From Ariolimax columbianus (lineage: Eukaryota; Mollusca; Gastropoda; Stylommatophora; Arionidae), in the NCBI GenBank assembly GCA_036924085.1, contig JAVGWX010000003.1, forward strand, positions 124,772,474 through 124,836,473: a stretch of DNA of 64,000 nucleotides, in the 5' to 3' direction. Under the pieces are notes generated by a model. It did not search any database. It had not been told where the DNA came from and saw only the letters and a list, made by a program, of their open reading frames with translations. Position numbers and translations under genes: made by a program. Below, piece by piece: positions 1 to 64,000 of the stretch (position 1 is the stretch's first letter; each line of letters opens with the position of its first letter).

Positions 1-716
1 ATTTACATACAGTTCAGTCTGCAGTATTTTGTTTTACATGATATTGCCATCATCACGTCACTTACCCAGCCCCGCATGTGGCCTTTTAGAACATACATAG
101 TAGGATGGATTAGTCTAATTTTTTCACAGAGCCCTGTCATCTACGCCAGTCGAGCTAATTTGTATCAGTAATGTTAACGTGCGTCTTTATATTTTACCAA
201 ATCAGATTGAAGCATAGCTTGAGAGCTTATTTACTCCTGTCCATCCTTGACACACAAAATTGTGCATGCAGATTTTGTCCCAGATCTTGTATATTCAACC
301 CATATACTCCTATGTCCATCTTGTTCATTGTCCCCACAACCTGACTACATTTATTACATATTTATATATCTTTTTTACCCATTAATCGTGTCCCATTAGC
401 TTATCTCGACACCCCTCATCAAATGGTATTATTTACTGCTAACATTGAAGCACTGTAGTAAAACAGAAACAAACAGTGAAGCGTACATGTTGTATATTGT
501 GAGCTGTACACATTTATTAGGGACATTGATTTATTTTGTCATGTGATAAATTATTCATGGTTGGAACTAATGTGTGATGATTAGAAGTACAGCAGTTATA
601 TGATAGATAAAACATTTTGTTTACCAAGACCAGTAATATGCATGTGCGCATATGAATTTGTAATGCTGTCAGCAACATGTAGGTAAATATAGTTGTTCTG
701 CACATCATCAATATTG
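1..716. other. Non-coding DNA, nothing recognised
   Basis: AT-rich sequence with no convincing exon, RNA gene or repeat on either strand. Since coding exons of a polyamine oxidase lie downstream and the gene's N-terminal part is missing, this is probably intron of that gene (inference). Confidence 0.4.
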
Positions 717-1977
717 TATCAGCATCACAAAACCAAGCCATGGGAGTTATAACAGGAGGCATGAAGTCAACGCCAATTGTAGAACTTGTAAAGATTACAA
801 ATCTGCAATCCATGACCGACAGAAGAGACAGCAGAGCCCAGCAGCAATCAGAGAAACTCAGAAGACTGACAGACCATCCAATGCATCAGAGACTAAATAG
901 ATTTGGAAATGGGAAACTAAAGCGGAGAAACTTTGTGGAAATAACCAAAGCAAAGATGAACGAAGACCCTATAAACACATTAACAACACCAAAGCCCATC
1001 CCTACTGTACGCAAACCTACCTGGAAGCAGCATATATTTCCGGTGGTGGCAGAAAATATACCAGGTTTTGGAAACAAGAACAGCCAGACTGAAAAAGAAA
1101 GAAGAGACATAGCCCTGAGGTACATAACGAAAAACTACCCAAGCATGGACTGGACCCATGCATACACTGATGGTTCTGTAACAAACACAACACAGAACGG
1201 AGGGGCAGGGGTATTCCTGAGCCTACCAAATGGTAGAAAAATAACACTGTCAGTGACAACTGGAAAATACTCAAAGCAATTTCAGAGCGGAGGCACTGAG
1301 AGCTGCAGCAGAAGCAATGCTGACAGGCAAAAGAAATGAAATTCAGATAGTCCTGTTTACAAATGCCCAGGCCGTAGTAACAGCACTAAAAAGCCTGAAA
1401 AATACTGGAACTTAATGATTTAAGAGCAGTACTCTGTCAACTATGCCAGCAGACCGCACCAAAAAGAGTAGTGGTACAGTGGGTTCCATCCCATTGTAAC
1501 ATCCAAGGCAATGAAGAGGGAGACAGACTGGCTAAAGAAGGTGCAAGACTACCACAACCAGACTGTCGTGTGACCTACGAAGAGTCCAAAAGGCTTATTA
1601 GAGCCATATACAGGGCCAAATGGGAAACAGAACATACTGGCTACACAAAAAATGATGCCTATTACCAATTGAACAGAAGAGAGCAGGTCGTGGTCTTCAG
1701 ACTCTGCACAGGCCACAACAGACTGAGGTACCACCTATTCAATAAACTGAAGATAGGTGGCACTGACGAATGCAGTTGTGGTACTGGAAAAATGGCTGCT
1801 GAACATCTGCTGCAAAACTGCCCGGAATACAAGGACCAGAGAAAGCACATGTGGCCATCACCAGTGGCAACACTAGACAAGCTCTATGACAGTGTCGACA
1901 GCCTCATGATGACCGCTGCTTTTTTCGAAAAAATACAGGTTGACGTCTGAAAGCGTACGAAGAAGTATCAGCATCAC
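717..1977 (+). mobile_element. 5'-truncated I-like non-LTR retrotransposon with 12-bp TSD
   Basis: A perfect direct repeat TATCAGCATCAC lies at 717-728 and 1966-1977, so the inserted DNA is 729-1965. It encodes the region after the reverse transcriptase (740-1339) and the end of RNase H plus the C-terminal zinc knuckle (1471-1950, containing QWVPSHCNIQGNEE and a C-x-C-x8-H-x4-C cluster). These match residues about 898 to 1302 of the full-length copy at 53224-57132. Frameshifts between 1290 and 1470 break the frame through the RNase H core. The 3' end is GCGTACGAAGAAG, the family's GAA-type tail in place of poly(A). It belongs to the subfamily whose C-terminus reads KIQVDV, diverged from the younger copies A, B and C. 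It lies in the presumed intron upstream of the first visible polyamine oxidase exon. Confidence 0.9.
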
Positions 1978-2479
1978 GTGCCATATCGACAGGTGTAGAC
2001 AAAACTGATGCTCAAACTTCTGGTACCAGGAGCCTTGTATCAATATTGTCATATACTATCTTTGATGTTTGCCATCCATTATGTTCACTCTTTGTTCTTT
2101 CTCCTTTTCCAGCAATTTTGCTTAATGATACTCTTCTGTCCCTCCTTTTATAACATGCACAGTAAATTATCATTGCTTTGTTCTGTTTATTTGCTCATGG
2201 TGCTACTCTCACCTCCTCGTTTGTCTTCTGTGCTGTCCGTGACATTCTTCATTTCCAATTGTCTTATGATTCATATCCATATGACAAAAATGACATTTGA
2301 TTCTTAATTTATCTAGCATATATTTTATAAATGCATAAAAAATTAGGTTGCTGTATATATTTTGGTGACATTAAGTTCATTTTGTCATTTGTTTCAACGT
2401 ATTAAAAAATATGCAGTAGAAGTGTTTTGCTATAACCAACTCATTGCTATTGTACACTTTTTTTCTTTCCATGCCACAG
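1978..2479. other. Intron sequence, nothing recognised
   Basis: Pyrimidine-rich, AT-rich sequence between the retrotransposon fragment and the first visible exon. The last bases form a polypyrimidine tract and an AG acceptor (TTTCTTTCCATGCCACAG). Confidence 0.5.
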
Positions 2480-2606
2480 AACATCCTGGGGCCATAGCAA
2501 ATTCACCAGAGGTTCATACAGTTTCATAGCTGTGGGTGCCTGCCAGGAAGACATCTTGAATCTCAAGCATCCCATCACTAAAAACCTCCAGGACAACACA
2601 AAGAAG
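2480..2606 (+). CDS. Polyamine oxidase (PAOX/SMOX type), internal exon
   Basis: This exon has a good acceptor (CCACAG at 2474-2479) and donor (AAG/GTACAT at 2604-2612). It is open for 42 codons after one base that completes a split codon. The translation includes TSWGHSKFTRGSYSFIAVGA, which matches the substrate/FAD-domain segment near the C-terminus of animal spermine and N1-acetylpolyamine oxidases (typical pattern: W-G-x4-x-R-G-S-Y-S-x3-V-G). Those flavoenzymes oxidise spermine or acetylated polyamines to spermidine or putrescine, giving H2O2 and an aldehyde. It ends in phase 0 and joins in frame to the exon at 5185. Upstream exons with the N-terminal dinucleotide-binding motif are not in the window. 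I cannot decide between the PAOX and SMOX subfamilies. Confidence 0.85.
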
Positions 2607-3033
2607 GTACATTAGCTGCCCTGATATGTGAATATATTTAGTATGTATTAGATAGTTCACATATCGGACACTGCTGTTGAAGATGAAGTGTTGGAACCTT
2701 CATTGTACTAGTTTTAAATCGTGTGGGGTGGCCAGTTACCTTCCATGCTGCCTTTTCTCCTTAACAGTAAGCAAGTGACCCATTCAGAACTGGTTCAACT
2801 GGAGCATTTCAATATGGTCAAAACTGATACCTCTACAGGAAGAAGCATTCCGCAACACAGTTACTTACAAAGTAGCTTGGGGGAGATGTGCCAAGGTGGC
2901 TCAAGACAAGAGATGCTCTGGTAGTGGACGGATTATATGTGACTTATGTCATGAAAATTGCAAAGCGCGGGTTGCCAGTATGCGGCCTAATAGCACCAGC
3001 TTTCTAATCAAATTTTAAAACGAGCAGCTATGA
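2607..3033. other. Intron sequence, nothing recognised
   Basis: Start of the 2.6-kb intron between the first two visible polyamine oxidase exons. The short open frame at 2721-2924 has no splice support and no recognisable motif. Confidence 0.5.
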
Positions 3034-3190
3034 GGAACGTGTGGCCGAATGGTTTCGAGGCCTGCTTGCCAAGGAGGGCAGCGGTTCAAATCCCAATATG
3101 GCATATGTTATTTTTCTGTTGTTGGTGAAATAAACAAATATAGCCAGCACACGATATGGCAACAGCAGCGGTGAAACTGCCTGTAGCTTT
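3034..3190 (+). mobile_element. tRNA-derived SINE, family 2
   Basis: The head has tRNA-like Pol III promoter boxes: A box GTGGCCGAATGG near 3041 and B box GGTTCAAATCCC near 3083, about 40 bp apart. The body after the tRNA-like head (GCATATGTTATTTTTCTGTT and following) recurs in reverse orientation at 26277-26410, and the B-box region recurs at 31295-31395. This marks it as a dispersed family and not a tRNA gene. It sits inside the polyamine oxidase intron. Confidence 0.65.
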
Positions 3191-3328
3191 CAGCCTAAAA
3201 AATCTTTCATTTATTTCTCTACTCACAAACAAATCATATCAGTTGACATCAAATAAAAATGTTACAGGCTCTCAAAGTGACAACCATAGAGGGAAATGAA
3301 GGATTTAATGTAACAACTTTCTAAAATG

Positions 3329-3453
3329 TCTGCATATCTGAAATAACTACAGTTAAATGTGAACTGTGCATGTGTATCATGATCATCTTATCTGCATATC
3401 TGAAATAACTACAGTTAAATGTGAACTGTGCATGTGTATCATGATCATCTTAT
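3329..3453. repeat. 62-bp direct duplication, two copies
   Basis: A 62-bp segment beginning TCTGCATATCTGAAATAACT is present twice in tandem with no visible differences, so the duplication is recent. Intronic. Confidence 0.9.
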
Positions 3454-3841
3454 AGTTACATCAAAAAATTGAATTCCACAAACTAAATGACAAACCCATG
3501 TGTCAGAAGTCTGTCTGTTGATCGTAGGGGGTACACATTTCCTTTTTTGCAGGTGGTCGGTGCCTGGCAAAAGTATCCGAAAAAATTGTTTGTCTAACAT
3601 CTTCTCACTTACACCTTTGTTCCTTATTTCAATCAATTTATCCTGTGTAAGCGTTCATATATGAAAGCAAGTTTCTTTTTAAATTTTTGTTTCAGAGGTA
3701 TAAAAGAAAGTTCATTTTTGTGTTTGGGTTGCGTATGATTGATTTTTGTGTGGGATTAAAAATTTTGTTATTCATTTCCATACATTTTACATTGTTTTAA
3801 ATGTTTCTCTTGCACTTTCAGTCAGTAACAAGCCTGGTTAA

Positions 3842-4612
3842 ATAGTTGAATCTTTCTTTGGCGTGCATCTTCACCATCTTTCTTTGGCGTGCATCTTCAC
3901 CATCTTTCTTTGACGTGCATCTTCACCATCTTTCTTTGGCGTACATCTTCACCATCTTTCTTTGACGTGCATCTTCACCATCTGTCTTTGGCGTGCATCT
4001 TCACCATCTGTCTTTCTTTGGCATACATCTTTGCCATCTTTCTTTCTTTGGCATACATCTTTGCCATCTTTCTTTCTTTGGCGTACATCTTTGCCATCTT
4101 TCTTTCTTTGGCGTACATCTTTTCCATCTTTCTTTCTTTGGCGTACATGTTTGCCATCTTTCTTTCTATCTTTCTTTCTTTGTTTTACATGTTTGCCATC
4201 TTTCTTTCTTTGGTTTACATATTTGCCATCTTTCTTTCTTTGGCTTACATGTTTGTCATTTTTCTTTCTTTGGTTTACCAATTTGTCATCTTTCTTTCTT
4301 TGGTTTACATGTTTGCCATCTTTCTTTCTTTGGTTTACATATTTGTCATCTTTCTTTCTTTGGTTTACATCTTTGTCATCTTTCTTTCTTTGGTTTACAT
4401 CTTTGTGCCATCTTTCTTTGGTTTACATCTTTGTACCATCTTTCTTTCTTTGGTTTACATCTTTGTACCATCTTTCTTTCTTTGGTTTACATCTTTGTGC
4501 CATCTTTCTTTGGTTTACATCTTTGTACCATCTTTCTTTCTTTGGTTTACATCTTTGTACCATCTTTCTTTGGTTTACATCTTCGCCATTATTCTTTCTT
4601 TTGTTGGTGAAT
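3842..4612. repeat. Pyrimidine-rich minisatellite, ~26-30 bp units
   Basis: Tandem units of the form CTTTCTTTGG-YKTACAT-CTTTGCCAT vary in length and diverge gradually from left (GGCGTGCATCTTCACCAT) to right (GGTTTACATCTTTGTACCAT). There are about 28 units. Long open frames on both strands here are a by-product of the repeat. Intronic. Confidence 0.95.
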
Positions 4613-5331
<719 letters not shown>

Positions 5332-5512
5332 TAATATTTTCTTTGATTTTTAATGCATTTTTGTTTTACCAGTAACTGGTTATGACTTGATCATTATTGT
5401 TCACCTTGGAGCTAATATTAGAGTTGCAATGCTCAACGGATTACTAGGCCTTCTCTCTCCCCTCCACTCTTCATAACACAATTTTTTTTTCCAGATGTTC
5501 TTATCTTCTCTA

Positions 5513-7129
5513 CTCTTCTCTTACTCTCAACTCTTCTCTTACTCTCAACTCTTCTCTTACTCTCAACTCTTCTCTTACTCTCAACTCTTCTCTTACTCTC
5601 AACTCTTCTCTTACTCTCAACTCTTCTCTTACTCTCAACTCTTCTCTTACTCTCAAGTCTTCTCTTACTCTCAACTCTTCTCTTACTCTCAACTCTTCTC
5701 TTACTCTCAACTCTTCTCTTACTCTCAACTCTTCTCTTACTCTCAAGTCTTCTCTTACTCTCAAGTCTTCTCTTACTCTCAAGTCTTCTCTTACTCTCAA
5801 GTCTTCTCTTACTCTCAAGTCTTCTCTTACTCTCAAGTCTTCTCTTACTCTCAACTCTTCTCTTACTCTCAAGTCTTCTCTTACTCTCAAGTCTTCTCTT
5901 ACTCTCAAGTCTTCTCTTACTCTCAAGTCTTCTCTTACTCTCAAGTCTTCTCTTACTCTCAAGTCTTCTCTTACTCTCAAGTCTTCTCTTACTCTCAAGT
6001 CTTCTCTTACTCTCAAGTCTTCTCTTACTCTCAAGTCTTCTCTTACTCTCAAGTCTTCTCTTACTCTCAACTCTTCTCTTACTCTCAAGTCTTCTCTTAC
6101 TCTCAACTCTTCTCTTACTCTCAAGTCTTCTCTTACTCTCAAGTCTTCTCTTACTCTCAAGTCTTCTCTTACTCTCAACTCTTCTCTTACTCTCAACTCT
6201 TCTCTTACTCTCAACTCTTCTCTTACTCTCAACTCTTCTCTTACTCTCAAGTCTTCTCTTACTCTCAAGTCTTCTCTTACTCTCAACTCTTCTCTTACTC
6301 TCAACTCTTCTCTTACTCTCAACTCTTCTCTTACTCTCAAGTCTTCTCTTACTCTCAAGTCTTCTCTTACTCTCAAGTCTTCTCTTACTCTCAAGTCTTC
6401 TCTTACTCTCAAGTCTTCTCTTACTCTCAAGTCTTCTCTTACTCTCAAGTCTTCTCTTACTCTCAAGTCTTCTCTTACTCTCAAGTCTTCTCTTACTCTC
6501 AAGTCTTCTCTTACTCTCAAGTCTTCTCTTACTCTCAAGTCTTCTCTTACTCTCAAGTCTTCTCTTACTCTCAAGTCTTCTCTTACTCTCAAGTCTTCTC
6601 TTACTCTCAAGTCTTCTCTTACTCTCAACTCTTCTCTTACTCTCAACTCTTCTCTTACTCTCAACTCTTCTCTTACTCTCAACTCTTCTCTTACTCTCAA
6701 CTCTTCTCTTACTCTCAACTCTTCTCTTACTCTCAACTCTTCTCTTACTCTCAAGTCTTCTCTTACTCTCAACTCTTCTCTTACTCTCAACTCTTCTCTT
6801 ACTCTCAACTCTTCTCTTACTCTCAACTCTTCTCTTACTCTCAACTCTTCTCTTACTCTCAACTCTTCTCTTACTCTCAACTCTTCTCTTACTCTCAAGT
6901 CTTCTCTTACTCTCAAGTCTTCTCTTACTCTCAAGTCTTCTCTTACTCTCAAGTCTTCTCTTACTCTCAAGTCTTCTCTTACTCTCAAGTCTTCTCTTAC
7001 TCTCAAGTCTTCTCTTACTCTCAACTCTTCTCTTACTCTCAACTCTTCTCTTACTCTCTCCTCTTCTCTTACTCTCTCCTCTTCTCTTACTCTCTGCTCT
7101 TCTCTTACTCTCAACTCTTCTCTTACTCT
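5513..7129. repeat. 18-bp minisatellite, about 90 units
   Basis: The array consists of a strict 18-bp unit, CTCTTCTCTTACTCTCAA, with no length slippage over 1.6 kb. Almost the only variation is C or G at the first base of the unit (CTC versus GTC), occurring in runs; the last units also carry CTCTCTC variants. Because 18 is a multiple of three and no frame in phase contains a stop, it produces spurious open frames on both strands (repeats of LFSYSQ or VFSYSQ on +). One strand is polypyrimidine, the other polypurine. It lies in the last intron of the polyamine oxidase gene. Confidence 0.98.
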
Positions 7130-7239
7130 ATGGGTTTCAATTCAGTGCATTTTTTGTTATAATGGCCAGTTTCTCTCTGAGAGTGTCCTATCTATTGCCA
7201 CATCTACTGCTTTTTTAAAATTTATTTTTAAAAAAAAAA

Positions 7240-7500
7240 GTTTTTCTGCGTTCGCCTTATTTCTCTATTCCCAAAATCGGTATGCTTTGCACTATTTTTA
7301 TTTTGCGCCTGTCGGCCCAGTGCAAATGACTTTAGCATGCATTTTATATTGGCATGCATTTTATATGAGTCTGCTTCCTCCTGCATTATCTACGGGTTTG
7401 CTTCCCCGGGGTAACGGCCGATGCTGTGATTTTTGGGGACCAAACGAAGTACCTTCAGGGTGTGTGCCGTCTCACTTAACCACTAGCCCACACCGTCCCC
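7240..7500 (-). mobile_element. tRNA-derived SINE, family 1
   Basis: Read on the - strand it begins GGGGACGGTGTGGGCTAGTG (A-box-like GGCTAGTGG), runs through GGCCGTTACCCCGGGGAAGC and the GGCCGACAGGCGCAAAATAA block, and ends AATAAGGCGAACGCA followed by an A-rich tail. The same landmarks in the same order occur on + at 12800-13045. The B box is degraded here. It is inserted in the polyamine oxidase intron opposite to the gene. Confidence 0.8.
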
Positions 7501-7880
7501 ACTCCTGCTCTATTGGTTGTTGCATTCCTTTCCATAGATCTGTTTGCCTTTACCTCCGGTCAACGAAGTATACGACTAAGACACTTGTTGGTCTGAAGTC
7601 CGGACGTGATACCCTTAAATCACATTTAGCAAGACAAATTGTGTAATCTTATTCTCCAGGGAGAATACAAGAGTTCCTTATTTGGCAAAAAATGTGACCT
7701 TGTTAATCCTGGTATCTTTGGTTGTTCCACATGTCATATATCAATGTTACTTCTTAGTTTGTAAAATATTGCACTTCAACTGTCTGATCCTTCACCTTTA
7801 TGGTGGTCACTTTTATTCATTCTAAATTTCCTTGTTCTGTTCACACAAATCTGCAATCTTTGCTGCTTCATATGTTGGTC
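7501..7880. other. Intron sequence, nothing recognised
   Basis: No open frame with splice support and no recognised repeat. Confidence 0.4.
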
Positions 7881-8733
7881 TATCAAATCTTTCTTTGGGT
7901 GTCCTGCTGCGTATATGACAGCATACATATATGATCTGTGAAATCAAAATTCTTCCAGCTGCTTTTAAAATGCTTACTGTATTCCTGTTTTTTGAGGCAG
8001 GTGCAAGTTAATGGCCTCGTCTCAGTCCAGTTTGGACTGTAAAATGACAAATTTGTCAAAAGGAAAGATGAACGTTTGAGCTCAGCAACCATGCAGTAAA
8101 AATGGGCCTCCTGGACCCCATTCACAATTTTTGAGTAGTTTGAATGCTTTTATGTCGTCTTGTTTTGCTGGTAGATTTTAATTTTGTTTTCTTTGCTGGT
8201 ATCTCTTTCGCTTTACTGCATTTGTTTTTTACTGGTGTATTGTGGTTTTTTTCCCCTTGATATTACTCTAGTTTTATTGTATGTCACATGGTCTTGTTAC
8301 CTCCTCAGTCACTTTATCTATGTGTTTCTCTTTTCCTGTGTGGCACTATTTTCGTCATTCTTGTTTAGCTCAGAATATGTGTTCAGTTATGTCTTATATA
8401 CTTGTCTTTCACATGTGGTACCACATGCTTCATGTGAACCATTTCTAATGCTGCTTGACTCTTTTCTTTGCACTGTTCCAAATTGATTCCCTAGACTTGT
8501 AGCAGGGACTGTCTTTGGTCTCATCTTTGAGGTTTTGAAGAATTTCATATCTAATCTTTAGAATTAGTTTAGCCATGTGTGTCTTTGTTTGGTAGGTTTT
8601 GTGTGTTCTAACTGCCCTATCCTTGAAATCCTCAGTTTCATTGCTAAGAGCAGGTGGTGGCCTGAATATCCATAGACTCATCTCTTTATCATCACCTACT
8701 GTAAGCAGCACCTCCATTTCCAATCTATTGTGA
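7880..8733. repeat. Old dispersed repeat, copy 1 (unclassified)
   Basis: Several blocks align by eye with 21145-21725. Examples are TGTTTTGCTGGTAGATTTTA against TGTTTTGTTGGTGGATTTAA, GTATTGTGG followed by a T-run and CTCTAGTT, and TGTAAGCAGCACCTCCATTT against TGTAAGCAGCATCTCCATTT. Both copies are diverged and could be antisense relics of a retrotransposon: the - strand frame 8445-8723 is lysine-rich and open. I recognise no domain. Confidence 0.45.
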
Positions 8734-9209
8734 AATCACACTGCTAAACAGTTTCTTCAATCACACTGCTAAACAGTTTCTTCAATCACACTGCTAAACA
8801 GTTTCTTCAATCACACTGCTAAACAGTTTCTTCAATCACACTGCTAAACAGTTTCTTCAATCACACTGCTAAACAGTTTCTTCAATCACACTGCTAAACA
8901 GTTTCTTCAATCACACTGCTAAACAGTTTCTTCAATCACACTGCTAAACAGTTTCTTCAATCACACTGCTAAACAGTTTCTTCAATCACACTGCTAAACA
9001 GTTTCTTCAATCACACTGCTAAACAGTTTCTTCAATCACACTGCTAAACAGTTTCTTCAATCACACTGCTAAACAGTTTCTTCAATCACACTGCTAAACA
9101 GTTTCTTCAATCACACTGCTAAACAGTTTCTTCAATCACACTGCTAAACAGTTTCTTCAATCACACTGCTAAACAGTTTCTTCAATCACACTGCTAAACA
9201 GTTTCTTCA
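8734..9209. repeat. 25-bp minisatellite, 19 identical units
   Basis: The unit AATCACACTGCTAAACAGTT plus TCTTC is repeated about 19 times with no differences that I can see. The array begins at the end of the old dispersed repeat. Perfect identity means very recent expansion or homogenisation, or an assembly that has regularised it. Intronic in the polyamine oxidase gene. Confidence 0.98.
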
Positions 9210-9593
9210 GATAGTTTTTTTTTTTCTGGAGCTCAATCCTTGACAATGGATTTCAACAATAAGCATAATATCACAGGATATTTTGAGTGGATATCTAGCT
9301 GACACAGGCAGATCACTAGTGATTGTGAACTCAGAAACAGTAATGTATGAAACAAAACAGACTGGGCAGGATCTTGTCTCATATAGGTAATGCAAAAACC
9401 TGGAAAGTCTAATCTGACATGTCACGCGATGATGAAGCATTTAACATACATTTATTTCTAAATGGTTGGTGCACAATTTGAACATATTATCCCATTGTGG
9501 CTTCAAATTATGTAACATGCTAATATCACTGTCCATAATAAAATATGTGATATAATTACAGTTAGGGGTGACTCATTATTTGTCTTGTTTCAG
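9210..9593. other. Intron sequence, nothing recognised
   Basis: Unique sequence ending in the acceptor TTGTCTTGTTTCAG of the terminal exon. Confidence 0.5.
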
Positions 9594-9688
9594 CTGCGGC
9601 AGGCAGGTACGCAGACCTGGGTCTCAGTGATGCAGAGACCACAGAAGAAGAAGAGTCCTCCGATGATGAAGGTCTCAGCTTCTTGTAA
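9594..9688 (+). CDS. Polyamine oxidase (PAOX/SMOX type), terminal exon with stop
   Basis: The acceptor TTGTTTCAG/CTGCGG is strong, and the exon starts in the phase needed by the donor at 5305 (G + CT makes Ala). It then reads 30 codons to TAA at 9686-9688, including RYADLGLSDAETTEEEESSD and ending GLSFL. A short acidic tail after the FAD-binding block is plausible for this family, although tails are poorly conserved, so this exon rests on splice-phase agreement and composition more than on homology. Confidence 0.7.
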
Positions 9689-11384
9689 TACATTATTCCA
9701 TGGAATAATACTACAGGAAGAATATTTACTATCTGAACAAGTCTCATCCAAACATGTATTTCATAATGTAGACTTGTGCTTTCACACAAGTAGAACTGTG
9801 CTTTCGAGCTAAGGACACCTAGCATCAAGACTATCTATGTGGTCACCTCTGATAACTTCACATACAAGGCTTTAATCCCTCAGTAAGAATTTCCAGCTTG
9901 TTTTTTGTTTTTTGTGTGTGTGTGGGAAATGAACTGCTTTTCCAATCCACATCGAAATTATTTATTTGTAAGAGTGCTAAATTAAAATTACTTTGAGATT
10001 TATACCCCTGATCTTTTTTTCACATGTCACCATTTTGTGTGAATAGTCAACTGATCCATACGAGTCATAAGTTACTTACATTGTTAGAGAATTGTGTCCT
10101 GCTGTAGAACTGAAAGGACTGATTGAGTACAGGGAAAGTAAGATCTCATGCTCTGGAATAGTGAAGAGGAGTGAAAGGTAAACACATTACAAATGTTTTA
10201 TCTATATAAGAAATGTGTTGTTTTTGTGGTAAGATGTCACATAGTTATTTTCTAGTTTGACAATTTTTGGTACCATTTATGAATTATTGTGGTAGATTAC
10301 TTGCTGTTAGTTTTTAAAAAAATGTGATTGCTTTAATATAAAAACCTGGCCTCGCTGTCGTAAATTAAATTGTAGCAGAGAAAGTGAAATGTAGAGATAA
10401 AGAAATGCTGGTTACAGATTGTTCATTTGATAAAAATCATGCAGTTGTGAGGATTATAACAGTTGATGAAGTGGAATGATTTTTTTAAGAGGACAACAAA
10501 AATGGAATTTCTTAACCTGGAAGAAGACAAAATATTGCAGTATTTTTCTAGTTCTTTTCATAAACATAATTTCTGATGAACAATTCTGACATTAAAAGTT
10601 TCACAATCATTGACAAATTGTTTCAGCATTCCCTTTTTTACCTAGTTGGTTTCAGCAGCTTCTGTTTGTGACATGCATTGTTTTTTTCTCTTGTTTCATC
10701 ATCACTAAGTTCCTTCTAAAATATATGCAGTGAACTTGTGGTTTGAGTGACCATATGTTTTGAATTCTCTTGGGTTTTAGAAAATATTTGATAGCCAATC
10801 AATGAATCTCAATAATACTAAGTTGGTGTTAATTATGGCACGATGTGTCTAGCCTTATTCATTATATTAAGGCTGGTTTAATAGATCAAACATTACTTTA
10901 GTTAAATCAGTTGCAGTATATTGGTCAGAACAAGAAATACTGTTATTTGTTTTAAATACCATACATTGAACGGGGGTGCCTGGGTGTAGTGCAATGTGAG
11001 GCCTCTCAGTAACCTCACTTCTATGAGGAACTGCAGTGTCAATCCCCACTTTTTGTTGGCCAGACTGCTGTGACATGGCCTGCTTCCAGGAGCATGAACA
11101 ATGACAGGATGCAGAGTCTTGTGTTTCACCTAACCCTGATTAGTTTTCCCTCCTCAAGCACTGAGTTCAGGACTTATTTTAGAGTTTGATGAACCAGAAG
11201 GGTCATTGGCATTGTTCTAGAAATTAATGCAATCAAGCTAAATAGCCTTACTTATATAAGTGAAGCCCATATCATTTATATTTCTTGGACATCAAATAAA
11301 ATAAATATTTATGGTATTTTAATTTATTTTTCTATATATTTGCATTTATATCTATTGGAACATTAATGTATTAGTTTCTGTGAG
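9689..11384. other. Putative 3' UTR, then non-coding DNA
   Basis: ATTAAA at 9981-9986, about 290 bp after the stop codon, is a possible polyadenylation signal for the polyamine oxidase. Beyond it the sequence is AT-rich. A short open stretch at 10088-10137 has an AG before it and GTAAGAT after it, but it is too short to trust. Nothing else is recognised. Confidence 0.3.
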
Positions 11385-12010
11385 GAATGGAACATTTTCA
11401 TTCTTCTTCTTCTTCTCTTCTTCTTCTTCGTACGCAGTCAGACAGTAACCATTATTTTTTCGAAAAAAGCGGCGGTCATCCTGAGGCTGTCGCCACTGCC
11501 ATAGAGCTTGTCTTGCAGTTCCACTGGTGATGGCCACATCTGCTCTCTCTGATCCTCGTATGTCGGGCAGTTCTGCAGCAGATGTTCAGCGGTCATTTTG
11601 CCGGTACCGCACGGGCATTCGTCGGTACCACCTATCTTCAATTTGTTGAATAGGTGGTACCTCAGTCTATTGTGGCCAGTGCGAAGTCTTAAGACAACGA
11701 CCTGCTCTCTTCGGTTCAACTGGTAATAGGCATCGTTTTTGGTGTAACCAGTATGTTCGGTTTCCCATTTGGTCATGTATCTGGCTTTGATAAGCCGTTT
11801 TGACTCTTCGTACGTCATACTAGTATCTGTTTGTGGTAGTCTTGCACCTTCTTTTGCCAGTCTGTCTGCCTCCTCGTTGCCTTGGATGTTGCAGTGTGAT
11901 GGGACCCGCTGTACCACCACCCTTTTTGGTGCGGACTGCTGGCACAGTTGAACATTTTCATTCAACAAATGAACCAGCTCAGGCACTTCATTGCTAACAT
12001 TGAGGACTTG
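11385..12010 (+). other. Candidate 66-bp exon split by a retrotransposon
   Basis: If the insertion at 11404-11963 (element plus one copy of its TSD) is removed, what remains is bounded by TTTCTGTGAG (possible acceptor) and TTG/GTAAAAAG (possible donor). It reads 22 codons without a stop, including IFIQQMNQLRHFIANIEDL, a helical, coiled-coil-like sequence. A 66-bp open stretch can arise by chance, and I cannot connect it in phase to another exon. I do not recognise the protein. If real, the exon is interrupted in this allele. Confidence 0.25.
11390..11963 (-). mobile_element. 5'-truncated I-like non-LTR retrotransposon with 14-bp TSD
   Basis: GAACATTTTCATTC occurs at 11390-11403 and 11950-11963, flanking a - strand insertion (11404-11949). 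The tail appears on + as TTC repeats at its left edge followed by TACGCAGTCAGACAGTAACC. The open frame covers the end of RNase H (VPSHCNIQGNEEADRLAKEG) and the zinc knuckle (C-x-C-x8-H-x4-C) to the stop near 11438. The C-terminus KIMVTV places it in the same subfamily as copies A, B and C, so it is a fairly young insertion. Confidence 0.92.
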
Positions 12011-12799
12011 GTAAAAAGTGACCTGCATTATCTCTTTCTTGATTTAACCATTTCCAGTTCAGGCTAATTGTACAGATTTGTAGCGTCCAGTAGAGCAAAA
12101 ATACCTGGAATTCCGTGCATCAAAAGTTTGATTAAAACAATTTATCTAAATATTATGGAATACATAATTAAACCATCTATAACATGAATTCATAATAAAG
12201 ATATATTAGTATGAAGCGTTAAATTACATTAATGCAAAGATGGAAATTGGAGATGCATTTTTTTGGGTACTTCGTTGTGTATTTCCAAGATGTATGCGTC
12301 AATTCCTATACACATACCTTTCTTATTCTGTGCCCCAGTCAGTCTGAATTGAGCGTGTGTTTAATATCCACAGGTAATCCAGATGTCTAATCATTGTACT
12401 GATCCAATAGTAAATCCTATCTACTGTCTTGAAGTCCAACTTTTTTTGCAATAAATGTATATACTATCAAATCTCACATCAAGATTTGTAATCGGTCTAC
12501 TGGAAACAATCATACAGTTAAATGTTCATGTGTGGATGCAACCACAGCATAGAGCAGTAAAACAAATTAAACACAAACGCATGTTTGAAAGGTCAATTTA
12601 GATGTCATGTTTAGGTTTTCGTCTGAGTGCAGCATAAGCGGTAAAGAGTTAAACATTATCTGATAATCTCTGATAGCGATTAATGGTCCGATAATATGTA
12701 ATTAAGTTCATATTTTCCTGTTAGCTCATTACAGAATTCTCTCTGGAAAATAAACTAGGTTATGGGGCAGGCTGCCACTTGGAGACAGAAAAGTTAAAC
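12011..12799. other. Non-coding DNA, nothing recognised
   Basis: AT-rich. A 34-bp segment at about 12329-12362 sits between a good acceptor-like and a good donor-like site but has no supporting context. Confidence 0.4.
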
Positions 12800-13045
12800 T
12801 GGGGACGGCGTGGCCTAGTGGTTAAGTGACACGGCTCACAACCAGAAGGTGCTGAGTTCGATCCCCATCACATCACCGGTCGTTACCCCGGGGAAGCAAA
12901 CCCTTAGAAAATGCAGGAGGAAGCAGACCCTTACATAAAATGCATGAAGTCGGATGCACTGGGCCGACAAGCGCAAAATAAAAACGCAGTGCAATGCCAT
13001 CGGGATTAAAGAAATAAGGCGAACGCAAAAAAAAAAAAAAAAAAA
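12800..13045 (+). mobile_element. tRNA-derived SINE, family 1
   Basis: It starts GGGGACGGCGTGGCCTAGTG (A box TGGCCTAGTGG), with a B-box-like GAGTTCGATCCCC 40 bp later. The GGTCGTTACCCCGGGGAAGC block, GGCCGACAAGCGCAAAATAA and AATAAGGCGAACGC follow, then a ~20-bp poly(A) tail. It shares all landmarks with the reverse copy at 7240-7500. The intact head and long tail suggest it is the younger of the two. Confidence 0.85.
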
Positions 13046-14268
13046 TTATGGGTCACTGAACCTGAATAAAATAGCCAACTATGAGTCGTTGACTGCTGTC
13101 AGTTCATTTACTACTGCATCTTCTGCCCCCGTTATACTTCATATCATATGATTGGATATGATAAACACACACGGACATAACAAAAACAATGCTTTGTAGA
13201 TTATGGGAAGAAAGGGAAGTTGGATAGGACATACCTTGAGAATACTCCTTAATCAAAAATCAAACTAGATAATCTTTGGATTGAAACCAAGTGAAGAGAA
13301 GATTTTAAAGCCCAAAAGGCAACTTTATTTTCCAAGCCCAAAATAGAAGAAAAACATGCAGCTCTATGTATGTTTTCCTGCGGAATGTGAAGAGAATATC
13401 AATGAATTACTTGTATCTTTGTTGTTTTTTTGTTGTATTGTGTTTTAAAGCATTTATTAAATAGTATTACAGTAATGAAATATTTTCTCAAGATCAAAGC
13501 TATCATGTTTTGTAACCGCCTGCCTTTGCCTATTTGCTTTATTTTGTTTAAAATATTGTTATATCATGTGACATGTCAGCTGAAATAATGAAGTATCTAT
13601 TGAACTACCTGTGGGGGAGAATAGTTTTCTTAGAAAAGTTTTTTTAAAATCATTATTGACTACGACACAGTGGCACACTTATCTTTGGAATCTTCAGCAT
13701 TTAACCAAGTAAAAAAAATGTAGTCAGTTAAACATTTTAGGCCAGAAGAGACTTTATCTTGATCATTTCAGATACAGTTTACAAATGTATTGAATTTCAA
13801 CTTTAAATAAAAACTGAAACTTTCTGCAATTTTGCTTATAATAAATTTTCTTTTTATTTATGAACATAAGGCAAAGTGCTGTAGCATATTTGTGCTGGTT
13901 ATTGTAGTTTCTCTCCACTTCAACTGCTTGAGTATTTGTAAGACATTGAGGAACAATCTTGTATTTGTGACCCAGTGGTGGTTATTATGGGAATACTCTA
14001 GTTTTTATGTGCAAAACTACATGTTCTGATCTGACCAGGATAAACCCAATCTAAACTAGAAACTGAATATGTAATCAGAAAACTTTCAAATATAAGAAAA
14101 CTTTCAAATATAAACCTAGGAATTGAAAGTATGATTCACAAAATTGAATTACATTTCACAGTGGGACTGCTATTTAAAATCAGTGTAAATCTTTTTATAA
14201 TTTTTTTGTTACTTCATTATATATAATTTTTAAAGCTAAACATTTCAACAAATTTTTTAATTGCCAAA
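13046..14268. other. Non-coding DNA, nothing recognised
   Basis: AT-rich sequence without splice-supported open frames or recognised repeats. Confidence 0.4.
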
Positions 14269-14270
14269 TA

Positions 14271-15010
14271 CGAAGTGTGCTTAAAAAGTATCCAACCTAA
14301 ATTTTTTGCAGCTGAAACGAATGAAGCATGGGTGTTGTCCTTTGGCATAGAGGTACATGGGACTGTCGTGCACTTGCAGTGATTTTTTTTCTTTCTTCCT
14401 TCTTGCCTGCAGATTGCATCAGTCACCTTTCAGTGTTGAGTGTAGTGATAACCTGTCTGGTTTTAATTCACCTCGAAATGAAACGCAATGTCAAAGTAAT
14501 GTTGACCGTTTTCTTATACTCCCGCGGGTTTTGTGCATAACGAGTACGTGCCACAATATCTAAACATTAACGAAGAATACTACCTGGAGGTCATCTGTGG
14601 TCTTCGTGATGCTGTTCGACAAAAACAACCGGACCTGTGGACAACAGGAACTTCGTAGTTTAATAATGACAATGCACATGCACAGAATTTCTTGGCCAAA
14701 CACATTTCACAACTCTTCGGGCTCCTTATTCTCATGACATAGCTCCTTGCGATTTTTGGCTGTTCCCCAAGCTTAAAATTCAGCAGAAAAGGTCCCAATT
14801 TGGGGCATGAGAAGACATTATGTGGAATGCGATGACCCAGCTGTAATCCATTCCCAAAGAGGGCCTTCCTGAAATGCTTCCAACAATGACAAGACTGATG
14901 AGATAATTATGGAGTCAAGAGTACTTTCAAGGGGATTAGGGTTTAAAACCTCCAGGTGAGTAATTGTATTTTTCTGGCCCAAAGGTTGGATACTTTTTGA
15001 ACACACCTAA
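14271..15010 (+). mobile_element. Degraded mariner-family element with both TIRs
   Basis: Imperfect ~27-bp terminal inverted repeats (left CGAAGTGTGCTTAAAAAGTA, right end reading GATACTTTTTGAACACACCT on +) are flanked by TA at 14269-14270 and 15011-15012, the mariner target. The 740-bp interior keeps broken pieces of the transposase C-terminal half on +, including a segment reading DIAPCDFWLFPKLKI around 14735-14785, which carries the region of the third catalytic residue. Frameshifts and stops make it inactive. A second fragment of the same type lies at 62683-62967. Confidence 0.85.
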
Positions 15011-15012
15011 TA

Positions 15013-15491
15013 TAACATTACACGTAAAATAAAAATGTATGTAGGAATATCATTTTTAGCCGTTATTATTGGTGGTCTACATAAATCACAGTATAGCTGC
15101 ACAAACAAAAAAGAAAAGGTTGACCATATCTCTGATATAGTTTTTGTGATTAGGTGTATCATAAAGTTGTAATCAGGAAGATTCAAATGCTATTGTGTAA
15201 CTTTATCACCACACTAGAAAAGCCTAAAAATCCTAACATTTCTTCATATCTTGCTCAATGTCATTACTTTTATTTGTAACAAACAAGGTAAATATTGTAA
15301 ATATAGTTAATAATTTGATCAAACTTTACTTTACTTTCCTTCTTTTTGTCTTATTGTTTTGTATCAGCTTTGCTGAATAGGTTCAGGGGCAGTCCGGTTA
15401 GTTAGTTATTAACGTAAGTTATTTCAGATGTAAATGAGCCACTCATTTGATCCATTTGTGTGTGTGATCTTAATACTATACTGCAAAACAG
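15013..15491. other. Non-coding DNA, nothing recognised
   Basis: AT-rich; no recognised feature. Confidence 0.4.
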
Positions 15492-15664
15492 ATGGAGATT
15501 ATGTAGTTAAATTAGAGATGCCAACCTCAAGGAAGACATCTAACATTACATTTGCTGAATTAGAACTCAGAAGAATAGTCAGGAAGCTGCATAGCAGTGG
15601 AAGACAAGTCAGGGTCCCTGATGTTGTATTAATTGAAGTCAAGACAACCCAAAATAACAGTTGA
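15492..15664 (+). CDS. Candidate terminal exon, function unknown
   Basis: After a possible acceptor (CTGCAAAACAG) the frame is open for 57 codons to TGA. The product is rich in charged and aliphatic residues, with segments such as NITFAELELRRIVRKL and VRVPDVVLIEV, and looks more protein-like than the surrounding AT-rich DNA. No family is recognised. Matching upstream exons could not be assembled in phase; the candidates at 11385-12010 and 12329-12362 do not join to it directly. It could be a chance open frame. Confidence 0.3.
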
Positions 15665-16584
15665 GGGTTGATGTTCATAGTGAAATACGAGGGCAAGTCA
15701 GTAAATAGGTTACAAATGGCAGTTTAGAAAAAACTAAAATGCAAAACAAGAAAACCATTGATTATTGCACTTTATATCTCATAATTCCAACGATGATACT
15801 TACCCCATGCCTGTCTTCTCAAATCATCCATCCCACCCACGTATATTTTAAAATGTCCCAATCTGTACTGGATGGCCAGGTTAGTTCAGCATTATTTGAG
15901 CACACTTGAGAAAATAAATTTATCGACTCAGTTATGTAATTTTACACATCAAAATCAGGAAATAATTCCTTTTCTTTATATCCTTCTGCATTCCATCATG
16001 GAAAGGATGTTGTGCCACAGCTTACAGTGAGGCTGAGATATCTGTACATTTTGGCCAGGCACATTTGATTTCAGCCAACTTTTGAGTACCAGGTTTGCAT
16101 TTCCATTGTGATAACTATCCCTTGGCCAGACTACACTGGCTGCTAGTGTAACCTGTTTCAGTGGTTGCCATGAGGAGCCAAAAATATGGTTTGGTCAACT
16201 ATGATTATCTGACCCCAATGCAAGCAGTCAGCTCTGGTCCTCTGACCCCGAAGCAAGCAGTCAGCTCTGGTTCTCTGACCCCAAAGCAAGCAGCCTGCTT
16301 GCTATCAGTTGCTGTCAGCGCATGCGCTGCTACATCTTGATCCCTTACCTTTTCAATAACCTATGCAGGCAGACAAGTGGCCTAAAAGTTTCTCAGAGCT
16401 CTGCTCGTGCATGCGCCACCAAGCATCTTGTGCCTAAATTACTCTTGGAGCTAAATATTGCTGCAAGCTATTAAACTCCTTTACAAGCCACCAATTTTCA
16501 GATATGCCATGTCAGTTTGCGACCTACTTACTAAGCCTGTGTAAGGAACACATGGTGTGCAAAGCCTATTCTGACATGATTTCC
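15665..16584. other. Non-coding DNA with a short three-copy 34-bp repeat
   Basis: Between about 16208 and 16290 the segment CTGACCCCAAAGCAAGCAG with CAGCTCTGGTTCT is repeated three times with small changes. Nothing else is recognised. Confidence 0.6.
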
Positions 16585-16974
16585 ATTGTCTTCTTCTTTG
16601 TACACTGTCAGACGTCAACCTGTATTTTTTCGAAAAAGCAGCGATCATCCTGAGGCTGTTGACACTGCCATAGAGCTTGTCTAGTGTTGCCACTGGTGAT
16701 GGCCACATGTGCTTTCTCTGGTCCTCGTATTTCGGGCAGTTTTGCAGCAGATGTTCAGCGGCCATTTTTCCGGTACCACAACTGCATTCGTCAGTGCCAC
16801 CTATCTTCAGTTTATTGAATAGGTGGTACCTCAGTCTGTTGTGGCCTGTGTGGTGTCTGAAGACCACGACCTGCTCTCTTCTGTTCATTTGGTAATATGC
16901 ATCATTTTTTGTGTAGCCAGTATGTTCTGTTTCCCATTTGGCCATGTATCTGGCTCTAATGAGCCTTTTTGGAT
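16585..16974 (-). mobile_element. 5'-truncated I-like retrotransposon fragment
   Basis: On the - strand it encodes the segment after RNase H (KWETEHTGYTKNDAYYQ, NRREQVVVFR) and the zinc knuckle (C-x-C-x8-H-x4-C), ending in the family tail (TCTTCTTCTTTGTACACTG on +). A frameshift near the C-terminus (FSKKYRLTS in place of FFEKIQVDV) shows decay. It belongs to the older KIQVDV subfamily. No clean TSD was found. Confidence 0.85.
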
Positions 16975-17424
16975 CATTTCTAAACACATTACTGCATTGC
17001 TGATATGATCATTTTCAAAACCCAAATGTGGAGCCATATGTCAGATATGGTAACATATGTTGAAGTCGTAGCATCATGTCATCTAGACTTCCATCTGTTG
17101 AAATTTGTTATTGAGACTGTAAACGTCCTTCATTTATTTCTCACTGAATTGGCAGATGACATTTGCACAAAATATTTCAAGACCTGTTCAACCTCATTTT
17201 ACTTTTGTGGCTGTTCATCTTTGTAACTTTAATATTTTTGTTTCTGTTGTGTTCTTTTGTATTCTGGTGTTCTTTTGACAGAGTCCAGGTGCTGATAACC
17301 ATTTGCTTGTCCCAGATAATGTCTGTCATTATATATCCAACATTTTTTCCTACACTAACACATTTATGAACTGAAATCTAGCCAGTTTTACAGCTGTCAG
17401 TTGAGGACTAAGGTTGAATTGTAA
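16975..17424. other. Non-coding DNA, nothing recognised
   Basis: No recognised feature. Confidence 0.4.
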
Positions 17425-17690
17425 TCATATAAAAAGGCAGTTTATTTATCACCTAATGAGAATGCAACCTGGTCAACTACCCCTGTGCACTTATAATGCA
17501 CGACAATCTGGTTTTTGCAACAGTGACAAACCGAGAACTAGATGGACAGGACGTGTTGTAGATATTCTAAATCAGCATGGGATGATAACTACTTCAGCTT
17601 CTAAATCAGCATGGGTTGATAACTACTTCAGCAACGTGTCTGACACTGGACAGAAAACTACGGCACCTCAACAGCATAGTCAATAAGACA
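17425..17690 (+). mobile_element. Relic of a non-LTR retrotransposon C-terminus
   Basis: The open frame contains YHLMRMQPGQLPLCTYNAR and DKPRTRWTGRVVDIL. This resembles the common endonuclease/reverse-transcriptase C-terminal pattern (Y/F-G-H-x-M-R-M ... G-R-P-R-x-R-W ... D) of RTE/CR1-like elements. A ~25-bp internal duplication (AAATCAGCATGGGATGATAA type) is present at about 17570-17630. No other domain is preserved. Confidence 0.5.
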
Positions 17691-17929
17691 AGATGAGATA
17701 GTTTATTTATTTTTAATTTTTATGACAGTTATCTACTTTGTCCCTGTACCTTTCAAACTATACACTCACCATTTGAGTTAAAGCTTATAGTTCATGATGT
17801 AATAATGTAGTGTTATTTATTGCAGTTGTACTTAAGATAATGTATAGAAATTCTTTGTTCAGACATTGTCGTCTTCCCATTAACCTTTCTGAACAATGGT
17901 TATGCAAGATGACTTCCAATGATTGGGGT

Positions 17930-18095
17930 ACACCACTCAAGCCCAACAATGGCGATTGAAAAAAAAAACAAAGCAGGTTAAAACACCACTCAAGCCCAAC
18001 AATGGTGATTGAAAAAAAAAAAGCAGGTTAAAACACCACTCATTAAGCCCAACAATGGTGATTGGGGAGGAAAAAAAAAAAAAAAAAAAGGTTAA
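17930..18095. repeat. Three tandem ~56-bp units with A-runs
   Basis: Each unit carries ACACCACTCAAGCCCAACAA and TGGTGATTG, then a run of 9 to 19 A, then AGCAGGTTAAA. The A-run lengths differ between units. Confidence 0.9.
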
Positions 18096-18559
18096 AATAG
18101 TTACGTCAGAACAGTTAACAAACACAGGGGCGTTCGGACCTATTAAAAATCGAATTAAGAAGCTGAAACAAAGCTGTGTAGCGTACAAGGTAAATTGACG
18201 TGATAATTATAGAGTAAATGATGAAATTTTCTGAAACGGAGAAGTGAGTTGCATATCCGTATATCTAAATTGTGCAGAATTTAAAGAAAATGGACTTGTG
18301 CAGTCAACCTGAAAATGTCCAGCAGATATATTTTCCACAACCACAGACCCACTGAAGCCAATGATAATTTGTCATGGCTCGAACACTGTATCCTCTAGTC
18401 ACATGATGTAACCTTTAAAAAAAAACCTGCAGATATTTTATATCTTATGTTAAATTCAAATAACCCTACCCTGACCACCACAAAAATATTGATTTGTATT
18501 GGAGGGTTATGAGAACGTAAGAATAATATGAATGAATTGGAATTAGGAAACAGAAACCC
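18096..18559. other. Non-coding DNA, nothing recognised
   Basis: No recognised feature. Confidence 0.4.
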
Positions 18560-18708
18560 AGCACCTTCCTCTTGAAAATATGCATGAAGCTCAAGCTGGG
18601 GTTAAAGTGATCGCACAAGATAATTTAACAGAAAGACAGCACCTTCCTCTTGAAAATATGCATGAAGCTCAAGCTGGGGTTAAAGTGATCGCACAAGATA
18701 ATTTAGAT
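18560..18708. repeat. Direct duplication of a ~75-bp segment
   Basis: The segment starting AGCACCTTCCTCTTGAAAAT and ending GCACAAGATAATTTA occurs twice in tandem with no differences seen. Confidence 0.9.
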
Positions 18709-18715
18709 GTAACAA

Positions 18716-19085
18716 ATAACTTCAGCATGTTCTCATAGATTGTTAGTCACACAGTAAATGTTATAGAGAAATAACTTCAGCACGTTGTTAGTCACACAGT
18801 AAATGTTAGAGTAATAACTTCAGCACGTTAAGTCACACAGTAAATGTTATAGAGTAATAACTTCAGCATGTTCTCAGATTGCTAGTCACACAGTAAATGT
18901 TATAGAGTAATAACTTCAGCACGTTCTCAGATTGTTAGTCACACAGTAAATGTTATAGAGTAATAACTTCAGCATGTTCTCAGATTGTTAGTCACACAGT
19001 AAATGTTATAGAGAAATAACTTCAGCACGTTGTTAGTCACAGTAAATGTTATCAGCATGTTCTCATAGATTGTTATAATCACACA
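18716..19085. repeat. Minisatellite, ~35-55-bp units
   Basis: About seven units of TAACTTCAGCACGTTCTCAG, ATTGTTAGTCACACAG and TAAATGTTATAGAG. Several units lack internal pieces, which explains the variable length. Confidence 0.9.
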
Positions 19086-21144
19086 CAGCCAGAGAAACAA
19101 CTACTAATCACAGTAGAATGTGTTCCACCAATAAAAACACTCGGGATGACACTGCTCTTTTGAATCGATGAAACCTCCAGCATTTCCATTCCCCAGATAA
19201 TCTATAAATGGTGCCTGTCTCGATGTTTCCTTGGCATTGTTCAGTGTATGATATGTGTGGTCAGTTTCTATCGCAGTTATTACCATAATGTTAAGTTATA
19301 TTTATTTCTGTTCACTTATTTCACACACAATAAATGTTCTGTCTGATGCAGTACTGCTATGCAGATGTGTATGGCCTTTATATTGTTAATAGACAAGCAC
19401 AGAGTGAGAATCAGAAGTCTAGAGACAATGGGAACAATATCATGCATGATGTAGACAGACAGAAGTCACTGCTTGGAATATTTGTCAAGAATGCTTCCCA
19501 ATATAGTATCACAAAAATGTGCTCTTTAATTGTGGCCATTTCAAGTTCCGTGATATCTATAGTTACATGACTGTGGGTAGTGTAAACAGGTGCAATAATT
19601 ACATTCGTATGTTGAGAAGAAAATGTGTGCATGTATAAAGCTTCTTTATTAAATGGTGTTTGACAGAACTAACTACAATGTTAAGGCCACTTAATGAGGG
19701 GTCGATTGACCACTAATTAAGGATATAAGCTCTCCCATATTGATATTGTGGAGTACATAATAAGTACACTATCATTGTTCAAGCAAGTCATAAAAGACCA
19801 CCAAAGAAGGTTGTGCATTGGGTTTGTAACCTTATCAGTGTCAAATAATTTCAACAGAAACCACGAATGAAAGAACACATGAGGCCTGTCAGGACACACT
19901 GACTGATGTAGAAGCCCTAAGCATCATTAGGAGTGAAATAAAGGCTGGATAGTTTAGCTTGAAGTTGATCTGCATGTTCTTGATTATTGCTATTCCTTTT
20001 ATTGCTTTTATTTTCTGTATTCCTGTTCTTTGAGCAGTAACAAAATTAAGTGAAGATCCTGTTTACACACTTGTGTGGTATATTGTGGAAAATGGTGTTA
20101 GGCCCATATTATCTTGACCAATGGCAAACTAGATTGTTTTGGTACCCACTCGTTTAGACTTGTTAACCTCACAACCCTTTCACAATCAGAAAAAATCCCA
20201 CATCGACAGAGGGTCGAACCTCGATATCTCGGCTAGGAATCCGTGCATATTAAGAATATGTATGTTTTACTTGTGTCAGAGTACCAAAGTGGTAGAGGAC
20301 TTTCTTCTCACAAAGGTTCCCTTTATTAGCACGCTCCAGTTAACAAGGCTGTTAATGAGTACCTGACTTACTGTTAGAGGGGAGACAGCCGAAACCCAGT
20401 ACAGCGGAGTTTATCACATTCACCCTCAACGGTAGTGTCTAGTATTGTTTCATATTGGCAGGTTCTATATTTTTCTGATAAAATCTGCAGTTTAACTATC
20501 AATTTTGTAGTAAAAAGATATGTGAAAGCTCATAACTCCAAATAGAGTACATGCATTGATGTAGAAGAGCAGCTATTTACAAAGGTACTAGAGTAAATTC
20601 ATGAATTGCAAATCTGCTAAGTGTTGTCCCTTACACATCTGCAATTTAAACCCTTTCTATGAAGTCTGCCAAATTCTGTAGTTATATCTGTAAAACTGAG
20701 GTTTCAAGCATCCAAATACAGCCCTCCTTAGTCACCTTTTACAGCATGCTTGATAAATAAATAAATTTTAGCTCAAGTGTTTGTGTGCGTGTCTTATTTA
20801 ACTATTTCACCAGTAAGCTGCATGTTGTAAGTGGTTTATCTAGAACAATGCACTGTTCGTATAGGATACAACAGATTGACCTCAGGTTGTGGGCAAGTAT
20901 ATAATGATGCAAGTCTGTGAGCTGTGCCCAAAAATGTTTTGTGGGTGCAGCAGAGTTCATACCTGGGGTTCCATATTGTGTCACTGCAGTGTCATGCGAG
21001 AAATTCCAGGGTGAGGAACATGATCTCATAGAACTTGCTATACTAAGTATATGTGTACATTTGTTTAATTGACAGTAATTCTAATTAATTGTATCCAATT
21101 TGTTACTCCCATCTGGTTCTGCAGCTTTTGTCCCATTTTGTAAT
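19086..21144. other. Non-coding DNA, little recognised
   Basis: AT-rich. A possible tRNA-like B box in reverse orientation (GAGGTTCGACCCTC on -) near 20215 may be a SINE relic but is not supported further. Short open frames lack splice support. Confidence 0.35.
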
Positions 21145-21725
21145 TTGAGTGCTTGCATGGTCTATTGTTTTGTTGGTGGATTTAATTTTGACTCTAGATG
21201 CTCCATTGCTGGTATATGGGGGATTTCTGTTAAGTGTTTCTTCAAAGTATTCCACCATCTGTTTCTCTTTGCTCTAGATGTTCTGTCTTTTTTTTTCTTG
21301 AAACTAGTATATTGTGGTCCTGATTTTTTTTCTCCTTTATGTTCTAGTTATGTTGTCCAATGTCTTTTGATCATCTTGTTTTTCTGCCTCTTCAGCCATT
21401 TCACCTGTTTTGTCTTATCCTGCCTGGCATTCCTTTTAACTTTCTTGTTTAGAAGTTAAATGTGCGTAGTCTTGTCTTTTCTTCATCCTTCACATGCGCT
21501 TATTTTTTTGTTGCGTATTCATACGTCTTCTATCAGGTTCCATATTTTACTTGAGGCCTTTACTTATGCTGTTTACCTCTACTTCCAAGAACCTCTTCAC
21601 ATATGTTCTGAATTTTCTTCAAGGTTACTGTCATTCTCCGTATGTCCCTTCTTTACTCTCACATCTTGTAAGCAGCATCTCCATTTTCTATATATTGTGT
21701 GAAATCTTCAATTTACTTTTCGGTG
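21145..21725. repeat. Old dispersed repeat, copy 2 (unclassified)
   Basis: Partner of 7880-8733, same orientation. Shared blocks include TGTTTTGTTGGTGGATTTAA, the TATTGTGG plus T-run plus CTAGTT block, and TGTAAGCAGCATCTCCATTT. The + strand is strongly T-rich, giving spurious membrane-like open frames. Confidence 0.45.
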
Positions 21726-22629
21726 TGTCGAGGTGGTAAAAATCAATTGGCTTTATGTATACTTCTGTGTGAGAAATTATTGTTCAATACAGTTTAGCTT
21801 TATTTGCATGTGTGCATCCATTTCTTTCAGCACCAGAAGGGGTCATTTTGTTTATATCAAGGCCTATTATCTTGGAAAGATAATCAACATCCAGGCCTGA
21901 GCTCTTCCATTGTGCTGAAATAGTTGAATCCTGAAACGGGCTAACTCTTTATCTAATCCTAGCACTTAATTAGTAAGTAGTATCATGATTCCACGATTAC
22001 AATTGTCAATATATGTTTGAATTTAATCATTGGCAGGTGTTCAAATTTATTGACTCATTACACTATGGGTTGTATTTATATTTGATTTGTGTTTCTGTTT
22101 TTAAATATTGGAATGATTGAGGGTTTTCTATTTAAACAAATGTTTACCCATTTTTTATTGAAATGTTTTTTTGTTTTGATTAGTTGAACAAAAGTGTTCT
22201 TATGTATTTCACAATTCCAGATGTCTCAAATCTCATTACTGTGTTTATCGATTATGTGTGTGATATCTTGATAAATATTATACAGATCACTTGGTTCAGA
22301 CTAGAGGACAGAAGATTTAGACCTCCAGTTCTGCTTCAGTGCTGAGTCATTCAAAGTTGCAAATCATGTGTGAATGATCGGATAGTGCATATTTTGTGTA
22401 CCATTGTGAGTAGCATCTATTTTGTTAGAATCTAACTGTGAACTTCATCAATAGCATCCAATTTGACAATATTTCGTCATGAACTATTGTAAATATCCAG
22501 TTTTGTGTGTATCTAGTTGGGAAATATCATACAATCATGAAACATCTCATGAACTATCAAGATTGTACATCCCATTGTATAGGAACTAACTGAACTATTA
22601 TTAATATCACCCATTTTACCATCTGATTA
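21726..22629. other. Non-coding DNA, nothing recognised
   Basis: AT-rich sequence with no supported feature. Confidence 0.4.
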
Positions 22630-22870
22630 CAAACTCATGAATGTCATCCAAATTGACTGTCAAACTCATGAATGTCATCCAAATTGACTGTCAAACTCAT
22701 GAATGTCATCCAAATTGACTGTCAAACTCATGAATGTCATCCAAATTGACTGTCAAACTCATGAATGTCATCCAAATTGACTGTCAAACTCATGAATGTC
22801 ATCCAAATTGACTGTCAAACTCATGAATGTCATCCAAATTGACTGTCAAACTCATGTCATCCAAATTAAC
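22630..22870. repeat. 31-bp minisatellite, ~8 units
   Basis: The unit CAAACTCATGAATGTCATCC plus AAATTGACTGT is repeated almost perfectly, with the last unit shortened. Confidence 0.97.
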
Positions 22871-23519
22871 TGCCTAAACTCGTGATTATCACTAAATCTC
22901 TACAGCGTCTAGTTTGTAACTGAGCACCATATCACACAGACAATATTTAGCCCTGATCCATCATTTCGTACCATCACATCCTTCTGACTTGCACTCATCA
23001 TCTAGCCCGCAGTCGTATCCCAGGTTTCCCTTCTACTTACCCAACAGCTGCTTCCTCTGTGGGTCTCAGTAATTTATTCAGCCATGTTAAATTATAAGCA
23101 TTTATATTTGTGTCATGGTCAGTTATTTTGAAACTAGTATCACAAATGGGGTTTCTGTGTATGCAATTGTATGTCACATGTCAGACCTAATAAGCATCCA
23201 TTTTGTTTAAGCCTTCTCATTTCACATGACCCGCCCCTCTGAGGACCTAGAAGTTGAGGCATTAATAGCAGCGATTGTGTTGTCAGCCTATTCCCTTTGT
23301 TTCTACTTGCCTTTGCGATTGAATGTGAAAGTGAATGAGTTGTGTAAATGCATTCACTATGGTTCTGTTTATTGATTTATTAAGCTGTGTCTGTAAATGC
23401 TGATGTGTTTTATTTGTTTGTGTTTTCTGTTTGCGTATCAGAAGGTTAATAAACCAATACTTAATAAAAAAAAATATTAAAAAAACTACGACATTCTTGT
23501 GATTATTAATTACAGTTGA
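22871..23519. other. Non-coding DNA, nothing recognised
   Basis: No recognised feature. Confidence 0.4.
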
Positions 23520-25190
23520 CTGTTGCCTCTGTGATTTGTATTGTTTATTGAGGGGAGAGTATTTGGATACAGGTCTGTGATTTGTATTTAGTGAGGGGAG
23601 AAAGAACCTGAACAAACATTGGAAGTACGCTCAGCATCAAAGGCCTGAAAAGGGGAAAGTCCCAGAGATGTGATGGTATATAAGCAGAGCTAATACATGC
23701 AGGAGGGGAGGCCAGTGCTCGAGTTTATCACCAGCAGAAGCATGGAAGAAATTAATTTATATTCCCCTCTCTCAAAAAGGCAAATATAAAACTGCACAAA
23801 CTACCAAACTATCGCGCTAATCAGCCACGCTAGCAAGATACTCTTATAGATCCTATTAAGAAGGATAGAGAAAAGGGTTGAATCTGAAATTCCTGAAGTC
23901 CAAGCAGGTTTTAGGAAAGACAGAGTGACCATGGATCATATTAAAAATGATTATCTACAAAAAATGTAGGAAGTTTAACGTAGACATGTACACGTGTTTC
24001 ATTGATTACACCAATGCCTTAGACACTGTAAAATATGAAAATCTGTGGAGACTCATGAAGGAAATGGGGTTTCCTGTGCACATTATCCATATCATTGAAA
24101 CATATCAGGATCAACGAGCCGCTGCCCGAGTATCTGGCCAAACATCAGAATGGTAGGCAGTACAAAATAGAGCAGACAGGGATGTATCCTCACCTTATTT
24201 ATACAACATATGTGGAATGTATAATGAGGAATTTTAGAGAAGACGAGAAATTGAAAGTTTTGACCCATTTACGATTGGCCGTTACGAGATTCCAGAGTTA
24301 TGATACGCAGACGACACAGTGATGCTATCAAGTAGCGCAGAAGGGAAAGAGCAGCTAATTTCAGCTGTAAATGGACACAGTAAATATCAAAACCTGTTTA
24401 TAAACAAAACAAAGCATGACTACCGACAGAACACGATATCAACATAAATTTACAGTTGGTGGTGAGGAAATAGATCAGGTCACGCATTTTGAATATCTGG
24501 GCTCCAGAATTGACAAAAATGGTGACTGCTTGAAAGAAATGAGACGAAGACTAGCCATGGCAATGCAAAGACTGAACAACCTGAAGATATTATGTCTGAG
24601 CACCAACAAAAAGACAAAAGTAAAATTCTTGAGAGCCTGGGGCAGCATATGGCTGCGAATCTTGGATGATTACCAAAACTTCTAGACAAAGAATCGAATC
24701 CTTCCGAATCAAAATGTTACAGAAAGATACTCAGAATTCCATGGACAGAGAAAAAGATCCATTAGCAAGAATTGAACATAGAGAACTGGTTTATCAATTC
24801 CATTTTGGCCAGACAATGTAAATATTTTGGTCACATCAAGAGAGACAACGGTCTTGAGAGAACAGTGATGGAAGGTATGTTGCCAGGCAAGAGAGGCAGA
24901 GGTAGACCAAGAAGACGATGGCACCAAGATATCCAGGAATGCCTGGGCATGACTGCCGGAGTTTTAGCAAGGGAAAGAGTTTCTTTCAGGCAGGCTGTGA
25001 TGGGAGCGACGTTTTATAAAGGGCATGCTACATGATGTTTAGTGAGGGGAGAGTGTTGGACACAAGTCTGTGATTTTTATTGTGTAGGTGAGGGGAGAGG
25101 GTTTGGATACAGGTCTGTGATTTGTATTGTTTAGGTGAGGGGAGAGGGTTTGGATACAAGTATGTGATTTGTACTGTTGTGTTAGAGCAC
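23520..25190. repeat. ~47-bp minisatellite interrupted by a retrotransposon
   Basis: Units with GTCTGTGATTTGTATTGTTT, AGTGAGGGGAGAG and GTTTGGATACAG occur at 23520-23601 and again at 25038-25190. The RTE-like element at 23602-25037 lies between them. The array was therefore one block before the insertion. Confidence 0.85.
23602..25037 (+). mobile_element. RTE-like non-LTR retrotransposon relic
   Basis: Reading across frameshifts, the + strand shows the order expected of an RTE-type reverse transcriptase. There is a GK-x-x-x-DGI/AELI-type start (about 23660), a YIPL segment (about 23757), an EVQAGFRK-like segment (about 23897), CFIDYTNALDTVKYENLW (about 23997, palm-domain Asp), PELRYADDTVMLSS (about 24290, catalytic YADD), YLGSRIDKNGD (about 24496) and a C-terminal FGHIKRDNG with GKRGRGRPRRRW (about 24825-24920). 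Frameshifts and stops scatter the frame over five pieces, so it is dead. The endonuclease end is missing (5' truncation). TTTAGTGAGGGGAGA at both edges (23587-23601 and 25038-25052) would serve as a TSD but is also part of the host minisatellite. Confidence 0.88.
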
Positions 25191-26276
25191 TCACTTTTCA
25201 CGACAAATGTAAGTGACTCATTTCCAAAGACCGTCACGATATAGTTGACCCATCCATGTGTACCTGGCATACTACTAGGTAAGTAAAAGGTAGCGAGGAA
25301 AGGAACTGGCCACTCTACCTCCTACACGCTGTGGCTTAGTATACTGAAGTCTTAACAACATCATTCTCGGAAGTAGTTTACTACTATGGAACAAACCAGG
25401 TGAGGGTGGTGATGCCATCACTTAGGGAAATCGGTTCGAAACCCAAGGTAAGGTCTAAGTGTTATAAGAAAACAATTATGTGGGGTATTATTTCAAATTA
25501 CAAATCATAGTTTAAACCTAACCTGCTTTGGGGCTCTCCGCATGCAAGCGGTCTTTTTTCTTGAGACCTATACATACATCTTCCAGGCGGATTCTAGAAA
25601 CCGAAACAAACTGCAATGCTATGGGGTTTTCTTTTTAGTTTTGCTTGTTGATTTGTTTAGACAGTGAGTTAAGCTTCATATCTGTTGAAGCCATGTGGAC
25701 TTGCTGAGTTTGGAATAGAATTATATGTGTGAAATAAAAGAATATCGCATATACGACGCAGGAATAACCAGTCCTCTGAAGGAACTCGTATAATACATAT
25801 AGGTCAAGAAGATGACAATTAGCATAGCTGTAGCTCAAATAGACCGAAGAAAAGTGAACAGAAGAGAGATGATGCTCTTGTAATAACGGAGCGGAAAATG
25901 CTGCAAGTCCACGAGGCGTCGATCAACAAGCAGAGGCGTGATCTATCTCCGAGAAGTCGCTATTTTTCACAAACACAAATATCGCAGATTGACGTCACTT
26001 GTTATTGGCAAATATTGTCCAGCAGATGCCGATGGCAAAGTCAAACCAAAACATCACGTGGTTATTGATGACATTCTAACATTTCTGCGTTGAGGTGTGA
26101 ACAATACGGGAGCTAAACCCACACTTTCAATCAGCGTGGTTATCGGTCGTAGCAAACTCATGTGCTACTGACAAAGGTAAGCCAATTAAAGTTGTACATA
26201 AATTCCAATAAATTAATTTAATAAATAAGACATGAAAAAATTTAAAGAAAACTGCCAAACGACATTTTTCCCACTG
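25191..26276. other. Non-coding DNA, nothing recognised
   Basis: A B-box-like GGTTCGAAACCC near 25432 hints at another decayed SINE. No other feature seen. Confidence 0.35.
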
Positions 26277-26410
26277 CTGGGGTAGTCGAGGGGTTTTGAA
26301 GACTGAGGACTACAGACCACTTCGCCACTGCTGTCGCCACGTCGTGTACTGGCTATGTTTGTTTATTTCACCCCCAACAGAAAAACAACATATGCCATAC
26401 CGGGGATTAA
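26277..26410 (-). mobile_element. tRNA-derived SINE, family 2 (partial)
   Basis: On the - strand it reads GGTATGGCATATGTTGTTTT, then TTCTGTTGGGGGTGAAATAA, then ACAAACATAGCCAGTACACG, matching the body of the + copy at 3034-3190. The tRNA-like head is mostly missing or diverged. Confidence 0.7.
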
Positions 26411-26594
26411 TAATCAACGATAAAATAAAGGATGTCCATCAGCAGACTTAACCGCTGTTCAGGAATGAACACATTTTGTGGGTTGACCAGTTCCTTTTCT
26501 AGCGGCCTTTTCATTCCCTAACCGTAAGTCACAATTGTCCACCTTCCGTTTTGTCATGTTTTCGCTCCATACCGAGTATAAGACCCGAGTGGTC

Positions 26595-27170
26595 TGTCAT
26601 GGTCTTTGGGTATGACATGGACAATAATAGCACTACTGCCCACAGAGAGCATGTCGTAAGAGGTGACTGTGTGACATGGCATAACACCGGTGATTTGTTA
26701 AGAGCACCATAGATGGCGCCTAATAGGCTGCGGATCTGCTTTGATCTAAGAGTCTATTAAGATGGACTCTGCAGATCGGCTAACCACCTTCCGCGGCACT
26801 TGTCCCAATGCAACGGCGTAATAAGCTGGTTGAGCCAGCTAAGTAGAAAATACTTCTCCCGGCTAGATCTACCTCAAGCCAGAGCTGGGACATGCATATG
26901 GACATCTGTCCCTGTAGAAGTACACGTCGACTAAGTGGGACCTGCACATGGACTTCTGCCCCTGTAGAAGTACAGGTCGACTAAGTGGGACCTGCACATG
27001 GAAATCTGCCCCTGTAAAAGCACAGGTCGACTAAGTCTAATACAGGTCGACTAAGCTGGGACCTGCACATGGATATCTGCCCCTGTAGAAGTACAGGTCG
27101 ACTAAACTGGGACCTGCACATGGACATCTGCCCCTGTAAAAGTACAGGTCGACTAAGTCTAAAACCAACC
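26595..27170 (+). repeat. Dispersed repeat with terminal 50-bp minisatellite
   Basis: Landmarks in order: GGTCTTTGGGTATGACATGG, GCATGTCGTAAGAGGTGACT, ATGGCGCCTAATAGGCTGCG, GAGTCTATTAAGATGGACT, CCCGGCTAGATCTACCTCAA, and then about five tandem units of GGGACCTGCACATGGAC plus TTCTGCCCCTGTAGAAGTAC plus AGGTCGACTAAG. The same order occurs in reverse orientation at 63440-63850, where the last unit is single. Parts recur in the spacers at 41321-41520 and 49115-49314. Its class is unknown; no coding capacity is evident. Confidence 0.75.
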
Positions 27171-27356
27171 ATAAGGTAGTCACTGAAGTTGGCTATTTAC
27201 GTGCAGCCTGTATCAATGCATTGCATTTGGTCTTGCGTGGGTTGTTTCTATACAAGGTTTAGATTGTTTTAGAAGATGTTTAAATATCCTTGTACAAACA
27301 ACGTTCTCCTCCTAATCCTTCATGGTCAGGGTAAAGATATATGACAAACCCCTTGT

Positions 27357-27400
27357 GTGTGTATATATATATATATGTGTGTGTGTGGGGGGGGGGGGGG
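27357..27400. repeat. Compound microsatellite (GT/TA)n and G-run
   Basis: Alternating GTGTGTATATATATATATGT is followed by GTGTGTG and a run of about 13 G. Confidence 0.95.
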
Positions 27401-27479
27401 ATGTTAGTGCATATATACACATGCTATGGTTGCATTTATGGATACACATTTGTATTCGCATGCCAGACCTTACGAATCC

Positions 27480-28166
27480 AGGCATGATCATGAATGTCCT
27501 CTACATCTCCCCACCGGAGATCACTTCCCGTGCTTCATTTGTCTCCGCGGGCAGAACTTGTATGTATACGGATAATCGGGACTATCATACCGAAATGATT
27601 GGTAACATATTTAGCAAGTGGATTGAAAAAAAAAATGTTCTTCTGTCCTTGGATAGACCCGCCTGTCTAATAATGGGAAATGCATCATACCGCAACGCAA
27701 TGACACAAGAAGACAAAATCCCAACATCATCCCGTACAAAAGATGCAATAAAGATGTGGCTACCAAAATTACACATACCATGTAACGAAACGTACCTAAA
27801 ACCTGAAATGCTTTATCTTGTCAAGAAAACATGAAAGGAAACGATAATTTCATATAGGCATATTGATTCAAGAGCATGGTCATGTGTGTTTGAGACTGCC
27901 ACCTTACCATTCACACTTAAACCCAATTGAACTCGTTTGGACAAAACGTAAAGGACAAGTAGCAAGTGAACATAAAACATTCACACTTATGCAATTTGAA
28001 AGAACTAACATATGCCGCACTCTCAAATATAGACAAAGATTATTGGGCTAAATGTGAATACCATGTCTTGAAAAAAGTAAAGGCCATTGGAAAAAAAAAA
28101 GATGGACTGTCGTTCGTTCAACCGAGAGCAGTAATCAATTTGTTTGAATCGTCCAACTCTAATTAA
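27480..28166 (+). pseudogene. DDE transposase pseudogene (IS630/Tc1/mariner superfamily)
   Basis: Two frames together resemble the DDE_3-type transposase of the IS630/Tc1/mariner superfamily. DYHTEMIGNIFSKWIE leads to CLIMGNASYRNA (where the family has V-x-D-N-A-S-Y-H), then P-T-S-S-R-T-K-D, then GHVCLRLPPYHSHLNPIELV, then a lysine-rich tail. The second catalytic Asp is replaced by Gly (MGNASY), while the Glu in LNPIELV is kept. A stop/frameshift near 27833-27865 and another near 28040 break the frame. Terminal inverted repeats were not found. Confidence 0.8.
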
Positions 28167-29421
28167 GTGGGAAATTAACTTACATGTTTGTTTCCCGAGA
28201 TAAAGAAGTTTCCATCACCTTGGCAAAGTGGTACTTTTCATGGCCACCTTCATCAGTTAGAAGATGGATTTCATTACTAAATTTTAACCATTTATTGCCT
28301 GCTCTATTATCTATTTATAAACCTGGACCAATCCATCTGAAGTATGCACTTTCCTATATATCATGTCCTTTTACATCTTCACACATTCATTCTACGAAAT
28401 GCGCAATTACTTCTTACAGTTCCTTAAACACATGAACTATATTACAAAGATATTATGTGTTACCCAATGTAGAAAATCACATTCGAATTGGAGAGACATA
28501 TATTGCTAAAGACATTCATTTAAAAAAAAAAGATTTTCGGTTAATTATTTTCCGCAGGGAAAAAGTAAATCCTTTGCTAAAAAAGATCAAAGGAACTAGC
28601 CGCTTTTAGAAAATGGCACTACCTGACAAAATTTAAATTATAAAGGCATTGTGGCATTGGAAAGATAAGACCACATGCAAAAAATCACGCTTATCGGTAA
28701 TAAGGTTATTGAGATATTGGACGGCAATTGATGCCAAAAATTATGAAACAGACTATAGTTGTATTGTCCGGCGTTGCTCGGGATATCTATGTAAGTCAAT
28801 CAACTAATTTCCCCACCCAACTTTTCCCTCTCAGACTCCTTCACATAAAAATCGTTCCCGTGAACCTACCCACCCCTCCGTCCATCTCTTCCGCATCTGA
28901 ACCTGCTCTCATCCATCTCTTCTCCCAGCCGGTATACTTCCCGTCCATCTCCTAATTCCTCTGTTCAGGTCACTGAACCGGTTGTATAAGAAACAAACAA
29001 TTTATCGTGTCAGTATTTGCCGGTAAATAATATTCTTCATACAACCAAATAATCATATGCTCATAATTCGTGAAGGAATTGGCATAGCGACTTGAAAAAA
29101 ATTGCGTTTATCTAGAAATCCGGCCACATAATGTTCATTGAAAATTTCAATACGATATGTCGCTAGTACGCGATTTATGGCTATTGTATACACATTTGCA
29201 AACATTCATACTTGTAGATATCATATGATAATCCCAAATGTGTTAACTTGTACAGCGCATGATGATGAAACAGGACTACTCGTGGTTCTATTTCACGTGA
29301 CCGCGGCTTCGATTGATTTATTGTACTCGAACGAATTTATTAAACTAGATTTACGCAATCATGTTAAGATGATAAAGTAATAAAGTTATCTTGCTTCCGT
29401 TGGATATCTCGATAGCTTGAT
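28167..29421. other. Non-coding DNA, nothing recognised
   Basis: AT-rich; no supported feature. Confidence 0.4.
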
Positions 29422-29613
29422 TCATTTCATTTTTGTGGTATCCAGTTCTATTGTTATTAGGGAAAACGGAAGTTCATCTCTTGCCATTATGTTAAGGCGA
29501 TTGTGCATTTGGCTGAATAAATAGTCCACACGACTGAAACCTGATTCTACCAAAGACGAAGTAGGAAATGTCATGAACACCAATTGGATTTTACCCAAAA
29601 TCTTTGAAAACAT
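29422..29613 (-). pseudogene. hAT-type transposase C-terminal fragment
   Basis: The - strand frame includes FPTSSLVESGFSRVDYLF and NRLNIMARDELPFSL. It resembles the C-terminal dimerisation region of hAT-derived transposases and domesticated relatives of the ZBED5/SCAND3 kind (F-P-T-x-x-L-V-E-x-G-F-S ... N-R-L-x-I). Only this ~60-residue piece remains. It could be a transposon relic or an unrecognised exon; the isolated position favours a relic. Confidence 0.55.
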
Positions 29614-29796
29614 TTAAGGTATTGTGCTCTTTATTTTTTTTTTAAATGTGTTTTTCTTGACAGAGAATTACTTTGGCTGCTAGGTCGCTCTGTAGCTTTG
29701 TGAGGAAGCGGAAGTGACATTTCCGCAGAATGTGCGTGGCAATCCCTTCACTAAGAAGCATGATCACTTCATTGTTCACTGTGCTTTTCTGTTTTA

Positions 29797-30235
29797 GAAA
29801 CTCTTCACGTTTCTGTTATCTAAACCCTTCACTTTTCTGCTATCTAAACTCTTCACTTTTCTGTTATCTAAACTCTTCACTTTTCTGTTATCTAAACTCT
29901 TCACTTTTCTGCTATCTAAACCCTTCACTTTTCTGTTATCTAAACTCTTTACTTTTCTGTTATCTAAACTCTTCATTTTTCTGTGATCTAAACTCTTCAC
30001 TTTTCTGTTATCTAAACTCTTCACTTTTCTGTAATCTAAACTCTTCACTTTTCTGCTATCTAAACTCTTTACTTTTCTGTTATCTAAACTCTTCACTCTT
30101 CTGTTATCTAAACTCTTCACTTTTCTGTTATCTAAACTCTTGACTTTTCTGTTATCTAAACTCTTCATTTTTCTGCTATCTAAACTCTTCACTTTTCTGT
30201 TATCTAAACTCTTGACTTTTCTGTTCTCCGTCACT
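29797..30235. repeat. 24-bp minisatellite, ~18 units
   Basis: The unit TTCACTTTTCTGTTATCTAA plus ACTC shows point variants (GTTATC, GCTATC, GTAATC, GTGATC). The 24-bp period gives spurious open frames on both strands. Confidence 0.97.
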
Positions 30236-30494
30236 TCTGTTTTCTTCACTTCTCACTTCCCTTTGTAGCTCCCTAGCACACCCCCCTCCCCCCTTCCAAT
30301 TAACGCGATATTTACACGTGGAGCCCTTGGGAATATCCTGCATGTATAATTTTGGCCCCGAGGAACTAAACGACAGGAATTCACCTGCCATTACGACATT
30401 TATTCCCATTGTTGGGGCTCATCGAGACGATGCATTGAGTTGGGGAATAAAGGTGGATTGTCCACACAGTATCAATTAATCAATCAAAAACCTG

Positions 30495-31285
30495 TCAGTT
30501 CCCTGGAGAGCATAAGTCCTTAACAAATGTTGGCAAAGTCTTCCTAACATGAGCTAGCTGAGAAAATTCTGTCCACGTCGTGTTTGCTGCATTTACATTT
30601 GCTTCCAGTTTCTTCTTCCATGAGTGTCTTGGTCTTCCTCTACTTCTCTTACCCCGTGGGTTCCAGAACAGAGCTTGTCTGGTAATGGTATCCATTCGTT
30701 CCCGTAATGTATGGCCTATCCATCGCCTCCTCTGCATTTTATGCCCGACTGGTATTTGTCCCGTTTCCCCCATCTGTCCCACATTGTGGATCTTGTTGTA
30801 CCATTTACATTTCACATGCAACCATTTACATTTCACATGCAACCATTTACGAAAGTTTGTACCTTTGTCCCAAGTACCTGTGTTGTCCTCCATATTTCAG
30901 AGGCATATAATAGAACGGATTCTACGTTGGAGTTGAAGATTTTTATTTTGGTGGTCGTTTTAATTTCTTTTGACTTCCATAAATTCCCCAATGCAATGAA
31001 AGCTCTTCTCGCCTTCTGTAGTCTTAACTGAACATCGCTTTCTGTACCTCTTAATATGTCTTCATTGCTGACAAGGTATGTCAAATACTCCAACCCAATT
31101 TTATGATTGTTAATTGTATTTATTTTCAAAACCTGTGTTTTGTCTCTGTATTTTTAGCCCCAATTGTTGTGACCTCTCTTCGATTAGAGTTATCTTACTT
31201 AGCATTTGGATATGGGTATGGGACAGAAGAGCGAAATTATCGGCAAAGTCGAGCAGTATACACGATAAGTTTTTGTTTTACCCAT
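30495..31285 (-). mobile_element. RTE-like non-LTR retrotransposon relic
   Basis: On the - strand, from about 31270 downwards, it reads LLDFADNFALLSHTH (catalytic F-A-D-D decayed to FADN), a T-L-I-E-E-R-S-Q-Q-L-G-L segment, LKINTINNHKIGLEYLTYL, KARRAFIALGNLWKSK, KIKIFNSNVESVLLYASE, and a C-terminal RRRWIGHTLRERMDTITRQA with GKRSRGRPRHSWKKKLEA. This is the typical RTE-type order. At least two frameshifts and loss of the catalytic Asp make it non-functional. It is 5'-truncated inside the palm domain. It is a different subfamily from the one at 23602-25037. Confidence 0.85.
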
Positions 31286-31294
31286 TACAAAAAA

Positions 31295-31395
31295 TAACTC
31301 CAGCCATACTGGGGATTTGAATTCGTGTCCCCTTAGTCCCTTAACTTATCGAAACGGTTCGGTTGTCCGGTAGCCAGAACCGACTAAAAGGTTAT
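31295..31395 (-). mobile_element. SINE fragment, probably family 2
   Basis: On the - strand it contains a B-box-like AATTCAAATCCCCAGTATGG preceded by a tRNA-like stretch and a T-rich body. This resembles the central part of the SINE at 3034-3190. The fragment is short and adjoins the RTE relic. Confidence 0.45.
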
Positions 31396-31654
31396 GAAAT
31401 ATGTGGCCGTATCTCCTAGAAAACGTGAGGGTAGCCTTTCAGTGGCACAGATATATGAGTACAGTTGGTCATCGTTGAACAGGTCGAATTGTGTGCCAGC
31501 AGTTATCTAAATGCTTTTCTGGAGGGATTTGTGTGATAGAGACCATAATGGGACCATATCGCCCACTCTGAGACTAGCTTGTCGCAGCGGCGACTCAGCT
31601 CTCTAGGAAAGAGGACTTTCCTATTCACAGTATTAATTCTTCGTCGATTGTTCT

Positions 31655-32055
31655 CAAACTCCTGCTATCAAGTCCTGGTCGTTCACAAACTCCTGCTACC
31701 AAGCCCTGGTCGTTCACAAACTCCTGCTATCAAGTCCTGGTCGTTCACAAACTCCTGCTATCAAGTCCTGGTCGTTCTCAAACTCCTACTATCAAGCCCT
31801 CATCATTCACAAACTTCTGCTATCAAATCCTGATCGTTCACAAACTCCTGCTATCAAGTCTTGGTCGTTCACAAACTCCTGCTATCAAGTCCTGGTCGTT
31901 CACAAACTCCTGCAACTAACTCCTGGTCGTTCTCAAACTCCTGCTATCAAGTTCTGGTCGTTCACAAACTCCTGTAACCAAGTCCTGGTCGTTCACAAAC
32001 TCCTGCAACCAAGTCCTGGTCGTTCACAAACTCCCACTATCAAGTCCTGGTCGGG
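31655..32055. repeat. 31-bp minisatellite, ~13 units
   Basis: The unit AAACTCCTGCTATCAAGTCC plus TGGTCGTTCAC shows scattered substitutions. One extra unit lies isolated at about 32452-32483, after the GAA microsatellite. Confidence 0.97.
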
Positions 32056-32067
32056 ATCAAGATGCTG

Positions 32068-32830
32068 AGCAACCCATGAGCTGCAGTAGTCAGCGACCCA
32101 TAGCTGACTGCTAGCGTCAGGGCCAGCGAACCATAGCTGCCAAGACCCTTCTACACCTCTACGCGGTGATCCTGGATAACAGGCTGCAGCAGGGCAGACT
32201 GGCTAAGGAAAAGGGATCGAAGAGGGAATGCTAACCCGGTACTCAAAAAATGCTTGCTGAAGTCGGATGTGTTGGACCGAAAGTTGCAAATATAGCAGTC
32301 AAGCTGTAAACTACGACACAACGCATTCCGTTCTCTGGACTACATTCTGCTACTTAAGACCTTTCAGGGTTTGGTAGCGGGAGATTGAGAACGAACGAAG
32401 AAGAAGAAGAAGAAGAAGAAGAAGAAGAAGAAGAAGAAGAAGAAGAAGAAGACCTGGTCGTTCACAAACTCCTGCTACTTCGTCCAAAATAGGGCTTTGC
32501 AAATAGTAGGATGTAGATTCTGAGAACGGAATTCGTTGTGTCGTAGTTTTCAGCTTGACTGCGATATTTGCACCTTTTGGTCCGAAACATCAGAGTTCAG
32601 CATGCCATTTTGTTGTACCGGGTTGGCCTTCCCTCTTCGATACCTCCTTCTTATCCAGTATGCCCTGTTACAGCCTGTTATCCAGGATCACCCTGTGGAG
32701 GTGGAGAAGCGTCGGCATATCTGGGTCATTGACTCTGGCGCTAGCAGTCAGCTTTATGTCGCTGTCTGCTACAGATCTTGCACTGCTCAGCATCTTGATC
32801 GCCACACTTGCTGCAAGTCACACATTCCAG
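32068..32830. repeat. Large inverted repeat, ~300-bp arms around a GAA microsatellite
   Basis: The left arm (32068-32362) matches the reverse complement of the right arm (32515-32830). Shared blocks include GTGATCCTGGATAACAGGCT, GGTATCGAAGAGGGAA-like, and GCAGTCAAGCTG followed by AAACTACGACACAACG. Identity is roughly 75-80 percent by eye. The ~150-bp loop holds about 18 GAA units and one leftover minisatellite unit. The arms are probably two copies of one dispersed repeat inserted head to head. Right-arm open frames have no recognised domain. Confidence 0.85.
32392..32451. repeat. (GAA)n microsatellite, ~18-19 units
   Basis: Uninterrupted GAA repeat in the loop of the inverted repeat. Unlike retrotransposon tails in this window, it is not preceded by the GCGTAC motif. 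Confidence 0.97.
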
Positions 32831-32989
32831 ACGTCTGCTCCATCTGAAGCTGTCTTCTTTGTTAACGTTTTCGCCTTGTAATCAATCAACAAGTATTACG
32901 CGTCCATGTCTAACATTTTGTGCAGGACGAGATAGTCGATACAAACATATCGATAATGGTTCAGTGACAGGTTGACATTGAGAAGAGAA

Positions 32990-33515
32990 AGTTGAGGCAT
33001 AGAGGACAACAACCAACAGAGTTGGAGTTTGGAGAGAGAAAGGTCAAGTGTGAAGGGCAACAACCAATAGAGTTTTAAATTAGGGAGAGAAAGGTCAAGT
33101 GTGAAGGGCAACAACCAATAGAGTTGTAAATTAGGGAGAGAAAGGTCAAGTGTGAAGGGCAACAACCAATAGAGTTGGAGATTGGGGAGAGAAAGGTCAA
33201 GTGTGAAGGGCAACAACCAATAGAGTTGTAAATTAGGGAGAGAAAGGTCAAGTGTGAAGGGCAACAACCAATAGAGTTGTAAATTAGGGAGAGAAAGGTC
33301 AAGTATGAAGGGCAACAACCAATAGAGTTGTAAATTAGGGAGAGAAAGGTCAAGTGTGAAGGGCAACAACCAATAGAGTTGGAGATTGGGGAGAGAAAGG
33401 TCAAGTGTGAAGGGCAACAACCAATAGAGTTGTAAATTAGGGAGAGAAAGGTCAAGTGTGAAGGGCAACAACCAATAGAGTTGGAGATTTGCGAGAGAAC
33501 GTTCAGGTGTCAATG
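32990..33515. repeat. 51-bp minisatellite, ~10 units
   Basis: The unit GTTGTAAATTAGGGAGAGAA plus AGGTCAAGTGTGAAGGGCAA plus CAACCAATAGA alternates with variants carrying GTTGGAGATTGGGGAGAG. The 51-bp period gives a spurious 205-codon frame on the - strand. Confidence 0.97.
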
Positions 33516-33878
33516 GCAGTAAGGAATAGAGTTGGAGATTGGGTAGGGAAAGGTCAGATGAACAGTGGGATAGTTATAACGGTAACATTAGTCCACAGCA
33601 GACATGACTGGGAGATCGGAATGTTGGGGACTACGCTGTACTAGGCTTTTTATGAGGTGAAACTGCTAGTTTCCCTTCTCCCTGCTTTTTTTCCCCTTAT
33701 TAGTAAGCAATGTATCAATTTACAGCTGAGTCTACTGGAGCGTGTTGGGAAAACCTATCAAACTCGGCACCTTTGCCCAGAGAAGCGAGCGCTCTGTTAC
33801 TTTGAACACACTTTCAGCTTCTCTAAGACGTCCTTCCTATGTTTAGACTATTAACACTATATCTGGACATTGTCAGAT
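33516..33878. other. Non-coding DNA, nothing recognised
   Basis: No supported feature. Confidence 0.4.
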
Positions 33879-34370
33879 GAAACTATGGGCCCCAAAAGGT
33901 TTATTAGGGCCAGATACATGGTCAAATGGGAAACAGAGCATACTCGCTACACAAAAAAATGATGCCTATTACAAGTTGAACAGAAGAGAGCAGGTCGTGG
34001 TCTTCAGACTCCGCACAGGCCACAACAGACTGAGGTACCATCTACTCAATAAACTGAAGATAGATGCTAATGATAAATGCACCTGTGGCACAGGGATAAT
34101 GACACCTGAACATCTGCTGCAAAACTGCCCGACATTGGAGGACCAGAGAAAGCACATATGACCATCACCAGTGGCAACACTAAACAAGCCCTATGGCAGT
34201 GTCGACAGCCTCAGGATGACTGCTGCTTTCTTCGAATAAATTCAAGTTGACGTCTGACAGCGTACAAAGAAGAAGAAGAAGAAGAAGAAGAAGAAGAAGA
34301 AGAAGAAGAAGAAGAAGAAGAAGAAGAAGAAGAAGAAGAAGAAGAAGAAGAAGAAGAAGAAGAAACTATG
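33879..34370 (+). mobile_element. 5'-truncated I-like retrotransposon with long (GAA)n tail
   Basis: GAAACTATG flanks the insertion at 33879-33887 and 34362-34370. The + strand encodes the post-RNase H region (about 33888 on, with a +1 disruption near 33958) and the zinc knuckle, followed by GCGTACAAA and about 33 GAA repeats (34264-34361). It is of the older subfamily. A premature stop (CATATGA near 34155) shows decay of the frame. It shows most clearly that the element ends in a GAA tail that can expand into a microsatellite. Confidence 0.9.
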
Positions 34371-35465
34371 CGCCAGTTATCTTGGCTCAGAACACAAACG
34401 TAGTAATTCAGCGCATAATTATATAACTATTTTTTGTACAACCGCTGGGCACAACGATTGCTTACTCGAGCCAGTAATTAGACTACCTCATTTATTTGCA
34501 TGCATTTTTGCCATTTGTCAATTTCTAGTAGTTTACCGTATATTCTATAATATAGTCGACGCAGTCATTTGTACTGGTCGGGGAATTCACGCGCCGGTGC
34601 ACCAGTTTCCGCATTTCTGACAGCATTTATTATTTATTATTAAGGAAATGGGGCCAAGTTGAAGGTCAATGCTAAGCTTTGTCACACTCTAAAATAATGT
34701 TACTAGCATTCCACACTGTTGAGTTCTGCATTATTTTAACATTGAATGAACGTCGAATGGGAGAGGGAAAAGGGGAGGGGGAGGGGAAGTAGATGGGAGG
34801 GGAGGAAGAGAGAGCGAGAAGGGGCGGGGAGAATTTAATAATACTGAACTGAACGTAAGCCAGCAGTTACACGGTATTGAGACCTAATCAAACAACCAAC
34901 ACATCTTTAATAAAGGTAGAATATATTTTGTAATATAGACAGAACGAAGGCATCATTATATATACATAAACGCATGTACACATTTACTTGTTTATTTATC
35001 CTTCTTTCTTAGTCGCGCTTCTTATACATCTGTGGGCGATGAGGTCCTTTTACATTTGCAGACACACGGATGATTCGCATGTGTGTCATTTGCACGATGG
35101 AGGGGCACACGTCAGAAATATGGCAGCATTGTAAAGCCAACCTTACTGAACCATGTTGTCACGTTGAAATCTATTTCACAAGGGTCATACTGCATTATTT
35201 ATGCATAATTAACAACAACAAAATGATTGACGAAATAGATCATTAAATCTACTAAAACTCTTAGGCTGCTGTTTTTGTTGCGAATCAAGCAGCGTCCGGG
35301 CTCTTGCCCTTCTGTTCAATATCATGTATAAGTATCTTCACAGGTTTGTTAGTTGTTGTTTAGTGCCATGCAGGGTTTTCCATTTATCTAGCCTCGGAAA
35401 AAGAAGCTTTTTCATAACATAGTTGAGTGTTGAGCACTCAAAGAGATGATAATCAATGGTTTCGT
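34371..35465. other. Non-coding DNA, nothing recognised
   Basis: It contains a purine-rich patch (GAGGGAAAAGGGGAGGGGGA near 34755-34830). No gene or recognised repeat. Confidence 0.4.
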
Positions 35466-35833
35466 ACAGGGGTGTATGGGAAACAGAGCATAATGGCTAC
35501 ACAAGAAATGATGCTTATTACCAGTTGAACAGAAGAGAGCAAGTGGGGGTCTTCATTCTCTGCACAAGCCACAACAGACTGATGTATCATCTATCTATTC
35601 AATAAATTGAAGAATGGTAATACTGACGAATGCACCTGTGGTACTAGAAAAATTACTCATGAAAATGTGCTGCAAAATTGTCCGACATTCCAGGATCAGA
35701 GAAAACTCAGATGTCCATCACCATTGTCAACACTAAGCAAGCTCTATGGCAGTGTCGACAGCCTAAGGATGGCCTATGATGTCTTTGAACAAATTCAAGT
35801 CGGCGTCAGACAGAGTACGAAGAAGACGAGGGA
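35466..35833 (+). mobile_element. 5'-truncated I-like retrotransposon fragment
   Basis: Starting at TATGGGAAACAGAGCATAAT it covers the post-RNase H region and zinc knuckle (TDECTCGT ... CPTFQDQRK) to a tail GAGTACGAAGAAGACGAG. It has a 4-bp insertion near 35590 and substitutions in the knuckle (H-E-N-V-L in place of E-H-L-L). It is the most decayed copy of the family here. No clear TSD. Confidence 0.85.
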
Positions 35834-35869
35834 GAAGTATGAGGGTGTACACAGCTGACACTCTGGGGA

Positions 35870-36385
35870 GTGTTGTTGAATGTTCATGCGCTTAGTGGGA
35901 TGTGTTGTTGGATGTTCGTGAGCTTAGTGGGATGTGTTGTTGGATGTTCGTGATCTTAGTGGGATGTATTGTTGAATGTTCGTGAGCTTAGTGGGATGTG
36001 TTGTTGGATGTTCGTGAGCTTAGTGGGATGTGTTGTTGAATGTTCGTGAGCTTAGTGGGATGTGTTGTTGGATGTTCGTGGTCTTAGTGGGATGTGTTGT
36101 TGAATGTTCGTGAGTTAGTGGGATGTGTTGTTGAATGTTCGTGGGCTTAGTGGGATGTGTTGTTGGATGTTCGTGAACTTAGTGGGATGTGTTGTTGGAT
36201 GTTCATGAGCTTAGTGGGATGTGTTGTTGGATGTTCGTGACCTTAGTGGGATGTGTTGTTGGATGTTCGTGAGCTTAGTGGGGTGTGTTGTTGAATGTTC
36301 GTGAGCTTAGTGGGATGTGTTGTTGAATGTTCGTGGACTTAGTGGGATGTGTTGTTGAGTGTTCGTGGGCATAGTGGGATGTGTT
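35870..36385. repeat. 32-bp minisatellite, ~16 units
   Basis: The unit GGGATGTGTTGTTGGATGTT plus CGTGAGCTTAGT varies mainly at GGATG/GAATG and GAGC/GGTC/GATC. It starts about 40 bp after the end of the I-like fragment. Confidence 0.97.
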
Positions 36386-36693
36386 AGGGTCTCAGGCAGA
36401 AAATTGTGTACTGTCGAAACGTATGGATATGATACCACGTCATGTCTTCTAAACTGCTCTTGGAAAGAGACTGTGGCATAGCAGTTTGGCCAGTGAAATG
36501 GGGATAAACAAATTCCATTAGTGATGAGCTTACTGATGAACCTAATTGCACAACAGCTAGGAGGATCGAGGTCCACCTTCTCAAGTAAGCCTCCGGATGC
36601 GAGTAAAACAACTTTACACCGCTATAAAACATATTATCAAGAATGAACTCAACTCAGGATACGTAGCTTCAATATTGCTTTATCGTTGCTTTT
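36386..36693. other. Non-coding DNA, nothing recognised
   Basis: Short unique stretch between two minisatellites. Open - strand frames (36307-36632) show no recognised domain. Confidence 0.4.
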
Positions 36694-37610
36694 ATGTTGT
36701 GTTGGCAGGAACGATAAACTCAGTGGTATGTTGTGTTGGCAGGACCCATAAACTCAGTGGTATGTTGTGTTGGCAAGACCCATAAACTCAGTGGTATGTT
36801 GTGTTGGCAGGACCCATAAACTCGGGAGTTTGTTTTGATTGCAGGACCCACAAACTCAGTGGTATGTTGTGTTGGCAGGACCCATAAACTCAGTGGTATG
36901 TTGTATTGGCAGGAACCATAAACTCAGTGATATGTTGTGTTGGCAGGACCCATAAACTCGGGGGTATGTTGTGATTGCAGGACCCACAAACTCAGTAGTA
37001 TGTTGTGTTGGCAGGACCCATAAACTCAGTGATATGTTGTGTTGGCAGGACCCATAAACTCAGTGGTAGGTTGTGTTGGCAGGACCCATAAACTCGGGGG
37101 TATGTTGTGATTGCAGGACCCACAAACTCAGTGGTATGTTGTGTTGGCAGGACCCATAAACTCAGTGGTATGTTGTGTTGGCAGGACCCATAAACTCGGG
37201 GGTATGTTGTGATTGCAGGACCCACAAACTCAGTGGTAGGTTGTGTTGGCAGGACCCATAAACTCAGTGATATGTTGTGTTGGCAGGACCCATAAACTCA
37301 GTGGTAGGTTGTGTTGGCAGGACCCATAAACTCGGGGGTATGTTGTGATTGCAGGACCCACAAACTCAGTGGTATGTTGTGTTGGCAGGACCCATAAACT
37401 CAGTGGTATGTTGTGTTGGCAGGACCCATAAACTCAGTGGTAGGTTGTGTTGGCAGGACCCATAAACTCAGTGGTATGTTGTGTTGGCAGGACCCATAAA
37501 CTCGGTGGTAGGTTGTGTTGGCAGGACATATAAACTCGGAGGTATGTTGTCATTGCAGGACCCACAAACTCAGTGGTATGTTGTGTTGGCAGGACCCATA
37601 AACTCAGTGG
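36694..37610. repeat. 34-bp minisatellite, ~27 units, with higher-order pattern
   Basis: The basic unit is GTGGTATGTTGTGTTGGCAG plus GACCCATAAACTCA. A second type (CTCGGGGGTATGTTGTGATT plus GCAGGACCCACAAA) recurs at intervals of several units, giving a higher-order pattern. The right edge is cut by retrotransposon copy A, whose TSD is made from the last unit plus three bases. Confidence 0.97.
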
Positions 37611-40600
37611 TCTTCTTCTTCTTCTGCGTACACAGTCAGACAGTAACCATTATTTTTTCGAAAAAAGCGGCGGTCGTCCTGAGGCTCTCGCTACTGCCAT
37701 AGAGCTTGTCTTGCAGTTCCACTGGTAATGGCCACATCTGCTCTCTCTGATCCTCGTATGTCGGGCAGTTCTGCAGCAGATGTTCAGTGGTCATTTTACC
37801 AGTACCGCACGGGCATTCGTCGGTACACCCTATCTTCAATTTGTTGAATAGGTGGTACCTCAGTCTGTTGTGGCCAGTGCGAAGTCTGAAGACAACGACC
37901 TGCTCTCTTCGGTTCAACTGGTAATAGGCATCGGTTTATGTGTAACCAGTATGTTCGGTTTCCCATTTGGTCATGTATCTGGCTTTGATAAGCCGTTTTG
38001 ACTCTTCGTACGTCATACTGGTATCTGTTTGTGGTAGTCTTGCACCTTCTTTTGCCAGTCTGTCTGCCTCCTCGTTGCCTTGGATGTTGCAGTGTGACGG
38101 GACCCACTGTACCACTACCCTTTTTGGTGCGGACTGCTGGCACAGTTTGCAGAGTGCTGCTCTTAGGTCATTAAGCTCAGTGTTTTTCTGGCTTTTTAGC
38201 GCTGTGACTACTTCGAGAGCATCTGTCAGCAGAACCATATGGCTCTCATTTTCACTGTTTGTCACCATTTCTTCCACTGCCGCCCTCAGTGCCTCTGCCT
38301 CCGCTCTGAAATTGCTTGTGTACTTACCAGTAGCGAATGACAGTGTTATTTGTCTGCCATTTGGTAGGTTCAGGAATGCTCCTGCCCCTCCGTTCTGTGT
38401 AGTGTTTGTTACAGAACCGTCGGTGTATGCATGGGTCCAGTCCATGCTTGGGTAGCTTTTCGTTATGAAGCTTAGGGTAGTGTCTCTCCTTTCTTTTTCA
38501 GTCTGGCAGTTTTTGTTTGCAATACCTGGTATATTTTCTACCACCTCTGGAAATATATCCTGCCACCAGGTAGGTTTTCGTACAGTAGGGATGGGTTTTG
38601 GTGTTGTTTGTGCGTTTGTGGGATCTTCGTGCATCTTTGCTTTGGCTATTTCTGCAAAGTTTCTCCGCTTTAGTTTCCCATTTCCCAAATTGTTTAGTCT
38701 CTGGTACATTGGATGGTCCGTCAGTCTTCGGAGTTTCTCTGACTGCAGCTGGGCTCTGCAGTCTCTTCTATCGGTCATGGATTGCAGTTTTGTAATCTTT
38801 TCGAGTTCTACAATTGGCGTTGACTTCATGCCACCTGTTAAAATTCTCATGGCTTGGTTTTGAAGTTTGTTAACTTTATCGAAGTTCGCCTTCGCTGCTG
38901 TTGTCCATGCCGCAATGCCATACTCGAGAACTGGTCTCACTCTTCCAGTGTACAGTTTCTTTAGTATGCCTTCGTCTGCTCCCCAGCTTGTGCCAGCAAG
39001 TTTCCTCATGATTGCCATTCTTTCTCTGGCTTTCATTCGGTTTCTCTCGATCTGACTTTTCCATGTCATGCGCCGATCAAATGTGACTCCCAGATAGGTT
39101 GGGTTGTCGTTTGGCTGCAGGATTTTGCCATTTAGACTTAATTTGGTACTTTGGGGTTTTAATGAGAGCGAGAATATTGTGCACGTGGTTTTCTCCTCGT
39201 TTATTTTGACCAGCCATGAGTTCGCCCACTCTTCCAGCGATGTTAGGGCCGTCTGCATCCGATTTCTTGCTATGGTGAGATTCTTTTCAGAGGTCCACAT
39301 AGCCAGATCGTCTGCAAACATTGAGATATGGACTCTTCTTGGTATATTCTCTGTAATATCGTTTATATATACCAGGAAGAGTGTGGGTGACAAAACTCCC
39401 CCTTGGGGTACTCCCTGTTCGAGTGTCACCTTTTTGCTCATCTGCCCTTGTACTTGGACTCTGGCCGTTCTTTGTTTGAGGTAGTGGTTGATCCACTTGT
39501 ACATCTTCCCACAGACATCACTTCTTCTTAGCTTGGCTCTAAGTCCATCCTTCCAGACTTTGTCAAATGCCTTTTCCAGATCCACCCAGACAGCTACTGT
39601 GTGTTTCTGTGCCTGGTAGGCATCTTCTATCTCCTGGGCTATGAGGATGACCTGGTCCTCAGTGGATCTGTGCTGTCTAAAGCCGGCTTGCTGTGGAATT
39701 AGTATTCGTTTTTCTTCCAGATGCCACATCAGTCTGGTGTTTATCATCCGTTCCATCAGCTTGCCGACACAGCTCAGTAGGCTTATGGGCCTGTATCCAT
39801 TTGGATCTGTTTTGTCCTTTCCTGTTTTTGGTACTGGTACCAGTATTGCATCTTTCCATGCCTGGGGTACAATACCCCTTTTCCAGCTTTGGTTCAGGAC
39901 TGATAGTAGTTTTTTCTTCGCTGTTTGGCCCAGCCCCATCAGCATTTCGTTTGTTATCCCGTCTTTTCCGGGAGATTTCCTTCTCTTTAGTGTTCTCATA
40001 GCCTCTTCCATTTCGCGCATTGTTAGTTTGGCCATCATGTGCTCTTCGGGAGCCGTATTTATGTTTTCGTGTCCCTTTAGCTCTTCGCTAATGTCTGTAT
40101 GCTTTTCTGCAGGGACCTCGATGTGGTTTGCTCTGGCATAGTGATCGACAAAGGCGTTTGCGGCTTTCTTACCTGTGATCAAGTTCTCGCCCTGCTTGAT
40201 AGTAATTTGTTTATTTGACGGGGTTTCGTCGTTCATGGCTCTGACTAGCTTCCATAGCTTGTTCCCTTCTTTGTCCAGGTTTAGACTTTCCGTTTTATTT
40301 TTCCAGCTTTCTCTTGCTGTTTGCTTGAGCGTGTGTTTGTACTTCGCCGCGGCGGCTTTGAGGGCGATGTTTGCCTCCATGGATTTTTCTCGTTCTGCTA
40401 TGTTCCTAGCATTTGTTACTGCATCTTCCACTTTCTGCAACTCATCATTCCAGTAGGGCTTATAGTTTTTCCTAGCTCCTCTTGGGATGGTTTCAGTGGC
40501 GGCTTGCATTATTGCCTTGCTTAGGCTCTCTACCATGGGCTTCATTTTGGTGTTTCGTGTGTTGATGGTTTCACACAGCCCATCTGTCAGGATTGCAAAT

Positions 40601-41066
40601 CTGTCCCAGTCGGCTCGTTTGTAATTCCAACGTGGGAGCGGTTTTGTTTCCTGTGGGCCTACTTCCATGTCAATGGTTAGCCTGATCGGCCTGTGGTTGA
40701 TTTAGTTGATTTAGCACCTGGCGGTCTATTTTATGGTGTATGTCCTGTGTGGAGAAGGCCAAATCTGGAGTCGAGGTGGTATGCCATGTTCTTGAATAGA
40801 AGCTAGGGCTATCCTCCGGCCTATTGATTAGGGAGAGATTTGCATCTATCTCCCAATCTTCCACTTCGTCACCTCTGCTGTCTGTGTCAGAGTATCCCCA
40901 TCTCTCCGAGTGGATGTTGAAATCTCCAACTACTATGCAGTTGGAGTCTCTGACCTCCATACTCGAGAGCGATAGGTCTCTGTTTGGGGGTCCGTACAGA
41001 TTGAAAATGCGGAGCTTCGTCTCTTGGGCCATTTTGTCAACTCCTACAATTTCTACTCAGTGGTCT
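37602..41066 (-). mobile_element. I-like non-LTR retrotransposon, copy A, with 12-bp TSD
   Basis: ACTCAGTGGTCT occurs at 37602-37613 and 41055-41066, so the insertion is 37614-41054 on the - strand. Its 3' end is at left (TTC repeats then TGCGTACACAGTCAGACAG), and its 5' end is truncated inside the APE endonuclease domain. It inserted at the boundary between the 34-bp minisatellite and a SINE head. Compared with copy C it lacks all sequence 5' of the IVGVD-region codons. Confidence 0.95.
37636..41032 (-). pseudogene. Copy A polyprotein pseudogene: partial APE, RT, RNase H, zinc knuckle
   Basis: Three pieces are out of register. 41032-40670 holds the C-terminal half of the APE endonuclease (FNLYGPPNRD, VVGDFNIHSERWG). 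40668-37936 encodes 910 residues with the linker, the reverse transcriptase (YRPISLL, QAGFRQHRSTEDQ, VDLEKAFDKVW, GVPQGGVLSP, FADDLAMW) and RNase H (YTDGS, AEAEAL, LLTDALE, NEEADRLAK). 37917-37636 holds the C-terminal zinc knuckle. Two lesions are visible. A 5-bp loss with local TGATTTAGT duplication near 40697-40710 removes the SDH catalytic motif of APE and shifts the frame. A TAA stop at about 37933-37935 replaces a Lys codon after HTGYT. The RT catalytic aspartates are intact. Confidence 0.93.
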
Positions 41067-41320
41067 AGAGATAAGGTTTCCGCCTCGTGTGCCGGAGGTC
41101 GCGGTTTGGTATCACGATGGAGACAGGGATGTTTGTCACGTGAATCTTCTGGTAAAAATGTCCCTGATCTTTGGGTAGTGAGATCAGACTCCCGTGTACA
41201 GTGTCACACGTTAAAAATTCCTTGGCAGTTGGAAGTCGAAAAGAGTAGGCTTAACAGCCGCTGTCCGGACAAAATTCAAGTTAAAAATCAACACAAGTTT
41301 TTTGAATCTTCTCCCAGGTA
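41055..41320 (+). mobile_element. tRNA-derived SINE, family 3
   Basis: The tRNA-like head has an A box in AGTGGTCTAGAGATAAGG and a diverged B box GGTCGCGGTTTGGTATCACG about 35 bp later. A body follows that contains GTCGAAAAGAGTAGGCTTAA and CAGCCGCTGTCCGGACAAAA. The 3' half of that body recurs at 43426-43560. Insertion of copy A split the array/SINE boundary exactly at the SINE head. Confidence 0.7.
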
Positions 41321-41520
41321 GTTTGTTAAGAGTAGCTATATATGGCGCCTAACTAGGTGCGGGTCGACTTAGCTCTAGTGTTTGAGTCTATTAAGATGGA
41401 CTTGCACATCAGTTAAACCACCTTCCAAGAAACTGGTTGTATATATACTGTAGAGGCTTCTAAACCAGTATAAAGATGTTAAGTTAATAACAACAGCAAC
41501 AACAATAACATCTTCCGACA
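41321..41520 (+). repeat. Partial copy of the 26.6-kb dispersed repeat
   Basis: It shares GTTAAGAGTAGCTATATATG, GGCGCCTAACTAGGTGCGGG, GAGTCTATTAAGATGGACTT and CTTCTAAACCAGTATAAAGA with the copies at 26595-27170 and 63440-63850. Confidence 0.7.
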
Positions 41521-43149
41521 AGTGCGAGCTAAGTTTAAATATTTTTTTTAAATGTTAGTTTTTGTTTGTTTTGTTTTGTTAATCAAGATCTCTCGGAACT
41601 CGTAGAGACCGTTCGCAGAATACTAGGATTCCACAGAACATCGATTTATAAACCGAGTTACAGAGTGACCCGGCCAATCTGACGGTAATCCGCAAGCTGC
41701 AGTCGAGTGATATCAATAATGCAGTTCAGACGAGGCACACATCATTTTCAAGATAATACATACACAATTTAGAGAAAAGCAAAACTACAATGCCAGAATA
41801 ACTGCGTCAAAAAGGAATGAGCAAGCCAGACGTGAACAAACTGAGAACAGGATTGGACGACTGTAACTTACTAAGCTCACCTATTGTAAAACGGGAGTAG
41901 AGAGAGTTGTTCGGGGGACTATCAACCACATAAATAATGAATTGCTATATAAACTATCACTGCATGAGTCGAGGTAAATGCTTTGAATTGATACAGACTT
42001 CCTGTTGTAAAGGTTCCAGCGAAAGAGAGATAAGAATGTGTTTAAAAGATGATAAAATACAGCTCCTAAATAGTTCAATTGGTAAATTCTCCTTTTAAAT
42101 TGACCTTGCCAGAAAGTAAATACTTCTACCGTCCGTATTGAAGAGTTGAGAGGGACATTCACGCATACTGCCAACATCAGTATTCCGTACAATCGATTAG
42201 ATGCGCTGGAAGACAAAGGGACACGGGGCAGGACGGAAGTGAGGTTGACTTAATGACGTCACAACCGGAGAAGACTCCCTATATCAAATCCTTTCAAGCG
42301 TTTTAGGTGACGTTAATTGGAGACTTCTTGTCTTTGAGAGTTTTGGTCACGTTCTGCTTCTCTTCCCAGCCAGCAACGTATGTCCGTGGACCTACTTTAT
42401 GGCAACCTAACGAACATAGTGACCTCGTGTAAGGCTAACCTAGTTAGATTTAGGTTAGAAAGTAGGTGGGTATGGGTATAGAAGATCAACAGACGGGCAG
42501 CGAGAGACAGATGAATGCATATATAAGATAAATACTGCAAGTCTGCCATTAACGTCATGGAGAAGAAAGATTACGTAAATATACAATAATATGACATATT
42601 CGAAACGAAGGCGCGTCACACCTGATTGATAATACTTCCCTGCGCAAGCGGTCAGCTTAGACGCCATGTTTGTTTGTTATCGTTGGATTGGCACAGCAAG
42701 CTTTGATCGAAACTGTGATGGAGTTACTTGAATCACATTGGGAAGAATGATTCAATGATGATCTCATGTTGATCAGGCAACAACAAAGAGCAGTAGAAAA
42801 AGATGATAATGAAAATGATAATACCTCCATGATCCTTATCAACAAAGGATGTGTCTGACGCTATGGAGCATTTTGTTATAACTTGCAATATTTACAGAAA
42901 AAAGATCTTCAACGTCAAAGAAATTCACGGACCAATAGGATAATAGCCAGGGGACATAACTGTTACCAGGAATTGTACACAGAAAACAGAGTGCACAGCA
43001 AACATTGGACATATTTTGATTAAAAAAAGGCCCAACATAAACAACAATACAAAATAGGTAAACATCCGGCAGCATTAGGAAGATCACCATCTGCCACACA
43101 ACCCCAACTGATGTGCTATCTGACTTTCTCAGTTGAGAAATTTGAAATG
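41521..43149. other. Spacer S1, nothing recognised
   Basis: About 1.6 kb of AT-rich DNA. Short frames (for example - strand 41881-42216 and 42839-43099) lack recognised domains or splice support. Confidence 0.4.
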
Positions 43150-43425
43150 GACAATGATTCTCCTCTACCTGTCAGTGATCACGAGAAGGACCCACATTCT
43201 CCTCTACCTGTCAGTCATCACAAGAACGAACCACATTCTCCTCTACCTTTCAGTGATCACGAGAACGAACCACATTCTCCTCTACCTGTCAGTCATCACA
43301 AGAAGGACCCACATTCTCCTCTACCTGTCAGTCATCACAAGAAGGACCCACATTCTCCTCTACCTGTCAGTCATCACAAGAAGGACCCACATTCTCCTCT
43401 ACCTGTCAGTCATCACTTCGTGGAC
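43150..43425. repeat. 39-bp minisatellite, ~7 units
   Basis: The unit CACATTCTCCTCTACCTGTC plus AGTCATCACAAGAAGGACC is followed directly by the SINE family 3 body. Duplicated at 50944-51219. Confidence 0.97.
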
Positions 43426-43560
43426 AGTGTCGAGCACGTTAATAATTCATTGACAGAAACGAAAAGAGTAGGTTAAACGGCCGCTGTCCGTACAAAATTA
43501 AAAAATGTCAGTCAAAAATCTACCTACATTACTTTCCCCCAGGTTTAGTAAGCCGCTAGA
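43426..43560 (+). mobile_element. SINE family 3, 3' half
   Basis: ACAGTGTCGAGCACGTTAAT, GAAACGAAAAGAGTAGGTTA and CGGCCGCTGTCCGTACAAAA align with the body of the SINE at 41055. The head is absent and its place is taken by the minisatellite. Confidence 0.65.
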
Positions 43561-43626
43561 AGTTTAAAAACAAAATACCTACTACGGATAGCCTTCGGCT
43601 ACCTAGCAACATACATCAACATGTTT

Positions 43627-44132
43627 GAATACCAGAATTCCAATGCAACAAGGAGGCAGACAGACTGGCAAAAGAAGGTGCAAGACTACCATAACCAGAT
43701 TCTAGTGTGACCTACGAGGAGTCCAAAAGGTTTATTATGGCCAGATACATGGCAAATGGGAAATAGAACATACTGGATACACAAAAAATTATGCCTACTA
43801 CCAATTGAACAGAAGAGAGCAGGTCGTGATCTTCAGACTCCGCACAGGCCACAACAGACGGATGTACCATCTATTCAATAAACTGAAGATAGGTGGCACT
43901 GACGAATGCAAATGTGGTACAGGGAAAACGACCGCTGAACATCTGCTGCAAAACTGCCCGACATACAAGGACCAGAGAAAGCACATGTGGCCATCATCTG
44001 TGGCAACACTAGACAAGCTCTATGACAGTGTTGACAGCCTCAGGATGACAGCTGCTCTCTTCGAACAAATACAAGTTGACGTCTGACTGCGTACGAAGAA
44101 GAAGAAGAAGAAAAAGAAGAATACCAGGATTC
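43627..44132 (+). mobile_element. 5'-truncated I-like retrotransposon fragment with 14-bp TSD
   Basis: GAATACCAGAATTC (43627-43640) and GAATACCAGGATTC (44119-44132, one mismatch) flank an insertion that starts inside the RNase H NEEADRLAK region. It carries frameshifts, then the post-RNase H domain and zinc knuckle, and ends GCGTACGAAGAAGAAGAAGA. Older KIQVDV-type subfamily. Confidence 0.88.
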
Positions 44133-44161
44133 TAAGTTAGTACATAGACATACATGGTTCA

Positions 44162-44397
44162 GATACCGTGTCTCCAAAAAGAGTAGTACAGGGAAAACGA
44201 CCGCTGAACATCTGCTGCAAAACTGCCCGACATAAGAGGACCAGAGAAAGCACATGTGGCCATCTCCAGTGGCAACACTAGACAAGCTCTATGGCAGTGT
44301 CGACAGCATCAGGATGATCGCTGTTTTTTTTCGGAAAAATACAGGTTGACGTTTGACAGCGCACGAAGAAGAAGCAGAAGAAGAAGATACCGTGTCT
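44162..44397 (+). mobile_element. Short I-like retrotransposon fragment with internal deletion, 12-bp TSD
   Basis: GATACCGTGTCT lies at 44162-44173 and 44386-44397. The 212-bp insertion starts with CCAAAAAGAGTAG (RNase H region), jumps directly to TACAGGGAAAACGACCGCTG (zinc knuckle) and ends with the GAAGAAGCAGAAGAAGAA tail. The internal ~0.45 kb is missing. It lies 30 bp from the end of the previous fragment. Confidence 0.88.
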
Positions 44398-45392
44398 AAA
44401 CAAAGACATGAACGGAACTTATATTACAATCATGACGTCTTCATCCGAGACAAAGAACAATTCAGATATAACAGGCTAACACATCGTTATAGCGACGGTG
44501 ACCACTGATTTAATACTTATCCAAACAAAAGGTGTTTGGATAGCCTATTAGTACATCTGACAATCACAATCGTTGTGATATCGTTTTTATTTGTGTTGTT
44601 ATCTATCCCCGATGAAGGCTTTTGGTCGTAACATTGCATTCGTTCATGTTTTTGTTGATGTTGTGGCGCAGTACGTAAGTTATATTTGTGCTTGTTATTA
44701 TTATTGAGGATGAACACGAAGTTCACTGGAAGTAAAATACACTGCTTTGATAAACTGTTCAAACATTCGTCGAAGAAAAGAAATAGAATATGAAGCAGTC
44801 TTGCTTATCATCAAATATAGCTTTCAACACAGACGGAAACAGAAAACACAAGACTAATGAATCTTTGAAATCCAAAAGCCGATTTAAAAAAATACTTGTC
44901 CGACATTCTAGTTATTATTAGCACCAAATAAGTATTTAAAGATGGCGGTCGGGTCGAAAGTTCACGGTGATCTCATGTTTAAAAACTTCTTGATCTTAAA
45001 AATCTCTCATGTGTGACATCCACCACTACCAGCTATTCAATAAGTTATGGTCAGGTGAAAACACATGACGTACTTCAAATAAACACTTCATTAAACATGC
45101 GGGTGTTTCTGTTTGATTGTGTGTGCAGAAGATAATACTAAGATTAGACTGTTTGTCACCAATTTAACTGTACATTTTACTATAATTGATTTTGTTTACA
45201 ACATATTACGGTACGTGAACAAGCATTAAAAAGTGTTCCACGGCGTATTCAATTACAGTAATATCCACTTATTTCTCTGCTTCTGTTTTCGTAGAAGGCA
45301 TAATAGTTGGAGAATGCGCGCCTATCTCTATGAGTTATGCATATTACTATTCATATTTCTTTCATTTCCTGCTTAATATAAAATTGTAAAAT
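44398..45392. other. Spacer S1, nothing recognised
   Basis: AT-rich DNA without supported features, ending next to the TSD TAACCATTGTTTT (45393-45405). Confidence 0.4.
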
Positions 45393-45405
45393 TAACCATT
45401 GTTTT

Positions 45406-48400
45406 CTTCTTCTTCTTCTGCGTACACAGTCAGACAGTAACCATTATTTTCTCGAAAAAAGCGGCGGTCATCCTGAGACTCTCGCCACTACCATAGAGCT
45501 TGTCTTGCAGTTCCACTGGCAATGGCCACATCTGCTCTCTCTGATCCTCGTATGTCGGGCAGTTCTGCAGCAGATGTTCAGTGGTCATTTTACCAGTACC
45601 GCACGGGCATTCGTCGGTACACCCTATCTTCAATTTGTTGAAGAGGTGGTACCTCAGTCTGTTGTGGCCAGTGCGAAGTCTGAAGACAACGACCTGCTCT
45701 CTTCGGTTCAACTGGTAATAGGCATCGTTTTTGGTGTAACCAGTATGTTCGGTTTCCCATTTGGACATGTACCTGGCTTTGATAAGCCGTTTTGACTCTT
45801 CGTACGTCATACTGGTATCTATTTGTGGTAGCCTTGCACCTTGTTTTGCCAGTCTGTCTGCCTCCTCGTTGCCTTGGATGTTGCAGTGTGACGGAACCCA
45901 CTGTACCACTACCCTTTTTGGTGCGGACTGTTGGCACAGTTTGCAGAGTGCTGCTCTTAAGTCATTAAGCTCAGTGTTTTTCTGGCTTTTTAGCGCTGTG
46001 ACTACTTCGAGAGCATCTGTCAGCAGGACTATATGGCTCTCATTTTCACTGTGTAATGCCATTTCTTCCACTGCCGCCCTCAGTGCCTCTGCCTCTGCTC
46101 TGAAATTGCTCGTGTACTTACCAGTAGCGAATGACAGTGTTATTTTTCTGCCATTTGGTAGGTTCAGGAATGCTCCTGCCCCTCCGTTCTGTGTAGTGTT
46201 TGTTACAGACCCGTCGGTGTATGCATGGGTCCAGTCCATGCTTGGGTAGCTTTTCGTTATGAAGCTTAGGGTAGTGTCTCTCCTTTCTTTTTCGGTCTGG
46301 CAGTTTTTGTTTGCAATACCTGGTATATTTTCTACCACCTCTGGAAATATATCCTGCCTCCAAGTAGGTTTTCGTACAGTATTGATGGGTTTTGGTGTTG
46401 TTAGTGCGTTTATGGGATCTTCGTGCATCTTTGCTTTGGCTATTTCTGCAAAGTTTCTCCGCTTTAGTTTCCCAGTTCCCAGATTGTTTAGCCTCTGGTA
46501 CATTGGATGGTCCGTCAGTCTTCGGAGTTTCTCTGACTGCAGCTGGGCTCTGCAGTCTCTTCTGTCGGTCATGGATTGCAGATTTGTAATCTTTTCAAGT
46601 TCTACAATTGGCGTTGACTTCATGCCACCTGTTATGATTCTCATGGCTTGGTTTTGAAGTTTGTTAACTTTATCGAAGTTCGCCTTCGCTGCTGTTGTCC
46701 ATGCCGCGATGCCATACTCGAGAACTGGTCTCACTCTTCCAGTGTACAGTTTCTTTAGTATGCCTTCGTCTGCTCCCCAGCTTGTGCCAGCAAGTTTCCT
46801 CATGATCGCCATTCTTTCTCTGGCTTTCATTCGGTTTCTCTCAATCTGACTTTTCCATGTCATGCGCCGATCAAATGTGACTCCCAGATAGGTTGGGTTG
46901 TCGTTTGGCTGCAGGATTTTGCCATTTAGGCTTAGTTTGGTACTTTGGGGTTTTAATGAGAGCGAGAATATTGTGCACGTGGTTTTCTCCTCGTTTATTT
47001 TGACCAGCCATGAGTTCGCCCACTCTTCCAGCGATGTTGGGGCCGTCTGCATCCGATTTCTTGCTATGGTGAGATTCTTTTCAGAGGTCCACATAGCCAG
47101 ATCGTCTGCAAACATTGAGCTATGGACTCTTCTTGGTATATTCTCTGTAATATCGTTTATATATACCAGGAAGAGTGTGGGTGACAGTACTCCCCCTTGG
47201 GGTACTCCCTGCTCGAGTGTCACCTTTTTGCTCATCTGCCCTTGTACTTGGACTCTGGCCGTTCTTTGTTTGAGGTAGTGGTTGATCCACTTGTACATCT
47301 TCCCACAAACATCACTTCTTCTTAGCTTGACTCTAAGTCCATCCTTCCAGACTTTGTCAAATGCCTTTTCCAGATCCACCCATACAGCTACTGTGTGTTT
47401 CTGTGGCTGGTAGGCATCTTCTATCTCTTGGGCTATGAGGATGACCTGGTCCTCAGTGGATCTGTGCTGTCTAAAGCCGGCTTGCTGTGGAATTAGTATT
47501 CGTTTTTCTTCCAGATGCCGCATCAGTCTGGTGTTTATCATCCGTTCCATCAGCTTGCCGAAAAACCTCAGTAGGCTTATGGGCCTGTATCCATTCGGAT
47601 CTGTTTTGTCCTTTCCTGTTTTTGGTACTGGTACCAGTATTGCATCTTTCCATGCCTGGGGTACAATACCCCTTTTCCAGCTTTGGTTCAGGACTGATAG
47701 TAGTTTTTTCTTCGCTGTTTGGCCCAGCCCCATCAGCATTTCGTTTGTTATCCCGTCTTTTCCGGGAGATTTCCTTCTCTTTAGTGTTCTCATAGCCTCT
47801 TCCATTTCGCGCATTGTTAGTTTGGCCATCATGTGCTCTTCAGGAGCCGTATTTATGTTTTCGTGCCCCTTTAGCTCTTCGCTAATGTCTGTATGCTTAT
47901 CTGCAGGGACCTCGATGTGGTTTGCTCTGGCATAGTGATCGACAAAGGCGTTTGCGGCTTTCTTACCCGTGATCAAGTTCTCGCCTTGCTTGATAGTAAT
48001 TTGTTTATTTGACGGGGTTTCGTCGTTCATGGCTCTGACTAGCTTCCATAGCTTGTTCCCTTCTTTGTCCAGGTTTAGACTTTCCGTTTTATTTTTCCAG
48101 CTTTCTCTTGCTGTTTGCTTGAGCGTGTGTTTGTACTTCGCCGCGGCGGCTTTGAGGGCGATGTTTGCCTCCATGGATTTTTCTCGTTCTGCTATGTTCC
48201 TAGCATTTGTTACTGCATCTTCCACTTTCTGCAACTCATCATTCCAGTAGGGCTTATAGTTTTTCCTAGCTCCTCTTGGGATGGTTTCAGTGGCGGCTTG
48301 CATTATTGCCTTGCTTAGGCTCTCTACCATGGGCTTCATTTTGGTGTTTCGTGTGTTGATGGTTTCACACAGCCCATCTGTCAGGATTGCAAATCTGTCC

Positions 48401-48848
48401 CAGTCGGCTCGTTTGTAATTCCAACGTGGGAGCGGTTTTGTTTCCTGTGGGCCTACTTCCATGTCAATGGTTAGCCTGATCGGCCTGTGGTTGATTTAGT
48501 TGATTTAGCACCTGGCGGTCTATTTTATGGTGTATGTCCTGTGTGGAGAAGGCCAAATCTGGAGTCGAGGTGGTATGCCATGTTCTTGAATAGAAGCTAG
48601 GGCTATCCTCCGGCCTATTGATTAGGGAGAGATTTGCATCTATCTCCCAATCTTCCACTTCGTCACCTCTGCTGTCTGTGTCAGAGTATCCCCATCTCTC
48701 CGAGTGGATGTTGAAATCTCCAACTACTATGCAGTTGGAGTCTCTGACCTCCATACTCGAGAGCGATAGGTCTCTGTTTGGGGGTCCGTACAGATTGAAA
48801 ATGCGGAGCTTCGTCTCTTGGGCCATTTTGTCAACTCCTACAATTTCT
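45406..48848 (-). mobile_element. I-like non-LTR retrotransposon, copy B (recombinant)
   Basis: The left flank is TAACCATTGTTTT (45393-45405, the TSD of copy C), and the right flank is ACTCAGTGGTCT (48849-48860, the TSD of copy A). Its two ends thus come from two different insertions. The 3' half matches C at diagnostic sites, and the 5' end shares A's truncation point and A's APE frameshift. A block at about 47393-47985 differs from both A and C. Confidence 0.93.
45430..48462 (-). CDS. Copy B reverse transcriptase - RNase H - zinc knuckle frame
   Basis: An uninterrupted frame of 1,010 codons encodes the linker, a full reverse transcriptase (VDLEKAFDKVW, GVPQGGVLSP, SSMFADDLAMW), RNase H with its four acidic residues (YTDGS, AEAEAL, LLTDALE, NEEADRLAK) and the C-terminal C-x-C-x8-H-x4-C knuckle. 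The upstream APE half (48826-48464) is out of frame because of the same 5-bp lesion as in copy A, which also removes the SDH motif. The RT could be made only if translation starts at the internal Met (MEVGPQE). Unique replacements such as RFFGK for SCVGK and AYQPQ for AYQAQ lie in the RT fingers/palm. Autonomous retrotransposition is unlikely without APE. Confidence 0.9.
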   Translation of the reverse strand: MEVGPQETKPLPRWNYKRADWDRFAILTDGLCETINTRNTKMKPMVESLSKAIMQAATETIPRGARKNYKPYWNDELQKVEDAVTNARNIAEREKSMEANIALKAAAAKYKHTLKQTARESWKNKTESLNLDKEGNKLWKLVRAMNDETPSNKQITIKQGENLITGKKAANAFVDHYARANHIEVPADKHTDISEELKGHENINTAPEEHMMAKLTMREMEEAMRTLKRRKSPGKDGITNEMLMGLGQTAKKKLLSVLNQSWKRGIVPQAWKDAILVPVPKTGKDKTDPNGYRPISLLRFFGKLMERMINTRLMRHLEEKRILIPQQAGFRQHRSTEDQVILIAQEIEDAYQPQKHTVAVWVDLEKAFDKVWKDGLRVKLRRSDVCGKMYKWINHYLKQRTARVQVQGQMSKKVTLEQGVPQGGVLSPTLFLVYINDITENIPRRVHSSMFADDLAMWTSEKNLTIARNRMQTAPTSLEEWANSWLVKINEEKTTCTIFSLSLKPQSTKLSLNGKILQPNDNPTYLGVTFDRRMTWKSQIERNRMKARERMAIMRKLAGTSWGADEGILKKLYTGRVRPVLEYGIAAWTTAAKANFDKVNKLQNQAMRIITGGMKSTPIVELEKITNLQSMTDRRDCRAQLQSEKLRRLTDHPMYQRLNNLGTGKLKRRNFAEIAKAKMHEDPINALTTPKPINTVRKPTWRQDIFPEVVENIPGIANKNCQTEKERRDTTLSFITKSYPSMDWTHAYTDGSVTNTTQNGGAGAFLNLPNGRKITLSFATGKYTSNFRAEAEALRAAVEEMALHSENESHIVLLTDALEVVTALKSQKNTELNDLRAALCKLCQQSAPKRVVVQWVPSHCNIQGNEEADRLAKQGARLPQIDTSMTYEESKRLIKARYMSKWETEHTGYTKNDAYYQLNRREQVVVFRLRTGHNRLRYHLFNKLKIGCTDECPCGTGKMTTEHLLQNCPTYEDQREQMWPLPVELQDKLYGSGESLRMTAAFFEKIMVTV

Positions 48849-50943
48849 ACTCAGTGGTCTAGAGATAAGGTTTCCGCCTCGTGTGCCGGAGGTCGCGGTT
48901 TGGTATCACGATGGAGACAGGGATGTTTGTCACGTGAATCTTCTGGTAAAAATGTCCCTGATCTTTGGGTAGTGAGATCAGACTCCCGTGTACAGTGTCA
49001 CACGTTAAAAATTCCTTGGCAGTTGGAAGTCGAAAAGAGTAGGCTTAACAGCCGCTGTCCGGACAAAATTCAAGTTAAAAATCAACACAAGTTTTTTGAA
49101 TCTTCTCCCAGGTAGTTTGTTAAGAGTAGCTATATATGGCGCCTAACTAGGTGCGGGTCGACTTAGCTCTAGTGTTTGAGTCTATTAAGATGGACTTGCA
49201 CATCAGTTAAACCACCTTCCAAGAAACTGGTTGTATATATACTGTAGAGGCTTCTAAACCAGTATAAAGATGTTAAGTTAATAACAACAGCAACAACAAT
49301 AACATCTTCCGACAAGTGCGAGCTAAGTTTAAATATTTTTTTTAAATGTTAGTTTTTGTTTGTTTTGTTTTGTTAATCAAGATCTCTCGGAACTCGTAGA
49401 GACCGTTCGCAGAATACTAGGATTCCACAGAACATCGATTTATAAACCGAGTTACAGAGTGACCCGGCCAATCTGACGGTAATCCGCAAGCTGCAGTCGA
49501 GTGATATCAATAATGCAGTTCAGACGAGGCACACATCATTTTCAAGATAATACATACACAATTTAGAGAAAAGCAAAACTACAATGCCAGAATAACTGCG
49601 TCAAAAAGGAATGAGCAAGCCAGACGTGAACAAACTGAGAACAGGATTGGACGACTGTAACTTACTAAGCTCACCTATTGTAAAACGGGAGTAGAGAGAG
49701 TTGTTCGGGGGACTATCAACCACATAAATAATGAATTGCTATATAAACTATCACTGCATGAGTCGAGGTAAATGCTTTGAATTGATACAGACTTCCTGTT
49801 GTAAAGGTTCCAGCGAAAGAGAGATAAGAATGTGTTTAAAAGATGATAAAATACAGCTCCTAAATAGTTCAATTGGTAAATTCTCCTTTTAAATTGACCT
49901 TGCCAGAAAGTAAATACTTCTACCGTCCGTATTGAAGAGTTGAGAGGGACATTCACGCATACTGCCAACATCAGTATTCCGTACAATCGATTAGATGCGC
50001 TGGAAGACAAAGGGACACGGGGCAGGACGGAAGTGAGGTTGACTTAATGACGTCACAACCGGAGAAGACTCCCTATATCAAATCCTTTCAAGCGTTTTAG
50101 GTGACGTTAATTGGAGACTTCTTGTCTTTGAGAGTTTTGGTCACGTTCTGCTTCTCTTCCCAGCCAGCAACGTATGTCCGTGGACCTACTTTATGGCAAC
50201 CTAACGAACATAGTGACCTCGTGTAAGGCTAACCTAGTTAGATTTAGGTTAGAAAGTAGGTGGGTATGGGTATAGAAGATCAACAGACGGGCAGCGAGAG
50301 ACAGATGAATGCATATATAAGATAAATACTGCAAGTCTGCCATTAACGTCATGGAGAAGAAAGATTACGTAAATATACAATAATATGACATATTCGAAAC
50401 GAAGGCGCGTCACACCTGATTGATAATACTTCCCTGCGCAAGCGGTCAGCTTAGACGCCATGTTTGTTTGTTATCGTTGGATTGGCACAGCAAGCTTTGA
50501 TCGAAACTGTGATGGAGTTACTTGAATCACATTGGGAAGAATGATTCAATGATGATCTCATGTTGATCAGGCAACAACAAAGAGCAGTAGAAAAAGATGA
50601 TAATGAAAATGATAATACCTCCATGATCCTTATCAACAAAGGATGTGTCTGACGCTATGGAGCATTTTGTTATAACTTGCAATATTTACAGAAAAAAGAT
50701 CTTCAACGTCAAAGAAATTCACGGACCAATAGGATAATAGCCAGGGGACATAACTGTTACCAGGAATTGTACACAGAAAACAGAGTGCACAGCAAACATT
50801 GGACATATTTTGATTAAAAAAAGGCCCAACATAAACAACAATACAAAATAGGTAAACATCCGGCAGCATTAGGAAGATCACCATCTGCCACACAACCCCA
50901 ACTGATGTGCTATCTGACTTTCTCAGTTGAGAAATTTGAAATG

Positions 50944-51219
50944 GACAATGATTCTCCTCTACCTGTCAGTGATCACGAGAAGGACCCACATTCTCCTCTA
51001 CCTGTCAGTCATCACAAGAACGAACCACATTCTCCTCTACCTTTCAGTGATCACGAGAACGAACCACATTCTCCTCTACCTGTCAGTCATCACAAGAAGG
51101 ACCCACATTCTCCTCTACCTGTCAGTCATCACAAGAAGGACCCACATTCTCCTCTACCTGTCAGTCATCACAAGAAGGACCCACATTCTCCTCTACCTGT
51201 CAGTCATCACTTCGTGGAC
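50944..51219. repeat. 39-bp minisatellite, ~7 units (copy in S2)
   Basis: Same array as 43150-43425, same unit number and variants. A fast-evolving array that is identical in both spacers argues for a very recent duplication. Confidence 0.97.
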
Positions 51220-51420
51220 AGTGTCGAGCACGTTAATAATTCATTGACAGAAACGAAAAGAGTAGGTTAAACGGCCGCTGTCCGTACAAAATTAAAAAAT
51301 GTCAGTCAAAAATCTACCTACATTACTTTCCCCCAGGTTTAGTAAGCCGCTAGAAGTTTAAAAACAAAATACCTACTACGGATAGCCTTCGGCTACCTAG
51401 CAACATACATCAACATGTTT

Positions 51421-51926
51421 GAATACCAGAATTCCAATGCAACAAGGAGGCAGACAGACTGGCAAAAGAAGGTGCAAGACTACCATAACCAGATTCTAGT
51501 GTGACCTACGAGGAGTCCAAAAGGTTTATTATGGCCAGATACATGGCAAATGGGAAATAGAACATACTGGATACACAAAAAATTATGCCTACTACCAATT
51601 GAACAGAAGAGAGCAGGTCGTGATCTTCAGACTCCGCACAGGCCACAACAGACGGATGTACCATCTATTCAATAAACTGAAGATAGGTGGCACTGACGAA
51701 TGCAAATGTGGTACAGGGAAAACGACCGCTGAACATCTGCTGCAAAACTGCCCGACATACAAGGACCAGAGAAAGCACATGTGGCCATCATCTGTGGCAA
51801 CACTAGACAAGCTCTATGACAGTGTTGACAGCCTCAGGATGACAGCTGCTCTCTTCGAACAAATACAAGTTGACGTCTGACTGCGTACGAAGAAGAAGAA
51901 GAAGAAAAAGAAGAATACCAGGATTC
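51421..51926 (+). mobile_element. I-like retrotransposon fragment (S2 copy)
   Basis: Duplicate of 43627-44132, with the same TSD pair and the same one-base TSD mismatch. It was present before the segmental duplication. Confidence 0.88.
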
Positions 51927-51955
51927 TAAGTTAGTACATAGACATACATGGTTCA

Positions 51956-52191
51956 GATACCGTGTCTCCAAAAAGAGTAGTACAGGGAAAACGACCGCTG
52001 AACATCTGCTGCAAAACTGCCCGACATAAGAGGACCAGAGAAAGCACATGTGGCCATCTCCAGTGGCAACACTAGACAAGCTCTATGGCAGTGTCGACAG
52101 CATCAGGATGATCGCTGTTTTTTTTCGGAAAAATACAGGTTGACGTTTGACAGCGCACGAAGAAGAAGCAGAAGAAGAAGATACCGTGTCT
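51956..52191 (+). mobile_element. Short deleted I-like fragment (S2 copy)
   Basis: Duplicate of 44162-44397 with the same internal deletion and TSD. Confidence 0.88.
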
Positions 52192-53223
52192 AAACAAAGA
52201 CATGAACGGAACTTATATTACAATCATGACGTCTTCATCCGAGACAAAGAACAATTCAGATATAACAGGCTAACACATCGTTATAGCGACGGTGACCACT
52301 GATTTAATACTTATCCAAACAAAAGGTGTTTGGATAGCCTATTAGTACATCTGACAATCACAATCGTTGTGATATCGTTTTTATTTGTGTTGTTATCTAT
52401 CCCCGATGAAGGCTTTTGGTCGTAACATTGCATTCGTTCATGTTTTTGTTGATGTTGTGGCGCAGTACGTAAGTTATATTTGTGCTTGTTATTATTATTG
52501 AGGATGAACACGAAGTTCACTGGAAGTAAAATACACTGCTTTGATAAACTGTTCAAACATTCGTCGAAGAAAAGAAATAGAATATGAAGCAGTCTTGCTT
52601 ATCATCAAATATAGCTTTCAACACAGACGGAAACAGAAAACACAAGACTAATGAATCTTTGAAATCCAAAAGCCGATTTAAAAAAATACTTGTCCGACAT
52701 TCTAGTTATTATTAGCACCAAATAAGTATTTAAAGATGGCGGTCGGGTCGAAAGTTCACGGTGATCTCATGTTTAAAAACTTCTTGATCTTAAAAATCTC
52801 TCATGTGTGACATCCACCACTACCAGCTATTCAATAAGTTATGGTCAGGTGAAAACACATGACGTACTTCAAATAAACACTTCATTAAACATGCGGGTGT
52901 TTCTGTTTGATTGTGTGTGCAGAAGATAATACTAAGATTAGACTGTTTGTCACCAATTTAACTGTACATTTTACTATAATTGATTTTGTTTACAACATAT
53001 TACGGTACGTGAACAAGCATTAAAAAGTGTTCCACGGCGTATTCAATTACAGTAATATCCACTTATTTCTCTGCTTCTGTTTTCGTAGAAGGCATAATAG
53101 TTGGAGAATGCGCGCCTATCTCTATGAGTTATGCATATTACTATTCATATTTCTTTCATTTCCTGCTTAATATAAAATTGTAAAATTAACCATTGTTTTC
53201 TTCTTCTTCTTCTGCGTACACAG

Positions 53224-56200
53224 TCAGACAGTAACCATTATTTTCTCGAAAAAAGCGGCGGTCATCCTGAGACTCTCGCCACTACCATAGAGCTTGTCTT
53301 GCAGTTCCACTGGCAATGGCCACATCTGCTCTCTCTGATCCTCGTATGTCGGGCAGTTCTGCAGCAGATGTTCAGTGGTCATTTTACCAGTACCGCACGG
53401 GCATTCGTCGGTACACCCTATCTTCAATTTGTTGAAGAGGTGGTACCTCAGTCTGTTGTGGCCAGTGCGAAGTCTGAAGACAACGACCTGCTCTCTTCGG
53501 TTCAACTGGTAATAGGCATCGTTTTTGGTGTAACCAGTATGTTCGGTTTCCCATTTGGACATGTACCTGGCTTTGATAAGCCGTTTTGACTCTTCGTACG
53601 TCATACTGGTATCTATTTGTGGTAGCCTTGCACCTTGTTTTGCCAGTCTGTCTGCCTCCTCGTTGCCTTGGATGTTGCAGTGTGACGGAACCCACTGTAC
53701 CACTACCCTTTTTGGTGCGGACTGTTGGCACAGTTTGCAGAGTGCTGCTCTTAAGTCATTAAGCTCAGTGTTTTTCTGGCTTTTTAGCGCTGTGACTACT
53801 TCGAGAGCATCTGTCAGCAGGACTATATGGCTCTCATTTTCACTGTGTAATGCCATTTCTTCCACTGCCGCCCTCAGTGCCTCTGCCTCTGCTCTGAAAT
53901 TGCTCGTGTACTTACCAGTAGCGAATGACAGTGTTATTTTTCTGCCATTTGGTAGGTTCAGGAATGCTCCTGCCCCTCCGTTCTGTGTAGTGTTTGTTAC
54001 AAACCCGTCGGTGTATGCATGGGTCCAGTCCATGCTTGGGTAGCTTTTCGTTATGAAGCTTAGGGTAGTGTCTCTCCTTTCTTTTTCGGTCTGGCAGTTT
54101 TTGTTTGCAATACCTGGTATATTTTCTACCACCTCTGGAAATATATCCTGCCTCCAAGTAGGTTTTCGTACAGTATTGATGGGTTTTGGTGTTGTTAGTG
54201 CGTTTATGGGATCTTCGTGCATCTTTGCTTTGGCTATTTCTGCAAAGTTTCTCCGCTTTAGTTTCCCAGTTCCCAGATTGTTTAGCCTCTGGTACATTGG
54301 ATGGTCCGTCAGTCTTCGGAGTTTCTCTGACTGCAGCTGGGCTCTGCAGTCTCTTCTGTCGGTCATGGATTGCAGATTTGTAATCTTTTCAAGTTCTACA
54401 ATTGGCGTTGACTTCATGCCACCTGTTATGATTCTCATGGCTTGGTTTTGAAGTTTGTTAACTTTATCGAAGTTCGCCTTCGCTGCTGTTGTCCATGCCG
54501 CGATGCCATACTCGAGAACTGGTCTCACTCTTCCAGTGTACAGTTTCTTTAGTATGCCTTCGTCTGCTCCCCAGCTTGTGCCAGCAAGTTTCCTCATGAT
54601 CGCCATTCTTTCTCTGGCTTTCATTCGGTTTCTCTCAATCTGACTTTTCCATGTCATGCGCCGATCAAATGTGACTCCCAGATAGGTTGGGTTGTCGTTT
54701 GGCTGCAGGATTTTGCCATTTAGGCTTAGTTTGGTACTTTGGGGTTTTAATGAGAGCGAGAATATTGTGCACGTGGTTTTCTCCTCGTTTATTTTGACCA
54801 GCCATGAGTTCGCCCACTCTTCCAGCGATGTTGGGGCCGTCTGCATCCGATTTCTTGCTATGGTGAGATTCTTTTCAGAGGTCCACATAGCCAGATCGTC
54901 TGCAAACATTGAGCTATGGACTCTTCTTGGTATATTCTCTGTAATATCGTTTATATATACCAGGAAGAGTGTGGGTGACAGTACTCCCCCTTGGGGTACT
55001 CCCTGCTCGAGTGTCACCTTTTTGCTCATCTGCCCTTGTACTTGGACTCTGGCCGTTCTTTGTTTGAGGTAGTGGTTGATCCACTTGTACATCTTCCCAC
55101 AAACATCACTTCTTCTTAGCTTGACTCTAAGTCCATCCTTCCAGACTTTGTCAAATGCCTTTTCCAGATCCACCCATACAGCTACTGTGTGTTTCTGTGC
55201 CTGGTAGGCATCTTCTATCTCTTGGGCTATGAGGATGACCTGGTCCTCAGTGGATCTGTGCTGTCTAAAGCCGGCTTGCTGTGGAATTAGTATTCGTTTT
55301 TCTTCCAGATGCCACATCAGTCTGGTGTTTATCATCCGTTCCATCAGCTTGCCGACACAGCTCAGTAGGCTTATGGGCCTGTATCCATTTGGATCTGTTT
55401 TGTCCTTTCCTGTTTTTGGTACTGGTACCAGTATTGCATCTTTCCATGCCTGGGGTACAATACCCCTTTTCCAGCTTTGGTTCAGGACTGATAGTAGTTT
55501 TTTCTTCGCTGTTTGGCCCAGCCCCATCAGCATTTCGTTTGTTATCCCGTCTTTTCCGGGAGATTTCCTTCTCTTTAGTGTTCTCATAGCCTCTTCCATT
55601 TCGCGCATTGTTAGTTTGGCCATCATGTGCTCTTCGGGAGCCGTATTTATGTTTTCGTGTCCCTTTAGCTCTTCGCTAATGTCTGTATGCTTTTCTGCAG
55701 GGACCTCGATGTGGTTTGCTCTGGCATAGTGATCGACAAAGGCGTTTGCGGCTTTCTTACCTGTGATCAAGTTCTCGCCCTGCTTGATAGTAATTTGTTT
55801 ATTTGACGGGGTTTCGTCGTTCATGGCTCTGACTAGCTTCCATAGCTTGTTCCCTTCTTTGTCCAGGTTTAGACTTTCCGTTTTATTTTTCCAGCTTTCT
55901 CTTGCTGTTTGCTTGAGCGTGTGTTTGTACTTCGCCGCGGCGGCTTTGAGGGCGATGTTTGCCTCCATGGATTTTTCTCGTTCTGCTATGTTCCTAGCAT
56001 TTGTTACTGCATCTTCCACTTTCTGCAACTCATCATTCCAGTAGGGCTTATAGTTTTTCCTAGCTCCTCTTGGGATGGTTTCAGTGGCGGCTTGCATTAT
56101 TGCCTTGCTTAGGCTCTCTACCATGGGCTTCATTTTGGTGTTTCGTGTGTTGATGGTTTCACACAGCCCATCTGTCAGGATTGCAAATCTGTCCCAGTCG

Positions 56201-57132
56201 GCTCGTTTGTAATTCCAACGTGGGAGCGGTTTTGTTTCCTGTGGGCCTACTTCCATGTCAATGGTTAGCCTGATCGGCCTGTGGTCGCTACCTGCCAGTT
56301 GGTTTAGCACCTGGCGGTCTATTTTATAGTGTATGTCCTGTGTGGAGAAGGCCAAATCTGGAGTCGAGGAGGTATGCCATGTTCTTGAATAGAAGCTAGG
56401 GCTATCCTCCGGCCTATTGATTAGGGAGAGATTTGCATCTATCTCCCAATCTTCCACTTCGTCACCTCTGCTGTCTGTGTCAGAGTATCCCCATCTCTCC
56501 GAGTGGCTGTTGAAATCTCCAACCACTATGCAGTTGGAGTCTCTGACCTCCATACTCGAGAGCGATAGGTCTCTGTTTGGTGGTCCGTACAGATTGAAAA
56601 TGCGGAGCTTCGTCTCTTGAGCCATTATGTCAACTCCTACAATTTCTGCTTGTCTGGTGTGATTGACAGGTACCGCGCTACTCGGTATGCTGTTTCTGGT
56701 CAGTATCAGGACCCCTCCTTTGTGGCCTTCTCTATCTAGACGGAAAGTCTGGTATCCTCTGATTGAGAATTTATGGTTATTGTTGAGGTGCGTTTCCTGG
56801 ATACATGCCACGTCAATCTTACCTTCATGCAGGTGATGTGTTAGGGAAAGTTTTTTGTTAATGACTCCCTCCGCATTCCACTGTAATATTCTGAGGGTCT
56901 TGAAGTTTTGGCCAATAGTCGTTTCCCCATAGCCATGTGCCTTGACTCCACGACACATGGGTGGGTGACCACCAGTAGTCAAGGGTGGGCCCCTTCGAGG
57001 CGTGGGGCCCGGCGCTATCGCTGCCTGGCGGGTCTCCTCAGGATGAGCGCCATACGTTTTTCGAATAGGTTGTGCTGCCATCATACTGTGATTTACGTTG
57101 CACTGTTTTGTTAGGCTTGCGGCCCCGTGCAT
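53224..57132 (-). CDS. I-superfamily non-LTR retrotransposon polyprotein (APE-RT-RNase H-zinc knuckle)
   Basis: This is an uninterrupted frame of 1,302 codons. APE endonuclease spans about residues 78-292 (LQWNAEGV N86, IQETH E113, NLYGPPN, GDFNSH D206/N208, SDHRP D283/H284). A linker runs to ~520. The reverse transcriptase (~525-830) has YRPISLL, QAGFRQHRSTEDQ, VDLEKAFDKVW (D655), GVPQGGVLSP and FADD (743-746). RNase H (~1037-1170) has YTDG D1042, AEAEAL E1082/E1084, LLTDAL D1108, SHCN H1151 and NEEADR D1161. A C-terminal C1244-x-C-x8-H1255-x4-C1260 knuckle ends the protein. The first ~76 residues are Pro-rich and unassigned, so the true start is uncertain. Domain order and single ORF fit the I/Ingi/Nimb group; the exact clade needs a tree. 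YTDGF replaces YTDGS seen in A and B, next to the catalytic Asp. All catalytic residues look intact. The enzyme would nick target DNA and reverse-transcribe its own RNA. Confidence 0.95.
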   Translation of the reverse strand: MHGAASLTKQCNVNHSMMAAQPIRKTYGAHPEETRQAAIAPGPTPRRGPPLTTGGHPPMCRGVKAHGYGETTIGQNFKTLRILQWNAEGVINKKLSLTHHLHEGKIDVACIQETHLNNNHKFSIRGYQTFRLDREGHKGGVLILTRNSIPSSAVPVNHTRQAEIVGVDIMAQETKLRIFNLYGPPNRDLSLSSMEVRDSNCIVVGDFNSHSERWGYSDTDSRGDEVEDWEIDANLSLINRPEDSPSFYSRTWHTSSTPDLAFSTQDIHYKIDRQVLNQLAGSDHRPIRLTIDMEVGPQETKPLPRWNYKRADWDRFAILTDGLCETINTRNTKMKPMVESLSKAIMQAATETIPRGARKNYKPYWNDELQKVEDAVTNARNIAEREKSMEANIALKAAAAKYKHTLKQTARESWKNKTESLNLDKEGNKLWKLVRAMNDETPSNKQITIKQGENLITGKKAANAFVDHYARANHIEVPAEKHTDISEELKGHENINTAPEEHMMAKLTMREMEEAMRTLKRRKSPGKDGITNEMLMGLGQTAKKKLLSVLNQSWKRGIVPQAWKDAILVPVPKTGKDKTDPNGYRPISLLSCVGKLMERMINTRLMWHLEEKRILIPQQAGFRQHRSTEDQVILIAQEIEDAYQAQKHTVAVWVDLEKAFDKVWKDGLRVKLRRSDVCGKMYKWINHYLKQRTARVQVQGQMSKKVTLEQGVPQGGVLSPTLFLVYINDITENIPRRVHSSMFADDLAMWTSEKNLTIARNRMQTAPTSLEEWANSWLVKINEEKTTCTIFSLSLKPQSTKLSLNGKILQPNDNPTYLGVTFDRRMTWKSQIERNRMKARERMAIMRKLAGTSWGADEGILKKLYTGRVRPVLEYGIAAWTTAAKANFDKVNKLQNQAMRIITGGMKSTPIVELEKITNLQSMTDRRDCRAQLQSEKLRRLTDHPMYQRLNNLGTGKLKRRNFAEIAKAKMHEDPINALTTPKPINTVRKPTWRQDIFPEVVENIPGIANKNCQTEKERRDTTLSFITKSYPSMDWTHAYTDGFVTNTTQNGGAGAFLNLPNGRKITLSFATGKYTSNFRAEAEALRAAVEEMALHSENESHIVLLTDALEVVTALKSQKNTELNDLRAALCKLCQQSAPKRVVVQWVPSHCNIQGNEEADRLAKQGARLPQIDTSMTYEESKRLIKARYMSKWETEHTGYTKNDAYYQLNRREQVVVFRLRTGHNRLRYHLFNKLKIGCTDECPCGTGKMTTEHLLQNCPTYEDQREQMWPLPVELQDKLYGSGESLRMTAAFFEKIMVTV

Positions 57133-58019
57133 CCGATTTCAACAGGCGTTTCTGTAGGGATGCCCTCCTTAGCCTTTGGCTGTCCCCAGCCTATCTGCAA
57201 GGCAGCAGTTGTTTACGATCAGAGTTTTCTCTCCTATGGAAGTTGTCTTACCAGACTATCGAGTCTTCACTACTCGTGTCTATAGGGTGCAATGATGGTA
57301 TGTGATATATGAGATGGACTGGTTTACCCGGAAGAGAGGCAGTCCAGTGTGTCTGTATCCCAGGATCGTCACGTCCTGCCAGAAACGTAGCATTTGCATG
57401 TGAGTGGGGTATCTCTTTTTCCCTTTATTTTCTTGGCTTCTATGCAGGGATGGTACGCCTAGCATTCCCCGCCACCTGGGGTGTTGACACAGTGGGGCAG
57501 GTGTGCAATGTCCGCTGGTCTGCATCTCTTCTGCGTCCAGCATGATAGTTATGGCTGATAACGTACAGAGGTAGATATCGTAACCGGAGTGCATTTAGCC
57601 AGAGGACAAGCCTGGTAATGTCACAGAGATGTTGATCGCCTGGTGTGCGGACAACTCTCATGGTCAGTGGTTGAGTCTTGACAGTTCACAGTGTGGTGGC
57701 TGCTCTACTGTTTTCGACACCCCGACCAGGTTCTAAGTCTTTGGTTGGTGTTTTTCGCACCCCATCGCCGTATAGGGTGAGTATCAAGCAGTTTTCCGCC
57801 CGCTTTGATTTGCGGGCGGCAAGGACCTCTTACTGTGGCTCTACCTGATAGGGCTGGGGCGCAAGCCCCAGGTCCCGAGCATGTAGGAGCCTCCCATTGC
57901 AGTGGTGCTGAGATTTTGGGCGGGATTGCGGCTTTCAAGGGTTCGGCCGTAATCCCCCACATGGTAGCCTCGCGCCCTTGGCTTATCAGCCTGGTACGTG
58001 AACCAAAGTGTCTGCGGCT
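57133..58019 (-). other. 5' UTR of copy C; no recognisable ORF1
   Basis: GC-richer than the rest of the window. On the - strand there are only short frames (57705-58061, 57280-57594, 57440-57661), none with CCHC knuckles, coiled coil or an esterase signature. I-type elements usually have an upstream ORF1 with CCHC motifs; here none is visible, so the element resembles single-ORF Ingi-type designs. Start and function are inferred. Confidence 0.6.
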
Positions 58020-58686
58020 CCTCTCGATTTGAGCTGGTTTTCCGTAGCAACGCCCTGTCATTTGTAGGGTAAAACTGACCTGTCTTCAGATCTATTTCCA
58101 GCACCCGTTCACTATTTGGTCAGACGAATTTATTGAGGGCTTTTGTTTGTCAATGACCAGGTATTTGAAATCTGCGGAGTTAAACACGATTTCCGTAGCG
58201 TTCTTTCATTTGAGCTGACTTTTGTCCGTGAGTCTAATACCAGCGTACGTTCATTATTAGACCCAAACGGCAGTGCTCTCAATTTGTCAGTTGTTCTACA
58301 GTATTGGCGTGTTCAGTCAAATTAAGCCGCAGGTTCCACACCTGGTGGTGCCCTTCCGTCAATTCCCTTAGCGAGACAATCAAGTTTCTTAAAGGGTAGC
58401 CCCAAAGATTTTCGAGGGTCTAATTCCAGCACATGTTCTCTATTAGACCCCACTAAGGTGTACTTTTTGATAGTCATTCTGCAGTATTGGCGTGGTAAGT
58501 TAACTTAGGTCTCAGGCTCCACTCCTGATAGTGCTCTTCCGTCAATTCCTTTATCAAACACTGGATGCAGACAAAACCGAGCCACAGGGGACATAACCCC
58601 AGATTTCTGGGGGTCTAAGTCCAGCACCAGTTCCATATTAGACTCCAGAAGAGTGGTCTCGGCATGTCAATCATTTCAGTGTTGGC
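58020..58686 (-). repeat. 5' monomers of copy C carrying diverged 18S rRNA segments
   Basis: About four degenerate units are marked on + by TTCCAGCACNNGTTC then TATTAGAC at about 58098, 58237, 58425 and 58618. Two units contain a ~62-bp copy of 18S rRNA, at 58308-58369 and 58491-58553 (CCTGGTGGTGCCCTTCCGTC and CCTGATAGTGCTCTTCCGTC). These correspond to the block from GGAATTGACGG to ACTCAACACG in rRNA sense. In both, and at the main 18S junction (58686/58687), the 18S sequence meets the same non-rRNA sequence (CAGTATTGGC or CAGTGTTGGC on +). The 18S copies are several to ~25 percent diverged while the main 18S looks intact, so they are old parts of the element. Confidence 0.85.
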
Positions 58687-58709
58687 CGTGTTGAGTCAAA
58701 TTAAGCCGC

Positions 58710-58758
<49 letters not shown>

Positions 58759-59924
58759 TTTGCAACCATACTTCCCCCGGAACCCAAACACTTTGGTTTC
58801 CCGGAAGCTGCCCGCAGAGTCATCGAAGCAACTCCTGCGGATCGCTAGTCGGCATCGTTTATGGTCAGAACTACGACGGTATCTGATCGTCTTCGCGCCT
58901 CTGACTTTCGTTCTTGATTAATGAAAACATTCTTGACAAATGCTTTCGCAGTAGCTCGTCTTGCGGCGATCCAAGAATTTCACCTCTAACGCCGCAATAC
59001 GAATGCCCCCGTTTGTCCCTGTTAATCATTACCTCCAGTTCCGAAAACCAACAAAATAGAACCGAGGTCCTATTCCATTATTCCATGCACCATTATTCAG
59101 GCAGCCGAGGCCTGCTTTGAACACTCTAATTTTTCAAAGTAAACGCGCCGGCCACCCAGGACGCTCAGCGAAGAGCACCCGTGGGAGAGAGCCGGCAGAC
59201 GGTAGGGCAGGAGACAACGGGCAGTGAACCGGCGCGAGCCGGACCGCCCGCCTGCGCCTGAGATCCAACTACGAGCTTTTTAACTGCAACAACTTTAATA
59301 TACGCTATTGGAGCTGGAATTACCGCGGCTGCTGGCACCAGACTTGCCCTCCAATAGATCCTCGTTAAAGGGTTTAAAGTGTACTCATTCCAATTACGGG
59401 GCCTCGAAAGAGTCCCGTATTGTTATTTTTCGTCACTACCTCCCCGTGCCGGGAGTGGGTAAGTTGCGCGCCTGCTGCCTTCCTTGGATGTGGTAGCCGT
59501 TTCTCATGCTCCCTCTCCGGAATCGAACCCTGATTCCCCGTTACCCGTTACAAACATGGTAGGCATGTCACGTACCATCGACATTTGATAGGGCAGACAT
59601 TTGAAAGATGCGTCGCCGGCACATGAGGCCATGCGATCAGCACAAAGTTATCCAGAGTCACCAGTGGGGACGCCGCAACCCCGCGAGGGGAAACGACGAT
59701 TGGTTTTGAACTAATAAAAGCGCTCTTTCCGCGAGGGTCGGAGCTTGGTAAGCATGTATTAGCTCTAGAATTGCCACAGTTATCCAAGTAGGATCGTGTC
59801 ATCTAAGGAACCTCGACTGATTTAATGAGCCATTCGCGGTTTCACCGTGAGACAGTGTGAACTTAGACATGCATGGCTTAATCTTTGAGACAAGCATATG
59901 ACTACTGGCAGGATCAACCAGATA
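58687..59924 (-). rRNA. 18S rRNA, 5' two-thirds (partial, retrotransposed)
   Basis: The reverse complement starts with the universal TATCTGGTTGATCCTGCCAG at 59924 and continues colinearly through the conserved GGTAATTCCAGCTCCAATAG region (about 59318), GTGAAATTCTTGGATCG (about 58980) and GAATTGACGGAAGGGCACCA (about 58735). It ends at ACTCAACACGG (58687). About 1,238 nt are present; the 3' third of 18S, ITS1, 5.8S and 28S are absent. The conserved stretches I know show no lesions, so the copy is recent. Because it sits inside the 13-bp TSD of copy C, it is a retrotransposed piece and not a functional rRNA gene. Confidence 0.95.
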
Positions 59925-60554
59925 TCTGTCGGAGACGTACGTACAGCACACACCGGTCGGCGGAGGAAGGGTGTGTAAAAAGCCTCGCTGGGACGACGGC
60001 CGCAGGGACCGACTGACGGGACGGACGGTTTGTTCCACCCGTCCCTCACTCCGTCGACCTAGGACCGCCTGACAGGGGCCTCCCACACGCACCAGACGAC
60101 CGACCGACCGGGCTCGCTCGAGGAGGGATGGCAGCGCTCTGTGCAGAACGGATCCCAACGACCTCGGCGACGAATTTCACTGGGACTAGAGACACAATTT
60201 GGCCTGCCCTTCTTCTCCGTAGGGAGAACGCAGGGCCTCGAGGCAACGATTCCTGCTTTCCATTTGCCGGTCACAAGCTCTTTGCGAGAGTCGGACCACC
60301 AGCGAGACGTACTGTCGAGCTCTGCTATAAGCCTTAGATAAATCACCACGGACGGACCACGTTTCCTGATACGGACCAGACTAGCGCACCTCGGTGGAGG
60401 AGCCACTACCACAAACCGCACCCAATTCGCACTACGGGGAAAGGCATGCGAGCGTTTTCCGCAAGCCCGCGCTATCGCTCCGCCTGGCGGGACTGAGATC
60501 GCTTTACGAACACTGGTTGAAATTGAGTCGCCGCGGCGAGACAACTACCCCAGA
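59925..60554 (-). other. 5' external transcribed spacer of rDNA (partial, retrotransposed)
   Basis: This is a GC-rich sequence directly upstream of the 18S 5' end and different from the AT-rich DNA beyond 60568. It ends exactly at the TSD. The position next to 18S and the composition identify it as 5' ETS; ETS sequences are not conserved enough to confirm from memory. The RNA 5' end would be near CTGGGGTAGTTGTCTCGCCG, possibly at or near the Pol I start site. Confidence 0.75.
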
Positions 60555-60567
60555 TAACCATTGTTTT

Positions 60568-60888
60568 GATATACTTAACTTAACTTAAGGTTTTTATACT
60601 GGTTTAGAAGACTCTGCAGCACAGTACTTCATTTTGATATAAAATTATTAAATCTGAATACTACCATAGCTAACATTTATGGAATATGCTTACGTTTAAG
60701 CATTTCAAATGGGTCTCTTGCGAATTATATGGTGTGGTAGTTTCATAATGAGTAAAGGCGCGCTGAAAAAAATATAACTCGCAACATCTAGAAAGTTTCA
60801 CTTGGGCTTTACTTGACCAAGTCAAAAAAGTCAGGGAGAGTATGTTGCAGCCATTGATCGTTTCGTTAGGAACTGTCAATAATAATAT
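60568..60888. other. Non-coding DNA; start related to a dispersed repeat
   Basis: 60573-60615 (reverse: CTTCTAAACCAGTATAAAAA) matches the CTTCTAAACCAGTATAAAGA motif of the dispersed repeat at 41.45 and 63.7 kb. The rest is unrecognised AT-rich DNA. Confidence 0.5.
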
Positions 60889-61080
60889 TTGAGGGCTACA
60901 TCGTTTAGAGGTTTTGTGTCCCTTGGCGAAGGGACAGGATTTACTGGCAGCATTTGGTCATTATGTATAGATGTAAAAAGTGAGAGCGGGACAAGGATGC
61001 ATACTGTCCTCTGTCTGTTTATCATTTACACTGAACACATTTTGCAACAGATAAAGGAAATGCCTTTACTTAACGTCTTT
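60889..61080 (+). mobile_element. Possible RTE-like reverse transcriptase fragment
   Basis: CLFIIYTEHILQQIKE preceded, in a shifted frame, by AGQGCILSS resembles the palm segment R-Q-G-C-I-L-S-P-x-L-F-N-I-Y-T-E-x-I of RTE-type elements. It is short, with one frameshift. Confidence 0.45.
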
Positions 61081-61134
61081 AAACTGATTTACAAGACTCT
61101 GCAGAGTCTGCAGACAACCAGTTTCTTTTGCATT

Positions 61135-61620
61135 TCCTTTCTCTAAAAGCTATGTGCATCCAATCTATTCTTAAATGAATTAATTATCCCAGCCTCAATT
61201 ACTTCATGGGGCAATGCATTCCAAGCATTAACCACTATCTGACTAACAACATATTTCCTAATGTCTAATCTGGACCTTTTTTTAGTTAATTAAATAGCTA
61301 TGCCCTTTTTGTTCTTGTAGGCAATTGTATTTTGAAAAAAAATTGTTAGTCTAATTTATCCGTTCCTTTGATTATCTTATAAACCTGTATTAAGTCACCT
61401 CGAATTCTTCTCTTTTCTGGACACCGAAGGCCGGTTTCTCTGAGTCTTTCCTCATAACTGTAATTCTGGAATCCCACTATCAGATTTGTTGCCTTTTTTT
61501 ATATCCTTTCCAGCATGTTTATATTTCCTCTACGATACGGACTCCACACCTGTACACAGTACTCGAATCTAGGTCGAACTAATGCTTTATACAATTTGAC
61601 TATCACTTAAGCAAATCTTT
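61135..61620 (-). mobile_element. CR1/L2-like non-LTR retrotransposon C-terminal relic
   Basis: On the - strand, from 61620 downwards, it reads VKLYKALVRPRFEYC, QVWSPYRRGNINMLERI, KKATNLIVGFQNYSYEERLR, TGLRCPEKRRIRGDLIQVYK, then a damaged stretch, then VVNAWNALPHEVIEAGIINS and FKNRLD. This is the C-terminal pattern of CR1/L2-group reverse transcriptases (L-V-R-P-x-L-E-Y-x-x-x-x-W-x-P ... R-G-D-L-I ... W-N-x-L-P). Stops and small frameshifts show it is dead, and only this end is present. Confidence 0.8.
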
Positions 61621-62249
61621 GTGAAATTCCCCTTAACTCGCTATGTCGAGACCATTGGGGTATCTCTGACAATAAAATCCGATATGTGATAGTAGCATTG
61701 ATATTGCATGTTGAATGCACAACGCAAGGGAATGACATATACATCTGAGCTGCACACAGTAGGGAGACACATCATACCTAGCTGTTATACCCAACCATTT
61801 TTGACGCACCATATACCACCTATCTACTCTTATTATTTTCTTATCGTGTATCCGTCCACCACGTGTGCTTGAGATTTCATTGGATTATTTAATCACGTGA
61901 TGTCGCTGAAGTTTGGTCGATCGAATCCTGTTATGTCGCACGTGACATCATTGAAAATGGGTTGTGCGTAGCATTCAAAACAAAATAACGCCACTGCGTT
62001 GCGAAGCTCTGCTCAGGATATTTATGAAAGTAGTTAATTATAAAAATAGAAACTTCCCGCGCCCCTTCCTTGTCTCATATCCCCATTGCACTATTTGATA
62101 GGTATAAAACAGCACAATTCGGAGACAACAGTTATATTGACGAGAGACGAAACATGTCTATGAAAAAAGGTACTGCGTGGTAGTTACTTGCAGTAAGTAC
62201 ACTATTTAAACAAAAAAGATTAACATGTGATTAAAGAGTACTTACTTAC
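61621..62249. other. Non-coding DNA, nothing recognised
   Basis: No supported feature. Confidence 0.4.
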
Positions 62250-62600
62250 TGTCCGTGTCCAAGCACCGCGCCATTCAGCATGCAGCCAGTATCCAGCGAC
62301 ATGAATTGTTTTGTCATTTGCCTTCATCATGTCCCACCTATTGCATGTTTCCTGGAAGTTGGGGCAGGTTGTTTTGGTTTCTGTATTGCGCCACAGTTAC
62401 ATATAACATCATCGGTGTATCTCCATCGTTTCATATTCCCATGCATCGTGATACACCATTTCAGAGTCTGTTCAGCGACTTCTATGTAATGTATGATAGA
62501 GGATGTCCTGGGGCATGTTCCTCCCGAAGTTCCATCTCTGGGGCCTGCATGAATGCGTACCATCTCTCAGGGCTTGTCTGGCTTGGGTTTGCTGATTTTA
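62250..62600 (-). mobile_element. Non-LTR retrotransposon C-terminal relic
   Basis: On the - strand RYTDDVICNCGAIQ is followed, after a frameshift, by CPNFQETCNRWDMMKANDKT and IHVAGYW. This resembles the C-terminal C-x-C-G-x-x-x-Q ... C-P-x5-C ... A-N-x-x-A-x-x-V-A-x-x-W pattern of several non-LTR elements. Family not assigned. Confidence 0.5.
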
Positions 62601-62682
62601 GAAAGTTATGTCTGGATTTGAGTTTTGATACAAAAATGAACACGTGCTTTTATGGATACAATAAGAATGTAAGTATATTATA

Positions 62683-62967
62683 TGTTATCCCGACATGATT
62701 TCTTGCAATTTTGGACTGTGCCCCAAGCTGAAAATTTCGCTGAAATGGGCCCGATTTCAGTTACGAGAAGACATTATGCGGAATGCGACGACCAACTATG
62801 TTCACAAAGAGGCCTTCTTGAAATGTTTCCATCACTGGCGGGACCGCTGGTGGAAGTGTGTGAAGTTCCAAGTTGAGTACTTTGAAGGGAATTAATGTAT
62901 CAAAACTCCATATTGGTAATTGTATTTTTCCGGCCTTAAAGTCGGATACTTTTTGAACACACCTCGT
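62683..62967 (+). mobile_element. Mariner-family 3' fragment
   Basis: The + strand encodes the transposase C-terminus (CPKLKISLKWARFQLREDIM, then AFLKCFHHWRDRWWKC and VEYFEGN, stop at 62895). It ends in a TIR reading GGATACTTTTTGAACACACC followed by TCG/TA at 62967-62969. The 5' part is absent. It is closely related to the element at 14271-15010 but better preserved in this region; GLCPK replaces WLFPK. Confidence 0.85.
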
Positions 62968-62969
62968 AC

Positions 62970-63439
62970 ACAACACGACCTGATTATAGTCATCGCCTAC
63001 TTTAGACAGTGTTACGCCTAACTGTGTTATATTTTAAAATGTATCTGTATTGATTGAGTACATTTCCACATGCCACAACTTACAAAAAGAGAGGAGAGTG
63101 AAATAGTTCAATGAACTATAACTGGTTGATAGAAACAAATTCAGCACATTACGTGTAGTTGTCACTGATTTTTTATCAGATAAAGTGCTGTGGTTATTAC
63201 TGCAACAACAATATATCGCTTTTCGTCCTGCTTTTCTTTACATAAACGTATAAGTACTCTAGCGAAGGTGTAGGTATCCAGGGGAGATTTTAGAATTTCA
63301 AAGAGGACATTTTACTTCAGCTTAGTCCGTTGAGTAATTAGCTATTTAAAACTACTTTACAAATTTAAAATCCATCAATATTTTCTATTGCTGTTACATT
63401 TGTAAAACACTGTTTAAAATATCCAAGCAACTGTGATCT
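62970..63439. other. Non-coding DNA, nothing recognised
   Basis: No supported feature. Confidence 0.4.
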
Positions 63440-63850
63440 TAGTCTCAGCCGTAGTCGACCTGTACTTTTACAGGGGCCGGATGCCCTTGCGTATGCCCGA
63501 GCTCTGGCGTGAGCTGGATCTAGCCGGGTGGATGATTTCCTGTTTAGTGGGCTAGGCCAGGGCAGCTTACTACTCTGCTGAGGAGGGTGGTTAACCGATG
63601 TACAAGTCCATCTTAATAGACTCAAACACTAGTGCAAAGTAGACCCGCATCCTGTTATGCGACATCTATGTTGTTTCTAACAAACCCACCTAACCATAGC
63701 CGGTGGTTGTACACAGTCTTCTAAACCAGTATAAAGACGTCGAGTTAAGTGTTATGCATGCGCTGCCACACAGTTAGTCGCCTCTTACGACATGTTATCT
63801 CTAGGGCAGTTGTGTTATTCGTGTTCTTGTCATACACAAAGACCCCGGCA
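63440..63850 (-). repeat. Dispersed repeat, reverse copy of the 26.6-kb family
   Basis: On the - strand the order is GGTCTTTGTGTATGACAAGA, ACATGTCGTAAGAGGCGACT, CTTCTAAACCAGTATAAAGA, AGATGTCGCATAACAGGATG, GAGTCTATTAAGATGGACTT, CCCGGCTAGATCCAGCTC and a single CCCCTGTAAAAGTACAGGTC unit. This matches 26595-27170. The terminal unit is not amplified here. Confidence 0.75.
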
Positions 63851-64000
63851 ATCAGTAAAGGTATTTCTACTAATAAAGAAGAAATACATTATTTTCAATG
63901 ATGTGTGTTGATGTGATATCGTCTACTTCTTCATTCGTCTTCAGTCGTCGACTTCAATGACTGTAACAAAGGCAATAGTCAACTCGAGGATATTTGCACG

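Follow-up and report, generated by a model that had tools for sequence, protein, structure and literature searches.

How a retrotransposon comes to carry the start of a ribosomal RNA gene at its 5' end is the question raised by a locus in a 64,000-nucleotide stretch of the Ariolimax columbianus genome (the window). The locus is a 7.36 kb composite which lies on the minus strand between 13 bp repeats and consists, in the direction of the element, of a putative 5' external transcribed spacer (ETS), 18S rRNA, monomers, a leader, an open reading frame (ORF) and a GAA tail. As the initial annotation had reported, the repeat, TAACCATTGTTTT, flanks this block: exact copies were found at 53187–53199, the target-site duplication (TSD) copy at the 3' end of the element, and at 60555–60567, the copy at the 5' end of the insert. 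Seven matches to this 13-mer with at most one mismatch were found, compared with 0.18 expected per window.

The ORF (53224–57132, minus strand) is an open frame of 1,302 codons encoding APE, RT and RNase H, with Pfam matches to Exo_endo_phos, RVT_1 and RNase_H (PF03372, PF14529, PF00078 and PF00075); judging from the consensus start of its relatives, the true start may lie about 16 codons further in. It is followed by the 3' end with its GAA-rich tail (53200–53223, minus strand). Upstream of this ORF on the minus strand, the longest open frame in the insert measures 161 codons and gave no Pfam match. Searches returned 284 related proteins, the nearest among the matches listed being 67% identical; 12 relatives aligned from the 120 listed were 42–67% identical, and the four of these 120 with a named organism were all from gastropods (three from Littorina saxatilis and one from Batillaria attramentaria). 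A single ORF combining APE, RT and RNase H is the arrangement of an Ingi clade/I superfamily LINE, and the element can provisionally be called Ingi-like by analogy with the elements described in the accessible part of PMC11203168. Like it, the gastropod Ingi elements belong to the I superfamily, and they are present in large numbers in Batillaria and Elysia; in the same part of that paper leaders were not found described, and rRNA appears once, in the title of a reference (PMC11203168). Pattern searches for relatives gave 80 stretches in viral contigs and 18 in bacterial and archaeal genomes, none of which was confirmed. With 18S as the query nothing was found in the viral contigs, and with 28S a single contig, in which eukaryotic 28S is limited to the first ∼120 bases (L001:1–130); what follows looks unrelated, and the contig is probably chimeric. 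Elsewhere in the window, an 18 bp tandem repeat at 5507–7129 has an open frame of 555 codons.

Twelve homologous copies of the element are present in the window; nine of these were checked for end repeats, leaving out the copy E2 (see below) and two copies within a duplicated flank. Exact direct repeats of 9–14 bp were present at the ends of six of the nine, including the ETS–18S insert. The TSDs measured 13, 14, 13, 12 and 9 bp in the five other copies and 13 bp in the insert; two copies were without any end repeat of at least 8 bp and one had an 8 bp repeat off its ends. The earlier statement that other members of the family have 9–14 bp TSDs was thus borne out in five of the eight others checked, and each of these five duplications is the copy's own and unlike the sites of the rest. 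Because the 13 bp duplication around the whole composite is of this 9–14 bp kind, a single insertion event is indicated, and the proposal that one insertion carried the ETS, 18S and element together is well supported. The 13-mer was also considered as a piece of the element's own 3' end; this was ruled out by its absence from E1 and from the copy at 11416. R1 and R2, and besides them R7 and R8, are rDNA-specific R elements. Fixed-site insertion of this type was not seen within the window: the TSDs of six of the nine copies are unlike, and rRNA matches at the Rfam gathering score are confined to the ETS–18S insert, so that none of the other copies seen here is in rDNA. These gathering-score matches were to SSU and LSU rRNA only, a search that a diverged Pr77 HDV-like ribozyme, such as that described at the 5' end for trypanosomatids in the accessible part of PMC4035085, could escape. 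Near the 3' end of the element, at 53232–53244, lies a 13-mer, TAACCATTATTTT, that matches the target 13-mer at 53187–53199 in all but one base. From the window match rate, ∼10−4 such 13-mers are expected per 50-base stretch, a value judged post hoc; the likeness might be a hint of pairing between RNA and target, or chance.

A third exact copy of the 13-mer, absent from the initial annotation, was found at 45393–45405, where it was duplicated along with its flank. The region 37611–48851 is repeated at 45405–56650 with 99.1% identity and a period of 7,794 bp, and the flank between the duplicated copies is identical at 4,330 of 4,330 bp. Three element copies are involved: E1 (37611–41054, minus strand), which is 5'-truncated and has its own 12 bp TSD, ACTCAGTGGTCT; E2 (45405–48851, minus strand), a recombinant 5'-truncated copy with an E3-like 3' part and an E1-like 5' part; and E3, the copy bearing the 13 bp duplication. 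Among the variable columns, 58 group E2 with E3 to the exclusion of E1, and all of these precede column 2,025; another 18 group it with E1 to the exclusion of E3, 17 of them beyond column 3,087. At eleven columns between 2,002 and 2,582 E1 and E3 agree against E2, and a conversion tract is therefore needed besides unequal exchange. Read from these columns, the 7.8 kb duplication looks like the product of unequal exchange between E1 and E3, which would have carried the 3' copy of the E3 duplication to 45393; the duplication spanning 37611–56650 reflects either unequal exchange in the very recent past or a duplication made in assembly. The possibility had been raised that the 13-mer at 60555–60567 is part of a common repeat. 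Since the third exact copy is accounted for by the 7,794 bp tandem duplication, it does not undermine the TSD.

The undecayed 18S rRNA comprises the first 1,239 nt (58686–59924, minus strand). Its limits were set by reading, with the start at 59924 (TATCTGGTTGATCC) and the end at 58686 (ACTCAACACGG); Rfam eukaryotic SSU rRNA matches at 59921–58778 (942.7 bits, model positions 4–1116), and an extra SSU piece at 58776–58749 (26.5 bits) is below the gathering score. Besides the Rfam models, working reference sequences were used for human 18S, human 28S and a protostome-type 18S. The final 64 nt of the 1,239 nt are identical to the working human 18S reference, which is not the species' own. Directly upstream of the 18S start lie 630 nt (59925–60554, minus strand) which, by position and base composition (G+C 61% at 60000–60499 versus 34–40% in windows outside the insert), are the putative 5' ETS of the species. 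Beyond the 5' part of the insert, neither the 18S nor the leader matched anything in the window. Shuffles, here and below, were random resamplings in which neighbour-base frequencies are kept on average, not exactly. The putative ETS matches the ORF over 29 columns, its 5' end (60494–60466) aligning with the start of the latter (57035–57009), CCCGCCAGGC..AGCGATAGCGC, with 29.7 bits compared with a largest value of 28.3 bits in 300 shuffles.

The sequence between the undecayed 18S and the ORF proved to be built largely from older rRNA, a feature missing from the initial annotation. On the minus strand, the remainder of the outermost monomer (58554–58685) consists of degenerate 18S past a deletion of ∼17 nt followed by a 28S piece (58641–58612). 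The second monomer (58371–58553) consists of an 18S piece (58553–58491, 84%), a linker and a 28S piece (58446–58413), and the third (58117–58370) of an 18S piece (58370–58308, 94%), a degenerate 18S continuation and a 28S piece. These are followed by a diverged 28S rRNA 3' end (57653–58116), identified with Rfam and BLAST, and by the rest of the leader (57133–57652), in which no rRNA match was found. The 63 nt 18S piece of the two inner monomers scored 64.0 bits (84%) and 81.1 bits (94%) with BLAST, compared with a largest score of 25.4 bits in 200 shuffles. The 28S piece of ∼30 nt is present in all three monomers, with 5–6 mismatches in 29 positions each, and starts about where the long 28S segment starts; it was detected by BLAST in the outermost and second monomers (28.3 and 34.0 bits) and, with no BLAST row, by local alignment in the third (score 17 versus a largest score of 16 in 2,000 shuffles). 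For the long segment, the Rfam LSU rRNA 3' end matches at 58056–57653 with 66.9 bits (gathering score 50) over model positions 3005–3399 of 3401, i.e. to within 2 nt of the model end, and the working human 28S reference aligns from 58116 with 72% identity over 208 columns (125 bits versus a largest score of 26.8 bits in 200 shuffles). Ribosomal RNA, 18S as well as 28S, is the source of the monomers and of a large part of the leader. Given the old 18S/28S pieces in the monomers and the diverged 28S 3' end, the family probably had an 18S–28S mosaic leader before the ETS–18S insertion.

The junction between the undecayed 18S and this leader bears directly on how the two were joined. The bases after ACTCAACACGG, CCAACACTGAAATGATTGACA..., resume the alignment with 18S after a gap of about 17 nt. 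Against the protostome-type reference this continuation scored 18 in the outermost monomer (0 of 2,000 shuffles as high) and 16 in the third (p = 0.0005, 1 of 2,000 shuffles); against human 18S the values were p = 0.003 and p = 0.0015, respectively. The linker of the middle monomer gave no 18S signal with either reference (score 6, p = 0.80, protostome type; p = 0.57, human 18S). When the three monomers were summed, 0 of 2,000 shuffles reached the observed value. In a fixed ungapped register of 31 positions the outermost, middle and third monomers have 23, 11 and 13 matches to 18S, respectively, and the alignment of the third requires a 2 nt gap. The change from undecayed to degenerate 18S is sharp, with mismatches to the working reference at 0 of the 64 positions before the junction and at 8 of the 31 positions beyond (Fisher p = 6 × 10−5), and the 18S pieces of the inner monomers end at the same 18S position. 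As 18S homology continues past ACTCAACACGG in two of the three monomers, the place is best read, from these alignments, as a deletion within an older, degenerate 18S segment. Insertion of the element into 18S at ACTCAACACGG is ruled out as written. The initial annotation had the element start right after ACTCAACACGG, inside an 18S gene, and be expressed by Pol I read-through; the start does not stand, the leader containing 28S pieces as well, and the read-through is not supported in the form proposed. The Magnaporthe switch motif GCC*A/U is readable at the junction (GCC|AACACTG), which may be chance.

The reading that we prefer, on a judgement close to evenly balanced, is that the RT, while copying an 18S-like leader, switched by homology to pre-rRNA and ran on into the ETS. 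An Ingi-like LINE without rDNA specificity, its leader already containing old 18S and 28S pieces, would have been copied at a nick in ordinary DNA. Once the RT had come to the stretch of the outermost monomer that resembles 18S, the nascent cDNA would have been complementary to 18S; this cDNA would have moved to pre-rRNA at the matching place, and the RT would have copied 18S backwards to its start and onward through the 5' ETS before the second end was joined, leaving the 13 bp duplication. The older leader probably arose likewise, by a jump from the 5' end of the element to the 3' end of mature 28S, then one from 28S to 18S, and then tandem duplication of the 18S–28S unit. The switch from undecayed to decayed 18S sits inside continuing 18S homology, and a template change from an 18S-like leader would make the fresh 18S stop in register with the old, as found. 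Stretches resembling 18S that could guide such a transfer were available in the leader, since the inner monomers keep their 18S piece (84 and 94%). With its last matched model position at 3399 of 3401, the 28S segment reaches the 3' end of the mature molecule, which fits an end-to-end template jump. A single duplication encloses both the ETS and the fresh 18S, so both entered at or before this insertion, and a template that carried the putative ETS would have been unprocessed pre-rRNA. That the leader is built from old, decayed 18S and 28S pieces suggests that the RT slid onto rRNA, rather than that the element was resident in a ribosomal gene.

Several points weigh against this template switch. 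Plain template choice might favour mature 18S over pre-rRNA, the middle linker has no 18S signal, and the one copy with a full 5' end that was examined is the insert itself. In Magnaporthe, moreover, guidance by homology is not general: in the accessible part of PMC2104539, the switch sites are without homology.

The strongest rival, which we regard as possible but clearly the less probable, is that an element copy lay in an 18S gene and that a Pol I read-through RNA joining pre-rRNA and element was reverse-transcribed and inserted elsewhere. R1 and R2 are precedents for co-transcription with pre-rRNA. The putative ETS and the 18S from its start run in the same direction as the element, and read-through explains the ETS without a further assumption; it stays a rival because the ETS, if genuine, shows that pre-rRNA was the template. 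R1 copies outside rDNA that carry 7–28 bp of upstream 28S also speak for it (PMC2718515, accessible part). However, the junction is a deletion in old 18S with no fresh insertion boundary, the element copies of the window lie outside rDNA, and a prior event is needed that placed the element in register into 18S; such entry would have been by recombination or by annealing of cDNA through the 18S-like leader. It is unlikely that the ETS–18S 5' end is instead a settled feature of an active subfamily, gained earlier and inherited in full length. The decayed rRNA pieces in the leader do suggest persistence over many generations of the family, but the 18S shows no divergence from the working reference in its final 64 nt, compared with 6–28% divergence in the measured downstream leader rRNA pieces, and a transcript begun at the Pol I start would not include, and so would not bring along, the promoter. 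Fusion of the element to rDNA by an assembly artefact or later recombination is very improbable: the adjacent 7.8 kb duplication with its identical 4,330 bp flank makes local assembly errors conceivable, but the composite is bounded on either side by the exact 13 bp repeat, which is of a kind that the family makes.

The template switch has partial precedents. In the insert, host RNA is joined to a LINE inside one TSD with the LINE tail 3', as in a LINE/host RNA chimera. Such 28S/LINE-1 chimeras have been catalogued in mammals (18 loci, 28S segments of 50–482 nt, median 269 nt, 83% in sense orientation) and attributed to template switching or RNA ligation (PMC13174262, accessible part). They resemble the slug insert in having the 3' part of a LINE with sense rRNA at its 5' side, but their rRNA segments are of 28S, 18S being unmentioned in the main text, and inherited rRNA monomers were not found described in the accessible part (PMC13174262). 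Copies of melanogaster-type R1 outside rDNA likewise take upstream rRNA gene sequence to a non-rDNA site, but only 7–28 bp of it, with a constant end point that corresponds to a genuine rDNA insertion site (PMC2718515, accessible part). Single and double LINE template jumps are documented in Magnaporthe, where several RNAs are fused per insertion and one insertion is flanked by identical 14 bp repeats; there the RNAs are WEIRD and Mg-SINE and the switch points lack homology (PMC2104539, accessible part). The earlier view that no counterpart had been described is therefore too strong, given the R1 copies with 28S (PMC2718515, accessible part) and the mammalian chimeras (PMC13174262, accessible part). 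A LINE leader of inherited 18S–28S monomers was not found among the matches listed from the open-access literature.

LINE leaders turn over fast and their origin is often obscure. This one can be understood as preserving a history of captures, first of 28S, then of 18S and then of pre-rRNA with a putative ETS, the most recent being recognisable because it has not decayed. Two questions become testable here: whether this family reverse-transcribes its RNA close to pre-rRNA, and whether each capture is guided by homology left from the one before. Rather doubtfully, the 18S–28S monomers could be a working landing pad for rRNA, through which copying regains a pre-rRNA 5' extension in each round; if that were true, the element would renew its 5' end from rRNA and so offset 5' truncation.
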